Part shown: positions 1-64,000 of the stretch, piece after piece
Layout of the letters: every line of letters starts with the position of its first letter
Numbering within the stretch: the first letter of the stretch is position 1
NCBI RefSeq assembly: GCF_035918235.1
Contig: NZ_CP109485.1
Location: 8,146,001-8,210,000 of the forward strand
Source of the DNA: Streptomyces sp. NBC_01445
GTDB lineage: Bacteria > Actinomycetota > Actinomycetes > Streptomycetales > Streptomycetaceae
Direction: 5' to 3'
Length of the DNA: 64,000 nt
Program-made: the position numbers and the translations under genes
Notes under the pieces: generated by a model
Seen by the model: the letters and a program-made list of their open reading frames with translations, nothing else
Told to the model about the DNA's origin: nothing
The model's database searches: none

Positions 1-2
1 TC

Positions 3-410
3 AACCCGTTCGCCGCGCTCCTGCGCGCCGGGGTGCCGCTGGCCTTCGGCTCCGACAGCCCCGTCACCCCGCTCGACCCGTGGGGCACGGTCCGCGCCGC
101 GGCCTTCCACCGCACACCCGAGCACCGGGTGTCCGTGCGGGCCGCGTTCACCGCGCACACCCGCGGCGGCTGGCGCGCCGTCGGCCGGGACGACGCGGGA
201 ATCCTGGTCCCGGGCGCCCCGGCGGACTACGCCGTGTGGCGCACCGAGGAGCTCGTCGTCCAGGCGCCGGACGACCGCGTCGCGCGCTGGTCGACCGATC
301 CGCGCTCCGGGACGCCCGGTCTCCCCGATCTCACGCCGGGGGCCCAACTTCCGCTCTGCCTGCGCACGGTGGTCGGCGGGCGGACCGTGTACGTAGGGCC
401 GGACGAGTGA
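3..410 (+). CDS. Amidohydrolase family protein, C-terminal end (partial)
   Basis: This is the 3' end of a gene entering from the left edge; only about 135 codons are visible. The segment LAFGSDSPVTPLDPW, followed by an alpha-helical stretch and GILVPGAPADYAVW, matches the C-terminal part of metal-dependent amidohydrolases of the YtcJ type. There the aspartate after GS is a metal ligand, and the PGAPADYAV strand belongs to the small composite beta domain. The substrate cannot be inferred. The frame opens at base 3 and stops at 408-410. It is followed by more than 500 bases without a convincing gene, so it probably ends its transcription unit. Confidence 0.8.
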   Translation, partial: NPFAALLRAGVPLAFGSDSPVTPLDPWGTVRAAAFHRTPEHRVSVRAAFTAHTRGGWRAVGRDDAGILVPGAPADYAVWRTEELVVQAPDDRVARWSTDPRSGTPGLPDLTPGAQLPLCLRTVVGGRTVYVGPDE

Positions 411-519
411 TGTAGGCACGCGCAGTACCGCCGACAGCGGTCCGCCGCACGCTCGCGCGACCTGCGAGTCCTCGGCGCTGACCAGGTGGTTTCCTCAATC
501 ACCGCAGATCAAACGGGTG

Positions 520-550
520 TTGACAGCTGGGCGCGGTCGACGGGTAGGTT
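520..550 (+). promoter_or_regulatory. Possible HrdB-type promoter
   Basis: TTGACA (520-525) is a perfect -35 hexamer. TAGGTT (545-550) resembles the Streptomyces -10 consensus TAGnnT, at a slightly long 19-base spacing. If used, it would give ppm1 a leader of roughly 370 bases. This is weak support from sequence alone. Confidence 0.3.
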
Positions 551-700
551 CGGCCGGGTCCACCACTGGACGTCCGACCGGGGAACCTCCGCGCAGTCGA
601 TGAACGCCGCTGGGTCATGGGCGGTGTGCCGCACCGGCGCACCGCCACTGGGAGCCAGGCCCAGCACCCGCGCCATGGGGCGCTGGAACGTTCCGGCCGG

Positions 701-741
701 ATGGGGGTCCCTCCCTGCTCCGCGGGAGCACGGGGGAAGGT
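701..741. repeat. Streptomyces-type G5/C5 palindromic repeat element
   Basis: The stretch begins ATGGGGGTCCCTCCC, passes through the hairpin TGCTCC-GCG-GGAGCA and ends in CGGGGGAAGG. Its architecture (a G-run, a C-run, a short palindrome, a G-run) resembles the small repeated palindromes scattered between Streptomyces genes. The copy at 34555-34594 is of a related but not identical type. Function is unknown. Confidence 0.4.
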
Positions 742-926
742 GCGACCCGGGTGGGGCCCGGACGCTCAGTAGACAACGGCTCTCGGTAGACCCGCAGCCA
801 GCGGTCCCAGGCCGGCCCGAAGGGCACCGGGCCCCGATCCCGCAGTCCCGCGCAGGGCGCCTTACCAGCGCCGACAAGCACTCTCGCTATGGTGGTCCCC
901 TCGTACAGGAGTCTTAAGGGGAAGCT

Positions 927-1688
927 GTGAACGACGGCGGTGGGCGGCAGTTCGGCCCTCTCGGTACGGCGCTGGTGATCATCCCGACCTACAACGAGGC
1001 GGAGAACATCAAGTCGATCGTCGGCCGGGTGCGCGCGTCCGTGCCCGAGGCGCATGTCCTCGTCGCCGACGACAACAGCCCCGACGGCACGGGAAAGCTC
1101 GCCGACGAGCTCGCCTCGGGCGACGAGCAGGTGCGGGTCCTGCACCGGCAGGGCAAGGAAGGTCTGGGCGCGGCCTATCTCGCGGGCTTCCGCTGGGGCC
1201 TCGAGAACGGCTACGGCGTCCTGGTGGAGATGGACGCCGACGGCTCTCACCAGCCCGAGGAGCTGCCCCGGCTGCTGACCGCGCTGAAGGGCTCCGACCT
1301 CGTGCTCGGCTCGCGCTGGGTGCCCGGCGGACGGGTCGTCAACTGGCCCAAGTCACGTGAGTTCCTCTCCCGCGGCGGCAGCACCTACTCGCGGCTGCTG
1401 CTCGACGTGCCGATCCGGGACGTCACCGGGGGCTTCCGTGCCTTCCGCCGCGAGACCCTCGAAGGCCTCGGGCTCGGCGAGGTCTCCTCGCAGGGCTACT
1501 GCTTCCAGGTCGACCTCGCGCGCCGGGCGGTCAGGGCCGGCTATCACGTCGTCGAGGTGCCCATCACGTTCGTCGAGCGCGAGCTCGGCGACTCCAAGAT
1601 GAGCCGTGACATCGTCGTCGAGGCGCTGTGGCGGGTCACCGCGTGGGGCTTGGGGGAGCGCATGGGGCGTGTGATCGGCCGCAAGTAG
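927..1688 (+). CDS. ppm1: Polyprenol monophosphomannose synthase (GT2)
   Basis: A GT2 glycosyltransferase of 253 residues, the normal length for the soluble catalytic domain. The family transfers mannose from GDP-mannose to polyprenyl phosphate on the cytoplasmic membrane face, making the donor for protein O-mannosylation and mannolipids. Visible motifs are VIIPTYNEAENI near the start, the nucleotide-binding DDNSPDGTG around residues 47-55 and the metal-binding DADGSHQ around 102-108. The GTG at 927 is chosen because AAGGGGAAG lies just upstream. No membrane segments are fused to it, unlike some mycobacterial Ppm1 proteins. The GT4 enzymes at 11918-14256 could use related donors. fxsA follows 75 bases downstream on the same strand. 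Confidence 0.93.
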   Translation: MNDGGGRQFGPLGTALVIIPTYNEAENIKSIVGRVRASVPEAHVLVADDNSPDGTGKLADELASGDEQVRVLHRQGKEGLGAAYLAGFRWGLENGYGVLVEMDADGSHQPEELPRLLTALKGSDLVLGSRWVPGGRVVNWPKSREFLSRGGSTYSRLLLDVPIRDVTGGFRAFRRETLEGLGLGEVSSQGYCFQVDLARRAVRAGYHVVEVPITFVERELGDSKMSRDIVVEALWRVTAWGLGERMGRVIGRK

Positions 1689-1763
1689 GCCTGAGCCGCA
1701 GCCTCCGTCGATCTTGATCTCCCGCTTACGCCACTCGGGCCGGGGCCCAGGCACACTGGGGGC

Positions 1764-2345
1764 ATGACCACTGGCACACCGCCCCCTTCGCGCTCCGCCA
1801 CGCCCCGGCGTTCCCGGGTCCGCACGTTCCTGCCGCTCGGTATCGCCGCGTGGCTGGTCCTGGAGATCTGGCTGCTGACCGTGGTCGCGGGCGCGGCCGG
1901 CGGGTTCACCGTCTTCCTGCTGCTGCTCGCCGGGATCGTGCTCGGCGCCGTCGTCATCAAGCGCGCCGGGCGCCGGGCCTTCAAGAATCTGAGCGAGACG
2001 CTGCAACAGCAGCAGAGCGGCGCGGTCCCGGCGGGCGAGCAGCGCCCCGGGGGCAACGGTCTGCTGATGCTGGCGGGCCTGCTCCTGATGATCCCCGGCC
2101 TGATCTCGGACGCCCTGGGTCTCGTTCTGCTCGTGCCGCCCGTCCGTACGGCCCTGAGCCGCTACACGGAGCGGACCATCGAGCGGAAGATGCAGTCGGC
2201 CACCCCCGGGACCTTCGGTGACGCGTTCCAGCAGGCGCGGATGCACCGGCCGGACGGCACGGTCATCCAGGGCGAGGTGATCAAGGACGATGAGCGGCCC
2301 GCACAGCGCCCCGACGCGGGTCCGCGCCCCCCGATCACTCCCTGA
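1764..2345 (+). CDS. fxsA: FxsA family membrane protein
   Basis: A 193-residue protein of the FxsA family, named for the E. coli protein whose overproduction relieves F-plasmid exclusion of phage T7; its bacterial role is otherwise poorly defined. A charged N-terminus of about 25 residues precedes two closely spaced hydrophobic segments (about 25-65). After a polar KRAGRRAFKNL helix there is a third hydrophobic stretch, GLLMLAGLLLMIPGLISDA, the family's most conserved part. The tail is polar and proline-rich. It follows ppm1 at 75 bases and is closed by two strong hairpins before the convergent rbpA gene. Confidence 0.9.
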   Translation: MTTGTPPPSRSATPRRSRVRTFLPLGIAAWLVLEIWLLTVVAGAAGGFTVFLLLLAGIVLGAVVIKRAGRRAFKNLSETLQQQQSGAVPAGEQRPGGNGLLMLAGLLLMIPGLISDALGLVLLVPPVRTALSRYTERTIERKMQSATPGTFGDAFQQARMHRPDGTVIQGEVIKDDERPAQRPDAGPRPPITP

Positions 2346-2351
2346 GCGCGT

Positions 2352-2380
2352 GCGGGGCTCAGAAGCTCACTGAGCCCCGC
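2352..2380 (+). terminator. Hairpin after fxsA
   Basis: GCGGGGCTCA (2352-2361) pairs perfectly with TGAGCCCCGC (2371-2380) around a 9-base loop. It lies 7 bases after the fxsA stop, a typical position for a Streptomyces terminator without a U-run. Confidence 0.7.
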
Positions 2381-2399
2381 ACGGCGCCGGACATGCGAA

Positions 2400-2444
2400 A
2401 AGCCGTGGGCCGGGCACACATGACGTGTGTCCGGCCCACGGCTT
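2400..2444. terminator. Bidirectional terminator between fxsA and rbpA
   Basis: AAGCCGTGGGCCGG (2400-2413) pairs with CCGGCCCACGGCTT (2431-2444), and ACACA pairs with TGTGT at the top, leaving a 2-base bulge. A short A-run precedes it on the plus strand and TT follows, so it could act in both directions for these convergent genes. Confidence 0.8.
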
Positions 2445-2476
2445 CTGTCAGTCGCGTTCCCGCTGCTCCCGAGGGA

Positions 2477-2851
2477 TCAGGCGGACTTGCGGCTGTCGCG
2501 CGGATGCACCGCGATGTTCATGGCACCTGATCGGAGAACGGCGAGCCGCTCCTCGAGGACCTCTTCGAGTTCCTCGCGAGTGCGCCGCTCCATCAGCATG
2601 TCCCAATGTGTACGAGCGGGCTTGGCCTTCTTCTCCTCAGGGCCGTCTCCGTCGACCAGAAGTGCTTGGGCCCCGCAGACCTTGCACTCCCACTCGGCCG
2701 GAATTTCGGCCTCCACCGAGAAGGGCATCTCAAAGCGATGTCCCTTCTCGCATGCGTACTCCACGGCCTGGCGCGGGGCCAGGTCGATGCCGCGGTCCGT
2801 CTCATAGCTGGTCACTACGAGGCGTGTGCCGCGAAGAGCTCGCTCACTCAT
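2477..2851 (-). CDS. rbpA: RNA polymerase-binding protein RbpA
   Basis: RbpA is an actinobacterial transcription factor that binds the principal sigma factor (HrdB/SigA) and RNA polymerase and stabilises the open complex. The 124 residues match the family throughout: the N-terminal MSERALRGTRL tail, the core domain with zinc ligands in YACEKGHRF and ECKVCGAQ (C, H, C, C all present), the basic linker KKAKPARTHWDMLMERR, and the C-terminal sigma-interacting helix EELEEVLEERLAVLR. A sigma-R type promoter lies about 60 bases upstream at 2913-2939. This fits the known thiol-stress induction of rbpA in S. coelicolor. Confidence 0.98.
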   Translation of the reverse strand: MSERALRGTRLVVTSYETDRGIDLAPRQAVEYACEKGHRFEMPFSVEAEIPAEWECKVCGAQALLVDGDGPEEKKAKPARTHWDMLMERRTREELEEVLEERLAVLRSGAMNIAVHPRDSRKSA

Positions 2852-2912
2852 GAATCGTGCCTCCCGGGCTTGTCGCCCACAGGACAGGTGTCGCTGTCGT
2901 CGTCATCCGGTC

Positions 2913-2939
2913 AACGTCCGGTCGGCGGTAAAGATTCCC
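2913..2939 (-). promoter_or_regulatory. Sigma-R type promoter of rbpA
   Basis: On the minus strand GGGAAT (2934-2939) is followed after exactly 18 bases by GTT (2913-2915). This matches the published SigR consensus GGAAT-N18/19-GTT. It would start transcription roughly 55 bases before the rbpA ATG. The family is known to be part of the disulfide-stress regulon. Confidence 0.8.
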
Positions 2940-3003
2940 GGTTCCGGGTCATGCGTCGCCGTCGTAGCCGCCCCTTGTTGTACCCACCGGCGCCCGGTTT
3001 GTC

Positions 3004-3021
3004 ACATCTGCCAGCAGATGT
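3004..3021. promoter_or_regulatory. 18-bp palindrome upstream of rbpA
   Basis: ACATCTGC (3004-3011) and GCAGATGT (3014-3021) form a perfect inverted repeat around CA. It lies about 65 bases upstream of the sigma-R -35 element and downstream of the MFS gene stop, so an operator acting on rbpA is more likely than a terminator. The binding protein is unknown. Confidence 0.4.
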
Positions 3022-3106
3022 CACCCAGCGTTTTGCGATATTGACGTGCAGTAACGGTACGCCTGGCAGGCCAAACGCGTACACTACCGGCCTTTGGCCC
3101 CAGGTG

Positions 3107-4465
3107 CTAAATCCGGGTGGGCACGGGATTTCCTGCGGCCCGCACCGCCTGCCTCACCGGAACCCGGGCAAGCAGCACAAAGCCGATCATGAAGAACGCC
3201 ACCAAGGACACGATGGCGTCCCTATAACTGCCGGTCAGCTGGTACGCGAGGCCGAAAACGAGCGGTCCGAGCCAGCTCATTCCCCGGTCGCTCATCTCGT
3301 ATGCGGAGTAGTACTCGGCCTCCTTTCCGGCCGGTACCAGATGGGAGAACAGGGAACGCGACAGCGCCTGCGTGCCGCCGAGGACGAGCCCGATCCCGGC
3401 CGCCAGCGCGAAGAACCACACCGGAGCACCCGACGGCAGGAAGTAACCGGCCCCGATCGTGACCGTCCAGGCGATCAGCGAACCGAGAATCGTGTTCTTC
3501 GCGCCGTACGTACGGGCGAGGCGCCCCATCGCGAGCGCGCCCGCCACGGCGAGGACCTGGACCAGCAGCACCGCCACGATCAGCGTCGACTGGTCGAGGC
3601 CGAGCTCCTCCGAGCCGTACACGGATGCCTGCGAGATCACCGTCTGGATGCCGTCGTTGTAGACCAGATAGGCGAGCAGGAAGGAGAGCGTCAGCGGGCG
3701 GCGGCGCATGTCACGGACGGTCGAGGCCAGCTGGCGCCAGCCGGGCACGGCGGCTGCCCCGTCGCCGGCGGGTGCCGTGCGCCGGTCCCGCAGGCGCCGT
3801 AGCGGTACGAGCGTGAAAGCGCCCCACCACACACCCGCCGAGGCCAGGCAGATCCGGACCGCCGTCGACTCGGAGACGCCGAAGGAGTCGTGGCCGGAGT
3901 ACAGGACGAGGTTCGCCACCAGGACCAGCGCCCCGGACGCGTAGCCGAAGGCCCAGCCGCGCGAGGAGACGGCGTCACGTTCCTCGGGGGGCGCGATCTG
4001 GGGCAGATAGGAGTTGTAGAGCACCATCGACACCGCGAGCGAGGCGTTGGCGACGACGAGCAGGAACCCGCCCAGCAGATAGCGGTCCCCGTCCAGGAAG
4101 AACATCCCGGCGGTCGCCGCGGCCCCCAGGTAGGCCGAGATCGCGAGCAGCGGCTTCTTGCGGCCCGTACGGTCCGCCGCCGCACCCGCGAGCGGCATCA
4201 CCAGGATCGAGATGATCACCGAGGCGGAGACGGTGTACGCGAAGAACGCGCCGGCCCGGACCGGTATCCCCAGGGGGTGCACGAAGCCGTCCGCGTCCGC
4301 CGCCGACTTGGCGACCGCCGTCAGATACGGCCCGAGGAACACCGTGAGGACGCTCGTCGAGTAGACCGAGCAAGCCCAGTCGTAGAAGTACCAGCCGCGC
4401 TGCTCCCGGCGCCGTTGCTCCGCATCGTCCCCCGCCGTCTCCGCCCGCACGGTGTCGCTGCCCAC
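3107..4465 (-). CDS. MFS transporter, UMF1/Atg22-like
   Basis: A 12-helix major facilitator of about 452 residues. The early segment EQRGWYFYDWACSVYSTSVLTVF is typical of the UMF1/Atg22-like branch, and AGAAADRTGRKKPLL is the MFS loop 2-3 signature. SLFSHLVPAGKEAEYYSAYEMSDRG in the second half is also characteristic. The substrate is unknown; Atg22 itself exports amino acids from the yeast vacuole. I prefer the GTG at 4465, which has GAGGGGG 7 bases upstream. A longer frame from 4546 would overlap the diesterase gene by 35 bases and has a poor ribosome site. Confidence 0.85.
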   Translation of the reverse strand: MGSDTVRAETAGDDAEQRRREQRGWYFYDWACSVYSTSVLTVFLGPYLTAVAKSAADADGFVHPLGIPVRAGAFFAYTVSASVIISILVMPLAGAAADRTGRKKPLLAISAYLGAAATAGMFFLDGDRYLLGGFLLVVANASLAVSMVLYNSYLPQIAPPEERDAVSSRGWAFGYASGALVLVANLVLYSGHDSFGVSESTAVRICLASAGVWWGAFTLVPLRRLRDRRTAPAGDGAAAVPGWRQLASTVRDMRRRPLTLSFLLAYLVYNDGIQTVISQASVYGSEELGLDQSTLIVAVLLVQVLAVAGALAMGRLARTYGAKNTILGSLIAWTVTIGAGYFLPSGAPVWFFALAAGIGLVLGGTQALSRSLFSHLVPAGKEAEYYSAYEMSDRGMSWLGPLVFGLAYQLTGSYRDAIVSLVAFFMIGFVLLARVPVRQAVRAAGNPVPTRI

Positions 4466-4511
4466 GCGCGCCCCCTCGCTGTCCCCGTGTCCGGACGCGG
4501 CCTGCGGGCCG

Positions 4512-5279
4512 TCAGGTCCAGGCTCCCCGGTCCCTGAGCACGTCACGCAGCGTCTCGATGTGATCGGTCATGATGCCATCCACACCGAGGTCGAGGAGTT
4601 CACCCATCTGCGCGCGGTCGTTGACCGTCCAGACGTGGACCTGGAGCCCGCGCGCGTGGGCCGCGCGGACGAAGCGGCGGTCGACGACGCGTATCCCCGA
4701 ATGGGCCACGGGCACTTGGGCGCACACCGCCGAAGGGCGCAGCGCCGCGGGCAGTCCGAGGGACCGCAGCCGCAGGCCGAGCACGCCACGCGTGCCGTAC
4801 GACGTGGCGAGGCGGGGGCCCGCGAGGGACTGTGCCCTGGCGACCCTGGCCTCCGAGAACGAGCCGACGCAGACCCGGTCCCACGCGTTCGTGCGGCCGA
4901 TCAGGTCGAGCAGCGGGAGCAGCGCGGGCTCGGCCTTGACGTCCACGTTCCAGCGCACGTCGGGGAAGGTCTCCAGGAGTTCCTCGAAGAGCGGCACCGG
5001 TTCGCGGCCCGCCACGCGCGCGTGGCGCACATCGCTCCAGGGGAGGTCCGCTATGCGGCCCGCCGCGTCCGTGACCCGGTCGAGCGTCGCGTCGTGGAAG
5101 GCCACGAGCGTGCCGTCGGACGTGGCGTGCACATCGGTCTCGATATAGCGGTAGCCGAGGTCCACGGAGCGCCGGAACGCCGCCATCGTGTTCTCCAAGC
5201 CGTCGGCCGTCCCGCCGCGATGGGCGAAGGCCAGCGGTCCGGAACGGTCGAGATACGGATGGCGTACGCGCGTGGTCAC
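4512..5279 (-). CDS. Glycerophosphodiester phosphodiesterase
   Basis: The enzyme hydrolyses glycerophosphodiesters to glycerol-3-phosphate and an alcohol. The 255 residues contain the full GDPD signature: AHRGGTADGLENTMAAF (catalytic His and substrate-binding Arg/Glu), IETDVHATSDGTLVAFHD (metal-binding Glu/Asp and the second catalytic His) and a late NVDVKAEP strand. There is no signal peptide, so it is a cytoplasmic form. The GTG at 5279 overlaps the stop of the upstream yczE gene in a GTGA, indicating translational coupling. The apparent longer frame upstream is antisense noise. Confidence 0.93.
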   Translation of the reverse strand: MTTRVRHPYLDRSGPLAFAHRGGTADGLENTMAAFRRSVDLGYRYIETDVHATSDGTLVAFHDATLDRVTDAAGRIADLPWSDVRHARVAGREPVPLFEELLETFPDVRWNVDVKAEPALLPLLDLIGRTNAWDRVCVGSFSEARVARAQSLAGPRLATSYGTRGVLGLRLRSLGLPAALRPSAVCAQVPVAHSGIRVVDRRFVRAAHARGLQVHVWTVNDRAQMGELLDLGVDGIMTDHIETLRDVLRDRGAWT

Positions 5280-5944
5280 CGCGGAAGTATCGCCCCTTCG
5301 GGTGACGCGCCGGCAACCGCGGTGGGTGCCTCGGGCGGCGCGGGGGCGGCGAAGACCTTCAGGAACACCTGGGCCAGCGGGCCGATCGCCACGGCGTACA
5401 GAACGGTGCCGACGCCGATGGTGCCGCCGAGGGCGAAGCCCGTCGCCACCACCGCGATCTCGATGGTCGTGCGCGCCAGCCGGATCGAGCGCCCGGTACG
5501 CCGGTGCAGTCCCGTCATCAGGCCGTCGCGCGGACCGGGTCCGAAGGAGGCGGCGATGTAGAGGCCCGTCGCCGCGCCGTTCAGGACGATCGCCGCCACC
5601 ATCAGCGGGATCCGGATCCCGAGGGCGTGCACATCGGGGACGACGGCCAGCGCGCCGTCCATCGCGATGCCGACCACGAAGACGTTCGAGACGGTGCCGA
5701 GGCCGGGGCGCTGCTTGATCGGGATCCACAGGAGCAGCACCAGGGCGCCCACGATGATCGACACGACGCCGATGGAGAGCCCTGTGAGCTCGGCGAGGCC
5801 CTGGTGGAGCACGTTCCACGGCTCCAGGCCGAGCCCCGCCTCCACGAGGAGACCGGAACTCACGCCGTACAGCGCCAGGCCGACGTAGAGCTGGAAGAGG
5901 CGCCGGGTGAGACCGGGGCCGGGTGGCGTGGACGACGCGGACAA
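5276..5944 (-). CDS. yczE: YczE/YitT-like (DUF161) membrane protein
   Basis: A 222-residue integral membrane protein with about five hydrophobic segments. LFQLYVGLALYGVSSGLLVEAGLGLEPWNV near the N-terminus and GPGPRDGLMTGL in the middle are hallmarks of the YczE branch. Function is not established; such proteins are proposed transporters or sensors linked to MocR regulators. The TTG at 5944 is chosen because AGGGGG lies 7 bases before it. It is divergent from a MocR-type gene across 99 bases, the known YczE/YczR arrangement. Confidence 0.85.
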   Translation of the reverse strand: MSASSTPPGPGLTRRLFQLYVGLALYGVSSGLLVEAGLGLEPWNVLHQGLAELTGLSIGVVSIIVGALVLLLWIPIKQRPGLGTVSNVFVVGIAMDGALAVVPDVHALGIRIPLMVAAIVLNGAATGLYIAASFGPGPRDGLMTGLHRRTGRSIRLARTTIEIAVVATGFALGGTIGVGTVLYAVAIGPLAQVFLKVFAAPAPPEAPTAVAGASPEGAILPR

Positions 5945-5966
5945 GTGGAGCCCCCTGTGGTGGTAG

Positions 5967-6008
5967 TGGCCTGTCGCATGACACTCTGTGGCTTGGGAAC
6001 ACAGGCCA
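5967..6008. promoter_or_regulatory. Inverted repeat between yczE and yczR
   Basis: TGGCCTGT (5967-5974) and ACAGGCCA (6001-6008) are perfect 8-bp inverted copies separated by 26 bases in the divergent promoter region. This is a plausible operator for the MocR regulator encoded on the plus strand. Confidence 0.45.
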
Positions 6009-6043
6009 ACCATGGCCAATTCGGGGAAGGTGGACTGGACTCC

Positions 6044-7543
6044 ATGGCTCAGTGGACTTCGGCGGTCGGCGCGGCCCAGCTCGCCCGACTGCTCACCTCC
6101 CAGCAGACGCGCCCCCCGGGCCCCGGCAGCCGCCGCCCGCCCGCCTACCGCGCCCTCGCCGACGGCATCCGCCTCCTGGTCCTCGAAGGGCGTGTCCCCG
6201 TCGCGGCACGCCTGCCCGCCGAGCGCGAGCTCGCCGTCTCCCTGGCCGTCAGCCGCACGACCGTCGCCGCCGCCTACGAGGCGCTGCGCGGCGAGGGGTT
6301 CCTCGAATCTCGCAGGGGAGCGGGCAGCTGGACGGCCGTACCGGCCGGAAACCCGCTGCCCGCGCGCGGCCTGGAGCCCCTGCCGCCCGAGGCGCTCGGC
6401 TCGATGATCGACCTCGGCACCGCGGCCCTGCCCGCCCCCGAACCCTGGCTGACCCGCGCCGTCCAGGGCGCGCTCGGCGAACTCCCGCCCTACGCCCACA
6501 CCCACGGCGACTACCCGGCGGGCCTGCCCGCCCTGCGCGAGATGCTCGCCGAGCGCTACACCGCCCGCGGTATCCCGACCATGCCCGAGCAGATCATGGT
6601 GACCACCGGCGCGATGGGCGCGATCGACGCGATCTGCCACCTGTTCGCGGGCCGTGGCGAGCGCATCGCCGTCGAGTCGCCCTCGTACGCCAACATCCTC
6701 CAGCTCATGCGCGAGGAGGGCGCCCGGCTCGTCCCGGTCGCCATGGCCGAGGGCCTCGCGGGATGGGATCTCGACCGCTGGCGGCAGGTCCTGCGCGACG
6801 CGGCGCCCCGCCTCGCCTACGTCGTCGCCGACTTCCACAACCCCACCGGGGCGCTCGCCGACGAGGACCAGCGCAGGCAGCTCGTCGACGCGGCGCGCTC
6901 GGCCGGCACGGTGCTCGTCGTCGACGAGACCATGACCGAGCTCCACTTCGACCAGGACCTGGACATGCCCCGCCGCGTCTGCGCGTTCGACCCGGCGGGC
7001 TCCACCGTCATCACGGTCGGCTCGGCGAGCAAGGCGTTCTGGGCGGGCATGCGCATCGGCTGGGTCCGGGCGGCGCCCGATGTGATCCGCAGCCTCGTGG
7101 CCGCGCGCGCCTACGCCGACCTCGGCACCCCGGTCGTGGAGCAGCTGGCCGTGAACTGGCTGCTCAGTACCGGCGGTTGGGAGGAGGCCGTTCAGCTGCG
7201 CCGCAGCCAGGCCCGGGACAACAGCACGGCGCTGGTCGCCGCGCTGCGCCGCGAGCTGCCCGACTGGGAGTTCGACGTGCCGGTCGGCGGTCTGACGCTG
7301 TGGGTGCGTGCCGGAGGCCTGTCGGGGTCGCGGCTCGCGGAGGTCGGCGAACGCGTCGGCGTACGGGTCCCCTCGGGTCCTCGCTTCGGGGTGGACGGCG
7401 CCTTCGAGGGCTACGTGCGGCTGCCGTTCACGGTCTCCGGGGCGGTCGCCGACGAGGCCGCGGTGCGGCTCGCGGCGGCGGCGCGGCTGGTGCGGGAGGG
7501 CGGAGCGTCCGGGGCGGAGCCACCGCGGACGCTCATCGCATAG
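6044..7543 (+). CDS. MocR/GntR-type regulator with aminotransferase domain (YczR-like)
   Basis: A 499-residue MocR-type regulator. The N-terminal winged helix (about residues 25-95) contains ALADGIRLLVLEGRVPVAARLPAERELA and VSRTTVAAAYEALRGEGFL, a GntR signature. The rest is a fold-type I aminotransferase domain with FHNPTGAL, VVDETMTELHFD and GSASKAFWAGMRIGW, where Lys330 should bind pyridoxal phosphate as a Schiff base. Such proteins sense PLP or PLP adducts. The ATG at 6044 places the winged helix at the usual distance; the ribosome site is only moderate. The divergent yczE gene is the likely target. Confidence 0.9.
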   Translation: MAQWTSAVGAAQLARLLTSQQTRPPGPGSRRPPAYRALADGIRLLVLEGRVPVAARLPAERELAVSLAVSRTTVAAAYEALRGEGFLESRRGAGSWTAVPAGNPLPARGLEPLPPEALGSMIDLGTAALPAPEPWLTRAVQGALGELPPYAHTHGDYPAGLPALREMLAERYTARGIPTMPEQIMVTTGAMGAIDAICHLFAGRGERIAVESPSYANILQLMREEGARLVPVAMAEGLAGWDLDRWRQVLRDAAPRLAYVVADFHNPTGALADEDQRRQLVDAARSAGTVLVVDETMTELHFDQDLDMPRRVCAFDPAGSTVITVGSASKAFWAGMRIGWVRAAPDVIRSLVAARAYADLGTPVVEQLAVNWLLSTGGWEEAVQLRRSQARDNSTALVAALRRELPDWEFDVPVGGLTLWVRAGGLSGSRLAEVGERVGVRVPSGPRFGVDGAFEGYVRLPFTVSGAVADEAAVRLAAAARLVREGGASGAEPPRTLIA

Positions 7544-7562
7544 GGGCGCTGGGGCCCGGCCG

Positions 7563-9173
7563 TCACCCCTCGGCGGCGACCGCCTGCACCGTACCCACCG
7601 CTTCCACGACGTGGACCGGCTCGGCCGCTTCGACCGGCTCGGGCTCGGGGCTGTCGTCGGCAGGCGTCGTCCGCTGCGGGAGCAGCCCGAGCACCGCCTG
7701 CCGGTGCGCGTCACTCGTCGCGTCGTCGTACGGGTCGGGGGTGGCCGGCACCTGGAGGCGGTGGACGGGCCCCGCGCCGAGGCGCGCGTAGCCCCGTCCG
7801 GCGGGGACGTCCGGGGTGGGCGTCGTGTGGGGCGCGACCCCGAGGACGTCCTCGATCTGGTCGTACGTGGCCGGGCCGAGCACCACGCGCGCGCGTGTGT
7901 GCTGACAGACGGTGTCGGTCAGGGAGTCGAGGCTGTCGAACTGGTCCGCCACGACGACCGTGACGTTGGCCGCGCGCCCGTGCTGCAGGGGGACCTGGAG
8001 CAGGGTCTGCGGGTCCTTGCGCCCGTCGGCCGCGGCCAGATGACCGAGGACGCTGGGCCGGTCGAGCAGGATCCACAGGGGGCGCCGGGTGTCGTCCGGC
8101 GCGGGGTGGCCTGCCTGGCGCGCCCGGTTCGCGGCGATCAGGCGCCGCTCCGTCTCGTGGGCCGCCCATTCCAGGCTGGCCAGCGCGCCGGCGAGCCCGC
8201 ACTCGACGGCCAGGACACCACTGCGTCCGGTGAGGCACGCGTAGTCGCCCGTTCCGTTGCCCTCCACGATGAGGACGTCACCGTGCTGGAGGGCCTGGAG
8301 AGCGATCGAGCGCAGGAGCGAGGTGGTCCCGCTGCCGGGGTGGCCGACGGCGAGGAGGTGCGGCTCGGTGGAGCGCATCCCCGTACGCCAGACGACGGGC
8401 GGTACGTCGCGCCGCTCGTCGCCGTCACCGAGGGGCAGGGTCCGCTGGGTGCCGCTCTCGTCGGTGAAGCCGAGGACCATTTCGCCCGGTGCCGTGACGA
8501 ATCGCTGGGCGGCGATGTCGGTGGGCAGCGGGGGCATGACGGTGACCGTCAGCTGGTTGCCCTCCTCGTCCCACTCGAAGTGGTACTCGCGGCCCCGGCC
8601 CGACTTGGCGTGCAGGAGCTGTTCGATACGGGCGCGGGAGTCGGCCTCACCGTCCGTGAAGTACGCCGGGTAGTGCAGCACGATCCGTGAGACGCGCCCG
8701 TCGTCGTCGAAGTCGTACGACTCGAAGGCCTTCTCCCACTCGCCGCCGTGGGCGAAGAGCGGGTTCGGGTCCTCTGGGACGGAGAAGTACGGGACGAGCG
8801 CCTCGTAGAGCGCGGTGAGCCGCTTGACCTGGGACTCGTCGGGACCGGTCGGCGCCGGCGGGGTCTGGTCCCGGCCCGTCCATGCGGCCGCTGCCATCAG
8901 GGTGATGAGCGCCAGCAGCGGCCCGTACGGAATCAGCACCACGACCAGCACCGAGGCCGCCACCAGGAACAGCAGCGGTCCGCGCCGGTCCTTGGGGGTG
9001 TCGGCCCACTTGTGCCGCCCGGCGGATGCCAGGCGGCCCAGGCCCTTGGTGATCGTGATCAGGGGATGAAGTACGTCGATGGCCCCGTCGGCTGCCGTCC
9101 GTGCCAGTTCCCGGCTCCGGGCGATGGGGGCGCTGCCGTTGCTCAGAATGCGGGGGAGGGGGCGCCGGGCCAC
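7563..9173 (-). CDS. Membrane-anchored FtsK/TraB-like ATPase with altered P-loop
   Basis: A 536-residue protein. After a basic N-terminus come two hydrophobic segments (about residues 66-105). A linker domain precedes a RecA-like domain starting near PHLLAVGHPGSGTTSLLR. The shape recalls FtsK/SpoIIIE or plasmid-transfer ATPases. The P-loop position that should be lysine is threonine (Thr283 in GSGTTS), while a Walker B-like strand (PLWILLDRPS) is kept. I recall close Streptomyces relatives with the same GSGTT, so this looks like a family trait, but I could not check. GTG 9173 has AGGAGA upstream. It lies 37 bases after a small membrane-protein gene, so the two are probably co-transcribed. Confidence 0.75.
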   Translation of the reverse strand: MARRPLPRILSNGSAPIARSRELARTAADGAIDVLHPLITITKGLGRLASAGRHKWADTPKDRRGPLLFLVAASVLVVVLIPYGPLLALITLMAAAAWTGRDQTPPAPTGPDESQVKRLTALYEALVPYFSVPEDPNPLFAHGGEWEKAFESYDFDDDGRVSRIVLHYPAYFTDGEADSRARIEQLLHAKSGRGREYHFEWDEEGNQLTVTVMPPLPTDIAAQRFVTAPGEMVLGFTDESGTQRTLPLGDGDERRDVPPVVWRTGMRSTEPHLLAVGHPGSGTTSLLRSIALQALQHGDVLIVEGNGTGDYACLTGRSGVLAVECGLAGALASLEWAAHETERRLIAANRARQAGHPAPDDTRRPLWILLDRPSVLGHLAAADGRKDPQTLLQVPLQHGRAANVTVVVADQFDSLDSLTDTVCQHTRARVVLGPATYDQIEDVLGVAPHTTPTPDVPAGRGYARLGAGPVHRLQVPATPDPYDDATSDAHRQAVLGLLPQRTTPADDSPEPEPVEAAEPVHVVEAVGTVQAVAAEG

Positions 9174-9210
9174 GTCTGTCTCCTGAAGTTACGTGCGAAG
9201 GGGGAGGGGG

Positions 9211-9405
9211 TCAGAACTTGATCCCGCCGAGCAGGCTGGCAAGGCTCGCGCCCCCGGCCTTGATGCTCGGGGCGATGGCGGTGCCCGCGAGGTAGAACCC
9301 GAAGAGGGCGCAGGTCAGGCCGTGCGAGGGCTTGAGTCCGTCTTTGCGGAAGAAGAGGAAGACGATGATTCCGAGCAGCACCACGCCTGAGATGGACAGG
9401 ATCAT
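9211..9405 (-). CDS. Small membrane protein upstream of the FtsK-like ATPase
   Basis: A 64-residue protein with two hydrophobic segments: MILSISGVVLLGIIVFLFF at the very N-terminus and ALFGFYLAGTAIAPSI further on, separated by a short basic loop RKDGLKPSHG. It ends in a glycine/serine-rich tail. The ATG has AGGAGAACTCAA before it, a good ribosome site. The 37-base gap to the ATPase suggests a functional pair, perhaps a membrane partner of the ATPase. I know of no characterised function. Confidence 0.8.
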   Translation of the reverse strand: MILSISGVVLLGIIVFLFFRKDGLKPSHGLTCALFGFYLAGTAIAPSIKAGGASLASLLGGIKF

Positions 9406-9454
9406 TTGAGTTCTCCTGGTTGATGGGGACAGTCACCATGAGTCCTTCCAGGCT

Positions 9455-9515
9455 CACAGCATGTATCTATACGATAAAAGGTGCAAATGGGTGGAATATT
9501 CTTGATTTCACCCGT
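9455..9515. promoter_or_regulatory. AT-rich divergent control region
   Basis: Around 9460-9515 the sequence is unusually AT-rich for this genome (TGTATCTATACGATAAAAGG, then GGAATATTCTTGATTTCA). It lies between the divergent small membrane gene (minus) and the ankyrin gene (plus). On the minus strand TATAGATA could serve as a -10 element. The exact promoter cannot be fixed by eye. Confidence 0.4.
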
Positions 9516-9687
9516 TCGGCAGGCGTCCCGTGAGCCTCCTGGGCGTGTGCTGTTCGGCCGTCAGGGCTCTTCGTGATCTTTGCCTCGGTCGGCGCTGCTC
9601 ATGTGCTGAACCGGGCAGTACTCTGTCGATTCACTCGTACGGCCGCACGGTCGTAGCACTCCGTATACGCAAAGGCGGTCTGTTTCG

Positions 9688-10080
9688 ATGAGCGAAGTCC
9701 CCGACCCCGAGGTCGTGGAACTGGCTACCAAGATCTTTGATCTTGCGCGCCGGGGTGAGAGCGAACAGCTCGCTGTCTATGTCGACGCCGGCGTATCCCC
9801 GGACCTCACGAACGACCGTGGCGACTCCCTGGTGATGCTCGCCGCCTATCACGGGCACGCCGAGGCGGTCCGCGCGCTGCTCGCCCGCGGCGCCGACGCC
9901 GACCGAGCCAACGACCGGGGCCAGACCCCGCTCGCGGGCGCCGTCTTCAAGGGTGCGGACGACGTGATCCGGGCGCTGCTCGACGGCGGGGCCGACCCGG
10001 CGGCGGGAACTCCGTCGGCGGTCGACACGGCCCGCATGTTCGGCAAGGCGGAGCTTCTGGAGCTCTTCGGCACTTCCTGA
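9688..10080 (+). CDS. Ankyrin repeat protein
   Basis: A 130-residue protein made almost entirely of ankyrin repeats. After a helical N-terminus (VVELATKIFDLARRGESEQL) there are repeat units beginning GVSPDLTNDRGDSLVMLAAYHGHAEAV and GADADRANDRGQTPLAGAVFKGADDVI, then a degenerate unit starting GADPAAGTPSAVDTARM. Such proteins mediate protein-protein contacts; the partner is unknown. It has no signal peptide. It is divergent from the small membrane protein/ATPase pair and followed by two mini-ORFs and a HEAT-like gene on the same strand. Confidence 0.92.
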   Translation: MSEVPDPEVVELATKIFDLARRGESEQLAVYVDAGVSPDLTNDRGDSLVMLAAYHGHAEAVRALLARGADADRANDRGQTPLAGAVFKGADDVIRALLDGGADPAAGTPSAVDTARMFGKAELLELFGTS

Positions 10081-10118
10081 GACACCGCTTTTGACCAGGC
10101 AGAACGGGGGAGCAGGAA

Positions 10119-10214
10119 ATGTGGTCGCGGCGAGAAGAACCGCTGGGTCATCATGACGACGTGATTCACGGACGCGACGGCGGGGCAGATGGTGCCACAC
10201 CGCGTGGGCCGTGA
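10119..10214 (+). CDS. Candidate 31-residue small protein
   Basis: A short ORF beginning ATGTGGTCGCGGCG with GGGGGAG about 6 bases upstream, a good ribosome site. The peptide starts MWSRREEPLGHHDDVIHGR and is hydrophilic, with no membrane segment. It lies 38 bases after the ankyrin gene and could be translated from the same transcript. Its reality rests on the ribosome site and position only; conservation was not checked. Confidence 0.4.
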   Translation: MWSRREEPLGHHDDVIHGRDGGADGATPRGP

Positions 10215-10216
10215 AC

Positions 10217-10231
10217 GGTCCGATTCGGACC
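10217..10231. promoter_or_regulatory. 15-bp palindrome before a mini-ORF
   Basis: GGTCCGA-T-TCGGACC is a perfect inverted repeat placed between the two mini-ORFs, 21 bases before the start of the second. It could be an operator or a short hairpin in the leader of the HEAT-like gene. Confidence 0.45.
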
Positions 10232-10252
10232 ACAGACGAGAGGCAGAGGAAG

Positions 10253-10312
10253 ATGGTCTACAGCAAGCAAGAGACGGCGGGCGCCCCGCAGTGTTGTCGC
10301 GTGGCCAGGTAG
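10253..10312 (+). CDS. Candidate 19-residue Cys-Cys leader peptide
   Basis: The ORF MVYSKQETAGAPQCCRVAR has the strong site AGAGGCAGAGGAAG immediately before its ATG and ends 46 bases before the HEAT-like gene. Two adjacent cysteine codons near the end recall actinobacterial Cys-rich leader peptides that couple translation to cysteine supply. The downstream gene is not an obvious sulfur gene, so that parallel is speculative. Confidence 0.4.
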   Translation: MVYSKQETAGAPQCCRVAR

Positions 10313-10358
10313 TGCAGTTCCCCCGGTTGCGTCGACGCTTGATGTGAGGCTGTTTCCC

Positions 10359-11777
10359 ATGTTCGATCCGGTCATAGCGCCCAGCGGTACGCTGCTCGGC
10401 CTGCTGCAGAGGGGCCGCGGCGACGGCACCCTGCACGCGTTGACGGCGCCGCGCGCCGAAGCGCTCGCGGCTCTGAACCACTGTGTGCTGAGCGACCCCC
10501 GCCACGACTGGCAGGTGGAGAACCGCTCGCTCTACTACGCCCGTCTCTACCTCGACCTCCACGGAGAGCTGGGGGAGATCGAGCGTCACCTCTTCGACCC
10601 CGACGACGTCCTCAATACGGACGAGTCACGCACGGGCCTCGCGCTCGCGGTCCTCGGCCACCTCGCCTCGTACGGCAGGCGCGACGCCCTGGAGCTGCTG
10701 CGCCGCTACGCCGCCTTCGGGGCCAGCTGGGCCTGGGCGCTCGACGAGCTGGCCCTGCGCGACGACGACGCGGGGCTGCGCGTGCTCGCCGCCCCCATCC
10801 TCGACAGATTCCCCGAGGACCCCGAGGGCGACGCCGAACTCGCCGCCGCCGTGCGCGACGCCTATGAACCGCGCCCCTGGCGGCTGTGGGCCGACGACCC
10901 CAGGGAAGCCATCGGCGCCCGCGTGCGCGCCGCCCAGGAACGCGGCTCCTTCGACCAGTGGCAGCGCCAGATGCGCCCCGCCGGGCCACGCCCCGGCTGG
11001 AGCGTGCGGGCCGTCTTCGACTGGGCCCAGGAAGGCCTCGAACGCGGAGCCGTCCTGTACGTGCCCGCCGCGCGCTGCCTGACCGCCGTCGCCGGACCCG
11101 ACGACAGGGCCGAGATCGTCCAGGCCGCGCTCACCGGGCACGACGGCGCCCGCAGCACGGCCCTGCGCTATCTCGCCGACAACCATGATCCCGACGTACT
11201 CGATCTGATCGAGGCCGCCGTGGAGAGCCCCTCGCACGCCGTGGTGGACGCCGCCCTCGACGCCTTCGAACGCATGCGGACGGTCGCCTCCCTGGAGCGC
11301 GCCCGCCGCTGGGCACCCAGGCCCGACGCCCTCGGTGCCGCCGCGGGACGCATGCTCGCCTGCCGCGGCGGAGCCCAGGACACCGAACCGGTCCTGGCCG
11401 CACTGCGCGAGGCGGTGCGCGGCGAAGGCGCCGACGCACCGACCTTGTGGCCCCTGGTCGACGGGGCGGGACGCCTCGGCATCGCCAGCGCCGCCCCCGT
11501 TCTGCGCCACGTCTACAGAGAGACCGCCTCGTCCCACCTGCGCGGCCACGCCGCCAGGGCCCTCGCCGCCACCGACCCCTCCTTCGCCGCAGGATTCGCC
11601 GTCGAATGCCTGTGGGACTGCGAGGAATCCACCCGCGAAGTCGCCGCGCGCCACGCGGAGACAGGCGACGCGCGCGTCGTGGACCAGCTCAGAAGACTCG
11701 CCGCCGACCCGGCCGAGGAGGCCGAGGTACAGACCGCGGTGCGCAGCAGAATAGGCCCGGACGCGACGGCTTTGTGA
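10359..11777 (+). CDS. HEAT-like alpha-helical repeat protein
   Basis: A 472-residue, almost all-helical protein with no signal peptide. The second half has recurring units such as RSTALRYLADNHDPDVLDLIEAA and HLRGHAARALAATDPSFAAGFA, typical of HEAT/PBS-lyase-type repeats used as scaffolds. The first half (YYARLYLDLHGELGEIERHLFDPDDV, then AVLGHLASYGRRDALELLRRY) is similarly helical. No catalytic motif is visible. The ATG at 10359 is preferred over a GTG 15 bases upstream because GTGAGG lies 9 bases before it. A strong hairpin follows the stop directly. Confidence 0.75.
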   Translation: MFDPVIAPSGTLLGLLQRGRGDGTLHALTAPRAEALAALNHCVLSDPRHDWQVENRSLYYARLYLDLHGELGEIERHLFDPDDVLNTDESRTGLALAVLGHLASYGRRDALELLRRYAAFGASWAWALDELALRDDDAGLRVLAAPILDRFPEDPEGDAELAAAVRDAYEPRPWRLWADDPREAIGARVRAAQERGSFDQWQRQMRPAGPRPGWSVRAVFDWAQEGLERGAVLYVPAARCLTAVAGPDDRAEIVQAALTGHDGARSTALRYLADNHDPDVLDLIEAAVESPSHAVVDAALDAFERMRTVASLERARRWAPRPDALGAAAGRMLACRGGAQDTEPVLAALREAVRGEGADAPTLWPLVDGAGRLGIASAAPVLRHVYRETASSHLRGHAARALAATDPSFAAGFAVECLWDCEESTREVAARHAETGDARVVDQLRRLAADPAEEAEVQTAVRSRIGPDATAL

Positions 11778-11778
11778 C

Positions 11779-11829
11779 CGACGGCTTTCCGGGAGGCAAC
11801 GCTCGATGGACGCTGCCTCCCGGCCGTCG
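11779..11829 (+). terminator. Long hairpin after the HEAT-like gene
   Basis: Outer arms CGACGG (11779-11784) and CCGTCG (11824-11829) and inner arms CCGGGAGGCA (11789-11798) and TGCCTCCCGG (11814-11823) are perfect complements with a 4-base bulge on the left. This is a strong rho-independent-type structure starting 2 bases after the stop. Confidence 0.85.
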
Positions 11830-11917
11830 GCGAGCGAGGGCCAACGCTCATGGGACGTTCCTCGCCAGGAAAGATCCACGTTGACGTGCCCACGCTCGAC
11901 GCGACGACAACACCGGT

Positions 11918-13042
11918 ATGCGTGTCGTCATCGTCACCGAGTCCTTTCCCCCCGACATCAACGGTGTGGCTCACTGCGCCCTGCAGACCGCCCGGCACCT
12001 CGCCGCGCGCGGTCACGACCCCCTCGTCATCGCCCCGGCCACCGCGCCGGGCCCTGACACCGACACCGATGCCCCCTGCCCCGTCGTACGGGTGCCCTCT
12101 CTGCCGCTGCCGGGCTACCCGCAGGTCCGGGTGGCGCTGCCGAGCCGCCGGGTCGCGGCGGCCGTGGCCGCGCACGGCGCCGAACTCGTCCATCTGGCCA
12201 GCCCGTTCATCCTCGGCGTGCGCGGTATGGCCGCCGCCTCACGGCTGCGGATCCCCGCCGTCGCCGTCTACCAGACCGACCTCGCCGGTTACGCGCGTAC
12301 GTACATGGGGGCAGGAGAGGCCACCGCGTGGCGGCGGATCCGCAGCGTCCACGGTGCCGCCGACCGCACACTCGCCCCGTCCAGCGCCGCCGTGCACGAC
12401 CTGGAGGTGCACGGGGTGCCCCGCGTGCGGCTCTGGCCGCGAGGGGTGGACACCGTCCGCTTCCGGCCCGACCTGCGTGACGAAGCCCTGCGGCGCGAAC
12501 TCGCGCCCAACGGCGAGCTGATCGTCGGCTACGTGGGCCGGCTCGCCCCCGAGAAGCAGGTCGACCTGCTGGCCGGCGCGTGCGCCCTCGACGGCGTGCG
12601 CGTGGTCGTCGTCGGCGACGGCCCCAGCGAGCCCGGCCTGCGCGAGGCGCTCCCCGGCGCCGTCTTCCTCGGCCGCCGCACCGGCGCCGAACTCGCCCGC
12701 ATCTTCGCCTCGTTGGACATCTTCGCCCACACGGGCCCCTACGAGACGTTCTGCCAGACCGTGCAGGAGGCCATGGCCAGCGGCGTACCGGTGATCGCGC
12801 CCGCCGCCGGAGGGCCGCTGGACCTCGTCGCGCACAGCCGGACCGGGCTCCTCGTCGCACCCGGCGACCCGGCCGCCGTCCGCGACGCCGTCTGGTCGCT
12901 CGCCGCTGACCCGCTGCGTCGCCTCGCCTACGGGGCGGCCGGCCGCAGCGCGGTCGAAGGGCGGACCTGGGCGGCCGTCGGGGACCAACTCGTCGGCCAC
13001 TACGAAGAGGTCCTCGACGCGCGGACGGCGGTGGCGGCATGA
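11918..13042 (+). CDS. GT4 glycosyltransferase, mannosyltransferase-like
   Basis: A GT4/GT-B glycosyltransferase of 374 residues. The N-terminus MRVVIVTESFPPDINGVA carries the glycine-containing acceptor-side loop. The C-terminal domain contains LIVGYVGRLAPEKQVDLL and VVVVGDGP, with the EX7E-type motif in GPYETFCQTVQEAMASGVPV. It most resembles GDP-mannose-dependent alpha-mannosyltransferases such as MgtA/PimB-type enzymes acting on glycolipids at the inner membrane face. The exact acceptor is an inference. Its stop overlaps the next glycosyltransferase by 4 bases. Confidence 0.85.
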   Translation: MRVVIVTESFPPDINGVAHCALQTARHLAARGHDPLVIAPATAPGPDTDTDAPCPVVRVPSLPLPGYPQVRVALPSRRVAAAVAAHGAELVHLASPFILGVRGMAAASRLRIPAVAVYQTDLAGYARTYMGAGEATAWRRIRSVHGAADRTLAPSSAAVHDLEVHGVPRVRLWPRGVDTVRFRPDLRDEALRRELAPNGELIVGYVGRLAPEKQVDLLAGACALDGVRVVVVGDGPSEPGLREALPGAVFLGRRTGAELARIFASLDIFAHTGPYETFCQTVQEAMASGVPVIAPAAGGPLDLVAHSRTGLLVAPGDPAAVRDAVWSLAADPLRRLAYGAAGRSAVEGRTWAAVGDQLVGHYEEVLDARTAVAA

Positions 13043-14256
13043 GCGGGCTGCGGATCGTACGCCTCGCCAACTTCGTCGCGCCCTCCTCGGGCGGACTGCG
13101 CACCGCCCTGCGGGAGTTGGGGGTCGGCTACCGCGCCGCCGGGCACGAGCCCGTACTGATCGTTCCGGGGGAGCGGGCCGGCGAGCACGACAGCACGCAG
13201 GGCCGCGTCATCAGGCTGCCGGGGACGCTGCTTCCCGGCACTGGCGGCTACCGCGTCCTCACCGACCGGCGGCGCGTGACCGAACTGCTCGAACGCCTCG
13301 CCCCCGACCGGATCGAGGTGTCCGACCGCACGACGCTGAGGTGGACGGGGGAGTGGGCGCGGCGCGCCCGGGTGCCCGCCGTGATGGTGTCCCACGAGAC
13401 GGCCGACGGGGTCCTGCGGACCTGGGGCCTTCCCGAGAAAGTCGCCCTGCGCGCCGCCGACGCGCTCAACTCCCGCACCGCGCACGCCTACGCGCGCGTG
13501 GTGTGCACGACCGAGTACGCCGAACGCGAGTTCATCCGCATCGGGGCGCGCAACGTCGTACGCGCCCCGCTCGGCGTCGATCTGGAGCGGTGCCATCCGA
13601 GCCTGCGGGACCCGGCCGTGCGGGAGCGGTACGCGCGGGTGGGCGAGGTGCTGCTCGTCATGTGCTCGCGTCTCTCCGTGGAGAAGCGGCCCGGCACCGC
13701 TCTCGACGCACTGGCCGCGCTCCGTCGCCGCGGGACGCAGGCGGTGCTCGTCGTCGCCGGGGACGGGCCGTTGCGGGCCCGGCTCGAACAGCAGGCGCGC
13801 GCACGGAGGTTGCCGGTGACGTTCCTCGGGCACGTGGCCGACCGCGGGCATCTCGCGGCGTTGCAGGCCGCCGCCGACGTGTGTCTGGCGCCGGGTCCCG
13901 CGGAGACGTTCGGGCTCGCCGCGCTCGAGGCCATGGCCTGTGGCACTCCCGTCGTCGCCAGCGCGTCGTCGGCGCTGCCCGAGGTCGTGGGCCCCGCCGG
14001 GGGAGTCGCGCAGGACACCGGCGAGGCCTTCGCCGTCGCGGTCGACGAGCTCGTCGCGCGGCCCAGGGACGAACGCCGGGAGGCGGCACGCGCGCGTGCG
14101 GAGTGCTTCGGGTGGGGGGCCGCGGTGGACGCCTTCCTGCAGGCGCATGACGCGGTACGGGTGACGGCCGACGCGCCGCGCCAGGCGACCGCCGACGTGT
14201 CTCTCCTGGGGACGGCCGACGTCCCTGTACGGGTGACCGGGTGGGATGCCGTATGA
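13039..14256 (+). CDS. Second GT4 glycosyltransferase
   Basis: A 405-residue GT4 enzyme starting MSGLRIVRLANFVAPSSGGLRTAL, with VLLVMCSRLSVEKRPGTALDAL, VLVVAGDGPLRARL and AETFGLAALEAMACGTPVVAS in the nucleotide-sugar domain. The start overlaps the end of the first GT4 gene (ATGA) and its own stop overlaps the SGNH hydrolase start, so the three genes form one coupled operon. The last 40 residues, with repeating TADAPRQATADVSLLGTADV, look low-complexity. The likely role is sequential mannosylation or glycosylation of one lipid or polymer. Confidence 0.85.
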   Translation: MSGLRIVRLANFVAPSSGGLRTALRELGVGYRAAGHEPVLIVPGERAGEHDSTQGRVIRLPGTLLPGTGGYRVLTDRRRVTELLERLAPDRIEVSDRTTLRWTGEWARRARVPAVMVSHETADGVLRTWGLPEKVALRAADALNSRTAHAYARVVCTTEYAEREFIRIGARNVVRAPLGVDLERCHPSLRDPAVRERYARVGEVLLVMCSRLSVEKRPGTALDALAALRRRGTQAVLVVAGDGPLRARLEQQARARRLPVTFLGHVADRGHLAALQAAADVCLAPGPAETFGLAALEAMACGTPVVASASSALPEVVGPAGGVAQDTGEAFAVAVDELVARPRDERREAARARAECFGWGAAVDAFLQAHDAVRVTADAPRQATADVSLLGTADVPVRVTGWDAV

Positions 14257-15110
14257 GCGCGGTCCTGCGGTTCGTCGCCCTCGGTGACTCCCTCACCGAA
14301 GGGCTCGGCGACCCGGTCGGCGACGGCTGGCGCGGCTGGGCCGTGCTGCTCTCCGCCGGGCTTGCCCCGGACGGCATGCCCGTGGAGTTCCACAACTTCG
14401 CGGCGAGCGGCGCCCAGACGCATGACGTCCTTGCCCGCCAGATGCCGGAGGCGCTCGCTCTGCGGCCCGACATCGCCTCCGTCCTGGTCGGCGTGAACGA
14501 CACCCTGCGCCGCACGTTCGACATCCACGCCGTGGCCGCCCGCCTGGACCATGTGTACGCGGCGTTCACGGAGCAGGGCGCGGTCCTGCTCACGGCGTGT
14601 CTGCCCGACCCCGGCACCATGCTGGGGCTGCCCGGTCTGCTCGGCCGCCCTCTCGCGAGGCGCCAGCAGGCGGTGAACTCGGTCGTCCACGCTCTGTCCG
14701 AGCGCTACGGCGCCGTGCATCTACACGCGGCCGAGGGGGCATGGGTCGCCGACCGCGCCATGTGGAGCGCGGACCGGCTGCACCCCGGCGAACGGGGGCA
14801 CCGGATGCTCGCCGCGCGGTTCCACGCCCTGCTCGAGGCCGACGGGCTCGCCCAGGGCACGTCGCCGTCGCAGCAGCCCGAACGGCCCGCGCCCACGCGC
14901 TCGGCGAGCCTGTTGTGGCTCGCCACGGCGGGCACGGGCTGGGTCGCACGGCGGTGCACCGACCTGCTCCCCCAGCTCCTCACCCTCGCCGCGGACGAAC
15001 TGCGCCACCGGGCCCGCGGCACCAGTGCCCGCCTCGACCTGCGGGCGTCCAGCTCGGTGGTCTCGGCACTCGCGGCGCTGGCGGCCGTGGAACAGGCGGA
15101 CGCGGCGTGA
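14253..15110 (+). CDS. SGNH/GDSL-family esterase or lipase
   Basis: A 285-residue hydrolase of the SGNH clan. FVALGDSLTEGLGDP carries the nucleophile serine (block I), VLVGVNDTLRR the block III asparagine, and ADRLHPGERGHR the catalytic Asp-x-x-His (block V). There is no clear signal peptide, so it probably works in the cytoplasm. The final 90 residues form a helical extension beyond the usual domain. It is coupled by ATGA to two glycosyltransferase genes, which suggests it removes an acyl or acetyl group from a glycosylated lipid or sugar. Confidence 0.87.
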   Translation: MSAVLRFVALGDSLTEGLGDPVGDGWRGWAVLLSAGLAPDGMPVEFHNFAASGAQTHDVLARQMPEALALRPDIASVLVGVNDTLRRTFDIHAVAARLDHVYAAFTEQGAVLLTACLPDPGTMLGLPGLLGRPLARRQQAVNSVVHALSERYGAVHLHAAEGAWVADRAMWSADRLHPGERGHRMLAARFHALLEADGLAQGTSPSQQPERPAPTRSASLLWLATAGTGWVARRCTDLLPQLLTLAADELRHRARGTSARLDLRASSSVVSALAALAAVEQADAA

Positions 15111-15153
15111 GGGGCGGACGGCGGGTGAGGTGACGTGGTGAAGGGCGCGCCCG

Positions 15154-15172
15154 GCCACCGTACGACGGTGGC
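15154..15172. terminator. Hairpin between convergent SGNH and pxpC genes
   Basis: GCCACCGT (15154-15161) pairs with ACGGTGGC (15165-15172) around a 3-base loop. It lies about 45 bases after the hydrolase stop and 33 bases after the pxpC stop on the other strand, so it may serve both. Confidence 0.65.
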
Positions 15173-15204
15173 CCGGTGGCCGGCGGTCGCTTTGAGGTCT
15201 CCCG

Positions 15205-16074
15205 TCAGCGGCCCGCCGCCAGGACAAAACGGACCGGTGTGCCAGGGGTCGCCTGTGCCGCGGCGGGCAGGTCCGCCTGGCGTACGACGGCGACCACGGG
15301 ATAGCCGCCCGTTGTCGGGTGGTCGGCGAGGAACACGACCGGCCTGCCGTCCGGCGGTACCTGTACGGCCCCCAGGACCATTCCCTCACTGGGGAGTTCA
15401 CCCTCCGACGCCCTGAGCAGAGGCGGGCCCTCCGTGCGCAGGCCGATGCGGTTGCTCGCCGACGACACGCGGTACGCGCGCGTGGTCAGCGTGCGCAGGG
15501 ACGCCGCCGTGAACCAGTCCGCGCGCGGCCCGAGCGAGATCCGCAGCACCAGTTCGCGGGGCGGCCCCGGCTGCGGGGCCACGTCCACGCGCGCGTGCGT
15601 CGACGACACCGTGCCCAGGGGGAGCACCGTGCCGTCCGCGAGGGGGGCGGGGCCGAGCCCGGAGAGCAGGTCGGTCGACCGGCTGCCGAGGACCGGCTCG
15701 ACGGCCACCCCACCGGCGAACGCCGCGTAACTGCGTACTCCGCAGAGCGCGGGTCCGAGGTCGAGGAGCGCCCCGGCCGGGACCCGTACCGGCGCGCCCC
15801 AGGCGACCGGACGCCCGTCCACCGTCACCGCGCACGGCGCGCCCACCACGGCCACCGTCACATCACAACGCGGCTGTACGGCACATCCGTTGAGGGTGGT
15901 CTCCAGGACGGCGGCCCCGTGCGGGTTGCCGACGAGCCGGTTGGCGAGGCGGGCCGCCGGGAGGTCGAGCGCACCGGAGTGCGGCACCCCGAGATGCGCG
16001 TGCCCGGGTCGGCCCTCGTCCTGCACGGTGGTCAGCGCTCCGGCCCGGACGACGGCCATGGCGCGGTCCGTCAC
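15205..16074 (-). CDS. pxpC: 5-oxoprolinase subunit C (biotin-dependent carboxyltransferase-like, KipA family)
   Basis: PxpC/KipA-family protein of 289 residues. Together with PxpA and PxpB it forms the bacterial ATP-dependent 5-oxoprolinase that opens 5-oxoproline to glutamate. LTTVQDEGRPGHAHLGVPHSGALD at the N-terminus and ASNRIGLRTEGPPLLRA with GYPVVAVV later are the family's conserved blocks. The GTG at 16074 overlaps the pxpB stop (GTGA); a longer frame upstream is unlikely. It is the last gene of the 5-oxoproline operon. Confidence 0.93.
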   Translation of the reverse strand: MTDRAMAVVRAGALTTVQDEGRPGHAHLGVPHSGALDLPAARLANRLVGNPHGAAVLETTLNGCAVQPRCDVTVAVVGAPCAVTVDGRPVAWGAPVRVPAGALLDLGPALCGVRSYAAFAGGVAVEPVLGSRSTDLLSGLGPAPLADGTVLPLGTVSSTHARVDVAPQPGPPRELVLRISLGPRADWFTAASLRTLTTRAYRVSSASNRIGLRTEGPPLLRASEGELPSEGMVLGAVQVPPDGRPVVFLADHPTTGGYPVVAVVRQADLPAAAQATPGTPVRFVLAAGR

Positions 16075-16691
16075 GCGGCCACCTCCGGCACGAAACGGAC
16101 CCGGGTGCCCGGGGTGAGCAGCGCGGCGGGTACGCGCGCGTGGTCCCACAGCACGGTGTCCGTCGTCCCGATCAGCTGCCAGCCGCCGGGCGACGAGCGC
16201 GGGTACACACCCGTGTAAGGCCCCGCGAGCGCCACGGAGCCCGCGGGCACGGACGTGCGCGGCGTCGTCCGGCGCGGCACGTCGTAGCGGGCCGGCAGAC
16301 CCGTCAGATAGCCGAAGCCGGGCGCGAACCCGCAGAAGGCCACCCGGAATTCGGCCTCCGCGTGGATGCGCGGCACCTCCTCGACGTCAACGCCCCACAG
16401 CGCGGCCACATCCGCCAGGTCGGGACCGTCGTAGCGGACGGGGATGTGCACGGCGTCGTCCCCGCGCGGAGGCAGCGGAGGGAGCTTCCAGTGGGGCAGC
16501 TGCGCCGCGAGCCGGCCCGCGGGTTCGTCGAGGCCGTCGAGGAGGACCGTGCGGGCCGCGGGTACGATCTCGCGTACGCGCAGCTCGCCCGCGGCGCGGC
16601 GGCGCAGCAGCTCGGCGTGGAGCGCCGCGGCCTCCTCGCCTCCGGAGACCTCGACGAGCAGCGCCCGGTCGCCGACCGGAAGGGCCCTCAT
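16071..16691 (-). CDS. pxpB: 5-oxoprolinase subunit B (allophanate hydrolase subunit 1-like, KipI family)
   Basis: PxpB/KipI-family protein of 206 residues. The conserved block FCGFAPGFGYLTGLP, then VPRRTTPRTSVPAGSVALAG and GGWQLIGTT, is diagnostic of the cyclophilin-like carboxyltransferase partner of PxpC. The start ATG at 16691 overlaps the pxpA stop (ATGA), so A, B and C are made from one mRNA with translational coupling. The B and C subunits form the half that binds the activated intermediate. Confidence 0.93.
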   Translation of the reverse strand: MRALPVGDRALLVEVSGGEEAAALHAELLRRRAAGELRVREIVPAARTVLLDGLDEPAGRLAAQLPHWKLPPLPPRGDDAVHIPVRYDGPDLADVAALWGVDVEEVPRIHAEAEFRVAFCGFAPGFGYLTGLPARYDVPRRTTPRTSVPAGSVALAGPYTGVYPRSSPGGWQLIGTTDTVLWDHARVPAALLTPGTRVRFVPEVAA

Positions 16692-17479
16692 GCGAAGGCC
16701 TCCAACCGGACTCCCGCCGACTCCAGCTGCGCCCGCACCCGTCGGGCGAGGTCCACCGCGCCCGGGGTGTCCCCATGCAGGCACAGGGACCGCGCGCGTA
16801 CGGAGATCCGCTCGCCGTCGTGCGAGGTGACCGTTCCGAAGCGGGCCAGGCCGACGGACCGCTCGACCACGGACTCGGGGTCCGTCACCACGGCGCCCTC
16901 GCTGCCGCGGGGCACGAGTGTGCCCCGCGCGGTGTAGGCCCGGTCCGCGAACGCCTCGGTCACCAGGGGCAGTCCGGACTCGTCGGCCACCTTCAGGAGA
17001 TGTGACCCGGGCAGCCCGAGGACGGGCAGGGTGTCATCCGCGAGTCGGACGCCGTCGACGACCGCGCGGGCCTGTTCCTCGTCGTGGACGACACGGTTGT
17101 AGAGCGCTCCGTGCGGCTTGACGTAGGCCACGCGCGTGCCCGCCGCGCGCGTGAAGACCTCCAAGGCGCCGATCTGGTACGCCACTTCGGCCGCCAGCTC
17201 GTCGGGCGGCACGTCCATGGCGCGCCGCCCGAACCCCGCCAGATCCCGGTACGAGACCTGGGCGCCGACCCGGACACCGCGCTCGGCCGCGAGGGCGCAA
17301 ACGCGGCGCATCGTCGCCGCGTCCCCGGCGTGGAAGCCGCAGGCCACGTTGGCGCTCGTGACGACGGACAGGAGCTGCTCGTCGTCGGTGAGGCGCCAGC
17401 GGCCGAAGCCCTCGCCGAGGTCGGCGTTCAGGTCGATGGTCACGGCCGCGGGTGGGGCCTGCGCGGTCAGTGAGGTCAT
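16688..17479 (-). CDS. pxpA: 5-oxoprolinase subunit A (LamB/YcsF family)
   Basis: The LamB/YcsF-family subunit of bacterial 5-oxoprolinase, 263 residues. Diagnostic stretches are IDLNADLGEGFGRW, VTSANVACGFHAGD, VKPHGALYN and ISVRARSLCLHGDTPGAV. Acidic and histidine residues in these blocks line the proposed active site. It starts the pxpA-pxpB-pxpC set and follows the DUF1445 gene at 33 bases. The order MFS, DUF1445, pxpA, pxpB, pxpC fits import and breakdown of 5-oxoproline or a D-glutamate-derived form of it. Confidence 0.95.
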   Translation of the reverse strand: MTSLTAQAPPAAVTIDLNADLGEGFGRWRLTDDEQLLSVVTSANVACGFHAGDAATMRRVCALAAERGVRVGAQVSYRDLAGFGRRAMDVPPDELAAEVAYQIGALEVFTRAAGTRVAYVKPHGALYNRVVHDEEQARAVVDGVRLADDTLPVLGLPGSHLLKVADESGLPLVTEAFADRAYTARGTLVPRGSEGAVVTDPESVVERSVGLARFGTVTSHDGERISVRARSLCLHGDTPGAVDLARRVRAQLESAGVRLEAFA

Positions 17480-17512
17480 GGAACCCTCTTCTTCCGGTGG
17501 GGTGTTGCGGGA

Positions 17513-18370
17513 TCAGGCGACGCGGTACTTCTCGTCGCGTGCGTCGGTCAGGAACATCCGGCCGGGCGCGTGCGTGATGGCGAACGGCGGCCGGGAGGCC
17601 ATCACCGCGGCCTGTGGAGTGACGCCGCACGCCCAGAACACCGGGATGTCGCCCTGCTGCGCGGCCACGGGATCGCCGAAGTCCGGCCGCCCGAGATCCT
17701 CGATGCCGAGCCCGGACGGCTCACCGCAGTGCACCGGGCTGCCATGGACGGCGGGCAGCAGCGCGCTCTCCCGGATCGCCGCCGCGAGATGCTCCGGCGG
17801 GACCGGGCGCATCGACACCACCATCGGCCCCTGGAGCCGCCCGGCGGGCCGGCACTGGCGGCTGGTCGTGTACATCGCGACGTTGAGGCCCTGTTCGATG
17901 TGGCGCATCGGCACACCCGCCTCGGACAGAGCCCACTCGAAAGTGAAGCTGCACCCGATGAGGAACGACACGAGGTCGTCGCGCCAGTGGCCGACGACGT
18001 CCGTCGGCTCGTCGGTCAGTTCGCCGTGCTCCCACACCCGGTAGCGCGGCAGGTCGGTGCGCAGATCGGCGCCGGGAGCCAGCGGGGTGGTCCAGGCTCC
18101 CGCGTCCGTGACGTCCAGTACGGGACAGGGCTTGGGGTTGCGCTGGCAGAACAGCAGCATCTCGTAGGCCCAGTCGGCGGGGACCGAGATGAGGTTGGCC
18201 TGCGTGTGGCCGCGCGACCAGCCCGCGGTCGGCCCCGAGGCGCCGGCACGGATGCGGGCGCGGGCCTCGGCCGGGCTCCACGCGTGCGCGTGGCTGTCGA
18301 CGACTTCCGTGCGGGTCGGGAGCGAGTCGGGAGTGACGGACTCCGTGGCGCGGTCCTGCGTGCGGTTCAC
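17513..18370 (-). CDS. DUF1445 family protein (D-glutamate cyclase-like)
   Basis: A 285-residue DUF1445 protein, commonly annotated as a putative hydro-lyase. The block [18 protein letters not shown] followed by [12 protein letters not shown] is characteristic. The mammalian relative DGLUCY interconverts D-glutamate and 5-oxo-D-proline, and the gene here directly precedes pxpABC, so a role in feeding 5-oxoproline into the pathway is a reasonable inference. The GTG at 18370 overlaps the MFS stop (GTGA) and has GGGAG upstream. Confidence 0.85.
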
Positions 18371-19668
18371 AGGAGCTCCCTTCCGCGGGTCTCGGGCAGC
18401 CCGAAGAGGGCGATCACGGCGAGTGCGTACCCCACCGCACCGAAGATCAGGGCGCCGCCGACACCCCAGCTGTCGGCGAGGTACCCGACGAGCGTGGGGA
18501 AGACCGCTCCGACGGCACGCCCGGTGTTGTACGTGAAGCCCTGTCCCGTGCCGCGCACGGCCGTCGGGTAGAGCTCGCTGAGGAACGAGCCGAAGCCGCT
18601 GAAAATGGCCGACATGCAGAAACCGAGCGGGAAACCGAGAACAAGGAGAAGGCTGTTGGCCCCGTCGGGGATGCTCGTGTAGACGGCGATGCTCACCGCG
18701 GACAGCAGCGCGAAGAGCGCGATGTTGCGCTTGCGGCCGAGAAGGTCGGTGAGATAGCCCCCGGCCAGATAGCCGGCGAAGGCGCCGGAGATCAGGAACG
18801 TGAGATAGCCGCCGGTGCCGACGACTGTCAGGCCGCGCTCCGTCTTGAGGTACGTGGGTACCCAGGTGGCGAGCGTGTAGTAGCCGCCCTGGACACCCGT
18901 CGACAGGAGGACGGCGAACAGGGTGACGCGCCGCAGGCCGGGAGCGAAGATGGCCGCGAAGGAGCCCTTCTGCGCGCTCGTGTCCAGCTGCTGGGTCGCC
19001 TTGGGCGCGTCCTGCACCTGGCGCCGTACCCACAGGACGAGGAGTGCGGGCAGCGCCCCGGTCCAGAACATCACGCGCCACGCGAGGTCGTCGCCGAGGA
19101 ACTGGAACACCAGCGTGTAGACGACCACGGCGAGCGCCCAGCCGACTGCCCACGCGCTCTGCACCGCTCCCAGGGTCCGGCCGCGGTTCCTGGCCGTGGC
19201 GTACTCGGCGACGAGGATCGCGCCGACCGCCCACTCGCCGCCGAAGCCGAGGCCCTGAAGGGCGCGGAAGACCAGCAGCGTCTCGTAGTTGGGGGCGAAG
19301 CCGCAGGCCACGGTGAAGACCGCGTACGTGATGACCGTGATCAGCAGGGCCTTCACGCGGCCGATGCGGTCCGCCACGACGCCGGCGACGGCGCCGCCGA
19401 TCGCGGAGACGACGAGCGTGACCGTGGTCAGCAGGCCGGTCTGGCCGCTGTCGAGCCCGAAGTACGCGGCCAGCGCGACCATGCTCAGCGGCAGCGTGAA
19501 GTAGTCGAACGAGTCGAGCGCATAGCCGCCGAAGGCGCCCCCGAAGGCGCGTCGGCCGCGCGGGCCGAGGTCACGCAGCCAGCCGAACGCGCCCTCGGAG
19601 GGCGGGAGTTCACCTGGGCGTGCGGGGGAGTCGGTCACGGTCGCGTCGGGCGGTGGGGTCGTGCTCAT
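18367..19668 (-). CDS. MFS transporter (aromatic/organic acid:H+ symporter-like)
   Basis: A 433-residue MFS permease. [26 protein letters not shown], then [16 protein letters not shown] and [25 protein letters not shown], match the acid:H+ symporter/SP-like branch that imports carboxylates. The start ATG at 19668 has GCGAGG upstream; the longer open frame beyond it is antisense to the regulator gene. As first gene of the operon it would import the substrate handled by DUF1445 and PxpABC, plausibly 5-oxoproline. That substrate is inferred from context. Confidence 0.85.
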
Positions 19669-19762
19669 GGGCACCTCGCAGGAGGGGATTGGGTGCTTCC
19701 TGAGTGGGCTGAACCGAGGGGCGCGGTCTGTGCGGGGAACAGCGCCTGTCCGCCAAGGTAGA

Positions 19763-19779
19763 GGATCGTTGAACGATCC
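19763..19779. promoter_or_regulatory. GntR-type operator in the pxp divergent region
   Basis: GGATCGTT-G-AACGATCC is a perfect 17-bp inverted repeat, placed between the divergent MFS/pxp operon and the GntR gene. Size, symmetry and position fit an operator of the FCD-type GntR repressor encoded next to it. No other perfect palindrome of this size was noticed in this interval. Confidence 0.75.
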
Positions 19780-19827
19780 CTCAATACCCATGTTGTTTCG
19801 TTCTGGTATCTGCGCTTGAATTCGGGC

Positions 19828-20532
19828 GTGGCCGAACTGAACGGACTGGCGGACGACCGCGCGCTCCTGGGGCGCACCAGCACCGCCGAGCGGGTCGCGG
19901 ACATCCTCAGGAGCCGCATCGCGGAGGGGTACTTCCCGCCCGGGACGCGCCTGTCGGAGGACAGCATCGGCGGCGCGCTCGGCGTCTCGCGCAACACGCT
20001 GCGCGAGGCGTTCCGGCTGCTCACCCACGAGCGGCTCCTCGTGCACCAGCTCAACCGCGGCGTCTTCGTGCGCGTGCTCACCGTCGAGGACGTCGAGGAC
20101 ATCTACCTCACGCGCCGCCTCGTCGAGTGCGCCGTCGTACGCGGCCTCGGCCGGCCTCCGTACGACCTCGGCGCCGTGGCCGACGCGGTCGCCGACGGGC
20201 ACCGCGCCGCGAAGGCGCGGGAGTGGAAGGGCGTCTCCACCGCCAACATCCACTTCCACCGGGAGCTCGTGGCGCTCGCGGGCAGCGCGCGGACCGACGA
20301 GCTGATGCGCAGTGTCTTCGCCGAACTGCGCCTCGCGTTCCACGTCGTGGACGACCCCCGCCGCCTGCACGAGCCCTATCTCGCCCGCAACAAGGAGATC
20401 CTCGAGACCCTGGAAGCGGGGCACCCCGACGACGCCGAACGGCTGCTCGCCCAGTACCTCGACGACTCCCGCGAGGGCCTGGTCGACGTGTACGGCCGAC
20501 GGGTCGCGGAGGGCGAACGGCCGGACGCCTGA
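19828..20532 (+). CDS. GntR family regulator, FCD (FadR) subfamily
   Basis: A 234-residue FadR/FCD-type regulator. The winged helix (about residues 15-75) contains AERVADILRSRIAEGYFPPGTRLSED and LGVSRNTLREAFRLLTHERLL. The C-terminal all-helical FCD domain carries ANIHFHRELVALAGS and NKEILETLEAGHPDDAERLL, with the metal-binding histidines expected. The GTG at 19828 is preferred; a TTG 12 bases upstream is also possible. It is divergent from the 5-oxoproline operon, so it probably represses that operon and itself through the palindrome at 19763-19779, with a pathway metabolite as ligand. Confidence 0.9.
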   Translation: MAELNGLADDRALLGRTSTAERVADILRSRIAEGYFPPGTRLSEDSIGGALGVSRNTLREAFRLLTHERLLVHQLNRGVFVRVLTVEDVEDIYLTRRLVECAVVRGLGRPPYDLGAVADAVADGHRAAKAREWKGVSTANIHFHRELVALAGSARTDELMRSVFAELRLAFHVVDDPRRLHEPYLARNKEILETLEAGHPDDAERLLAQYLDDSREGLVDVYGRRVAEGERPDA

Positions 20533-20624
20533 CAGCCACTGTTCCCGGCGGTGCGGTGGGTCGCGGGGCGTGCAGTGCGGGCGGTCGCTTCTGCGCCGTT
20601 TCGACCGTTGTCAGACCAAGGACC

Positions 20625-20630
20625 TAGTCT
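20625..20630 (+). promoter_or_regulatory. -10 element giving a leaderless start for the kleisin-like gene
   Basis: TAGTCT matches the -10 consensus and ends 7 bases before the GTG at 20638, so transcription would begin at or next to the start codon. No ribosome site precedes this GTG, which also fits a leaderless mRNA. The -35 region (TTCGAC at 20600-20605) is weak. Confidence 0.45.
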
Positions 20631-20637
20631 GTGCTCC

Positions 20638-22164
20638 GTGACTTCGCCTGCCACCACGGAATCCGTTCCGCCCCAGCTCAGCGCGGGGCCGCGGCCCGCA
20701 CCGGGCCCGGCCGCCGACGAAGGGCTCGCGCGCCGCCTTCGCGCGCTCGCCTGCACCGCGCCGCTGCACGACCTCGACGTGCGCAAGGCCAATCTCGCGG
20801 GCGAGTACTCCGGATACGGCATGGCCGAGGTGGCGCTCTCCGCCATCGACCTCGTCACACTCAACATGGACTTCGACACGGGCGCCGACCACGAGCAGAT
20901 AGTGGCCAGGCTCATCCCCCGAGTCGGCGCACAGGCCCCGCAGCGCCCCGCCGCCGAGCACGAGCGCGTGGCCCGCTGGGTCCTGGAGAACCTGATCAAC
21001 GTCGGCAGCGTCGACCGCGGCTTCCGCGCCGTGTACGGCACGTTCGCGCCCGACGGCTCCTATGTCCGCAGGGACTACGACTTCAAGCTGATCGAGGAAG
21101 TCGCCGGCTACGGGGGCAGCGTCTACCTCCGCACCACCGACGAAGCGGTCAACGTCCTAGTGGGCGCCCTCGACACCGACGTCACCAGCGCCCAGATCGC
21201 CGCCGAGGTGAAGCTGGAGGTGCTGATCAACCGCGGCCGTCTCGCCGACGCCCAGCTCGCCGCCGAGCAGGCCAGGTACCGGACGGTGCAGTACTCCGAG
21301 ACCCTCCGAAGGGCCCTGGACGCGACCCGGAGGAACGTCCGCGCGGTGGACTGGCTGAACGCCGTCCCGGACATGATCGCCGAGGCGCTCGACCACGTCG
21401 CCGACCGGTACCGCCACGAGAACGCGATCCTCACGAACATCCGCAAGGCCCGAGACGAGTCCGAGGACCCCGAGCACAAGCGGCGCGCCGCCGAGCTCGT
21501 CGACATCGTCAAGGACTGCATCCGCCGGCACACACAGCTCCAGTCCCGCCTCCTCGAAGCGGGTCCCCTGTTCCGCGCCGAGCAGGACCGGCAGGCCTTC
21601 GCCGCCCCGTCCGCGCGCACGGGCCTCGATCTGTACGGGCAGCTCGTCGCGCCCCTGCTGCCGCTGCCGGTCGAGCAGGCGAGCCGCGTCACCGACGCGT
21701 TCTTCGCGCGCGGGACGGGCATGCGCACGCCCGTGTCCGTACGGGTCGGGGACCTGATCGACATACTGCTGACGCCGCCCCAGGAGCGGGAGCACCTCGG
21801 CATCGAGATGCCCGAGCCCGACCTGATCGCGACGCCCGACGACAGCCGGTTCAGCGAGGAGCAGCTGGCGAGCGCCATGGAGCTGCTCGACCTTCCCTCC
21901 GACGCGCCGCGCCGGCTCTCCGGACTGCTCGCCGAGGCGCGCCGCCGCGACCCCGAACTGCCTTATCTGGTCGCCCTGCTGTCCGTCCACGCGGCCAGCC
22001 CGCCGGTCGGCACGGCCTACCGGCAGGGCGAGGAGAAGCTGCTGTTCGCCGTGGACGACGGCACCGAGCTCGACGACCCGGAGTTCGGCGGCGCCGACCT
22101 CATCGTCGGCACGGCCCTCCTGGACGCCGCGGGCATGGCGGCCGACCGGACGGAGGCCGCGTAG
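20638..22164 (+). CDS. Kleisin-like (MukF/JetA-type) subunit of an SMC operon
   Basis: A 508-residue soluble protein, first gene of a three-gene operon. After a proline-rich N-terminus, residues about 47-110 form a compact helical domain containing SGYGMAEVALSAIDLVTLNM. Strands such as FKLIEEVAGYGGSVYLRTTDEA follow, as in a winged-helix domain. A long charged helical section (QARYRTVQYSETLRRALDAT near residue 213 and RHTQLQSRLLEAGPLFRAEQ near 300) is likely the coiled-coil arm of a kleisin. The overall plan and first position match MukF, MksF and JetA. The family call rests on architecture and context; no fold search was possible. It does not overlap its neighbours; the next gene starts 94 bases on. 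Confidence 0.65.
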   Translation: MTSPATTESVPPQLSAGPRPAPGPAADEGLARRLRALACTAPLHDLDVRKANLAGEYSGYGMAEVALSAIDLVTLNMDFDTGADHEQIVARLIPRVGAQAPQRPAAEHERVARWVLENLINVGSVDRGFRAVYGTFAPDGSYVRRDYDFKLIEEVAGYGGSVYLRTTDEAVNVLVGALDTDVTSAQIAAEVKLEVLINRGRLADAQLAAEQARYRTVQYSETLRRALDATRRNVRAVDWLNAVPDMIAEALDHVADRYRHENAILTNIRKARDESEDPEHKRRAAELVDIVKDCIRRHTQLQSRLLEAGPLFRAEQDRQAFAAPSARTGLDLYGQLVAPLLPLPVEQASRVTDAFFARGTGMRTPVSVRVGDLIDILLTPPQEREHLGIEMPEPDLIATPDDSRFSEEQLASAMELLDLPSDAPRRLSGLLAEARRRDPELPYLVALLSVHAASPPVGTAYRQGEEKLLFAVDDGTELDDPEFGGADLIVGTALLDAAGMAADRTEAA

Positions 22165-22258
22165 TGCCGATCGCATCGCACCGTGCCTCACCGCCGCGCG
22201 TCGCTGATACCGACGTCCACCCGAGCCTCGCCGTAGACCCGACCAAGGAGCACCAGCC

Positions 22259-23152
22259 GTGACCGATCACCCCGCAGAGCACGCCGCGTGGGGCGAGGCG
22301 GAGCCCTCGGAGGCTCCGGCGGCCGGCGCGCCCGTCACTCCGGCCGACGCCGCCGACGCGGCCCGCCTCGTGGCCTTCGGCCTCCAGCCCAAGCTGCAGC
22401 CCGCCCGCGACCAGGAGTACGCCGAGCTGCTGCGCCGCTACCGCGAGGACCCGCCGTTCGCGCGGCTCGCCGACGCCGTCGCCGCCGGGCTCGGCCTCGT
22501 CGTCCTGGAGGTCTCCACGCGCGCGGGGATGGCCGTGACCGCCGCGGAGGACTCCGTATTCGCCGTCCGGATGGGCGACTACGCGCGCCGTACCTCCGCC
22601 GACGGCAGCGACCGCTTCCTGCACGGCCTCGCGCACCTCGCCGTCGCCGCGATGGCGTTCCCGCGCCCCGAGGACCTCGCCGACGACGGCTACATCGGCC
22701 GCGTCACGGTCAACGGCGTGGACGCCTTCGTCCGCCAGGCCTGTCGCCGCCTGGAGGAGCGCGCCGAGGAGCGGGGCGAGAACACGGACCCGGTCTCCGA
22801 CGCCCCGGGCCTCGAGGCCGCGTGGCGCATCTGGGCCAGGCGCAGCTCGACCGGCGCGACGAAGGACGCGCGCCGCCTCGCCGGATCCACCACCGGCATC
22901 GTCGCCAAGGCCGTCGCGTTCCTCACCGACTCCGGGTTCCTGCAGAGAACGGGCGACGACTCGGGCGGCACCTACCGCACCACGGCCCGCTACCAGCTCC
23001 AGGTCCGCGACCTGGCCGGCACCGCCGCCCTCTCCGAGCTGGCGGACCTCGGCATCGTGCCCGTCACGGACGGCTCCGCGAGCCTCCTGCCGCCCGCGGA
23101 CGAGGACGACGGGGAGCTCGTGGCCGACGCGGGACTCCCGTTCCACTCCTGA
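22259..23152 (+). CDS. KITE-like (MukE/JetB-type) subunit
   Basis: A 297-residue soluble protein that I do not recognise by sequence alone. It starts at GTG 22259 with AAGGAG 8 bases upstream. The middle holds alpha/beta segments resembling tandem winged helices: YAELLRRYREDPPFARLADAVA, then VLEVSTRAGMAVTAAEDSVFAV, and later GIVAKAVAFLTDSGFLQRTG followed by a beta hairpin (GTYRTTARYQLQVRDL). Two winged helices are what a KITE subunit (MukE, MksE, JetB) has. Its size and its place between the kleisin-like and SMC genes support that role, binding the kleisin near the ATPase heads. Confidence 0.6.
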   Translation: MTDHPAEHAAWGEAEPSEAPAAGAPVTPADAADAARLVAFGLQPKLQPARDQEYAELLRRYREDPPFARLADAVAAGLGLVVLEVSTRAGMAVTAAEDSVFAVRMGDYARRTSADGSDRFLHGLAHLAVAAMAFPRPEDLADDGYIGRVTVNGVDAFVRQACRRLEERAEERGENTDPVSDAPGLEAAWRIWARRSSTGATKDARRLAGSTTGIVAKAVAFLTDSGFLQRTGDDSGGTYRTTARYQLQVRDLAGTAALSELADLGIVPVTDGSASLLPPADEDDGELVADAGLPFHS

Positions 23153-23218
23153 CCGGCCACGCATCACCGCCCCACGACGTCCCGCCTCACCGACTTACTA
23201 CGACGAGAGTCCGCCGCC

Positions 23219-26200
23219 ATGTACGAGCTGTCCCGGATTCGCCTCTACTCCATCGGGCCCGCCGGTGCGCGCTACGCCGACACCGTCCTGGACCTGCGGG
23301 GCGTCGGCGAGCCCGTGCCCGACCCCGCCCCCACCCAGGCGGAGTTCTTCGAGGACGAGCCCGTCGGGCCGCCGCGGCGGCCGGCGCCCGCGGGCGTGCT
23401 CTTCCTGGAGAACGGCGGCGGCAAGTCGGTCCTCCTCAAGCTGATCTTCTCCGTGATGCTGCCGGGCCACCGGAACACGCTCGGCGGCGCCAGCTCCGGC
23501 GTGCTGCGCAAGTTCCTGCTCGCCGACGACTGCGGGCACGTGGCCCTGGAGTGGCAGCACACCCTCACGGGCGAGTGCGTCGTCGTCGGCAAGGTCAGCG
23601 AGTGGCGGGGGCGGCAGGTCTCGAACGACCCGCGCAAGTTCGCCGAGGCCTGGTACTCGCTGCGGCCCGGGCCCGGCATGAGCCTGGACTCGCTGCCCGT
23701 CGCCGAGTCCTCCGCCGTACGGTCCTCGGCCGAGGGCGTCTCGGGCGCGCAGGGACGGCGGCGCACCATGAAGGGCTTCCGGGACGCACTGACCGACGCG
23801 GGCAAGGCGTACCCGCACCTCGAAGTGCACTGGGAAGAGATCCACGACCGGTGGAACGAGCACCTGGGCGAACTCGGCCTCGACCCCGAACTCTTCCGCT
23901 ACCAGCGGGAGATGAACGCGGACGAGGGTGAGGCCGCCGGCCTCTTCGCCGTCAAGAAGGACTCCGACTTCACCGACCTGCTCCTGCGCGCCGTCACCGA
24001 CACCCGGGACACGGACGGGCTGGCCGACCTGGTCAGCGGGTTCGGCAACAAGCTGGGGCGGCGCGCCGAGCTGATCGCCGAACGCGAGTTCACCGCCGGC
24101 TCCGTGGACCTCCTCGGCCGCATCGTGGACGCCGCGGACACCCGGGCACGCGCGCGTGACGTGCACGCCGGAGCCGAGCGCCGCACCCGCACCCTGGCCC
24201 GCAGGCTCGCCGCCCGTGCCGCCCTGGAGCGCGGCCGTGCCGCCGACCTCGCCCAGCAGGTCACCGCCGCCGCGCACACCGTCGGCGAGGCGGAGCAGGC
24301 CCGCGGCCGCAGCGCCCTGATCGCTTCCGAACTGGCATACCGGCATGCCTCGTTGGCGCTCGCCGGAGCCGAGAAGGCCGCCGCAGCGCAGAAGCGTGAG
24401 CTGGCCGACGCGCGCACCCTGCACGCTGCCTGGCAGGCCGCCGAGGCCGTCCTGCGCCACCGCGCCGCCGCCGACCGCTCCGCGCGCGTGGCCGTCGCCA
24501 TCCGCGAGGCCGAGCGGGACGCCGCCCCGGCCCTCGCCGCCCGCGCCAAGGCCGCCGCCGACCTCGTACGCGCCCTGCACGGAGCCGCCGAGAGTGCCGA
24601 GGAGCTGGCCAACGAGGGCGAGGAGCGCTCCGCCGCGCTCCAGGAGGCGGGCGAGACCGCTCACCGCGACGCGACTGTCGCCGCCACGGAGGCGCAGCGC
24701 GCCCGCAGCGAGGTCGGGCACCTGCGGCAGCGGCTCTCCGAGGTCGAACAGGAGACCGCCGAGGCGGTACGGGCCGGCTGGCTCGACGACACGGCGCCCG
24801 ACGCCGACCCCGCGCGCGCGGCGCTCGCCGCGAGCGACGCCGAGAAGACCACGGTCGCCGCCTGGGACACGGCGCGTGACGCCGCACGGCGCGCGAACGA
24901 GCACGCACGGGAGACGGCGGGCGCCGAGGCCCGGGCCGAACTCACCGCGGCCCGCGCCGCGGATGCCGCCACGGCCGCCGAGAACGCGTACGGGGCCGAG
25001 CACCGCGCCGCCGGTTCCCTCGCGCGCGAAGAGCGCGTCGCGGAGCTGCTCGGACTGTCCGGGGTCCCCGGGATCCCCGCCGCAGGGGTGCCCGCGCCTC
25101 GGGGCGCGATGGCCGACGGAGCCGCGACCCGCCACGCGCGCGTGGCGACCGTCACCCGCGACCTCGGCGAAACCCCGCTCACGGCCGAGGAGTTGGACCG
25201 CGCGGCCGACGACCTCAAGGCGCTGCTCGACGACGGCGTCGCCTCCGCCGAACGCCAGCTCTTCGACCTGCGCACGGCCGCGGCCGACGACGCCCGCATC
25301 CTCGGCGCGCTCGGTGACGGCGGGCTCCTGCCGCCGGGACCCGACGTCCTCGCCACCGTCGAGTTCCTCGGCGAGCACGGCATCCCCGCCCTGCCCGGCT
25401 GGCGCTATCTCGCGCAGGCCGTCGACCCCGTGGACCACGCGCGCGTGCTCGCCGCACGCCCCGAGCTCGTCGACGGCGTCGTCATCACCGACCCCGACAC
25501 GCACGCCCGGGCCCGCGAGGCACTCGCCGGCGCCGCCCTGCTGCCCCGCTCCGCCGTCGCCGTCGGCACGGCGGCCGCCCTGCTCGCCCCGACACCCCAC
25601 GAGGAGACCGGCGACAGCGGCGTCTTCCTCGTGCCGCCGAACCCGGCGATGCACGACGAGCACGCCGCCGACGAGGAGCGGCAGGCGCTGCGCACGCGCG
25701 CGACCGAGCGCGACGAGGAGATCCGCGCCCTGGCCGCCCGGCTCTCCAAGGACCGGGAGCTCGCCGCCCGTATCGGCTCCTGGCGCACCGGCTGCCCGGA
25801 CGGACGCCTCGCCGAACTGGCCGCCGCCGCACAGGAGGCACGCGCCTTCGCCGACGAGACCGAGGCCGAGCTCGCCGAGGCCCGCACTGTCCGCGCCGAG
25901 GCCGAAGAGACCGCGGTCGAGGCGACCCGCGTACGCGACGAGCGGCAGGACGCGGCCCAGCGCGCGCGGCGCGTCGCCGACGCCCTCGCGGGACTCGCGT
26001 TCCGGCTGCGCGAGCGCGCCGGCTGGCAGGTCAAGGTGCGCGAACTCGCCGACGAGGCCGTCGAGTCGGAGGCACGCGCCCAGACCTGCCTGGAGCGCGC
26101 CCGTTCCGCCGACGAGGACCGCAGGGCGGCACAGCGCGCAGCCGACGACGCCCGCCGAACCGCCCGTGCCCTGCGCGCCGAACGCGCGGAGATCGCCGGC

Positions 26201-27910
26201 GCCCCCGACGACGTACCGGCGGACCCCGAGCAGCCCTCCCCTCAGACGCCGAAGCCGTCGCTGCCCGCGCTGCGCGAGGCGTACCGCGCGGCCTCCCAGG
26301 TCTACGAGAAAGTCGGCGTCGGCGCCGACCTGCGCGCCGAGCAGGCCCGCGCGGAGAGCGACGAGAGCGCCGCTCTCGCCGAGCTCGACCGGCTCAGTAA
26401 CAAGGTCCGCACCCGCGCGGCCCAGCTCCTGGAGTCCCCGGACGGCTCCGACGGACCGTCACGGCAGGCCGCCGCGGCCCGCGCCGACGAGCTGGTTCAG
26501 CTCCTGGAGGCCCGCGTCTCCACCGCGAGCGAGCAGCTCGGACGCCTGCGCGGCGAGGCCGAGCGGCACGCACCCGAGGACGGCGACGACGCCCACACCG
26601 AGCTGCCCGACGACCTCGTCCCCACCGGCGCCGAGCACGCCCAGACGCTCCTGCGCACCGCCACGGGCGAACTCGCCGCGCGCACCGAGGCGTTGACCGT
26701 GGCCCGCGCCGCCCACAGCGAACTCCTCGACGCCCACCGCGCCGCCGAGGACGCGACCGGCGGCTTCGAGGAGACCGCAGCGCTCCTCAAGGACCTGCTG
26801 CGCGAGCATCCCGACCGGCACGAGAGCGAGCAGGACGAGCCCGAGCCCTATCCCGGCACCCTCGAAGAGGCCCGGCACGCGGCGGCCGAGGCCCGACGCT
26901 CCCTGCGCGGCTGCGCCGCCGACCTGTCCGCCGCCGAGGCCGCCGTGCGCGAGGCGAGCGACATCCTCGTACGGCACGCGAACGCCACCCGCTACGAGCA
27001 GGTGCGCACGCCGGCCCGGCAACAGATCCGCGAGCTGCCCGCCTCGGCGCTGCCCGAGCACGCGCAGAAGTGGGCGGACGCGTTCGCGCCCCGGCTGCGC
27101 GTACTGACCGACGAGCTGGAGCAGTTGGAGCGCAACCGCGACTCGATCGTGGACCGGCTGCGCGGGCTCGTCGAGTCGGCGCTCGCCACACTGCGGTCCG
27201 CCCAGCGCCTGTCCCGCCTCCCGGAAGGGCTCGGCGAGTGGTCGGGCCAGGAGTTCGTGCGCATCCGCTTCGAGGAGCCCGACCAGGCGACCCTCGTGGA
27301 GCGGCTCGGCGAGGTCGTCGACGAGGCGACCCGCGCCGCCGTCAAGAAAAACTCCGACCTGCGCCGCGACGGCATGTCCCTGCTCCTGCGCGGTGTCGGC
27401 GCGGCGCTCCAGCCCAAGGGCATCGCCGTGGAGATCCTCAAGCCGGACGCCGTGCTGCGCGCCGAGCGGGTCCCCGTCGGACAGATGGGCGACGTGTTCT
27501 CCGGCGGCCAGCTCCTCACCGCGGCCATCGCCCTGTACTGCACGATGGCCGCCCTGCGCTCGAACGACCGGGGCCGCGACAAGCACCGGCACGCGGGCAC
27601 GCTGTTCCTCGACAACCCGATCGGCCGCGCCAACGCCACGTACCTGCTCGAACTCCAGCGGGCCGTGTCGGACGCGCTCGGTGTGCAGCTCCTGTACACC
27701 ACCGGCCTGTTCGACACGACGGCACTCGCCGAGTTCCCGCTGGTCATCAGGCTGCGCAACGACGCGGACCTCAGGGCCGGGCTGAAGTACATCAGCGTCG
27801 AGGAGCACCTGCGGCCGGGCCTGCCGCAGCAGGACCCGGCCGAGGAGACCGTGCACGGAGAGATCACGGCAACGCGCATGTACAAGCGCCCCGCGAACCA
27901 GCCCGGTTAG
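23219..27910 (+). CDS. SMC/MukB-like coiled-coil ATPase
   Basis: A 1563-residue SMC-type ATPase, the size class of MukB/MksB/JetC. The N-terminal head begins YELSRIRLYSIGPAGARYAD and has the P-loop VLFLENGGGKSVLL with Lys69. About residues 290-685 and 820-1330 are alanine/glutamate/arginine-rich coiled coil. Between them, about 690-820, lies a globular alpha/beta segment (GIPALPGWRYLAQAV, LVDGVVITDP) in the hinge position. The C-terminal head has the ABC signature DVFSGGQLLTAAIALYC (Ser1428) and Walker B GTLFLDNPIGRAN, where Asn1466 replaces the usual catalytic glutamate. The ATG follows the KITE-like gene by 66 bases. Expected role is DNA loop extrusion or binding, either chromosomal or against invading DNA. 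Confidence 0.85.
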   Translation: MYELSRIRLYSIGPAGARYADTVLDLRGVGEPVPDPAPTQAEFFEDEPVGPPRRPAPAGVLFLENGGGKSVLLKLIFSVMLPGHRNTLGGASSGVLRKFLLADDCGHVALEWQHTLTGECVVVGKVSEWRGRQVSNDPRKFAEAWYSLRPGPGMSLDSLPVAESSAVRSSAEGVSGAQGRRRTMKGFRDALTDAGKAYPHLEVHWEEIHDRWNEHLGELGLDPELFRYQREMNADEGEAAGLFAVKKDSDFTDLLLRAVTDTRDTDGLADLVSGFGNKLGRRAELIAEREFTAGSVDLLGRIVDAADTRARARDVHAGAERRTRTLARRLAARAALERGRAADLAQQVTAAAHTVGEAEQARGRSALIASELAYRHASLALAGAEKAAAAQKRELADARTLHAAWQAAEAVLRHRAAADRSARVAVAIREAERDAAPALAARAKAAADLVRALHGAAESAEELANEGEERSAALQEAGETAHRDATVAATEAQRARSEVGHLRQRLSEVEQETAEAVRAGWLDDTAPDADPARAALAASDAEKTTVAAWDTARDAARRANEHARETAGAEARAELTAARAADAATAAENAYGAEHRAAGSLAREERVAELLGLSGVPGIPAAGVPAPRGAMADGAATRHARVATVTRDLGETPLTAEELDRAADDLKALLDDGVASAERQLFDLRTAAADDARILGALGDGGLLPPGPDVLATVEFLGEHGIPALPGWRYLAQAVDPVDHARVLAARPELVDGVVITDPDTHARAREALAGAALLPRSAVAVGTAAALLAPTPHEETGDSGVFLVPPNPAMHDEHAADEERQALRTRATERDEEIRALAARLSKDRELAARIGSWRTGCPDGRLAELAAAAQEARAFADETEAELAEARTVRAEAEETAVEATRVRDERQDAAQRARRVADALAGLAFRLRERAGWQVKVRELADEAVESEARAQTCLERARSADEDRRAAQRAADDARRTARALRAERAEIAGAPDDVPADPEQPSPQTPKPSLPALREAYRAASQVYEKVGVGADLRAEQARAESDESAALAELDRLSNKVRTRAAQLLESPDGSDGPSRQAAAARADELVQLLEARVSTASEQLGRLRGEAERHAPEDGDDAHTELPDDLVPTGAEHAQTLLRTATGELAARTEALTVARAAHSELLDAHRAAEDATGGFEETAALLKDLLREHPDRHESEQDEPEPYPGTLEEARHAAAEARRSLRGCAADLSAAEAAVREASDILVRHANATRYEQVRTPARQQIRELPASALPEHAQKWADAFAPRLRVLTDELEQLERNRDSIVDRLRGLVESALATLRSAQRLSRLPEGLGEWSGQEFVRIRFEEPDQATLVERLGEVVDEATRAAVKKNSDLRRDGMSLLLRGVGAALQPKGIAVEILKPDAVLRAERVPVGQMGDVFSGGQLLTAAIALYCTMAALRSNDRGRDKHRHAGTLFLDNPIGRANATYLLELQRAVSDALGVQLLYTTGLFDTTALAEFPLVIRLRNDADLRAGLKYISVEEHLRPGLPQQDPAEETVHGEITATRMYKRPANQPG

Positions 27911-27923
27911 AGAGCCGGTCGCA

Positions 27924-29474
27924 TCAGGCGTCCGCGCGCAGCAGATCGGCGCACTTCTCGCCGATCATCATCGTCGTGATGCACGGATTGACCGTGACGA
28001 GGTCCGGCATCACGGAGCCGTCGGCGACGCGCAGGCCCTCGGTCCCCTTCACGCGCAGCCGCGCGTCGAGCGGGGCCGAGGCATCGTCGTCCGCGCCCAT
28101 CTTCACCGTGCAGGCCGGGTGGTAGACGGTGTTGTGCGTCTTGTGGATGTAGTCGAGCAGCTCGTCGTCGGTGCGGACATCAGGCCCGGGGGCCAGCTCC
28201 GCGCCCGCCCAGCCGCCGAGCGCGGGCTGCTCCGCGATGCGCCGCGCCAGCTTCAGCCCGTACGTCATCACGCGCGCGTCGTGCTCGTGCGTGAAGTACC
28301 GCGGGTCGACGAGCGGCTTGTCCCGGTAGTCGCGGGTGCGCAGCCGCACGGTGCCGCGTGACTTCGCGCGTGTCACGTTGGGCGTCAGGCAGAAGGCGTT
28401 CTCCGACGTCGGATAGCCGTACCGCGCGGTGTTCATGTCGAAGGGCACGGAGCCGTAGTGGAACATCAGGTCGGGCCGGTCGAGGCCGGGCTCGGTGTCG
28501 TAGAAGATGCCGGCCTCCCACCACTGGCTGGACGTGGTGGTCATCGGCTGCTTCGCCTCCCACATGATCACGCCCTCGGGGTGGTCCTGGAGGTTCTCGC
28601 CGACCCCGGGGGAGTCCACGAGCACGTCCACGCCCCTCTCGCGCAGATGACCGGCCGGGCCTATCCCGGACAGCATGAGGAGCTTGGGCGAGTCGATGGA
28701 GCCGCAGGAGAGGACCACCTCGCGGCGGGCACGCACCGTCCTGGTGTGGATGAGGTCGGGGTCGAGGTACTCGGCGCCCACGCAGCGCCGGCCCTCGAAG
28801 ACGAGCCGCTTGGCCCGCACCCCCGTCCGCACAGAGAGGTTGGGCCGCCTGCCCATGACCGGGTGCAGATAGGCGACCGAGGACGACTGGCGGATGTTGT
28901 TCTCGTCGGAGTTGATCTGGAACCAGTTGGCGCCGCGCACCACCGTGCGGCCCGTGTTGAACGGCGTGGTCGGGATGCCCGCCTCGGCGCAGGCCGCCAG
29001 CAGCGCGCTGCCGCACGGGTCCGCGCCCTTGAGGGAACGCAGCTTCACCGGGCCGGAGCGGCCGTGGTGGTCCCCGGGGGCGTCGTTGTTCTCCAGGCGC
29101 TTGTAGAGCGGGAACACGTCGGCGGCGCCCCAGCCGGCGCACCCCGCAGCCGCCCAGTCGTCCAGGTCCTCGGCCGGCGCCCAGAAGGCGATGCACGAGT
29201 TGTGGGACGAGCAGCCGCCGAGGACCTTGGCGCGCGCGTGGCGCATGAAACTGTTGCCGCTGGTCTGGGGCTCGACCGGGTAGTCCCAGTCGTATCCGGA
29301 GTCCAACAGGGCCATCCAGCGGTCCAGTTGGAGGACGTTGTCGTCGCCGACGTCGCTCGGTCCCGCCTCCAGGACGCACACGCTGACGGACGGGTCCTCG
29401 GACAGGCGCGCCGCGACGACGTTTCCGGCGGTGCCTCCGCCGACCACGACGTAGTCGAAGACGTCAGAGTTCAT
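27924..29474 (-). CDS. GMC oxidoreductase, choline dehydrogenase-like
   Basis: A 516-residue FAD-dependent GMC oxidoreductase. The N-terminal dinucleotide fold is YVVVGGGTAGNVVAARLSE. GGCSSHNSCIAFW is GMC signature 1, LSCGSIDSPKLLMLSGIGP is signature 2, and the C-terminal active-site histidine pair sits in NTVYHPACTVKMG and VTVNPCI, where the second histidine position is occupied by Asn. Choline dehydrogenases oxidise choline to betaine aldehyde, which fits the aldehyde dehydrogenase and betaine monooxygenase upstream. ATG 29474 overlaps the permease stop (ATGA). It is the last gene of the betaine operon, convergent with the SMC gene across 13 bases. Oxidation of another amino-alcohol remains possible. 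Confidence 0.88.
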   Translation of the reverse strand: MNSDVFDYVVVGGGTAGNVVAARLSEDPSVSVCVLEAGPSDVGDDNVLQLDRWMALLDSGYDWDYPVEPQTSGNSFMRHARAKVLGGCSSHNSCIAFWAPAEDLDDWAAAGCAGWGAADVFPLYKRLENNDAPGDHHGRSGPVKLRSLKGADPCGSALLAACAEAGIPTTPFNTGRTVVRGANWFQINSDENNIRQSSSVAYLHPVMGRRPNLSVRTGVRAKRLVFEGRRCVGAEYLDPDLIHTRTVRARREVVLSCGSIDSPKLLMLSGIGPAGHLRERGVDVLVDSPGVGENLQDHPEGVIMWEAKQPMTTTSSQWWEAGIFYDTEPGLDRPDLMFHYGSVPFDMNTARYGYPTSENAFCLTPNVTRAKSRGTVRLRTRDYRDKPLVDPRYFTHEHDARVMTYGLKLARRIAEQPALGGWAGAELAPGPDVRTDDELLDYIHKTHNTVYHPACTVKMGADDDASAPLDARLRVKGTEGLRVADGSVMPDLVTVNPCITTMMIGEKCADLLRADA

Positions 29475-31036
29475 GGGGTGGTGACCTCCTCCATTGGGGC
29501 AACGGTTCGGGCGGGCTCGGCCGCGTGTTCGGTGAGGACACCGGTGCGGTGTCGCTGGACGAACCAGTAGTAGGCGAAGCCGCCGCCCGCGATCACTCCG
29601 ATGAACAGGACGGCGCCCCAGCGCAGATACCAGTGGTAGGGGGCGGCGGCGTTGTAGACGGCCGCGCGCGGCCAGATCAGGTTGAGCGTCATGGCGCCGC
29701 CCCACAGCACGGCGATGATGTTGACGGGCAGTCCCCAGCGGCCCAGGGAGAACTTCCCGTCGCCCGCCGGCTGCCACTTGCCGCGCAGCCGCGCCACCAG
29801 CATCGGGGCGGTGACCAGCAGATAGGCGAGGTAGATCATGATGATGCCGATGCTGGTGACCACGGTGAAGATCTGCGGCTGGCGGATGTTGACGACCAGG
29901 ATCGCGAGCGCCAGTACGCCGATGACCACGGCCGGCACGACCGGCGTCTTGAACCGCGGGCTGACCCGGCCGAGGACCGACGACGCCGGCAGGTTGTTGT
30001 CGCGCGACATCGCGAAGGCGAGGCGGATGGCCGCGGTGTGCACGGCGAGCGCGCACACCGTGACCGCGATCAGCACGCACCACAGCATCGCCTTGCCGGC
30101 CGTCGGGCCGAGCACGTCGAGGACGACGTACTGCAGGCCGTCCGTCGACAGCTTCTCGCCGGTCAGGCTCGACACGCTCATCAGGGCGAGCAGCAGGATC
30201 AGCCCGCCGAGGACGAACGAGGCGACGATCGCGCGGATGATGGCGCGCGGCGCGCCCCGCGTCGGGTCGAGGGACTCCTCGCCGAGCGAGGCCGCCGTGT
30301 CGAAGCCGTACATCACGTACGCGGAGGCCAGCGACGCGACGAGGAACGCGCTCAGATAGCCGAAGGGCTGGCCGTGGCCCGCCCCGGCCGTGTGGGTCAC
30401 GACCTGCGGGCCGCGCACGATGTGCACCGCGAACAGCACGATCAGGACGACGGTCGCGATCAGTTCGAGGAAGACGCCGGCCGTGTTGATGGTGGCCATC
30501 AGCTTCACACCGAAGGCGTTGACGAGCGTGGTGAAGAGGATCAGTACGGAGGCCAGGACGACGGCGTTGGTCGCGACGTCGTACGGGCCGGTGCCGTCCC
30601 CGATGAACTGGAAGGCCGACGAGATCTGCGGCAGCGTCAGCTGGTAGGCGAGCGCGACGGCCGCGATCGACACGACGGAGGCGAGCAGCATCATCCAGCC
30701 GGCGAGCCAGCCGATGTGCGGATTGCCCACCTTCTTCGCCCAGTTGTAGACGGAGCCCGCGACGGGATAGCGGGCGGCGAGTTCGGCGAAGCACAGGGCG
30801 ACCGTGAACTGGCCGCCGAACACCATCGGCCAGGACCACCAGTACGCCGGGCCGCCGTTCGCGAATCCGAAGTAGAAGAGCTGGAAGGTGCCGGTGAGGA
30901 TGGAGATGTAGCTGATGCCCGCGGCGAAGGTGTGGAAGTTGCCCAGCGTGCGCTTGAGTTCGGGCCGGTAGCCGAACTCGGCGAGCTCGGCGTCGTCCCC
31001 GCTCCGCGTCTCCTGTGTGCTCTCGTCCTGGCTCAT
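29471..31036 (-). CDS. APC family amino acid/amine permease
   Basis: A 521-residue amino acid-polyamine-organocation permease with about 12 membrane segments. The hydrophilic N-terminus (about 30 residues) leads to LGNFHTFAAGISYISILTGTFQLF. The family-typical GGPAYWWSWPMVFGGQFTVALCFAELAARYPVAGSVYNW follows, close to bacterial GABA/choline-type permeases and yeast BAT1-like proteins. By context it would import choline, betaine or a related amine. It is coupled by 4-base overlaps to the aldehyde dehydrogenase before it and the GMC enzyme after it. Confidence 0.9.
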   Translation of the reverse strand: MSQDESTQETRSGDDAELAEFGYRPELKRTLGNFHTFAAGISYISILTGTFQLFYFGFANGGPAYWWSWPMVFGGQFTVALCFAELAARYPVAGSVYNWAKKVGNPHIGWLAGWMMLLASVVSIAAVALAYQLTLPQISSAFQFIGDGTGPYDVATNAVVLASVLILFTTLVNAFGVKLMATINTAGVFLELIATVVLIVLFAVHIVRGPQVVTHTAGAGHGQPFGYLSAFLVASLASAYVMYGFDTAASLGEESLDPTRGAPRAIIRAIVASFVLGGLILLLALMSVSSLTGEKLSTDGLQYVVLDVLGPTAGKAMLWCVLIAVTVCALAVHTAAIRLAFAMSRDNNLPASSVLGRVSPRFKTPVVPAVVIGVLALAILVVNIRQPQIFTVVTSIGIIMIYLAYLLVTAPMLVARLRGKWQPAGDGKFSLGRWGLPVNIIAVLWGGAMTLNLIWPRAAVYNAAAPYHWYLRWGAVLFIGVIAGGGFAYYWFVQRHRTGVLTEHAAEPARTVAPMEEVTTP

Positions 31037-32535
31037 GACGGGTCACCGTCCTCGGGACACTCCGGCGGCGCGCCGAACCAGCCCTGTGCGACGGGCTGCG
31101 TATTGCGCCAGATGTGCTTGGTCTCGCGGTACTCGGCGAGCCCCGAAGGGCCGAGTTCTCGGCCGGTCCCGGACTGCTTGTAGCCGCCCCACTCGGCCTG
31201 GGGGACGTACGGGTGGTAGTCGTTGATCCAGACCGTTCCGAGGCGCAGGGCGCCCGCGACGCGCGCCGCCTTCGCCTCGTCGCTCGTCCAGACGGCGCCC
31301 GCGAGCCCGTAGATCGAGTCGTTCGCGAGCCGCACCGCCTCCGCCTCGTCGGTGAACCGCTCGACGGTCAGGACCGGGCCGAAGGACTCGTCCTGCACGA
31401 CGGACATGCCGCTCGTGCACTCGTCGAGGACGGTCGGCAGGTAGTAGAAGCCCTGCTCGTACGCGGCCGGCTCGGGCCGTGCGCCGCCGCAGCGCAGCAC
31501 CGCCCCCTCCTCGATGCCCCGTGCGACATACGCCTCGACCTTGGCGCGGTGCGCGGCCGAGATCAACGGCCCCGTCTGCGCGTCGTCGTCGAACGGGCCG
31601 CCCAGTCTGATGAGTTCGGCGCGCTGCACGACCTCGTCCACGAAGCGGTCGTGCAGCGAGTCCTCCACCAGGAGCCGAGCGCCGGCCGAGCACACCTGCC
31701 CCGAGTGCAGGAACACCGCGGTGAGCGCCATGTCGACGGCCGCGTCGAAGTCGGCGTCCGCGAACACGATGTTCGGGTTCTTGCCACCGAGTTCGAGGGC
31801 GACCTTCTTGACCGAGCCCGCCGCGGCGGCCATGAGCAGCCGTCCGGTCTGCAGACCGCCCGTGAACGACACGAGGTCCACGTCCGGATGGTCGCCGAGC
31901 GGCGCGCCCGCCTCCGGGCCCGCGCCGAGGACCAGATTGGCGACGCCCGCGGGCAGCCCCGCCTCGTCGAGCAGCCGCATCAGATGGATCGCCGTGTGCG
32001 GGGTGAGCTCGCTGGGCTTCAGGACGAAGGTGTTGCCGGCCGCGAGCGCCGGGGCGACCTTCCACGCGGTCTGCAGGAGCGGGTAGTTCCAGGGGGTGAT
32101 CAGGGCGCACACCCCGACGGGCTCGTACAGGACCCGGCTCTCGGCGCCCGCCGTCCCCGTTTCCACGACGCGCCCGGTGTCGGCGGTCGCGAGCCGCCCG
32201 AAGTAGCGGAAGCAGTTCGCGATGTCGTCGATGTCGTACGCGCTCTCGACCAGCCGCTTCCCGGTGTCCAGGGACTCGGCGCGGGCCAGCGCGTCCTTGT
32301 CGCGCACGAGCAGGTCCGCGACGCGCAGGAGGAGGTCGCCGTGTTCGGCCGCCGACATCCGGGGCCACGGGCCTTCGTCGAAGGCGTGGCGGGCCGCGGC
32401 GATTGCGTCGGCGGTGTCCTTGGCCCCCGCCTCGTCGACCACGGCGACGAGCGAGCCGTCGGCGGGGCAGCGGATCTCACGGGTCCGCTCGTCGCGGGCG
32501 GTGGTCCATCCGCCGCCGATGAACAGGTCAGGCAT
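31033..32535 (-). CDS. Aldehyde dehydrogenase, betaine aldehyde dehydrogenase-like
   Basis: An NAD(P)-dependent aldehyde dehydrogenase of 500 residues. Motifs are ITPWNYPLLQTAWKVAPALAAGN, the glycine-rich FTGGLQTGRLL, the general base in VALELGGKNPN, and the catalytic cysteine in HSGQVCSAGARLLVE. The C-terminal WINDYHPYVPQAEWGGYKQSG is as in betaine aldehyde dehydrogenases. In context it converts betaine aldehyde to glycine betaine. The ATG at 32535 overlaps the gbcA stop by 8 bases; a GTG two codons upstream is an alternative. Confidence 0.9.
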   Translation of the reverse strand: MPDLFIGGGWTTARDERTREIRCPADGSLVAVVDEAGAKDTADAIAAARHAFDEGPWPRMSAAEHGDLLLRVADLLVRDKDALARAESLDTGKRLVESAYDIDDIANCFRYFGRLATADTGRVVETGTAGAESRVLYEPVGVCALITPWNYPLLQTAWKVAPALAAGNTFVLKPSELTPHTAIHLMRLLDEAGLPAGVANLVLGAGPEAGAPLGDHPDVDLVSFTGGLQTGRLLMAAAAGSVKKVALELGGKNPNIVFADADFDAAVDMALTAVFLHSGQVCSAGARLLVEDSLHDRFVDEVVQRAELIRLGGPFDDDAQTGPLISAAHRAKVEAYVARGIEEGAVLRCGGARPEPAAYEQGFYYLPTVLDECTSGMSVVQDESFGPVLTVERFTDEAEAVRLANDSIYGLAGAVWTSDEAKAARVAGALRLGTVWINDYHPYVPQAEWGGYKQSGTGRELGPSGLAEYRETKHIWRNTQPVAQGWFGAPPECPEDGDPS

Positions 32536-33658
32536 GGGCACCGCCCAGCTTCGAGGTCAGCCATTCATGGAAGATCCCGATGTGGTGCTCGGTCGGGACG
32601 AGTACGCCGCCGCGCCGGTAGGCACGGGAGTCCATCGACGGCTGGGTCCGCTCACAGGCCTCGAAGTCCTGGGCGTTGACCCGGTGGAACAGCTCCACGG
32701 ACTTGGAGACATCGGCGCCCGACTCGACGACCTCGGGCGCGTACAGCCAGTCGCACTCGACGACCGTGCGGTCCTCGGCCAGCGGGAACATCCGGTGCAG
32801 GATCACATGGTCGGGGACGAGGTTGATGAAGACCGTCGGCCGCACGGTGATCGCGTAATAGCGGCGGTCCTGGTCCTCGGCGACCTCGGGCAGCCGGCCG
32901 AAGCCCTCGCTGCCGTCGACGGTGAAACCCTTCACGCCGTCCCCGAACTCGGCGCCGTGGCCCACGTAGTACTGGGCGGCGTAGCCGTCCGCGAACTCCG
33001 GCAGGACATCGGTCAGTTCGGGGTGGATCGTCGCGCAGTGGTAGCACTCCATGAAGTTCTCGACGATCAGCTTCCAGTTGGCCTTCACGTCGTACGTGAT
33101 GCGCTTGCCGAGAGCCAGATTCTGGGTGTGGTACCGCTCGATCGAGGCCGTGTCGCCGAGCCGCTCGACGGCATCGCCGATCACCGTCTCCTCGAAGGAG
33201 GGCGGCTCATCCGCCAGGCTGACCCAGGCGTAGCCGAGCCACTCGCGCAGGGCGACCTTGACCAGGCCGTACTCGGTACGGTCGACGTCCGGCATCTGCA
33301 CGAGGTTCGGCGCAGCGATGAGCTTGCCGTCGAGGTCGTACGTCCACGCGTGGTACGGGCACTGGAGGTTGCGGCGGACCTGGCCGGACTCCTCCGTGCA
33401 CAGGCGGGCGCCGCGATGGCGGCAGACATTGAGGAAGGCCCGCAGTTCGCCGGTGCGGGAGCGGGTGATCAGGACGTTCTCGCGGCCGACCTGGACCGTG
33501 CGGAACGTGCCCGGCTTGTCGAGGTCCGCGGCGCGTACGGCGCAGAACCACATCGACTCGAAGAGGCGTTCCTGTTCCTGCCGGAAGATGTCCGGATCGG
33601 TGTAGTAGTGCCCGGGCAGCGTGGCCATCAGGCTGGGGGAAATCGGGGTCGTCGTCAC
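32528..33658 (-). CDS. gbcA: Rieske oxygenase alpha subunit, glycine betaine monooxygenase-like
   Basis: A 376-residue Rieske non-heme iron oxygenase. The [2Fe-2S] ligands are CRHRGARLC and CPYHAW (C-x-H and C-x2-H), and the mononuclear iron site is ENFMECYHCATIHPEL with two histidines. It is closest in pattern to GbcA-type enzymes that demethylate glycine betaine to dimethylglycine with release of formaldehyde. The electron-transfer partners are not adjacent, but a Rieske ferredoxin and a reductase lie at 38878-40418 in the same cluster. Other quaternary-amine or carnitine substrates cannot be excluded. Confidence 0.88.
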   Translation of the reverse strand: MTTTPISPSLMATLPGHYYTDPDIFRQEQERLFESMWFCAVRAADLDKPGTFRTVQVGRENVLITRSRTGELRAFLNVCRHRGARLCTEESGQVRRNLQCPYHAWTYDLDGKLIAAPNLVQMPDVDRTEYGLVKVALREWLGYAWVSLADEPPSFEETVIGDAVERLGDTASIERYHTQNLALGKRITYDVKANWKLIVENFMECYHCATIHPELTDVLPEFADGYAAQYYVGHGAEFGDGVKGFTVDGSEGFGRLPEVAEDQDRRYYAITVRPTVFINLVPDHVILHRMFPLAEDRTVVECDWLYAPEVVESGADVSKSVELFHRVNAQDFEACERTQPSMDSRAYRRGGVLVPTEHHIGIFHEWLTSKLGGAHA

Positions 33659-33669
33659 GTGCGGACTCC

Positions 33670-33825
33670 TCAGGCGGGCGCGGCGGCGAGGCGGCTGGGG
33701 TCGAAGAGGTCGATGGGGTACGCGGTGGCGCCGGTGAGCGCGAGGTCGGCGACGATCTCACCGACGACGGGCACGGACTCGGTGGCCCGCTCGCGGAGGC
33801 CGAACACGTCATAGGTGCGTGACAT
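33670..33825 (-). pseudogene. Remnant of a monomeric sarcosine oxidase-type gene (large internal deletion)
   Basis: A 51-codon frame with an excellent ribosome site (GGAGG, 7 bases before ATG 33825). The peptide begins MSRTYDV, which is how many sarcosine/N-methyl-amino-acid oxidases of about 380 residues begin before their FAD-binding glycine loop. It then continues with [20 protein letters not shown] and IDLFDPSRL, which resembles their extreme C-terminus. The whole FAD and substrate domain is missing. The simplest reading is an in-frame deletion of about 330 codons. It sits 11 bases before gbcA and 18 bases after the dehydrogenase gene, so it is still transcribed and could still be translated. 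Confidence 0.65.
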
Positions 33826-33843
33826 GTCCGGACCTCCGCGCGA

Positions 33844-36594
<2,751 letters not shown>

Positions 36595-36598
<4 letters not shown>

Positions 36599-37680
36599 AG
36601 GACCACCACCGAGCGCAGCACCTCGCCGCGGTGCATCTTCGCGAACGCCGCCTCCACCTGGTCGAGGGCGATCGTCTCGGACACGAACGCGTTCAGGTCG
36701 AGCAACCCGTAGAGGTACTGGTCGATGAGGACCGGGAAGTCACGGCTCGGCAGGCAGTCCCCGTACCAGGAGGACTTGAGCGATCCGCCGCGCGAGAACA
36801 GGTCAATGAGCGGAATGTCCACCGCCATGTCCGGCTCGGGCACTCCGACCTGGACCAGCACGCCCGCGTGGTCGCGCATGTAGAACGCCTGCTTGTACGT
36901 CTCCGGGCGGCCCACCGCGTCGATGGCGATGTCGACGCCGAACCCGCCGGTGAGCGCGCGCACCGCCTCGATCGGGTCCGTGCCACGGGAGTTGACCGTG
37001 TGCGTGGCGCCGAACCGCTCGGCCTGGTCGAGCTTCTTGTCGTCGATGTCGACGGCGATCACGCGGCGCGCGCCGTTGAGGCAGGCGCCCGCGATGGCCG
37101 CGTTGCCGACGCCGCCGCAGCCGATGACGGCGACGGTGTCGCCGCGCTGGACGTTGCCCGTGTTCACGGCCGCGCCGTAGCCGGCCATCACGCCGCAGCC
37201 GATCAGGCCCGCGGCCTCGGGACGCGCCGCGGGGTCGACCTTGATCGCCTGTCCGGCCGCGACCAAGGTCTTCTCGGCGAACGCGCCGATACCGAGCGCG
37301 GGGCTCAGCGGCGTTCCGTCGAGCAGCGTCATGGGCTGCGTCGCGTTGCGCGAGTCGAAGCAGTACCAGGGGCGGCCGCGACGGCAGGAACGGCAGTTGC
37401 CGCAGGGGGCGCGCCAGGCGAGCACCACGTAGTCGCCGGGGGTGAGGTCGGTGACCCCGTCGCCGACGGACTCGACGGTGCCGGCCGCCTCATGGCCGAG
37501 CAGGAACGGGAAGTCGTCGTTGATGGCGCCCTCCCGGTAGTGCAGATCCGTGTGGCAGACCCCGCATGCCTGCACCTTGACCAGAACCTCGCCCGGACCG
37601 GGATCCGGCACGACGATCGTCTGTACCTCGACGGGTGCGCCCTTCTTCACAGCGACGACGGCGCGGACCTCATGTGGCAC
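36595..37680 (-). CDS. mscR: S-(hydroxymethyl)mycothiol dehydrogenase (formaldehyde detoxification)
   Basis: A zinc-dependent medium-chain dehydrogenase of 361 residues. The catalytic zinc ligands lie in CGVCHTD and GHEAAG, the structural zinc cluster in [15 protein letters not shown], and the NAD-binding loop in [16 protein letters not shown]. The family oxidises the adduct of formaldehyde and mycothiol. Formaldehyde is released by GbcA and by methylamine oxidation in the same operon, so the placement makes metabolic sense. The GTG at 37680 has AGGAG 8 bases upstream; a TTG 6 bases earlier is too close to that site. It is the first gene of the operon and has a 38-bp element upstream. Confidence 0.93.
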
Positions 37681-37695
37681 GACCAAACTCCTCTG

Positions 37696-37733
37696 CTGTT
37701 GCGCAATGCACGCTCAGTTGCGCGATGAGGAAC
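37696..37733. promoter_or_regulatory. Candidate IclR operator upstream of mscR
   Basis: The 38-base stretch begins CTGTTGCGCAATGC and ends GTTGCGCGATGAGGAAC. It agrees at 27 of 38 positions, without gaps, with 38786-38823 upstream of the ferredoxin gene. TTGCGCAA inside it is itself palindromic. It ends at the mscR ribosome-site region, so a bound regulator would block or modulate that promoter. Confidence 0.6.
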
Positions 37734-37824
37734 ATCTTGGAAACGCCATCAAGGCCCCGTCAAGGGGTGGGAGTTAATGCTTGGCAAAACGATCGGCCGC
37801 ACCGAAACCTCGTCGACACACGCA

Positions 37825-37858
37825 GAACGCGGGGCCAGGTTTCCCTGACCCCGCGTTC
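37825..37858 (-). terminator. Terminator of the IclR gene
   Basis: GAACGCGGGGCCAGG (37825-37839) pairs with CCTGACCCCGCGTTC (37844-37858) with a single mismatch and a 4-base loop. It starts 26 bases after the regulator stop, upstream of the mscR control region. Confidence 0.85.
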
Positions 37859-37883
37859 AGTAACCGTGCTGCGGAACGTCCTG

Positions 37884-38702
37884 CTAGAAGCCGTATCCCA
37901 TCCGGCGCGACAGTTCGGTCGAAGCCGCGACGGTGCGTTTGGCCAGCTCGGGGAGGTGTTCCTCGGTCAGCCGGTACACGGGACCCGACGCGCTGATCGC
38001 GCCGATGACCTTTCCGTCGTGGGCGAACACGGGGGCCGCAACCGCGGCGAGGCCGACCTCCAGCTCCTCCACGGCGACGGCGTACCCCTGGTCGAGCACG
38101 GCCTCCAGCTCGGCCCGCAGTGACGCCGTCCCGGTCGCTGTGTGCGGGGTGAAGCGCGCCAGCGGGCGGGCGAGCAGGCCCTCGCGCAGCGCGGACGGCA
38201 GATGGGCGAGCAGCACCTTGCCGCTCGATGTGGCGTGCAGGGGAGTGCGTCTGCCCAGCCAGTTCTGCGCCGTGACGGAGGCGGAGCCGCGCGCCTGCAT
38301 GATGTTGACGGCGACATCGTCGTCGAGGATCGCGATGTTGACCGTCTCGCCCAGCTCGTCGGCCAGTTCACGGCAGACGGGCACGCCCTCCTGCGAGATG
38401 TCCAGGCGCACTGCCGCCGCCCCCGCGAGGTGCAGTACCCCCGCCCCCAGGTAGTACTTGCCGCGGTCCTTGGCCTGCCCGACCAGGCCGCGGTTCTCCA
38501 GCACTCCGAGCAGCCGGAACGCGGTGGACTTGTGCACGTCCAGCTCGTCGGCGATCTCGGTGACGCCCGCCTCGCCGAGCCGGGCGAGGATCTCGAGGAC
38601 GCTCACCGCGCGGTCCACGGACTGGACGGAGGCGGCCGCGCCCTTCGGGGCCTTCTCCGGTGCCGTCGTGCCTGGTTCAGCCTGCGATTCCTTGCGGGTC
38701 AT
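37884..38702 (-). CDS. IclR family transcriptional regulator
   Basis: A 272-residue IclR-type regulator. The N-terminal helix-turn-helix spans about residues 25-90 (SVDRAVSVLEILARLG, then DELDVHKSTAFRLLGVLENRGLV). The C-terminal effector domain includes ATSSGKVLLAHLPSA, AVAVEELEVGLAAVAAPVF and GAISASGPVYRLTEEHL. It sits between the betaine operon and the divergent ferredoxin/reductase pair, both preceded by related 38-bp elements, so it probably controls both. The ligand is likely choline, betaine or a demethylation product. ATG 38702 is used; a GTG one codon earlier is possible. Confidence 0.92.
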   Translation of the reverse strand: MTRKESQAEPGTTAPEKAPKGAAASVQSVDRAVSVLEILARLGEAGVTEIADELDVHKSTAFRLLGVLENRGLVGQAKDRGKYYLGAGVLHLAGAAAVRLDISQEGVPVCRELADELGETVNIAILDDDVAVNIMQARGSASVTAQNWLGRRTPLHATSSGKVLLAHLPSALREGLLARPLARFTPHTATGTASLRAELEAVLDQGYAVAVEELEVGLAAVAAPVFAHDGKVIGAISASGPVYRLTEEHLPELAKRTVAASTELSRRMGYGF

Positions 38703-38785
38703 CACTCAACTCTCACCACCTTGCGACCCCTTGGCGGGTCGCATCTTCGAGAAGCCCTTGACGCGGCGGGCACCCCGACCGGATT

Positions 38786-38823
38786 CTGTTGCGCATAGCG
38801 CTCCCTCGTGCGCCATACGGAAC
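38786..38823. promoter_or_regulatory. Candidate IclR operator upstream of the ferredoxin gene
   Basis: The stretch begins CTGTTGCGCATAGC and ends GTGCGCCATACGGAAC. It is the partner of the element at 37696-37733, in the same orientation and with the same spacing of conserved blocks. It lies in the divergent IclR/ferredoxin promoter region, about 55 bases before the ferredoxin start. Confidence 0.6.
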
Positions 38824-38877
38824 GCCATGTTACCGAACAGTCCTCAGTCAGACAGTCCTGGACCAAGAGGGGGGCCC

Positions 38878-39198
38878 GTGATACCCGTCTGCCGCCTTGA
38901 AGACCTCCCCGAGGGCGGATCCGTCCGCATCGACACAGCACCGCCCATCGCCGTCTTCAATGCTGACGGTGAGCTGTACGCCATCGACGACACCTGCACC
39001 CACCAGGACGCCTCCCTGTCGGAGGGCTGGTTGGAGGGCTGTCTGGTCGAATGCCCGCTCCACGAGGCTTCATTCGATCTCCGTACCGGGCGGCCGACCT
39101 GCCTGCCCGCCCGCCGCCCCGTACGCACCCACCGGGTGACCGTCGACGACGGCGTGGTCCACGTCCATCCTGCCGCCGAGGAAGGAACCGCCGCATGA
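38878..39198 (+). CDS. Rieske-type [2Fe-2S] ferredoxin
   Basis: A 106-residue Rieske ferredoxin beginning VIPVCRLEDLPEGGSVR. The iron-sulfur ligands are in CTHQDASLSEGW and CPLHEASFD (C-x-H and C-x2-H). The GTG at 38878 has AAGAGGGGG upstream and gives the standard N-terminus; a longer in-frame start would add about 17 residues. It is coupled by ATGA overlap to the reductase gene. It is the likely electron donor for the GbcA-like oxygenase about 5 kb away. Confidence 0.92.
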   Translation: MIPVCRLEDLPEGGSVRIDTAPPIAVFNADGELYAIDDTCTHQDASLSEGWLEGCLVECPLHEASFDLRTGRPTCLPARRPVRTHRVTVDDGVVHVHPAAEEGTAA

Positions 39199-40418
39199 GC
39201 ACTGTCAACGGAATGAGCACGGGATCCGGCATGAGGACCGTGACCGTGGTGGGCGCCTCGCTCGCCGGACTGTACGCCGCCCGCGAGCTGCGGGCCCAGG
39301 GCTTCGACGGCCGTCTCGTGATCGTGGGCGAGGAGCCGCACCGCCCGTACGACCGCCCGCCGCTGTCCAAGGACTTCCTCATCGGGAAGGCCGGCGAGGA
39401 CCAGCTCGCCCTCTCCGACGTCGACGAGACGCTGGAACTGGGCGCCGAGTGGATGTTCGGCGTACGGGCCCGCGGGCTCGACGCGCGCGGACGCACGGTC
39501 CTCCTGGAGGACGGCCGCACTGTGTCCACGGACGGGGTCGTCATCGCCACCGGGGCGAGCGCCCGCCGGCTGCCCGGACCCACCCTCGCGGGCGTGCACA
39601 CGCTCAGGACTCTCGACGACGCGCGCTCCCTGCGTGCCGAACTGCTGCGCGGGCCGCGGCGCGTGGTCGTGATCGGCGGCGGGTTCATCGGCGCCGAGAC
39701 GGCCTCTTCGTGCGCCGCGCTCGGCCACGCGGTCACCGTCGTGGAGGCGGCGCCGCTGCCGCTCCTGCCCCAACTCGGGCCGGAGATGGCCGCGGTGTGC
39801 GCGGGGTTCCACGCGCGCGGCGGGGTGGAACTGGTCACGGGCGTCGGGGTCGCGGCACTCCACGGCGACCTCGCGGTCCACGGCGTGGAACTGGCCGACG
39901 GGCGAGTGCTGCCCGCCGACGTGGTCGTCGTCGGCATCGGGGCCGTCCCCAACACGGGCTGGCTCGCCGGTTCGACGCTCGCCCTGCGCGACGGGGTGCT
40001 CTGCGACGACGGCGGCGTCACGGCGCTTCCTCAGGTCGTGGCCGTGGGTGATGTGGCACGCGTGGGCGGGGCGCGGGCCGAGCACTGGACGAGCGCCACG
40101 GCCCAGCCGCGCGTCGCCGTACGCAATCTGCTGGCGGGCCGCACTGTCGAGACCGTCCGGCCACTGCCGTACTTCTGGTCGGACCAGTACGGCTCACGCA
40201 TCCAGTTCGCCGGGCGCAGGAGGGACGGGGACCTGGTCCGCGTCATCGAAGGCGCCGTGGAGGACGGGAGCTTCCTCGCACTCTACGAGCGCGAGGGCGA
40301 GACCACGGCCGCGCTCGCGGTGAACCGGCCGCGACCGTTCACACGGGTGCGCCGAGAGCTGGCGCGAGGCGAGGCGCGACCGGTCGTGCAGAACGTCGCG
40401 GAGCCGGTGGCGCTGTGA
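39195..40418 (+). CDS. FAD-dependent ferredoxin reductase
   Basis: A 407-residue pyridine nucleotide-disulfide-type reductase. The FAD-binding VVGASLAGLYAARELRAQG comes first, then PYDRPPLSKDFL, the NAD-binding VVVIGGGFIGAETASSC, and the late FAD motif VVAVGDVARVG. These and the C-terminal FWSDQYGSRIQFAG are typical of ferredoxin reductases serving Rieske oxygenases and cytochromes P450. Overlap with the ferredoxin gene makes the pair an electron-transfer unit: NAD(P)H to FAD to Rieske ferredoxin to oxygenase. Confidence 0.93.
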   Translation: MSTVNGMSTGSGMRTVTVVGASLAGLYAARELRAQGFDGRLVIVGEEPHRPYDRPPLSKDFLIGKAGEDQLALSDVDETLELGAEWMFGVRARGLDARGRTVLLEDGRTVSTDGVVIATGASARRLPGPTLAGVHTLRTLDDARSLRAELLRGPRRVVVIGGGFIGAETASSCAALGHAVTVVEAAPLPLLPQLGPEMAAVCAGFHARGGVELVTGVGVAALHGDLAVHGVELADGRVLPADVVVVGIGAVPNTGWLAGSTLALRDGVLCDDGGVTALPQVVAVGDVARVGGARAEHWTSATAQPRVAVRNLLAGRTVETVRPLPYFWSDQYGSRIQFAGRRRDGDLVRVIEGAVEDGSFLALYEREGETTAALAVNRPRPFTRVRRELARGEARPVVQNVAEPVAL

Positions 40419-40440
40419 CGATGACTCTCGCCTTCGGCGT

Positions 40441-40515
40441 GCGTAGGTAGCTGACACCTGCCCCAGCGCTACGCAACCGTCACCGATCCCACCCCACCTA
40501 ACTACCTACCTACGC
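40441..40515. repeat. Inverted repeat with ACCTA-rich tract between convergent genes
   Basis: GCGTAGGTAG (40441-40450) and CTACCTACGC (40506-40515) are perfect inverted copies 55 bases apart. The following bases contain more CTAC/ACCTA units (CTAACTACCTACCTACGC, later GACCTACTACCTACACG). The region lies between the reductase gene and a convergent membrane-protein gene and may act as a terminator or be a repeat remnant. Confidence 0.5.
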
Positions 40516-40560
40516 AGACCCACGCGCGCGCGTAACTACCGACCTACTACCTACACGCGC

Positions 40561-40971
40561 CTATGTATGCGTCAACTGTCCGGCCCCGCCACGCCTCCGT
40601 ATGCGTTCCGGGGCCGGACGGCCCTGCGCGCGTGCCTGCCGGCGCGCCTGGCGACGCTCCCTGCGCAGCTGCCGTGCCGTGCTGTTGGGCGCGGACACCA
40701 CGCCGTTGCGCTGATTCCACACCTGTCGGGTCACCCAGACGTCCAGCACGCCCCAGGTCGCCACGACCGTGCTCCCCACGCTGCTCAGCACCATCGGGAA
40801 CGCCAGCCATGAGTCGGCCAGGGTGCACAGGAACGCGATCACCGCCTGCATCAGCGTCAGCGCGACGATGAGCACCGCCCGTACCGCCGCCGTCCGCACC
40901 GGATCCGGCAACCGGCGTCGCCTCGCCGGCTCCTCGACCCACAATTCCCCGCGCCGCTCTGCCGTGCCCAT
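40561..40971 (-). CDS. Small membrane protein, unknown function
   Basis: A 136-residue protein with two predicted membrane segments (AVLIVALTLMQAVIAFLCTL and FPMVLSSVGSTVVATWGVL). A hydrophilic N-terminus rich in Arg/Glu precedes them, and a strongly basic C-terminal tail (ARQLRRERRQARRQARAQG) probably faces the cytoplasm. ATG 40971 is favoured because GGGGAG lies 10 bases before it; an in-frame GTG lies slightly upstream. I do not recognise the family. It is divergent from the cvn conservon. Confidence 0.6.
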   Translation of the reverse strand: MGTAERRGELWVEEPARRRRLPDPVRTAAVRAVLIVALTLMQAVIAFLCTLADSWLAFPMVLSSVGSTVVATWGVLDVWVTRQVWNQRNGVVSAPNSTARQLRRERRQARRQARAQGRPAPERIRRRGGAGQLTHT

Positions 40972-41412
40972 CAGTTCGTCACTCCCCACCGCCGTCACAG
41001 CCCGCCGCCCTGGGTGCTCCCGCACCGAGGCTCTCCGATGGCTGCCCGGATTGCGCCGCTTTACGCTGCCCGCTCACCTCGTGCGGGCCTCATCACGTAT
41101 GACCCGTAAGGAAGGACGTACGGCGGCGTCGAAAGATTCCCCCGGATTGCGGCGGTCATTTGCTTGCCGCCGAAGATCGATCGATTCCGGCCAACTGCCT
41201 TCCCTGACCGGCCGGATGGTGCCGGATTTTGAGCGCCGCTTTGCGGGGTGCAATCTCCCGCAATGCCCGGACACATGATGACGTCCCACGCCACTCGCCA
41301 CCGGACAGCATCCGGACAGGCCTTCGAGTTGCACCTGCGTCAGTAGTAGGCTCGCGCCGTTTGTTGCCGCACATGTGTACCCCTGACCACAGGGGTCGAT
41401 CTGGGGGAGGCC
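40972..41412. other. Intergenic region upstream of cvnA
   Basis: The 441 bases between the small membrane gene and cvnA contain no convincing gene. They should hold divergent promoters. TAGGCT at about 41347 could be a -10 element for cvnA, but its -35 partner is weak. A 7-bp hairpin at 41379-41396 lies just before the cvnA ribosome site. Confidence 0.5.
41379..41396 (+). promoter_or_regulatory. Hairpin immediately before cvnA
   Basis: ACCCCTG (41379-41385) and CAGGGGT (41390-41396) are perfect complements around ACCA. It ends about 6 bases before the GGGGGAGG ribosome site of cvnA, so it could be an operator or an RNA element affecting translation. Confidence 0.4.
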
Positions 41413-44274
41413 ATGCGCTTTCGCGGGAAGTCCATCCGCCGGAAGATCGTGGCGTTGCTCCTGGTGCCGCTGGTGTCCCTGACCGCCATCTGGGCTTTCT
41501 CCACGGTGATCACGGGCCGCGCCGCGACTCAGCTGGTTTCGGCGGGGAAGGTCGCCGACGAGATCGGCTACCCGATCTCCGACGCCGCGCGGACCCTTCA
41601 GGACGAGCGTCGCCAGACCCTTGTCTACCTGGCCGACCCCCGGGCCTCCGACGCCCTCTCCAAGCTGCGCAGCCGCCGCAGCGCCTCCGACGAGGCGATG
41701 GCCCAGATCAGGACGAAGGCCGAGAACGCCGGGATCCGCGACGACATGAGCGACGACTCCCGGCGCCGCATCGGCGCCGTCGTCGAGGGATTCGACGGCA
41801 TCGAGTCCCTGCGCCGCAACGTCGACGAAGGAACCGTCACCCGCGAGCAGGCCCTCGACTTCTACAACCGCCTCATCGACCCTACGTACGACTTCCTGCT
41901 CACGCTCAGCAGCTTCGACAACTCGGCGATGGACCGCCAGGGCCGCGCCGTCATCGGCGTGCTCCGCGCGCGTGAACTGCTGTCCCGCGAGGACGCGTTG
42001 GTCGGCTCGGCGCTCGTCGCCCGCCGGATCACACACAAGGAACTGCGCCAGGTCTCCGACCTCGTAGCCCAGCGCGGCATCCTGTACGAGACCAGCCTCG
42101 CGCTGCTCCCCGGCGACGACCGCGCCGAGTTCGAGCGCTACTGGAAGAGCGCGGACACGGCGGCTCTGCGCACGGCGGAGAACACCCTCGCCGACTCCAC
42201 GGCGGGCACCCCCCGGGGCGTCACCGCACGTGCCTGGAACAACGCTTCGGGCCAGGTGCTCGACGAGCTCGTCAAGCGCGACACCGCCGCCACGGAGCGC
42301 TACCAGGACCGGGCGCGCCCCGTCGCCATCAATGTCTTCCTGCAGGCCGGAGTAGCCGGTGTGCTCGGCCTGCTCGCCCTGCTGCTCTCGCTGTTCCTGT
42401 CGGTTCGCATCGGCCGCAGCCTCGTCCGCGATCTGCGGCGGCTGCGCCTGGAGGCCCACGAGGCGTCCGGTGTGCGGCTGCCCAGCGTGATGCGCCGTCT
42501 CGCGGCAGGCGAACACGTCGACGTGGAGACCGAGGCCCCCCGCCTGGAGTACGACAAGAACGAGATCGGGCAGGTCGGCCAGGCGCTCAACACCCTTCAG
42601 CGCTCCGCCGTCGAGGCCGCCGTCAAGCAGGCCGAACTGCGCCACGGTGTCTCCGAGGTCTTCGTCAACCTCGCCCGGCGCAGCCAGGTGCTCCTCCACA
42701 AGCAGCTCACCCTGCTCGACACGATGGAGCGCAGGACCGAGGACACCGACGAACTCGCCGACCTGTTCCGCCTCGACCACCTGACCACGCGCATGCGGCG
42801 CCACGCCGAAGGCCTGGTGATCCTCTCCGGAGCCGCCCCCTCCCGGCAGTGGCGCAGGCCCGTCCAGCTCATGGACATCGTCCGGGCCTCCGTCGCCGAG
42901 GTGGAGGACTACGAGCGCGTCGAGGTCCGGCGCCTGCCGCGCATCGCCGTCACCGGCCCCGCCGTCGCCGACCTCACCCACCTCGTGGCCGAACTCCTGG
43001 AGAACGCCACGGTGTTCTCGCCGCCGCACACCGCCGTCCACGTCGTCGGCGAGCGCGTCGCGAACGGCTTCACGCTGGAGATCCACGACCGGGGCCTCGG
43101 CATGGCGGCCGACGCGCTCCTCGACGCCAATCTGCGGCTCGCCGAGACGCCCGAGTTCGAACTCTCCGACACCGACCGGCTCGGCCTGTTCGTGGTCAGT
43201 CGGCTCGCTCAGCGGCAGAACGTCCGCGTCTCGCTCCAGCCGTCTCCGTACGGCGGCACGACCGCGATCGTCTTCATCCCGGACACCTTGCTCACCGACG
43301 CCCCCGACACCGAGGGCGCCGGCTTCCGTCTCGACCGTCCCAACAGCGCCGGGCGCGGCAAAGCCCCGGGCGTGCGCTCCCCGAAGCTCTCCACGGCGGG
43401 CAGCCCGCTCCCGGGTCTTCCGGCCTCTCTCCTGGACGGGCCCGTGGAGCTGGAGGCGCCGCTTGCGGCGTCGGACCTCGCGCCCTTCCCCGGCGCTCTC
43501 GATGACGAGGACAGCGAGCGGGGCGGGCTCTTCCGGCCGCGCCGCCGCCCCGCCGGGCTCCCGGGCGAGCAGCACCAGCACGCGCGCGACGACTTCGAGG
43601 ACCGGGCCGAGCCCACCCACCGGGCCGGCGGCCCCGACGGCGACGACGCGCCCGTGCCGCTGCCGCGCCGCAGGGCACCGAAGCTCGTCAGCTCGCACGG
43701 CAGGCCCGTCACCCACACGAGGCCCGGCGAGTCGGAATCGGACAACCAACGCACGGACGGCCGACCCGAGAACCCGGGCAGCGTCCCACGGGATCCCGAG
43801 GCCTCGACCCCGGACACCCCGGGGGACGCGTACCGCGCGGAAGCCCCGGAGGGACCCCGCGAGCGCCGTCTCACTTCGGCGTCCGCGCCGGATCTGCCGC
43901 GCAGGCGCGCCCGTGCCGAGGCATCGGAGGACGCGGCTCCCGCACGCCGCCCGGAGCCGGTGCGCGACCCCGCGCCGGAACCGGCCGACGACGCCCCCGC
44001 GCCGAGCTTGCCGAGTGGCCTGCCCCGCCGTGTGCGCCAGGCCAATCTCGCCCCGCAGCTCAAGGAAGGACCCGACCTGCGCGCCGACCGCGCCGCGGAC
44101 CGGGAGGGGCCCAACCACTCGGACAGCCCCGCCGAGCGCGACGCCGACGAGGTCCGCAACCGGATGGCCTCGCTCCAGCGGGGCTGGCGCCGCGGCCGTG
44201 AGGAGAACGCCGCAGGCGACGACGCCTCCGACGGCACAGCACAGGGAACGACATCTGAGGGGGACGGTCGATGA
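41413..44274 (+). CDS. cvnA: Conservon protein CvnA, sensor histidine kinase-like
   Basis: The conservon sensor, 953 residues. A first membrane segment (IVALLLVPLVSLTAIWAF) precedes an extracellular nitrate/nitrite-sensing-type helical domain (about residues 35-300). A second membrane segment (VFLQAGVAGVLGLLALLLSLFLSV) starts near 308 and is followed by a HAMP-like linker. A HATPase domain has LVAELLENATVFSPPHTAV around 525 and IHDRGLGMAADAL. The last 300 residues are proline/arginine/acid-rich and probably disordered. In conservons it signals with CvnB, CvnC and the GTPase CvnD. ATG follows GGGGGAGG. Confidence 0.95.
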   Translation: MRFRGKSIRRKIVALLLVPLVSLTAIWAFSTVITGRAATQLVSAGKVADEIGYPISDAARTLQDERRQTLVYLADPRASDALSKLRSRRSASDEAMAQIRTKAENAGIRDDMSDDSRRRIGAVVEGFDGIESLRRNVDEGTVTREQALDFYNRLIDPTYDFLLTLSSFDNSAMDRQGRAVIGVLRARELLSREDALVGSALVARRITHKELRQVSDLVAQRGILYETSLALLPGDDRAEFERYWKSADTAALRTAENTLADSTAGTPRGVTARAWNNASGQVLDELVKRDTAATERYQDRARPVAINVFLQAGVAGVLGLLALLLSLFLSVRIGRSLVRDLRRLRLEAHEASGVRLPSVMRRLAAGEHVDVETEAPRLEYDKNEIGQVGQALNTLQRSAVEAAVKQAELRHGVSEVFVNLARRSQVLLHKQLTLLDTMERRTEDTDELADLFRLDHLTTRMRRHAEGLVILSGAAPSRQWRRPVQLMDIVRASVAEVEDYERVEVRRLPRIAVTGPAVADLTHLVAELLENATVFSPPHTAVHVVGERVANGFTLEIHDRGLGMAADALLDANLRLAETPEFELSDTDRLGLFVVSRLAQRQNVRVSLQPSPYGGTTAIVFIPDTLLTDAPDTEGAGFRLDRPNSAGRGKAPGVRSPKLSTAGSPLPGLPASLLDGPVELEAPLAASDLAPFPGALDDEDSERGGLFRPRRRPAGLPGEQHQHARDDFEDRAEPTHRAGGPDGDDAPVPLPRRRAPKLVSSHGRPVTHTRPGESESDNQRTDGRPENPGSVPRDPEASTPDTPGDAYRAEAPEGPRERRLTSASAPDLPRRRARAEASEDAAPARRPEPVRDPAPEPADDAPAPSLPSGLPRRVRQANLAPQLKEGPDLRADRAADREGPNHSDSPAERDADEVRNRMASLQRGWRRGREENAAGDDASDGTAQGTTSEGDGR

Positions 44275-44711
44275 CCGCACCGAAGGCCGCCGCACACACC
44301 ACCGCGAACGGCGGTTCCGGGGAGCTGAACTGGCTCCTGGACGACCTGGTGGAGCGCGTCGCCAGTATCCGTAAGGCGCTCGTGCTCTCCGGGGACGGCC
44401 TGCCGACCGGGGTCTCGAAGGACCTCACCCGGGAGGACAGCGAGCATCTCGCCGCCGTCGCCTCCGGCTTCCACAGCCTGGCCAAGGGGGTCGGCCGGCA
44501 CTTCGAGGCGGGCAGCGTCCGCCAGACCGTCGTGGAGCTGGACGACGCCTTCCTCTTCGTCACGGCAGCCGGCGACGGCAGCTGCCTCGCCGTCCTGTCG
44601 GACGCGGACTCCGACGTCGGTCTCGTCGCGTACGAGATGACCTTGCTGGTCAAGCGGGTCGGCGTGCATCTGGGGACCGCTCCTCGCACCGATCTGTCCG
44701 CCGGCGGGTAG
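44271..44711 (+). CDS. cvnB: Conservon protein CvnB, roadblock/LC7
   Basis: A 146-residue roadblock/LC7-domain protein with the typical start GELNWLLDDLVERVASIRKALVLSGDGLPTG and the strand VVELDDAFLFVTAAGDGSCLAVL. In conservons this protein associates with the CvnD GTPase and regulates its nucleotide cycle. Its ATG overlaps the cvnA stop (ATGA). Confidence 0.96.
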   Translation: MTAPKAAAHTTANGGSGELNWLLDDLVERVASIRKALVLSGDGLPTGVSKDLTREDSEHLAAVASGFHSLAKGVGRHFEAGSVRQTVVELDDAFLFVTAAGDGSCLAVLSDADSDVGLVAYEMTLLVKRVGVHLGTAPRTDLSAGG

Positions 44712-44720
44712 TGGGCCGGT

Positions 44721-45125
44721 ATGAGCCCTGACGGGGAGGGGACGCAGGAGACGCACCACTGGTTCGACGACGACGCCGGACCGGTGGTTCGCCCGTACGC
44801 CATGACACGCGGCCGCACCACCAGCGCGGCCCAGCATCGCCTCGACCTGATCGCGGTCGTCGTCGCGGAACACCGCATCGGCGACCCCGCAGCCGACCAG
44901 ACGCTGTCCCCGGAACACGTGGACATCGTCGGACTGTGCCGCGACAGCCCTCAGTCGGTGGCCGAACTCGCCGCGGAACTCGACCTTCCCATCGGCGTCG
45001 TACGCGTCCTCATCGGCGATCTCGTCGACGAGGAACTGGTCCATGTGACCCGGCCCGTACCCCCTGCCGAGCTCCCGGACGAGAGTATTCTGCGCGACGT
45101 GATCAACGGTCTCAGGGCGCTCTGA
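44721..45125 (+). CDS. cvnC: Conservon protein CvnC, DUF742
   Basis: A 134-residue DUF742 protein. VRPYAMTRGRTTS near the N-terminus and LCRDSPQSVAELAAELDLPIGVVRVLIGDLVDEELV, a winged-helix-like segment, are the family signature. It starts 9 bases after cvnB. In most conservons cvnD follows directly; here a 3.6-kb hydantoinase/oxoprolinase gene comes first. Confidence 0.96.
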   Translation: MSPDGEGTQETHHWFDDDAGPVVRPYAMTRGRTTSAAQHRLDLIAVVVAEHRIGDPAADQTLSPEHVDIVGLCRDSPQSVAELAAELDLPIGVVRVLIGDLVDEELVHVTRPVPPAELPDESILRDVINGLRAL

Positions 45126-45197
45126 CCCACGCGTACACCGAGGCCACACACGGGGGTGGGGACCAGGCGAGCAGCGGGGCGAACAACGGAGACGCGC

Positions 45198-48100
45198 GTG
45201 ACAGGCTGGCAGTTCTGGATCGACCGAGGCGGCACGTTCACCGATGTCGTCGCGCGGCACCCCGGCGGACGCCTGCTCACCCACAAGCTCCTGTCCGACA
45301 ACCCCGCCCGCTACCGCGACCCCGCCGTCGCAGCGATCCGCGAACTTCTCGACAGCGAGGGCGAGTCGGGGCACGCCCGCGTCGACTCCGTCCGCATGGG
45401 CACCACCGTCGCCACCAACGCCCTCCTGGAACGCAAGGGCGAACGCACCGCCCTGGTGGTCACCCGGGGCTTCCGTGACGCCCTGCGTATCGCGTACCAG
45501 AACAGGCCCCGCATCTTCGCCCGCCGCATCGAGCTGCCCGAGCTGCTCCACGAACGGGTCATCGAGGCCGACGAGCGCATCGACGCCCACGGGGCCGTCC
45601 TCACTCCCCTCGACACGGACGCCCTCGAAGTGTCGCTGCGTCAGGCGTACGACGACGGGATCAGGGCCCTCGCCGTCGTCTGCATGCACAGCCATCTGTA
45701 CCCCGACCACGAGCGGCAGATCGGCGCCCTCGCGGCCCGGATCGGCTTCCCGCAGATCTCGCTCTCCAGCGAGGTGAGCCCCCTGATGAAGCTCGTCCCG
45801 CGCGGGGACACGACGGTCGTCGACGCCTATCTGTCGCCGGTCCTTCGCCGCTACGTCCAGCAGGTGGCGGACCAACTCACGGGCGTACGCCTCATGTTCA
45901 TGCAGTCCAACGGCGGGCTCACCGAGGCCGGGCAGTTCCGCGGCAAGGACGCCATCCTGTCCGGCCCCGCCGGCGGCATCGTCGGCATGGCCCGGGTCTC
46001 CCGCCTCGCCGGATTCGACCGCGTCATCGGCTTCGACATGGGCGGCACGTCCACGGACGTGTCGCACTACGCGGGGGAGTACGAGCGCGTCTTCACCACG
46101 CAGATCGCCGGCGTGCGCCTGCGCGCCCCCATGCTCGACATCCACACCGTCGCGGCCGGCGGCGGCTCCGTCCTCCACTTCGACGGCAGCCGCTACCGCG
46201 TGGGCCCCGACTCCGCGGGCGCCGACCCCGGACCCGCCTGCTACCGCGGCGGCGGCCCGCTCACCGTCACCGACGCGAACGTGGCCCTCGGGCGCATCCA
46301 ACCCGCCTATTTCCCCCGGGTGTTCGGCCCCGAGGGCGACCAGCCCCTGGACCACACCCTCGTACGGGACCGCTTCGCCGCGCTCGCCCGCGAGATCCGC
46401 GACCGCACCGGCGACGACCGCACCCCGGAGCAGGTCGCCGAGGGCTATCTGCAGATCGCCGTCGCCAACATCGCGAACGCCGTGAAGCGGATCTCCGTCC
46501 AGAAGGGCCACGACGTCACCCGCTACGCCCTCACCACGTTCGGTGGGGCCGGTGGCCAGCACGCGTGCCGAGTTGCCGACTCGCTCGGCATCCGCACCGT
46601 CCTAGTACCGCCCATGGCGGGAGTCCTGTCCGCGCTCGGCATCGGTCTCGCCGACACGACCGCCATGCGCGAGCAGTCCGCCGAGGCACCGCTCGAACCG
46701 TCCGCCATGCCGCACGTCCACAAGACCGCCGACGACCTGGAGGGCGCGGCCCGAGCCGAACTCCTCGCCGAGGACGTGCCCGAGGACCGCATCCGCGTCA
46801 CCCGCCGGGCCCAACTGCGCTACGACGGCACCGACACCACGCTCACCGTGGAACTCACGGACCCGGACACGATGCGCGCCGCCTTCGAAGAACGCCATCG
46901 CGCCACCTACTCCTTCACCCTCGACCGCCCTCTCGTCGTCGAAGCACTCTCCGTCGAAGCAACCGGCCTCACCGCACCCCCCGATCTGTCCGCCCTCGCA
47001 CCCCGCTCGGCCCCGCCCGCCGCCCCGGAGACCGTCAGCCTCCACACCGGCGGCGCCTGGCGCGACGTGCCCCTGCACCGACGCGACCAACTGCCGCCCG
47101 GCGAAAGTGTCACCGGACCCGCGATCATCGCCGAGTCCGGCTCCACGACGGTCGTGGACGACGGCTGGCGGGCGGCCGTGACGGACGACGGCCACCTGAT
47201 CATGGAACGCGCGGCGGTCACGGAGAGTTCCGACATCGGCACGGCAGCCGACCCCGTACTCCTCGAAGTCTTCAACAACCTCTTCATGTCGATCGCCGAA
47301 CAGATGGGCGCGCGCCTGGAGTCCACCTCCCAGTCGGTCAACATCAAGGAGCGCCTCGACTTCTCGTGCGCACTCTTCGACCCCGACGGCAGCCTTGTCG
47401 CGAACGCCCCCCACATCCCTGTCCACCTGGGATCCATGGGCACCAGCGTCAAGGAGGTCATCCGCCGCCGCGGCACGCGCATGCGGCCGGGCGACAGTTA
47501 CGCCGTCAACGACCCCTACCACGGGGGCACCCACCTCCCCGACGTCACTGTCATCACCCCGGTCTTCGACACGGAGGGTGAGCGGATCCTGTTCTACGTC
47601 GCCTCGCGCGGCCACCACGCGGAGATCGGCGGCATCGCCCCCGGCTCCATGCCCGCGGGCAGCCGCACCATCGACGAGGAAGGCATCCTCTTCGACAACT
47701 GGCTGCTCGTCGAAGGGGGCAGCTTCCGCGAGACGGAGACCCTGGGCCTGCTCACCGGCGGCCCCTATCCGTCCCGCAACCCGCGGACCAACCTCGCCGA
47801 CCTGCGCGCCCAGATCGCCGCCAACCAGAAGGGCGTCGACGAAGTCGCCCGCATGATCGACCACTTCGGGCTCGACGTCGTCCAGGCGTACATGAAGCAC
47901 GTCCAGGACAACGCCGAAGAGGCCGTGCGCCGCGTTGTCGACGCCCTGCAGGACGGTGAGTTCGCCTACGAGACCGACTCCGGCGCCACGATCCGCGTCC
48001 GGGTCACCGTGGACCGCGAACAGCGCGGCGCGACCGTCGACTTCACCGGAACATCGCCACAGCTCGCCACCAACTTCAACGCGCCCTTCGCCGTCGTCAA

Positions 48101-48845
48101 CGCGGCCGTCCTGTACGTCTTCCGCACCCTCGTGGACGACGACATCCCCCTCAACGACGGCTGTCTGCGCCCCTTGCACATCGTCGTCCCCCCGGGCTCG
48201 TTCCTCGCCCCCGAGCCACCCGCCGCCGTCGTCGCCGGCAACGTGGAGACCTCCCAGGCCATCACCGGAGCCCTCTACGCGGCCCTGGGCATCCAGGCCG
48301 AGGGCTCCGGGACGATGAACAACGTGACCTTCGGCAACGAGAGCCACCAGTACTACGAGACCGTGGCCTCGGGCTCCGGGGCAGGTGACGGCTTCCACGG
48401 AGCGCCCGTCGTACAGACCCATATGACCAACTCGCGTCTCACCGACCCCGAGGTCCTGGAGTGGCGACTGCCCGTCCTGCTCGAGGAGTTCGCCGTGCGG
48501 CGAGGCAGCGGGGGCCCCGGACGGTGGCGCGGCGGCGACGGCGCCGTACGCCGCCTTCGCTTCCTCGAACCCATGACCGTGTCCACGCTCTCGCAGCACC
48601 GCAGAGTCCCGCCGTACGGCATGGCGGGCGGCGGGCCGGGAGCCCTGGGCGCCAACTCCGTGGAGCACCCCGACGGCACGGTCGACCGGCTCGCCGGCAG
48701 CGACTCGGCGGACGTGCTCCCCGGAGACGTACTCGTCATCGAAACCCCCGGAGGCGGCGGATACGGTCCGCCGCCGCCCGCCGGGAACGACCACAGCGAC
48801 AGCAGTGAGGCAGGAGAAGAGACCCATGATCTTCGGGCGTTCTGA
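45198..48845 (+). CDS. Fused HyuA-HyuB hydantoinase/5-oxoprolinase (OplAH type)
   Basis: A 1215-residue fusion, the length of eukaryotic-type ATP-dependent 5-oxoprolinase. The HyuA half starts [15 protein letters not shown], contains [18 protein letters not shown] and has the actin-fold motif [15 protein letters not shown]. The HyuB half begins near residue 690 ([18 protein letters not shown]) and includes [19 protein letters not shown]. Substrate could be 5-oxoproline or a hydantoin. GTG 45198 follows GGAGAC. It lies between cvnC and cvnD and overlaps the cvnD start by 20 bases, so it seems to be part of the conservon transcript. Confidence 0.9.
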
Positions 48846-49431
48846 GCGCGGCAAGCCCCCCGTGGAGCCCGTCACGCTCAAGATCCTCGTGGCCGGTGGA
48901 TTCGGCGTGGGCAAGACGACGCTCGTCGGCGCGGTCAGCGAGATCAAGCCCCTGCGCACCGAGGAGTTGCTGAGCGAGGCGGGCCGCCCGCTCGACGACA
49001 CCCGGGGCGTCGAGGGCAAGCGCACCACCACGGTCGCCATGGACTTCGGGCGGATCACGCTCCGCGAGGACCTGGTGCTCTACCTCTTCGGCACGCCCGG
49101 GCAGGACCGCTTCTGGTTCCTGTGGGACGAGCTGGCGACCGGCGCTCTGGGAGCCGTCGTTCTCGCCGACACCCGCCGCCTGGAGGACTGCTTCGCCGCC
49201 GTCGACTACTTCGAGCGGCGCTCCATACCGTTCGTGGTGGGCGTCAACTGCTTCGAGGGGTCGGCCCGTTACCCGGCCGACGCCGTACGCCAGGCCCTCG
49301 ACCTCGACTCCGACGTGCCCGTTCTGATGTGCGACGCGCGTGAGAAGGAGACCGTCAAGGAGGTCCTCATCGGCGTCGTCGAGCACGCGATGGCCGTGGG
49401 TGCGCGCCGCCGCCAGCCGGTCACCATCTGA
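48826..49431 (+). CDS. cvnD: Conservon protein CvnD, Ras-like GTPase
   Basis: A 201-residue small GTPase. The P-loop is [16 protein letters not shown], the switch II region has [19 protein letters not shown], and VGVNCFEG takes the place of the NKxD guanine-specificity motif. The start ATG lies inside the end of the oxoprolinase gene. With CvnA-C it forms a membrane-associated signalling unit similar to eukaryotic G-protein receptors. A 15-bp tandem repeat begins 15 bases after its stop. Confidence 0.96.
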
Positions 49432-49445
49432 TCCGTCGGCGCGGT

Positions 49446-49500
49446 AACGGACCGCATGGCAACGGACCGCATGGCAACGGTCGGTATGGGAACGGCCCGC
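49446..49500. repeat. 15-bp tandem repeat after cvnD
   Basis: The unit AACGGACCGCATGGC occurs perfectly at 49446-49460 and 49461-49475, a third diverged copy (AACGGTCGGTATGGG) at 49476-49490, and a partial fourth at 49491-49500. It lies between the convergent cvnD and glpK genes; no function is evident. Confidence 0.85.
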
Positions 49501-49590
49501 ACCCTCGCCGACCGGGGTGCGGACCGTCGTCCACGCGCGCGTGGCCCTCGCCAGGACCACGTGCCAGTCACAAGAGGCGCACGCCGACCG

Positions 49591-51108
49591 TCACGCCTCG
49601 TCGTCGTGCCAGCCGAAGCTCTTCTCCACGGCCTTGCGCCAGTTGCGGTACTCGCGCTCACGCGTCCCGCCGTCCATCGCCGGCGTCCACTCCGCGTCGC
49701 GCTGCCAGTGCGCCTTGAGCTCGTCCAGGTCGTTCCACACCCCCGTCGCGAGCCCGGCCGCGTAGGCGGCGCCCAGGCACGTCGTCTCCGACACCCGAGG
49801 CCGGATCACCGGCACCCCGAGGACATCCGCCTGATGCTGCATCAGGAGATTGTTCTTGGTCATGCCGCCGTCGACCTTCAGCGTCGTGATCTGCACGCCG
49901 GAGTCCTGGTACATCGCGTCGACGACCTCGCGCGTCTGCCAGCTCGTCGCCTCCAGGACCGCCCGCGCCAGATGGGCCTTGGTGACGTACCGGGTCAGCC
50001 CCGTGACGACACCCCGCGCGTCCGAGCGCCAGTACGGCGCGAACAGGCCGGAGAAGGCCGGCACGATGTAGGCGCCGCCGTTGTCACTCACACTCGCCGC
50101 GAGCGTCTCGATCTCGTCGGCGGTGCGGATGATCCCGAGCTGGTCGCGGAACCACTGGACCAGGGCGCCGGTGATCGCGATCGACCCTTCGAGGCAGTAC
50201 ACGGGGGCCTCGGAGCCGATCTTGTACCCCATGGTGGTGAGCAGCCCGTTCTTCGAGGGGACGGGCCGGTTCCCGGTGTTGAGCAGCAGGAAACTGCCCG
50301 TGCCGTACGTGTTCTTGGCCGTCCCCGTGTCGTAGCAGGCCTGCCCGAAGATCGCCGCCTGCTGGTCGCCGAGCGCGGACGCGACCGGCACGCCGGAGAG
50401 CTGGCCGACGGCCGTCCCGTAGACCTCGGCCGACGACCTGATCTCCGGTAGCACCGCCTCCGGCACGTTCATCGCCGACAGGATCCCCTGGTCCCACTGG
50501 AGCGTCTCCAGGTTCATCAGCATGGTGCGCCCGGCGTTGGTGACGTCGGTGACGTGCACGCCGCCGTCCGTGCCGCCCGTCAGATTCCAGATGAGCCAGG
50601 AATCGATGGTGCCGAACGCGATCTCGCCCCGCTCGGCGCGGGCGCGCAGCCCCGGCACGTTGTCGAGCAGCCAGGCCGCCTTGGGCCCGGAGAAGTAGCT
50701 CGCGAGCGGCAGGCCGGTCTGCTCCCGGAAGCGGTCCTGCCCGTCCGTGCCGCCCAGTTCGTTGCACAGCGCCGACGTACGGGTGTCCTGCCACACGATC
50801 GCGTTGTGCACGGGCCGGCCCGTGGCCCGGTCCCAGAGGACCGTCGTCTCACGCTGGTTGGTGATGCCGAGCGCGCTGAGGTCGTCGGCCCGCAGCCCGG
50901 CCTTGGCGAGCGCGCCGGCGACCACGGCCTGCACCTTGGACCAGATCTCGGTGGCGTCGTGCTCCACCCAGCCGGGCTTCGGGAAGATCTGCCGGTGCTC
51001 GCGCTGGTCGACGGCGACGATCTCGCCGCCGTGGTTGAAGATGATGCAGCGGCTCGACGTGGTGCCCTGGTCGATGGCGGCGACGTACTTCTCATCGTTG
51101 TCGGGCAT
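49591..51108 (-). CDS. glpK: Glycerol kinase
   Basis: Glycerol kinase of 505 residues, phosphorylating glycerol to sn-glycerol-3-phosphate. FGGY-family motifs are visible: [18 protein letters not shown] at the N-terminus, [28 protein letters not shown], and late [31 protein letters not shown] 51108 has AAGGGGAG upstream. It follows glpF by 76 bases, so the two are probably one operon. A glycerol-3-phosphate dehydrogenase gene is not next to it. Confidence 0.97.
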
Positions 51109-51184
51109 GTGACTCCCCTTCGTCTTCGTCCGAGGTCCCCGCGCGCGGGGACGCGAAAGCGGCGTGGCGGCTGCGCGGCCGCGG

Positions 51185-51937
51185 TCAGAACGCCGCGTTG
51201 TAGATGAGCCCCGCCAGCGCGCCGCCGATCAGCGGCCCGGCCACCGGGATGATGGCGTAACCCCAGCCGGACGTGCCCTTGTTGGGGATCGGCAGCAACG
51301 AGTGCACGATGCGCGGGCCGAGGTCGCGCGCCGGGTTGATGGCGTACCCGGTGGGCCCACCGAGCGAGAGACCGATCCCGACGACCAGGAATGCCACGAC
51401 GAGTACGGTCGTGCCGGACTCCCCGAGCCCCTTGGTGAGCCCGAACGCGAGGATGGGCAGCACGAGGGCGACGGTCGCGATGATCTCGGTGATCAGGTTG
51501 GCCACGGGGTTGTTGATCTCGGGGATCGTGGAGAAGATCCCGAGTGTCGGAGTGGGCCCGTCGTCTTCCGCTTCGCCGTCGGCGGACTCCGATGTGACGT
51601 TGGCGTTGAACTGGGCCAGATAGACGAGATAGGCCAGCACGGCGCCCAGCATCGCGCCGACCATCTGGCCGAGCAGATAGACCCAGACCTTGTCCCACTT
51701 GCCGGTGTCCACGGCGATACCGATCGTCACCGCCGGGTTGAGCTGGCCCCCCGACAGGGGCGCGGCGGTGTACGCCCCGGCCAGTACGCCGAAGCCCCAT
51801 CCGAACGCGATGACGACCCATCCCGAGGCTCTCGCCTTGGAATGCTTGAGCGTGACCGCGGCGCACACGCCGGCGCCGAACAGAATCAGGATCGCGGTCC
51901 CGATGACCTCACCGACGAAGATGTCTCCATTGCTCAT
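51185..51937 (-). CDS. glpF: Glycerol uptake facilitator (aquaglyceroporin)
   Basis: A 250-residue MIP channel. Six membrane segments and the two asparagine-proline-alanine boxes are present ([13 protein letters not shown] and [13 protein letters not shown]). The aspartate after the second box, in PARDLGPR, is the aquaglyceroporin mark. An acidic loop ([18 protein letters not shown]) between helices 3 and 4 is longer than in E. coli GlpF. ATG 51937 has TAGGAG upstream. It imports glycerol for the adjacent GlpK. Confidence 0.95.
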
Positions 51938-52301
51938 GGCGGCTCCTAGGCCCTCGCCCGGAGCGGTACGCCCCGGTCCTCAGTGCAGGGTGCGTTTTCC
52001 ATGGCTGGTTCTGGATGGCTCTGGCTGCAACGGTCGACGGCAGGCGTTCCCGCGCCCCGCCCGGCGCCCGCGACAAGCGTTCCCGCTCAGCCGGATCGCT
52101 CGTATCGCCGCAGGAAGAAGGCCCTGACCTGCCTGGACGCGACAGGAGGAGCCCGACGGACAGGCTGGGGCCCTGAGCGGCGGTGGGACGACGTGCGGCG
52201 ATGCCGACTGACACGGGGAAGTGTTCACCGGCCGTGATGGAGCGTCAAGGTCGCGGACGGGAACGGTTGGGCGGCGCCCGCCCGTACGGCCCGCGCCCGC
52301 C
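51938..52301. other. Intergenic region upstream of glpF
   Basis: These 364 bases carry no convincing gene. They should hold the glpF promoter. On the minus strand TTGACG (about 52243-52248) could be a -35 element but has no good -10 at the right distance. No GylR-type regulator is encoded here. Confidence 0.45.
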
Positions 52302-53990
52302 TCATCCCGTGGCTGCCCGGCCCGATTCCGCTTCCGTGCGCGGTCCTGTCCCCGCCCAGGCGGCCCCGGACACCGGGGCCGCCCCCGAACGCATACCCCG
52401 CCGCACCTCGTGCCCCGGCGTGTCCGAGCGGCCGATGACCCAACTCGCCCCCGGCAGCGCCTTGGCGGCCTGCTTGAGCGGCGCCAGCGACGCGGCCGCC
52501 TGCCGGTGGTCGGCGACGCTGCCCGCCGCGCACAGCACCGTGGCGAGCGACATCGTGACGGGCCTACCGCCCGCCACCCAGGGCACGTCGAGTACCGCTG
52601 ACGCCAGTGGATCGAGCCCGTCCGGATCGGCCAGGACCAGGAAGTCGTCGCCCCCGATGTGCCCCACCCTGGTCGCCTCCGACGCGGCCCGTTCCAGGGA
52701 CCTGCCCACCTCACGGATCAGATCGTCACCCGCGGCGAACCCCGCCCCGTCGTTGACCTGTTTGAACCCGTCGATGTCCAGCCAGCTCAGGGCGAATCCG
52801 CGCCCCTGCGCGATCCGCCGGTCCACCTCGCCCGTGATGGCGTCCGAACCGGGCAGCCGCGTCAGCGGATTGAGCGCCGCCGCCTCCTCGACCCGGCTCT
52901 CGGCCAGCGCGCGCACGAGATCGGCGAGCCGCACGATGCCCACGCAGCGGCCCCGCTTGTCGACGACCGCGACGTCGTCGGCCGTACGGCTGCGCTCGCC
53001 GTCCGCGAGTACGTCGAGGACCTCCCAGGCAGTGGCGTCCACGCCCACCGTGCGCGGTCGGTCCCCGTGGCGGGCGGCCGGCCGGTCGGCGTAGAGCGCG
53101 TGCCCGTAGCGGCCCGACAGGGACAACAGGAAGCGGTCCCGCTGCACCGAGCGCACCGGTGCGCCCGCCGAGTCCACCAGGAGCACGCCCGACACGTCGG
53201 GAGACCCGGTGAGCAGGGCGCGTACGCGCCCCGCCGAGGCCGATGCGGGCAGCAATGCGGCGGGCCGCACGAACTGGCGCACCGGCGGCCCCGAAGGCGG
53301 CGGCGACGCCACCGGGGGAGTGAGAGCCGGGACGTACACATCGGCCGCCGGCAGCCGTGACGGCGGCGCGAACAGCTCGCCCTGGGCCAGCTGCGCACCG
53401 GCCTCCCGAGCGGCGCCGCACTGCAACTCCGTCTCCACGCCCTCGACGGCGAGCAGCGCGCCCAGCCCCTCGCACAGCGTCCGCATCGCGCTCACCGACG
53501 CGCGACGCGACAGCAGCGACGCATCGAGCTTCACGAGGCCCGGCGCCAGGTCGACCAGGAGCCGCAGTGGCAGGTCGCCGTCACCCACGCCGTCCGCACA
53601 GATCCGGAAGCCCTCCTCGCGCAGGACCGTGACCCCCTCGAGGAGCGCCCGGTGCGGCACGTGGGTGAACGGGGGACCGATGTCGACCGTCACTTCCCAG
53701 GGCAGCCGCCCCACGTCCCGGACGGCGTCCCGGAGTGCGGCGAGACCACCGAGGTCCGCCACCGTCCCCGCGAACACATTGATGTGAAGCGGCAGCAGCG
53801 TCTCCCGCTGCGCCGCCGCGCGCACCGCCAACGCGGCAAGCCGGCCGTCGAGTTCAGGGTCGCGCCGGGCCTGTGCCAGCACGTCGCCGACCTCCGGACG
53901 GGCGAGTATCTCCAGGGCCGCCACGGCGCCGGTCGTCAGGTTGACGACCGGCTGGAAGGCGAAACGGAGAGCGTCCGTCCAGGAAGGCAC
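52302..53990 (-). CDS. EAL-CBS-GGDEF protein with degenerate motifs
   Basis: A 562-residue cytoplasmic protein with the unusual order EAL, CBS pair, GGDEF. The EAL-like half (about 1-215) has EILARP (Glu27) for the EAL motif. It has ADGVGDGD where active phosphodiesterases have the DDFGTG type, although AVEGVETE is kept. The CBS-like part (about 250-385) includes VSGVLLVDSAGAPV and VAVVDKRGRCVGIV. The GGDEF half ends with SWLDIDGFKQVNDGAGFAAGDDLI and HIGGDDFLVL, so the A-site is GGDDF near residue 448. It may bind cyclic di-GMP or a CBS ligand more than it makes or degrades it. GTG 53990 has only a weak ribosome site. Confidence 0.85.
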   Translation of the reverse strand: MPSWTDALRFAFQPVVNLTTGAVAALEILARPEVGDVLAQARRDPELDGRLAALAVRAAAQRETLLPLHINVFAGTVADLGGLAALRDAVRDVGRLPWEVTVDIGPPFTHVPHRALLEGVTVLREEGFRICADGVGDGDLPLRLLVDLAPGLVKLDASLLSRRASVSAMRTLCEGLGALLAVEGVETELQCGAAREAGAQLAQGELFAPPSRLPAADVYVPALTPPVASPPPSGPPVRQFVRPAALLPASASAGRVRALLTGSPDVSGVLLVDSAGAPVRSVQRDRFLLSLSGRYGHALYADRPAARHGDRPRTVGVDATAWEVLDVLADGERSRTADDVAVVDKRGRCVGIVRLADLVRALAESRVEEAAALNPLTRLPGSDAITGEVDRRIAQGRGFALSWLDIDGFKQVNDGAGFAAGDDLIREVGRSLERAASEATRVGHIGGDDFLVLADPDGLDPLASAVLDVPWVAGGRPVTMSLATVLCAAGSVADHRQAAASLAPLKQAAKALPGASWVIGRSDTPGHEVRRGMRSGAAPVSGAAWAGTGPRTEAESGRAATG

Positions 53991-54096
53991 GGAAGCATAA
54001 TGGCGCCCCCGGCGCGCGCCCAGGCGCAGTTCACGAGCTGTTCACGCACCCTTTTCGGCCGAACACGCAGCGTACGGATCCATAGGAGGCTGCCGG

Positions 54097-55287
54097 TCAG
54101 CGGACCGCGACCACGGACGAGCCGTGCCCGAACAGTCCCTGATTCGCCGTGATTCCCACGCGCGCGTCCGCCACCTGCCGGGCGCCCGCCGTGCCGCGCA
54201 GCTGCCATGTCAGCTCGCAGACCTGGGCGATGGCCTGTGCGGGGACCGCCTCTCCGAAGGACGCGAGTCCGCCACTGGCGTTCACGGGTATGCGCCCGCC
54301 CGGCGCCGTCGCCCCCTCCCTCAGCAGCTTCGCCGCCTCGCCCTCGCCGCACAGCCCCAGATCCTCGTACCACTGGAGCTCCAGAGCGGTCGACAGGTCG
54401 TACACCTCGGCGAGGGAGAGGTCTTCCGGGCCGATTCCGGCCTCCTCGTACGCGGCCCGCGCGATGGAGGCGCGGAAGGTAACGCCGTCCGGCTCGACGG
54501 CCGCGGCCGAGTCGGTGGCGATGTCCGGGAGGTCGAGCACCGTGTTCGGATACGTCGGCGTGACCGTCGACACCGCGCGGATCCGCACCGGGTTGCGTAC
54601 TCCGTGTTTGCGCGCGAAGTCCATGCCGCACAGCACGAGCGCGGCCGCCCCGTCGGACGTGGCGCAGATGTCCAGGAGCCGCAGCGGATCGGCGACGACC
54701 GCCGACGCGGCCACCTCGTCGGCCGTCACCGTCTTGCGGTACCGGGCATTCGGATTGAGCGCGCCCGCCGCCGCGTTCTTCACCTTGACCTGTGCGAAGT
54801 CCTCCAGGGTGTCCCCGTGCACGGCCATGCGCCGGCGCGCGTACAGGCCGAAGTACGCCGGGTTGGTCGCGCCGAGGACCCGGAACCGCAGCCAGTCCGG
54901 ATCGTCGTGCCGGTCCCCGCCCGCGGGCCGGAAGAACCCCTTGGGAGCGGCGTCGGCACCCACCACGAGCACGACGTCGGCGAGCCCCGCGAGGATCTGC
55001 GTACGCGCCGCGTTGACCGCCTGGGCGCCCGAGGCACACGCCGCGTACACGCTCGCGACCCGCGCGCCCTGCCAGCCGAGCGCCTTCGCGAACGTCGCGC
55101 CCGCCACATAGCCCGGGTACCCGCCCCGCACCGTGTCCGCGCCCACGACGGAGTCCACGTCGCGCCAGTCGACCCCGGCGTCGGCGAGCGCCGCCCGCGC
55201 CGCCACCGTCCCGTACTCGACGAAACCGCGCCCCCACTTGCCCCAGGGGTGCATGCCCGCCCCGAGCACCGCCACGTCGTCCGTCAT
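54097..55287 (-). CDS. Thiolase-like lipid-transfer protein (Ltp/SCP-x type)
   Basis: A 396-residue thiolase-superfamily protein of the Ltp type. DDVAVLGAGMHPWGKWG starts it, the nucleophile cysteine lies in VYAACASGAQAVNAA, and LLDICATSDGAAALVL and VNASGGLASFGEAVPAQ are typical. Where true thiolases have His in the VHD motif this protein has AEVYDLST. Together with the DUF35 protein encoded directly upstream it should form a complex acting as a thiolase or retro-aldolase on acyl-CoA. ATG 55287 overlaps the DUF35 stop (ATGA). Confidence 0.88.
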   Translation of the reverse strand: MTDDVAVLGAGMHPWGKWGRGFVEYGTVAARAALADAGVDWRDVDSVVGADTVRGGYPGYVAGATFAKALGWQGARVASVYAACASGAQAVNAARTQILAGLADVVLVVGADAAPKGFFRPAGGDRHDDPDWLRFRVLGATNPAYFGLYARRRMAVHGDTLEDFAQVKVKNAAAGALNPNARYRKTVTADEVAASAVVADPLRLLDICATSDGAAALVLCGMDFARKHGVRNPVRIRAVSTVTPTYPNTVLDLPDIATDSAAAVEPDGVTFRASIARAAYEEAGIGPEDLSLAEVYDLSTALELQWYEDLGLCGEGEAAKLLREGATAPGGRIPVNASGGLASFGEAVPAQAIAQVCELTWQLRGTAGARQVADARVGITANQGLFGHGSSVVAVR

Positions 55288-55763
55288 GCCGCCACCCCCG
55301 TCGGCCGCCAGTGCCACGCCGTCCAGGTCGTGTCCCCGTCCTCGTCGAGCACGCCGGGCACGACCTCCACCTCCATGCCCACCTCCAGGTCGGCCACGGA
55401 GACTCCGGGAACCGCCTGCCCGAGCACCACCATGCGCTCCGCCTCCAGCTCCACAGCGATCAACGCGTACGGCTGCCATGGAAGTTCCGGATCGGACACG
55501 TACGGCGCGGGCGGCCGGTACCGGCTGTCCGTGTACGACCAGACCCGGCCGCGCGGGGAGAGCGGCACGGAGAGCAGCTCCCCTCCGGCGCAGCCGGGGT
55601 TGCGGCAGAAGGTGTCCTCGCGGGGGAAGAAGACCGAGGCGCAGGCCGAGCAGCGCGTGCCGAGCAGCCGGAAGTCCTCTCCCTCCCCGGTGAACCAATC
55701 GGCCACGACAGGTGTGCGCGTACGCGACAAGGCCCCTCCCGCGCTGGATTCCGACGACGCCAC
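55284..55763 (-). CDS. Zn-ribbon OB-fold (DUF35) protein, partner of the Ltp protein
   Basis: A 159-residue DUF35 protein with an N-terminal zinc ribbon (CSACASVFFPRED, then FCRNPGCAG) and a C-terminal OB fold (GRVWSYTDSRY, VVLGQAVPG, VGMEVEVVPG). DUF35 proteins deliver acyl-CoA to thiolase-like partners and are required for their activity. The GTG at 55763 begins VASSESSAGG. The tight ATGA overlap with the next gene supports a stoichiometric complex. Confidence 0.9.
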   Translation of the reverse strand: MASSESSAGGALSRTRTPVVADWFTGEGEDFRLLGTRCSACASVFFPREDTFCRNPGCAGGELLSVPLSPRGRVWSYTDSRYRPPAPYVSDPELPWQPYALIAVELEAERMVVLGQAVPGVSVADLEVGMEVEVVPGVLDEDGDTTWTAWHWRPTGVAA

Positions 55764-55790
55764 CAGAACACCAGCAGATCTGATGGACCG

Positions 55791-56615
55791 TCAGAAGTGT
55801 GCCATGGGCCCGCCGCTCAGGGAACGCCGCGAGATGGGGAAGTCGAAGTACCTGTCCGGGAAGAGCTCCGGCTTGTACGTGAAGTGCCACCACTCCTCGG
55901 GCAGGTTCACGAACCCCTGCGCGGCCAGGGCGTCCCGCAGGAGGTCACGGTTCGCGCGCTGCGCCCCCTGGATCCGCGGGTCATCGGTGTGGGCGAGCGT
56001 GTCGAAGCAGTCGAAGCCCGTACCCATGTCCACCGAGTTGTCGGGGAAACGGTCCTTCTTCGGTCCGTAGCAAGGCGCCAGCCGCTCACCGGGCACGTAC
56101 GCGCGCGTGGGCACCGCCGGCAGTTTCACGACGGTCAGATCGAGCGTGGAGCCCCGGCTGTGCCCGGACTTCTCCGCGATGTAACCGTCGGCGAACAGTC
56201 GCGTCTTGTCGACCTGCGGATAGAACTCCGCCTTCATCCGCTGGTCGTCGAGGTCCTTGGCCCAGCGCACGAAGTGGTCGACCGCCCGCTGCGGCCGGTA
56301 GCAGTCGTACACCTTCAGCGAGTAACCCCGCTTCAGGAGCCCCGCCTGCGCCTTGTGGAGCGCCTTCGCGGCAGGTTCGGTGAGGATGCACATCGGCTTC
56401 TCGTAGCCGTCCACAGGCGCGCCGACGAAGTTGTGCGGAGTGATGTAGCGGATCTCCTGGATGATCGTCGGGTCGACGTCCCGCAGCGCCACGAACTGTG
56501 CGGGAGCCTTGGGTTCGGGCTTCGCCTGCGCGGCGCTGGGAGCGGTGGCGGTCCACAGGAGCGCGGCGGCAGCGGTGACGGCGAGTCTGCGTACGGCAGT
56601 TGCTGTTCGTGTCAT
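55791..56615 (-). CDS. Secreted D-Ala-D-Ala dipeptidase, VanX-like (M15D)
   Basis: A 274-residue zinc dipeptidase. The N-terminus (MTRTATAVRRLAVTAAAALL to APSAAQA) is a signal peptide. The M15 zinc motif is SGHSRGSTLDLT (His and Asp), and the distal EEWWHF supplies the catalytic Glu and third zinc ligand. Family members cleave D-alanyl-D-alanine and help vancomycin tolerance or peptidoglycan recycling. No vanHA genes are nearby, so a housekeeping, extracellular role is more likely. The ATG at 56615 is chosen to start at the signal peptide. Confidence 0.92.
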   Translation of the reverse strand: MTRTATAVRRLAVTAAAALLWTATAPSAAQAKPEPKAPAQFVALRDVDPTIIQEIRYITPHNFVGAPVDGYEKPMCILTEPAAKALHKAQAGLLKRGYSLKVYDCYRPQRAVDHFVRWAKDLDDQRMKAEFYPQVDKTRLFADGYIAEKSGHSRGSTLDLTVVKLPAVPTRAYVPGERLAPCYGPKKDRFPDNSVDMGTGFDCFDTLAHTDDPRIQGAQRANRDLLRDALAAQGFVNLPEEWWHFTYKPELFPDRYFDFPISRRSLSGGPMAHF

Positions 56616-56687
56616 GAACCCTGCATCTATCAGGATCAAGGGTGGCCAGGGAAGAGCGGCGCTTCGCGATCGGATACAGTCCGCGGC

Positions 56688-57221
56688 GTGTCAGCACCCC
56701 ACCACATAACCAACGCCGTTCCGGATTCTCACTGTTCGAGCTGTGGAACCGCCTACGGACCCGACGTCTCGGGATGGCCGCGCACGTGCCCGGCCTGCGC
56801 CGACGTGAGCTACCGCAACCCCCTGCCGGTCGCGGTCGCCCTCCAGGCCGTCTATGACAGCCGCGGTTCCGCTCTCGTCGTGATCACCCGGACCATCGCC
56901 CCCGCGCGCGGGGGAGTCGCCCTGCCCGGCGGGTTCGTCGACCACAGGGAGGACTGGAAGGACGCCGTCGTCCGTGAGCTCAAGGAGGAGACGGGCATCG
57001 AGGCGGCGAGCCGCGACGTGCGCCTCGCCGACGCGATGAGCTCGCCCGACGGACACCTGCTCCTGTTCGGCCTCCTCCCGGAACGTCCGGCCGCCGAACT
57101 GCCCGAGCCCGCCGTCACGGACGAGACCGAAGGCTGGCACCTCCTGCGCCGCCCTGCCGAACTCGCCTTCCCCCTCCACACCCTGGCCGCCCGCGCCTGG
57201 TTCGAGGGCCGCTACGTGTGA
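56688..57221 (+). CDS. Nudix hydrolase with N-terminal zinc ribbon
   Basis: A 177-residue protein. The N-terminal zinc ribbon has CSSCGTAYG and CPACADVSYRNP. The Nudix box GGFVDHREDWKDAVVRELKEETG fits GX5EX7REUXEEXGU. Zinc-ribbon Nudix proteins include NADH pyrophosphatase-like enzymes, but the substrate cannot be assigned. The GTG at 56688 starts VSAPHHITNAVPDSHCSS. It is divergent from the VanX-like gene. Confidence 0.9.
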   Translation: MSAPHHITNAVPDSHCSSCGTAYGPDVSGWPRTCPACADVSYRNPLPVAVALQAVYDSRGSALVVITRTIAPARGGVALPGGFVDHREDWKDAVVRELKEETGIEAASRDVRLADAMSSPDGHLLLFGLLPERPAAELPEPAVTDETEGWHLLRRPAELAFPLHTLAARAWFEGRYV

Positions 57222-57259
57222 CGCGCACCGCCGCATGACCTCCCCAGCCCTCTGAACGC

Positions 57260-59617
57260 TCAGAGCCCGCGGATCCGCACCGGGTACGCGGGCTCGGCCG
57301 GCCCTCCCTCGTCCTGCCGCTCCACCACCAAACTGCCCCCGCTCCACCGCGTGGTGTAGCGCTGGACGTCCGGCGCCTGCCAGCCGTCACCGACGTCGGG
57401 CACGACAACCCCGCCGCCGGTACGCCCCTGCGCCGGAGCCCACACCTCAAGGCACAGCTCCCCGTCCTCGCCCCGCACCGGGATCACCGCGCCCGCCCGC
57501 GCGAAGACGGGAACACGGGACAGCGGCGCGTCCACCAGAACCTGACCGGGCCCCTCGTGAGCCTGCCCGCTCTCCGTGTCGTACCAGCGCCCACGTGGCA
57601 GTCGCACCGCCCGCCGGTCCGCACCCGGCTCCAGGACCGGAGCCACCAACACGGAGTCACCCAACAAGAACGCGTCCTCGCAGTCCCGCAACGCCCTGTC
57701 CTCCGGAGCGTCCCACCACACAGGCCGCACATATGGAGCGCCCGTACGCCGCGCGAGATGAGCCAGCGTCACGAAGTAGGGCAGCAGCCGTCTGCGCTCG
57801 ACGAGCGCCACGCGCGCGTGCCCCAGCACCTCGTCACCGAACTCCCACGGCTCCCGACGCCCCGCCCGCAGCGCCGCATGCGTACGGAACAGCGGCAGAT
57901 ACGCACCCAGTTGGAGCCACCGCAGATACAGCTCAGGGGACGGATCCCCGTCGAACCCGCCCACGTCCGGGCCCGAATACGGCACTCCGCACAACCCGAG
58001 GCCCAGCACCAGGGACAACGACGCGCGCAAACCGGGCCACCCCGTGGCCACATCCCCGGACCACGTCCCTCCATAGCGCTGCATCCCCGCCCAGCCCGAG
58101 CGCGAGAAGAGGAACGGCCGCTCCTGGGGCCGCAGTTCACGCAGCCCCTCGTACCCGGCGCGCGCCATGCACAGCCCGTACACGTTGTGCGCCTCCCGAT
58201 GGCAACCGCCCCGCCCCTCAAGGGAGTGCCGTGCCGAGCGGGGCAGCGTCGGGTCACCGAACGCGGCGAACGACGCCGGCTCGTTCATGTCGTGCCAGAA
58301 CCCCGAGAACCCCTGGGCGAGCCGCTCCTCGTACAGGCCGCCCCACCACTTGCGCACCGCGCGGTCGGTGAAGTCGGGGTACACGGACTCACCCGGCCAC
58401 ACCACGCCACGTACCGGTCTCCCCGCCGCGTCCTTCACAAAGGCGTCCACGGACGCTCCCGCGTCGTACACGGCGTTACCCGCCTCCGCCTTGACCGCGG
58501 GGTCGACGATCGACACCAGCCGCACACCTTCCCCGCGCAGCTCCTCGGCGAGCCGCGGGAGCCCCGGATACGTCTCCTGGTCGACGGTGAACACCTGAAA
58601 CGCGTCGAGATGATCGATGTCCAGATGCACCGCGTCGAGCGGAAGCCCCCGCTCCCGATAGCCCGCGACGATCCGCCGCACTTCGTGCCCCCCGCCGAAG
58701 CCCCAGCGCGCATGCTGATACCCGAGCGCCCAGGCCGGCGGCAGCGCGGGCGCACCGGTCAGCGACGCCCACGCGCGCAGCACGCGCGCGGGGGCACCCA
58801 CCATGACCCAGCAGCGCAGCGGCCCGCCCTCCATCCGGACCTCGCAGGTCCCCGCCCGGTCGTGCCCGGAACCGGCGCCCTCCGCGCCCTCCGACAGGGT
58901 CACCGTGCCGTCCCACGAGTTGTCGTGGAACACCAGATGGGTGCCGGCGTCGGCAACCACCATCTGCACCGGCATGGTCAGATACAGCGGATCGTCACCA
59001 GGCCCGAAGGAACCGCCCGGATCGGTGTTCCACAGCCGGTACGCGCCGTCCCGCAGCCGAGGCCCCGAGGCCCGGCCGCCCAGCCCGAAGAACCGCGCGT
59101 CGGCGGCCACCTCGGACCGCTGCACCCACCGCGCCTCGCCCCCGTCCACGGGCTCCCACCAACGTGGCGGCAGATCACGCCGCAGCACCACACCGCCCGG
59201 AGTGCACACGGAGACGGCGCCGTGCCGCGACACGACGACGGTCACCCGCTCCGCCACCACCCGCCAGCCGCCGTCCTTGTCCGGCTCCAGGACAGCCCGG
59301 GGATCCGGCAGCGGACAGGAACCCGCCAGTGCGTACGACGGCTCCGGGTCCGCCCCGTCCCAGCCCCAGAAGACCGCGCCCGTCACCGTCACCGTGATTC
59401 GCAGCCGGGAGCGCGTGAACCGGACGACACCACCACCGGGCGCCGGCTCGGCCCCCGTCACCGGACCCGGCACCCGCGCCCGCTCCGGCCCCCGGCGCCG
59501 CAGACCCACCGCATCGGCCCGCTTCCTGCGCCACGAGGACCGCACCGCCCGCAAACCCTGGACCGCACCCACCAAGCCAACCGCCCTCACCGCGCGTACC
59601 AGGTCACGACCGTTCAT
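57260..59617 (-). CDS. Glycoside hydrolase family 31 (alpha-glucosidase-like)
   Basis: A 785-residue GH31 enzyme. An N-terminal beta domain (about 70-300) is followed by the TIM barrel with LDIDHLDAFQVFTVD, the nucleophile in GFWHDMNEPASF and the acid/base region in TWSGDVATGWPGLRASL. The C-terminal beta domains include LLGDSVLVAPVLEPGADRR. GH31 enzymes hydrolyse alpha-glucosides or alpha-xylosides. I see no signal peptide, so it is probably cytoplasmic. ATG 59617 has GGTGAG upstream; a GTG 9 bases earlier is possible. Confidence 0.92.
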   Translation of the reverse strand: MNGRDLVRAVRAVGLVGAVQGLRAVRSSWRRKRADAVGLRRRGPERARVPGPVTGAEPAPGGGVVRFTRSRLRITVTVTGAVFWGWDGADPEPSYALAGSCPLPDPRAVLEPDKDGGWRVVAERVTVVVSRHGAVSVCTPGGVVLRRDLPPRWWEPVDGGEARWVQRSEVAADARFFGLGGRASGPRLRDGAYRLWNTDPGGSFGPGDDPLYLTMPVQMVVADAGTHLVFHDNSWDGTVTLSEGAEGAGSGHDRAGTCEVRMEGGPLRCWVMVGAPARVLRAWASLTGAPALPPAWALGYQHARWGFGGGHEVRRIVAGYRERGLPLDAVHLDIDHLDAFQVFTVDQETYPGLPRLAEELRGEGVRLVSIVDPAVKAEAGNAVYDAGASVDAFVKDAAGRPVRGVVWPGESVYPDFTDRAVRKWWGGLYEERLAQGFSGFWHDMNEPASFAAFGDPTLPRSARHSLEGRGGCHREAHNVYGLCMARAGYEGLRELRPQERPFLFSRSGWAGMQRYGGTWSGDVATGWPGLRASLSLVLGLGLCGVPYSGPDVGGFDGDPSPELYLRWLQLGAYLPLFRTHAALRAGRREPWEFGDEVLGHARVALVERRRLLPYFVTLAHLARRTGAPYVRPVWWDAPEDRALRDCEDAFLLGDSVLVAPVLEPGADRRAVRLPRGRWYDTESGQAHEGPGQVLVDAPLSRVPVFARAGAVIPVRGEDGELCLEVWAPAQGRTGGGVVVPDVGDGWQAPDVQRYTTRWSGGSLVVERQDEGGPAEPAYPVRIRGL

Positions 59618-59831
59618 GCTGCTCACCCTGTCATTGCGGGGCGCGCAATAGTGAGTCGTTCAACTGCCGTTCATCCGTGGTGGCAGCACATCTTCACGAC
59701 ACGGACTATGTGGGGCGCAACCTGGTGCGGAAGTCGATCACGTGGCATCGTCCCTGTCAGCCGCGTCACGCGCACACACCGGCCCGTGCGCGGGACCGAC
59801 GCACACCACGCGTACATCCGGGAGCCGCCCC

Positions 59832-61808
59832 ATGCCGTCCGCAGCGAATCCGACGCCGCTCTGGAAGCCCGACAAGGAATTCATCGCCGAAGCGCAGATC
59901 ACGCGCTTTCAGGCCTGGGCGTCCGAACACTACGGAGCCCCGGCCGACGGCGGTTACGAAGCGCTGCACCGCTGGTCGGTGACCGAACTCGACACGTTCT
60001 GGAAGGCTGTCGCCGACTGGTTCGACGTCCGGTTCACCACCCCGTACGCGCGCGTGCTCGGCGACCGTTCCATGCCCGGAGCCGAATGGTTCCCCGGCGC
60101 CACCCTGAACTACGCCGAACACGCCCTGCGCACCGCCACGGACCCCGAGCGCGCGGACACCCCGGCCATCCTCCACGTGGACGAGACACACGAACCTCGC
60201 CCCGTGACCTGGGCGGAACTGCGCCGCCGGGTCGGCTCGCTCGCCGCCGAACTGCGCGCCATCGGCGTGCGCCCGGGCGACCGCGTCAGCGGCTACCTGC
60301 CGAACATCCCCGAGGCCGTCGTCGCCCTCCTCGCCACCGCGGCCGTCGGCGGAGTCTGGACGTCCTGCGCCCCCGACTTCGGCGCCCGCAGTGTCCTCGA
60401 CCGCTTCCAGCAGGTCGAACCCGTCGTCCTGTTCACCGTCGACGGCTACCGCTACGGCGGCAAGGAGCACGACCGCCGCGACACGGTCGGCGAACTCCGC
60501 GCCGAACTGCCCACTCTCCGCGCGGTCGTCCACATCCCGCTGCTAGGCACGGACGCCCCCGAAGGGGCCCTTGAGTGGTCAGAGCTCACATCCGCCGACA
60601 CTGAGCCCGTCTTCGAAGCCGTCCCCTTCGACCACCCGCTGTGGGTTCTGTACTCCTCAGGAACGACGGGACTCCCCAAGGCGATCGTCCAGTCCCAGGG
60701 CGGCATCCTCATCGAGCACCTCAAACAGCTCGGCCTGCACTGCGACCTCGGCCCCGGCGACCGGTTCTTCTGGTACACGTCCACCGGCTGGATGATGTGG
60801 AACTTCCTCGCCTCCGGCCTCCTCACGGGCACCACGATCGTCGTCTACGACGGCAGCCCCGGCTACCCCGACACCGGCGCCCAGTGGGCCGTCGCCGAAC
60901 GCACCGGAGCCACCCTCTTCGGAACCTCGGCCGCTTACGTCATGGCGTGCCGCAAGGCCGGCGTCCACCCCTCGCGCGACCACGACCTGTCCCGCGTCAA
61001 GTGCGTCGCCACGACCGGCTCGCCACTCCCACCCGACGGCTTCCGCTGGCTCCACGACGAGGTGCGCGAAGACCTCTGGATCGCCTCCGTCAGCGGCGGC
61101 ACGGACGTCTGCTCCTGCTTTGCCGGAGCCGTCCCGACCCTGCCCGTCCACATCGGCGAACTCCAGGCCCCCTGCCTCGGCACGGACCTCCAGTCCTGGG
61201 ACCCGCAGGGCAAACCGCTCATCGACGAAGTCGGTGAACTCGTCGTCACCAACCCCATGCCCTCGATGCCGATCCGCTTCTGGAACGACCCCGACGGCAG
61301 CCGCTATCACGACAGTTACTTCGACACCTACCCCGGCGTCTGGCGGCACGGCGACTGGATCACCCTCACCTCCCGCGGTTCGGTCGTGATCCACGGCCGT
61401 TCGGACTCCACCCTGAACCGCCAGGGCGTCCGCATGGGTTCGGCCGACATCTACGAGGCCGTCGAACGCCTCCCCGAAATCCGCGAGTCCCTCGTCATCG
61501 GCCTCGAACAGCCCGACGGCGGCTACTGGATGCCCCTGTTCGTCCACCTCGCGCCCGGCGCCGTACTCGACGACGACCTCCGAGCCCGCATCAAGCAGAC
61601 CATCCGCGAGAACCTCTCCCCGCGCCACATCCCCGACGACATCATCGAAGCCCCAGGCGTCCCGCACACCCTCACCGGCAAGCGCATCGAGGTCCCCGTC
61701 AAACGCCTCCTCCAGGGCACCCCCCTCGAAAAGGCCGTCAACCTCGGCTCGGTGGACAGCGTCGAACTCCTGCGCTTCTACGAGGACATCGCCCGCAACC
61801 GCCCCTGA
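59832..61808 (+). CDS. Acetoacetate-CoA ligase
   Basis: An adenylate-forming enzyme of 658 residues that activates acetoacetate to acetoacetyl-CoA. After the family N-terminus (ANPTPLWKPDKEFIAEAQITRF) the AMP-binding motif is WVLYSSGTTGLPKAIV. WTSTGWMMWNFLASGLL follows nearby, and SDSTLNRQGVRMGSADIYEAVE is the hinge and A8 region. The C-terminal catalytic lysine should be the one in HTLTGKRIEVPVK. ATG 59832 follows GGGAGCC. It is divergent from GH31 across 214 bases. Confidence 0.94.
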   Translation: MPSAANPTPLWKPDKEFIAEAQITRFQAWASEHYGAPADGGYEALHRWSVTELDTFWKAVADWFDVRFTTPYARVLGDRSMPGAEWFPGATLNYAEHALRTATDPERADTPAILHVDETHEPRPVTWAELRRRVGSLAAELRAIGVRPGDRVSGYLPNIPEAVVALLATAAVGGVWTSCAPDFGARSVLDRFQQVEPVVLFTVDGYRYGGKEHDRRDTVGELRAELPTLRAVVHIPLLGTDAPEGALEWSELTSADTEPVFEAVPFDHPLWVLYSSGTTGLPKAIVQSQGGILIEHLKQLGLHCDLGPGDRFFWYTSTGWMMWNFLASGLLTGTTIVVYDGSPGYPDTGAQWAVAERTGATLFGTSAAYVMACRKAGVHPSRDHDLSRVKCVATTGSPLPPDGFRWLHDEVREDLWIASVSGGTDVCSCFAGAVPTLPVHIGELQAPCLGTDLQSWDPQGKPLIDEVGELVVTNPMPSMPIRFWNDPDGSRYHDSYFDTYPGVWRHGDWITLTSRGSVVIHGRSDSTLNRQGVRMGSADIYEAVERLPEIRESLVIGLEQPDGGYWMPLFVHLAPGAVLDDDLRARIKQTIRENLSPRHIPDDIIEAPGVPHTLTGKRIEVPVKRLLQGTPLEKAVNLGSVDSVELLRFYEDIARNRP

Positions 61809-61886
61809 CCGAACCCGGTTCCCCCGCCGTTGTCAGTGCCCCCGATTACTCTGAGTGAGCATTGACTACAGCTCTCAGGGGGAACC

Positions 61887-62789
61887 ATGGCGCACACCCA
61901 GAACACCCAGCACGCCGGCATGCGACGCGTCCTGCGCCGTGAAGTCGCGGGCATCATCGGCCTGCTCGCCGACGAACGCGACTTCACGGCAATGCGGAGC
62001 TACCGCACCTTCGCCTTCGACGACCACGACACGTACCTCCAGCAGGTGGAGAACCTCCTCCAGACCCTCGCCGCGCAGGGCGGACACACCACCGTTGCCC
62101 TCTTCGACCCCGAGGAGTACGCGGAGTTCTGCGCCGAGACCGGCCTCGAACCGGACACCCCCGCCAGCCGCACCCGCTTCACCGCCGAACTCGCCGTCAT
62201 GGGCACCACCGTCCCTTACGAGGGACAGCCCCTGGCCGACCTCCTGCCCGACCTGGTCGACGAGGCCGTCCGCCAGGCCACCTGGGAGTACGCCTCGTCC
62301 GTCCTCGCCCGGATCGGACCGTGCGGCGCCTGCGGCCGGGACATCGGAAGGGACGCCTTCGCCCGCGCCTCGCACCTCCTGACGCGGGTCCTAGACACGG
62401 CAGGCACCGGCGCCCACCACCTCGTGTGCAGCATTCCCACCGACGCGGAATCGGTGCTGTCGGTACTCCACGTCGACCGCTGCACCGAGGACAGCACACG
62501 ACTCGACGAGAAGGAGGCGCTCGAGTTCACCACGGTCCTCGCACTCGGCATCGCCACGGCAAGCCCGGGCGGCCTGGTCATGCGCACCACTGCCCCGGAC
62601 ACGGACGACCGCGTCCAAGGCTGGCGCCTGCGCGACGAACGCCTGCTACCGCTCACCGCGGCAGAAGTCTTCGACGCCTACTGCACCGACGCCCAGTCCG
62701 GCGACCTCGTCGCACCCGAGTCCGGCGTCGACTACTGCGCGGCACCCGATCTCGGGGACACCGGCCCCGAGGTCGGGCACACCCACTGA
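61887..62789 (+). CDS. Hypothetical protein, probably lineage-specific
   Basis: A 300-residue soluble protein that I do not recognise. The first 65 residues look helical (MRRVLRREVAGIIGLLADERDF, then DTYLQQVENLLQTLAAQ). A central part contains CGACGRDIGRDAF, a CxxC that might bind metal. The C-terminal half has acidic and alanine-rich stretches and no membrane segment. The start ATG has a GGGGGAACC leader. The gene is closed by a strong hairpin and follows the CoA ligase by 78 bases. Confidence 0.75.
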   Translation: MAHTQNTQHAGMRRVLRREVAGIIGLLADERDFTAMRSYRTFAFDDHDTYLQQVENLLQTLAAQGGHTTVALFDPEEYAEFCAETGLEPDTPASRTRFTAELAVMGTTVPYEGQPLADLLPDLVDEAVRQATWEYASSVLARIGPCGACGRDIGRDAFARASHLLTRVLDTAGTGAHHLVCSIPTDAESVLSVLHVDRCTEDSTRLDEKEALEFTTVLALGIATASPGGLVMRTTAPDTDDRVQGWRLRDERLLPLTAAEVFDAYCTDAQSGDLVAPESGVDYCAAPDLGDTGPEVGHTH

Positions 62790-62795
62790 AACGAC

Positions 62796-62832
62796 CGTGG
62801 GGCGCTCCACCACGAAGGTGAAGCGCCCCACG
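62796..62832. terminator. Bidirectional terminator before ptsI
   Basis: CGTGGGGCGCTCCACC pairs with GGTGAAGCGCCCCACG with one mismatch and a 5-base loop (ACGAA). It lies just after the 300-residue gene and just after the end of the convergent ptsI gene. Confidence 0.85.
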
Positions 62833-62851
62833 ACGGCGAACCGGCTTGTGG

Positions 62852-64000
62852 CTACTCGCCGGACAGCACGGCCTGAGCGGCCTTGCGGGCCTCCTCGGCG
62901 GAGTCCGAGGCACGGGCGGCCGAGGCCGCACGCTCGCACTGCGCCAGCGTGTACTTGCCGAGTGTCGCCCGCACGTAAGGAATCGACGCCGCACCCATGG
63001 AAAGGGAGGTGACGCCCAGACCGGTCAGGACACACGCGAGCAGCGGGTCGGATGCGGCCTCACCGCAGACGCCACAGCTCTTGCCCTCGGCCCTCGCCGC
63101 ATCCGCGGACAGGGCGACCAGGTCGAGCAGCGCGGGCTGCCACGGGTCCTGAAGCCGGGACACCGCACCGACCTGCCGGTCAGCGGCGAACGTGTACTGC
63201 GCCAGGTCATTGGTCCCCAGGGAAAGGAACTCGACCTCCTGAAGGATCGAACGCGCCCGCAGAGCGGCCGACGGAATCTCGACCATCGCGCCGAACTTCG
63301 CCTCAAGCCCCGCCTCACGGCACGCGTCGGCGAAGGCCTTCGCGTCGGCACGGTCGGCGACCATCGGCGCCATGACCTCGAGGTAGACCGGCAGGCCCTC
63401 AACAGCCTTGGCCAGCGCGGTCAGCTGCGTACGCAGCACCTCAGGGTGCTCGAGCAGCGAGCGCAGTCCACGCACACCCAGAGCCGGGTTCGGCTCGTCG
63501 GCGGGCGTCAGGAAGTCCAGCGGCTTGTCCGCACCGGCATCGAGGACGCGCACCACGACCCGGCCCTCGGGGAACGCCTCGAGAACCTTCCGATACGCCT
63601 CGACCTGCTTCTCCTCGGAAGGAGCGCGGCTGCTGTCGTCCAGGAACAGGAACTCGGTACGGAAGAGCCCCACACCCTCCGCACCGGCCTCGACCGCGGC
63701 CGGCACGTCGGCCGGACCGCCGACATTGGCAAGGAGCGGCACCTTGTGACCGTCAGACGTCGCACCGGGACCGGACGACGCGGCCAGCGCGGCCTTCCGC
63801 GCGGCGGAGGCGGCCTCCAGCTCGGCCCGCTTCTCCGGACTCGGATCGACGAAGATGTCGCCGGTGCTGCCGTCGACTGCGATCACCGTGCCCTCGGCGA
63901 GCTCACCCGCACCGGGCAGCGCGACCACGGCCGGCACCCCGAGCGCACGCGCCAGAATCGCGCTGTGACTGGTCGGCCCGCCCTCCTCGGTGACGAAGCC
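62852..64000 (-). CDS. ptsI: Phosphoenolpyruvate-protein phosphotransferase (Enzyme I), partial
   Basis: The C-terminal 382 residues of PTS Enzyme I; the gene continues past the right edge. The phosphohistidine motif GGPTSHSAILARALG is at the edge. Then come PEP-site residues in VGLFRTEFLFLDDSSRAP, VRVLDAGADKPLDFL, EPNPALGVRG and FGAMVEIPSAAL, and FLSLGTNDLAQYTFAADR and SCGVCGEAASDP follow. These are the expected PEP-utilising barrel blocks. It transfers phosphate from PEP to HPr to feed sugar uptake. The stop is next to a strong terminator. Confidence 0.96.
   Translation of the reverse strand, partial: GFVTEEGGPTSHSAILARALGVPAVVALPGAGELAEGTVIAVDGSTGDIFVDPSPEKRAELEAASAARKAALAASSGPGATSDGHKVPLLANVGGPADVPAAVEAGAEGVGLFRTEFLFLDDSSRAPSEEKQVEAYRKVLEAFPEGRVVVRVLDAGADKPLDFLTPADEPNPALGVRGLRSLLEHPEVLRTQLTALAKAVEGLPVYLEVMAPMVADRADAKAFADACREAGLEAKFGAMVEIPSAALRARSILQEVEFLSLGTNDLAQYTFAADRQVGAVSRLQDPWQPALLDLVALSADAARAEGKSCGVCGEAASDPLLACVLTGLGVTSLSMGAASIPYVRATLGKYTLAQCERAASAARASDSAEEARKAAQAVLSGE

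Follow-up and report, generated by a model that had tools for sequence, protein, structure and literature searches.

The jetABC operon appears to encode a nuclease-free complex derived from a type III Wadjet system, one that acts as a core genome-maintenance machine under a promoter of DNA-damage type, a reading to which we give moderate confidence. Its function is best read, from the sequence comparisons below, as that of an MksBEF-like condensin for chromosome maintenance or repair. Because jetABC, three of the four genes of the plasmid-cutting Wadjet system, is nearly universal among the sampled relatives without its cutting partner and lies behind a damage-type promoter, machinery once used in defence may now serve genome maintenance. 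All three genes are genuine and intact (Table 1); the profile E-values and the orthologues in nearly all related genomes exclude chance. They lie co-oriented, with the frame ends and sizes given in the preliminary description, and are separated by 94 nt (jetA-jetB) and 66 nt (jetB-jetC). The next gene, convergent and 13 nt beyond jetC, encodes a GMC oxidoreductase. Conservation of the flanking sequence in aligned orthologues backs the GTG start of jetA.

Table 1. Features of the jetABC locus; positions are those of the window, the whole 64,000-nt stretch of DNA that was analysed.
Feature	Position	Strand	Evidence
Promoter-like element TTGTCAGACCAAGGACCTAGTCT	20608..20630	+	7 nt before jetA GTG; kept in aligned upstream regions
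jetA, kleisin subunit, 508 aa, GTG start	20638..22164	+	PADLOC JetA3 PDLC00567, E 1e-187
jetB, KITE subunit, 297 aa, GTG start	22259..23152	+	tblastn to JetD-bearing type III operons
jetC, SMC ATPase, 1563 aa, ATG start	23219..27910	+	PADLOC JetC3 PDLC00588, E 0, 1388 bits
JetC Walker A LENGGGKS, residues 63-70	23405..23428	+	LENGGGKS in 21/21 core loci
JetC ABC signature FSGGQ, residues 1427-1431	27497..27511	+	motif position in translation
JetC Walker B LFLDNPIG, residues 1462-1469	27602..27625	+	LDNP in 21/21 core loci

It is the locus that is unusual, not the protein family. The family is already known, since JetA and JetC strongly match the type III Wadjet profiles of PADLOC, and the earlier suggestion that the proteins stand outside characterised families did not survive the profile check. 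No PADLOC model matched JetB; its homologue in type III operons that carry JetD is the gene in the same, second place (tblastn, 50-51% over about 250 aa at loci L032 and L033). None of the three proteins matched a Muk family in a Pfam search at E up to 1, NCBIfam gave no match of note for them, and sequence searches of the PDB were unhelpful, returning designed proteins, a penicillin-binding protein at E 0.97 and myoglobin. The predicted structures of JetA and JetB are weak models (pLDDT 60.7 and 64.9) whose first Foldseek matches were MukF (1t98/3euh, E 0.07) for the low-confidence JetA model and MukE (3euh, E 0.02) for that of JetB; no Foldseek match of either reached 0.001, and the 50 VIA-align rows obtained for JetB contained no MukE. 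A canonical SMC (TIGR02168, SMC_prok_B) scores above cut-off elsewhere in the same genome, at C1:3739500-3743318, and none of the four SMC_prok_B matches of the genome at E 1e-5 falls on jetC.

The ATPase motifs of JetC had been proposed as marks of a new branch, the Walker B motif carrying Asn at the usual place of the catalytic Glu. That proposal is rejected, because JetD-bearing type III copies have the same motifs: within the JetD-bearing group 12 loci have LENGGGKS, three more have LRNGGGKS and 20 have LDNP, counts from a pattern search that missed the remaining JetD-bearing loci and is blind to a Walker B motif without the following P. Only scattered positions tell JetD-bearing from JetD-less copies.

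The description of a kleisin-KITE-SMC type operon without JetD is borne out at the scale of the genome. JetD was not found anywhere in the 11.47 Mb sequence with PF09983 at E up to 1 or PDLC00594 at E 1e-5, and its encoding elsewhere in the genome is accordingly rejected. It was found at none of 21 core loci, and JetD3 lay within 300 kb of no core copy on the same contig. JetD3 was not found in 109 of 121 genomes of the genus, so that most of them have no JetD elsewhere for jetABC to draw on. JetD instead accompanies patchy, divergent copies of JetABC: it is present at locus L034, for example, and in all 10 genomes of the genus that have a further, divergent JetA, JetD3 adjoins that further copy. 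A substitute fourth gene was also rejected as far as tested, by comparing the neighbours at the 21 core loci with those at 12 of 18 fetched JetD-less loci of Frankiaceae. Only the Jet genes were common to the loci of both families; the commonest other neighbours occurred at 13 and 12 of the 21 core loci and at 0 of the 12 Frankiaceae loci. The simple gene caller used for this comparison dropped JetA in 1/21 and JetB in 7/21 core loci; tblastn finds JetA, JetB and JetC at all 21.

The core operon is present in 257 of 263 sampled genomes and 16 of 17 genera of the family, which we infer to be Streptomycetaceae; it is near-fixed and single copy there, in contrast to the patchy JetD-bearing copies. 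Its JetD-less genes form a supported clade (100/99) nested among JetD-bearing copies, and a second JetD-less clade, from Frankiaceae, is likewise nested among them. The comparison of a single with a double loss of JetD gave a p-AU of 0.344, and 386 of 1000 bootstraps joined the two JetD-less clades. Purifying selection acts on JetA, with a median dN/dS of 0.115 over 62 sequences. Two points of position count against the maintenance reading: on 15 long contigs the distance from the core gene to a contig end is 0.49-3.44 Mb, and the available part of one survey reports Wadjet to be enriched at the chromosome ends of Streptomyces (PMC10482375). JetA had no match among phage records and matched five plasmid records, each at less than 60% identity.

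Just upstream of jetA stands TTGTCAG-N10-TAGTCT, which fits the RecA-independent (RecA-NDp/PafBC) damage promoter. The consensus is given, in the text available from PMC5656591, as tTGTCRgtg, 8 nt and TAnnnT; the jetA site has TTGTCRG and TAnnnT at the right spacing, with ACC in place of gtg. Of 60 upstream regions from Streptomyces, 56 have the relaxed site, at a fixed spacing to the start, and 40 have the strict one; shuffling gave means of 0.045 and 0.005, respectively. Genome-wide there are 59 occurrences of the pattern and 5 of the reversed control; recA, ligA, xseA, thyX and dnaX are among the genes that the pattern precedes. Taken together, the site strongly suggests that jetABC is transcribed from a RecA-independent DNA-damage promoter of RecA-NDp/PafBC type; the jetA transcript is likely leaderless, and we infer that jetA would be induced by DNA damage. 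In the accessible portions of the literature on this regulon no SMC or Wadjet operon is named as a member. The promoter fails to separate the two roles, because 8 of 23 JetD-bearing copies share the relaxed site and only 2 of 17 JetD-less Frankiaceae copies do. In a wider sample of the family 5 of 21 loci were without it.

It is improbable that jetABC is a nuclease-free housekeeping condensin with an ordinary promoter, in which DNA damage has no part. TAnnnT is a common form of the -10 element, jetA does not keep the consensus gtg, and some of the genes behind the 30 sites that were read are transposase-like or metabolic. The excerpted text of PMC9380542 adds that an initial search suggested no conservation of the mycobacterial PafBC motif in S. 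venezuelae. An ordinary promoter would nevertheless have to account for 56 sites in 60 regions at a fixed distance from the start, for the genome-wide excess over the reversed control, and for the presence of recA and other repair and replication genes behind such sites.

An unlikely account, for its part, keeps jetABC in anti-plasmid or anti-phage defence, sensing small circular DNA and either passing it to an effector encoded elsewhere or silencing it without cutting. Within Wadjet, JetABC does the sensing, according to the portion of PMC10586767 available; relatives that carry JetD are found in these same genomes as well as on a Rhodococcus plasmid, and some JetD-bearing copies have the same type of promoter. 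Against this stand the 109 of 121 genus genomes in which JetD3 was not found, and a near-fixed single core copy quite unlike the patchy JetD-bearing ones; near-fixation and the damage-type promoter both argue against a mobile defence system of the ordinary kind. The missing JetD would also suit a decaying, functionless Wadjet remnant, but that explanation is very improbable, being contradicted by constraint: the frames are full length, dN/dS is low, the ATPase motifs are kept in every core locus, and the core copy persists in nearly all genomes sampled.

The maintenance reading would work as follows. JetABC would spend ATP to clamp DNA and extrude loops, by analogy with JetABC and MukBEF elsewhere; without JetD, the reeled-in DNA would be left uncut, and, alongside the canonical SMC, the complex could organise, pair or hold chromosomal DNA under replication stress or during damage. 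More tentatively, and perhaps somewhat short of an even chance, the Streptomycetaceae ancestor may have domesticated a Wadjet defence system, with Frankiaceae sharing that event or undergoing one of their own; the product would be a nuclease-free SMC complex within the RecA-independent damage regulon, a bacterial functional counterpart of Smc5/6 working beside the canonical SMC in mycelial actinobacteria. One family holds both states, the patchy JetD-bearing copies and the near-fixed JetD-less core. It follows that JetA and JetC profile matches in Streptomyces need not signal plasmid defence, and the model points to an unstudied complex for chromosome maintenance in a major group of antibiotic producers; the preliminary suggestion of an uncharacterised condensin branch was probably right. 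The traffic of SMC complexes between chromosome care and defence is called unresolved in the accessible part of a review (PMC10586767), which is also cited as precedent for the maintenance reading.

Among known systems, jetABC shares with type III Wadjet the JetA and JetC profiles, the A-B-C order and the Walker motifs of JetD-bearing copies, and differs in having no JetD adjoining or in the genome and in being near-fixed rather than patchy. Like MksBEF and MukBEF it is a nuclease-free three-gene kleisin-KITE-SMC operon, and MukF and MukE are the first Foldseek matches of the weak JetA and JetB models; it departs from them in matching no Pfam Muk family and in its descent from type III Wadjet. 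MksBEFG of Corynebacterium glutamicum, in the partial accounts available, is likewise an actinobacterial SMC-kleisin-KITE complex of Wadjet kind, but has the nuclease MksG, whereas the jetABC operon has none. With the RecA-NDp/PafBC regulon of actinobacteria the operon shares an upstream element that fits the consensus, in a pattern that also stands before recA.

The three plus-strand genes of the preliminary description have the location and lengths claimed for them, and they encode the kleisin, KITE and SMC ATPase subunits of a type III JetABC complex. They are separated by 94 nt (jetA-jetB) and 66 nt (jetB-jetC), and the convergent neighbor reported 13 nt from jetC is indeed there: a GMC oxidoreductase gene, followed by genes for an amino acid permease and an aldehyde dehydrogenase. 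On the upstream side of jetA lie genes for a GntR/FCD regulator, an MFS transporter and a LamB/YcsF protein, and searches of the window for tRNA genes and Rfam families gave no match. The host genome (11.47 Mb, with the window at C1:8146001-8210000) also encodes a canonical SMC at C1:3739500-3743318. In the JetC Walker B motif (window 27602-27625), Asn replaces the usual catalytic Glu, giving LDNP rather than LDE, and LDNP is present in every JetC Walker B that the pattern search found, in relatives with or without JetD. Both LENGGGKS and LDNP occur in 21 of 21 loci of the JetD-less Streptomycetaceae form, the core copy, and both motifs are also found in JetD-bearing copies.

Genes of the JetABC operon (window coordinates)
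Gene	Position	Strand	Length	Start codon
jetA	20638-22164	+	508 aa	GTG
jetB	22259-23152	+	297 aa	GTG
jetC	23219-27910	+	1563 aa	ATG

The suspected lack of JetD, the nuclease of Wadjet systems, extends to the whole genome: the JetD_C domain (PF09983) had no match at E up to 1, in a search that was positive in two named control genomes, and the JetD3 profile (PDLC00594) had none at E 1e-5. The JetD3 model recognizes type III JetD, detecting the gene after jetC in nine divergent Streptomyces loci (E 4.4e-123 to 9.6e-51). The fourth gene of a Rhodococcus plasmid copy (JetA 52%) is annotated as a JetD-domain protein, and the ABCD set is present in Amycolatopsis marina and Crossiella. In each of the 21 core loci (20 family genomes and the window), tblastn detected A, B and C but not D.

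The core copy is nearly fixed in the Streptomycetaceae. At E 1e-10, JetA matches were found in 118 of 121 Streptomyces genomes and 148 of 150 family genomes; the samples overlap by 8 genomes, and the core copy is present in 257 of the combined 263, in 16 of 17 genera, with 74-100% identity. Three of the six genomes without it (G050, G073, G079, G188, G251 and G129) are incomplete (71-82%), and G129 is not counted because it has only a distant match (E 2.4e-18). Divergent extra JetA copies (11, identity 26-53%) occur in 10 of the 121 Streptomyces genomes. JetD3 was detected in 12 of the 121, with 10 strong matches adjoining divergent extra copies and two weak ones (G003, G012), and in 14 of the 150 family genomes, one weakly (G182). 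On a contig shared with a core copy, none comes closer to it than 300 kb, and some draft-genome matches are on other contigs. One genome, G090, has the same divergent JetABC and JetD3 near both chromosome ends (C1:8876 and C1:9228837), probably inside terminal repeats.

In the class sample, JetA matches were confined to 51 of 345 genomes, 33 of Streptomyces and 18 of Frankiaceae. JetA is not universal in the Frankiaceae, with no match in G279, G346 and G404, and one genome (G556) holds both a JetD-bearing (L085) and a JetD-less copy (L089). The JetD-less clade includes 18 Frankiaceae loci, none of which gave a match to D; its absence beside the gene is established for 11, because the other seven (L079-L083, L087, L091) end within or shortly past jetC. 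No neighboring genes are common to the Streptomycetaceae and Frankiaceae JetD-less loci. Cellulomonas timonensis (L140, JetABC at 10001-16746) has no JetD match in the 4.7 kb of retrieved sequence following jetC and is possibly another JetD loss; an ATPase-like ORF lies downstream of its JetABC.

A JetA phylogeny of 63 proteins places the 21 core (support 100/99) and 18 Frankiaceae sequences (100/100) each in a single clade, and both are nested among the 24 of the JetD-bearing group, where the program warned of long branches and where the label of L093 and L096 is inferred from a JetD match elsewhere in their genomes, on a different contig. The two JetD-less clades may be sisters (p-AU 0.344); they were joined in 386 of 1000 bootstraps.

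JetA is under selective constraint in Streptomyces (62 sequences compared in 1890 pairs: the window and 61 loci, one of which is the window's own copy), with median dN/dS 0.115, median dS 0.48 and maximum dN/dS 0.25; L021, listed with an in-frame TGA, entered only as its best open stretch. Across six Streptomyces, dN/dS was 0.153 for JetA, 0.138 for JetB and 0.211 for JetC. Five JetD-bearing pairs gave similar values (0.16-0.38, one lower at 0.084), so the two groups cannot be told apart by constraint alone. In the JetD-bearing locus L035 (G057:C1:5294000-5309000), JetC is split over two overlapping frames and so may be broken.

Upstream of jetA, an alignment of 59 sequences is conserved only in the last ~40 bases before the GTG. 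This stretch contains TTGTCAG-N10-TAGTCT, ending 7 nt 5' of the GTG, which matches the published RecA-independent consensus tTGTCRgtg - 8 nt - TannnT (PMC5656591), except that ACC replaces gtg. The promoter, named RecA-NDp, is the target of PafBC in mycobacteria (PMC6789036, PMC8223512), and one also lies upstream of a UV-inducible gene in S. coelicolor (PMC5087735); in S. venezuelae, an initial search suggested that the mycobacterial motif is not conserved (PMC9380542). Among 60 Streptomyces upstream regions (a set without L002 and L019), 40 have a strict and 56 a relaxed site, compared with shuffle means of 0.005 and 0.045, and neither form was found in the reversed control or on the other strand. 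The site ends 7 nt before the start in 49 of the 56, and the four regions without a site carry TTGTCC instead of TTGTCR. In the wider family sample, the relaxed site precedes jetA in 16 of 21 loci; among the JetD-less Frankiaceae this falls to 2 of 17, and in the JetD-bearing group it is present in 8 of 23 (L035, L036, L037, L039, L092, L093, L102, L103); plasmid defense itself may therefore be damage-inducible.

Genome-wide, the strict pattern occurs 59 times versus 5 for the reversed control, several of the 59 being copies within repeated contig ends. The genes after 30 of these sites were inspected and 10 chosen ones were run against Pfam: RecA, NAD-dependent DNA ligase, exonuclease VII large subunit, ThyX, a DnaX-type clamp loader, a DEAD helicase, ribosomal protein S6, an HSP90-type ATPase, a SWIM protein and, by our reading, a RadA-like ATPase. 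Others of the 30 look to us like transposases, a P450 and transporters. A second strict site in the window (61830-61852, +) lies 34 nt 5' of a 300-aa ORF (61887-62789) that has no Pfam match at E 1e-5. Identical sites are mirrored at C1 3327/133202 and 10300122/10429997 and at 3325/133200 of the second contig C2, which suggests that C1 has terminal inverted repeats, 133 kb long or more, that are shared with C2.

In the literature within reach, which mostly excludes subscription papers, we found no description of Streptomyces conserving a type III JetABC that lacks JetD, and none tying such a complex to the PafBC regulon. The word Wadjet is absent from the accessible text of two Streptomyces condensin papers (PMC13121528, PMC8410768), and the term JetD from that of an actinobacterial defense survey, which describes Wadjet as enriched in Actinobacteria and toward Streptomyces chromosome ends (PMC10482375). 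Less probably, the operon serves defense, and JetABC would then act with an effector other than JetD. In the model we propose instead, JetABC of the window would extrude chromosomal loops without cutting, under damage control and beside the canonical SMC. In Wadjet, JetABC is a dimer of SMC dimers that detects circular DNA, probably through loop extrusion, and switches on JetD; P. aeruginosa MksBEF, which likely arose via JetD loss, contributes to chromosome organization (PMC10586767).
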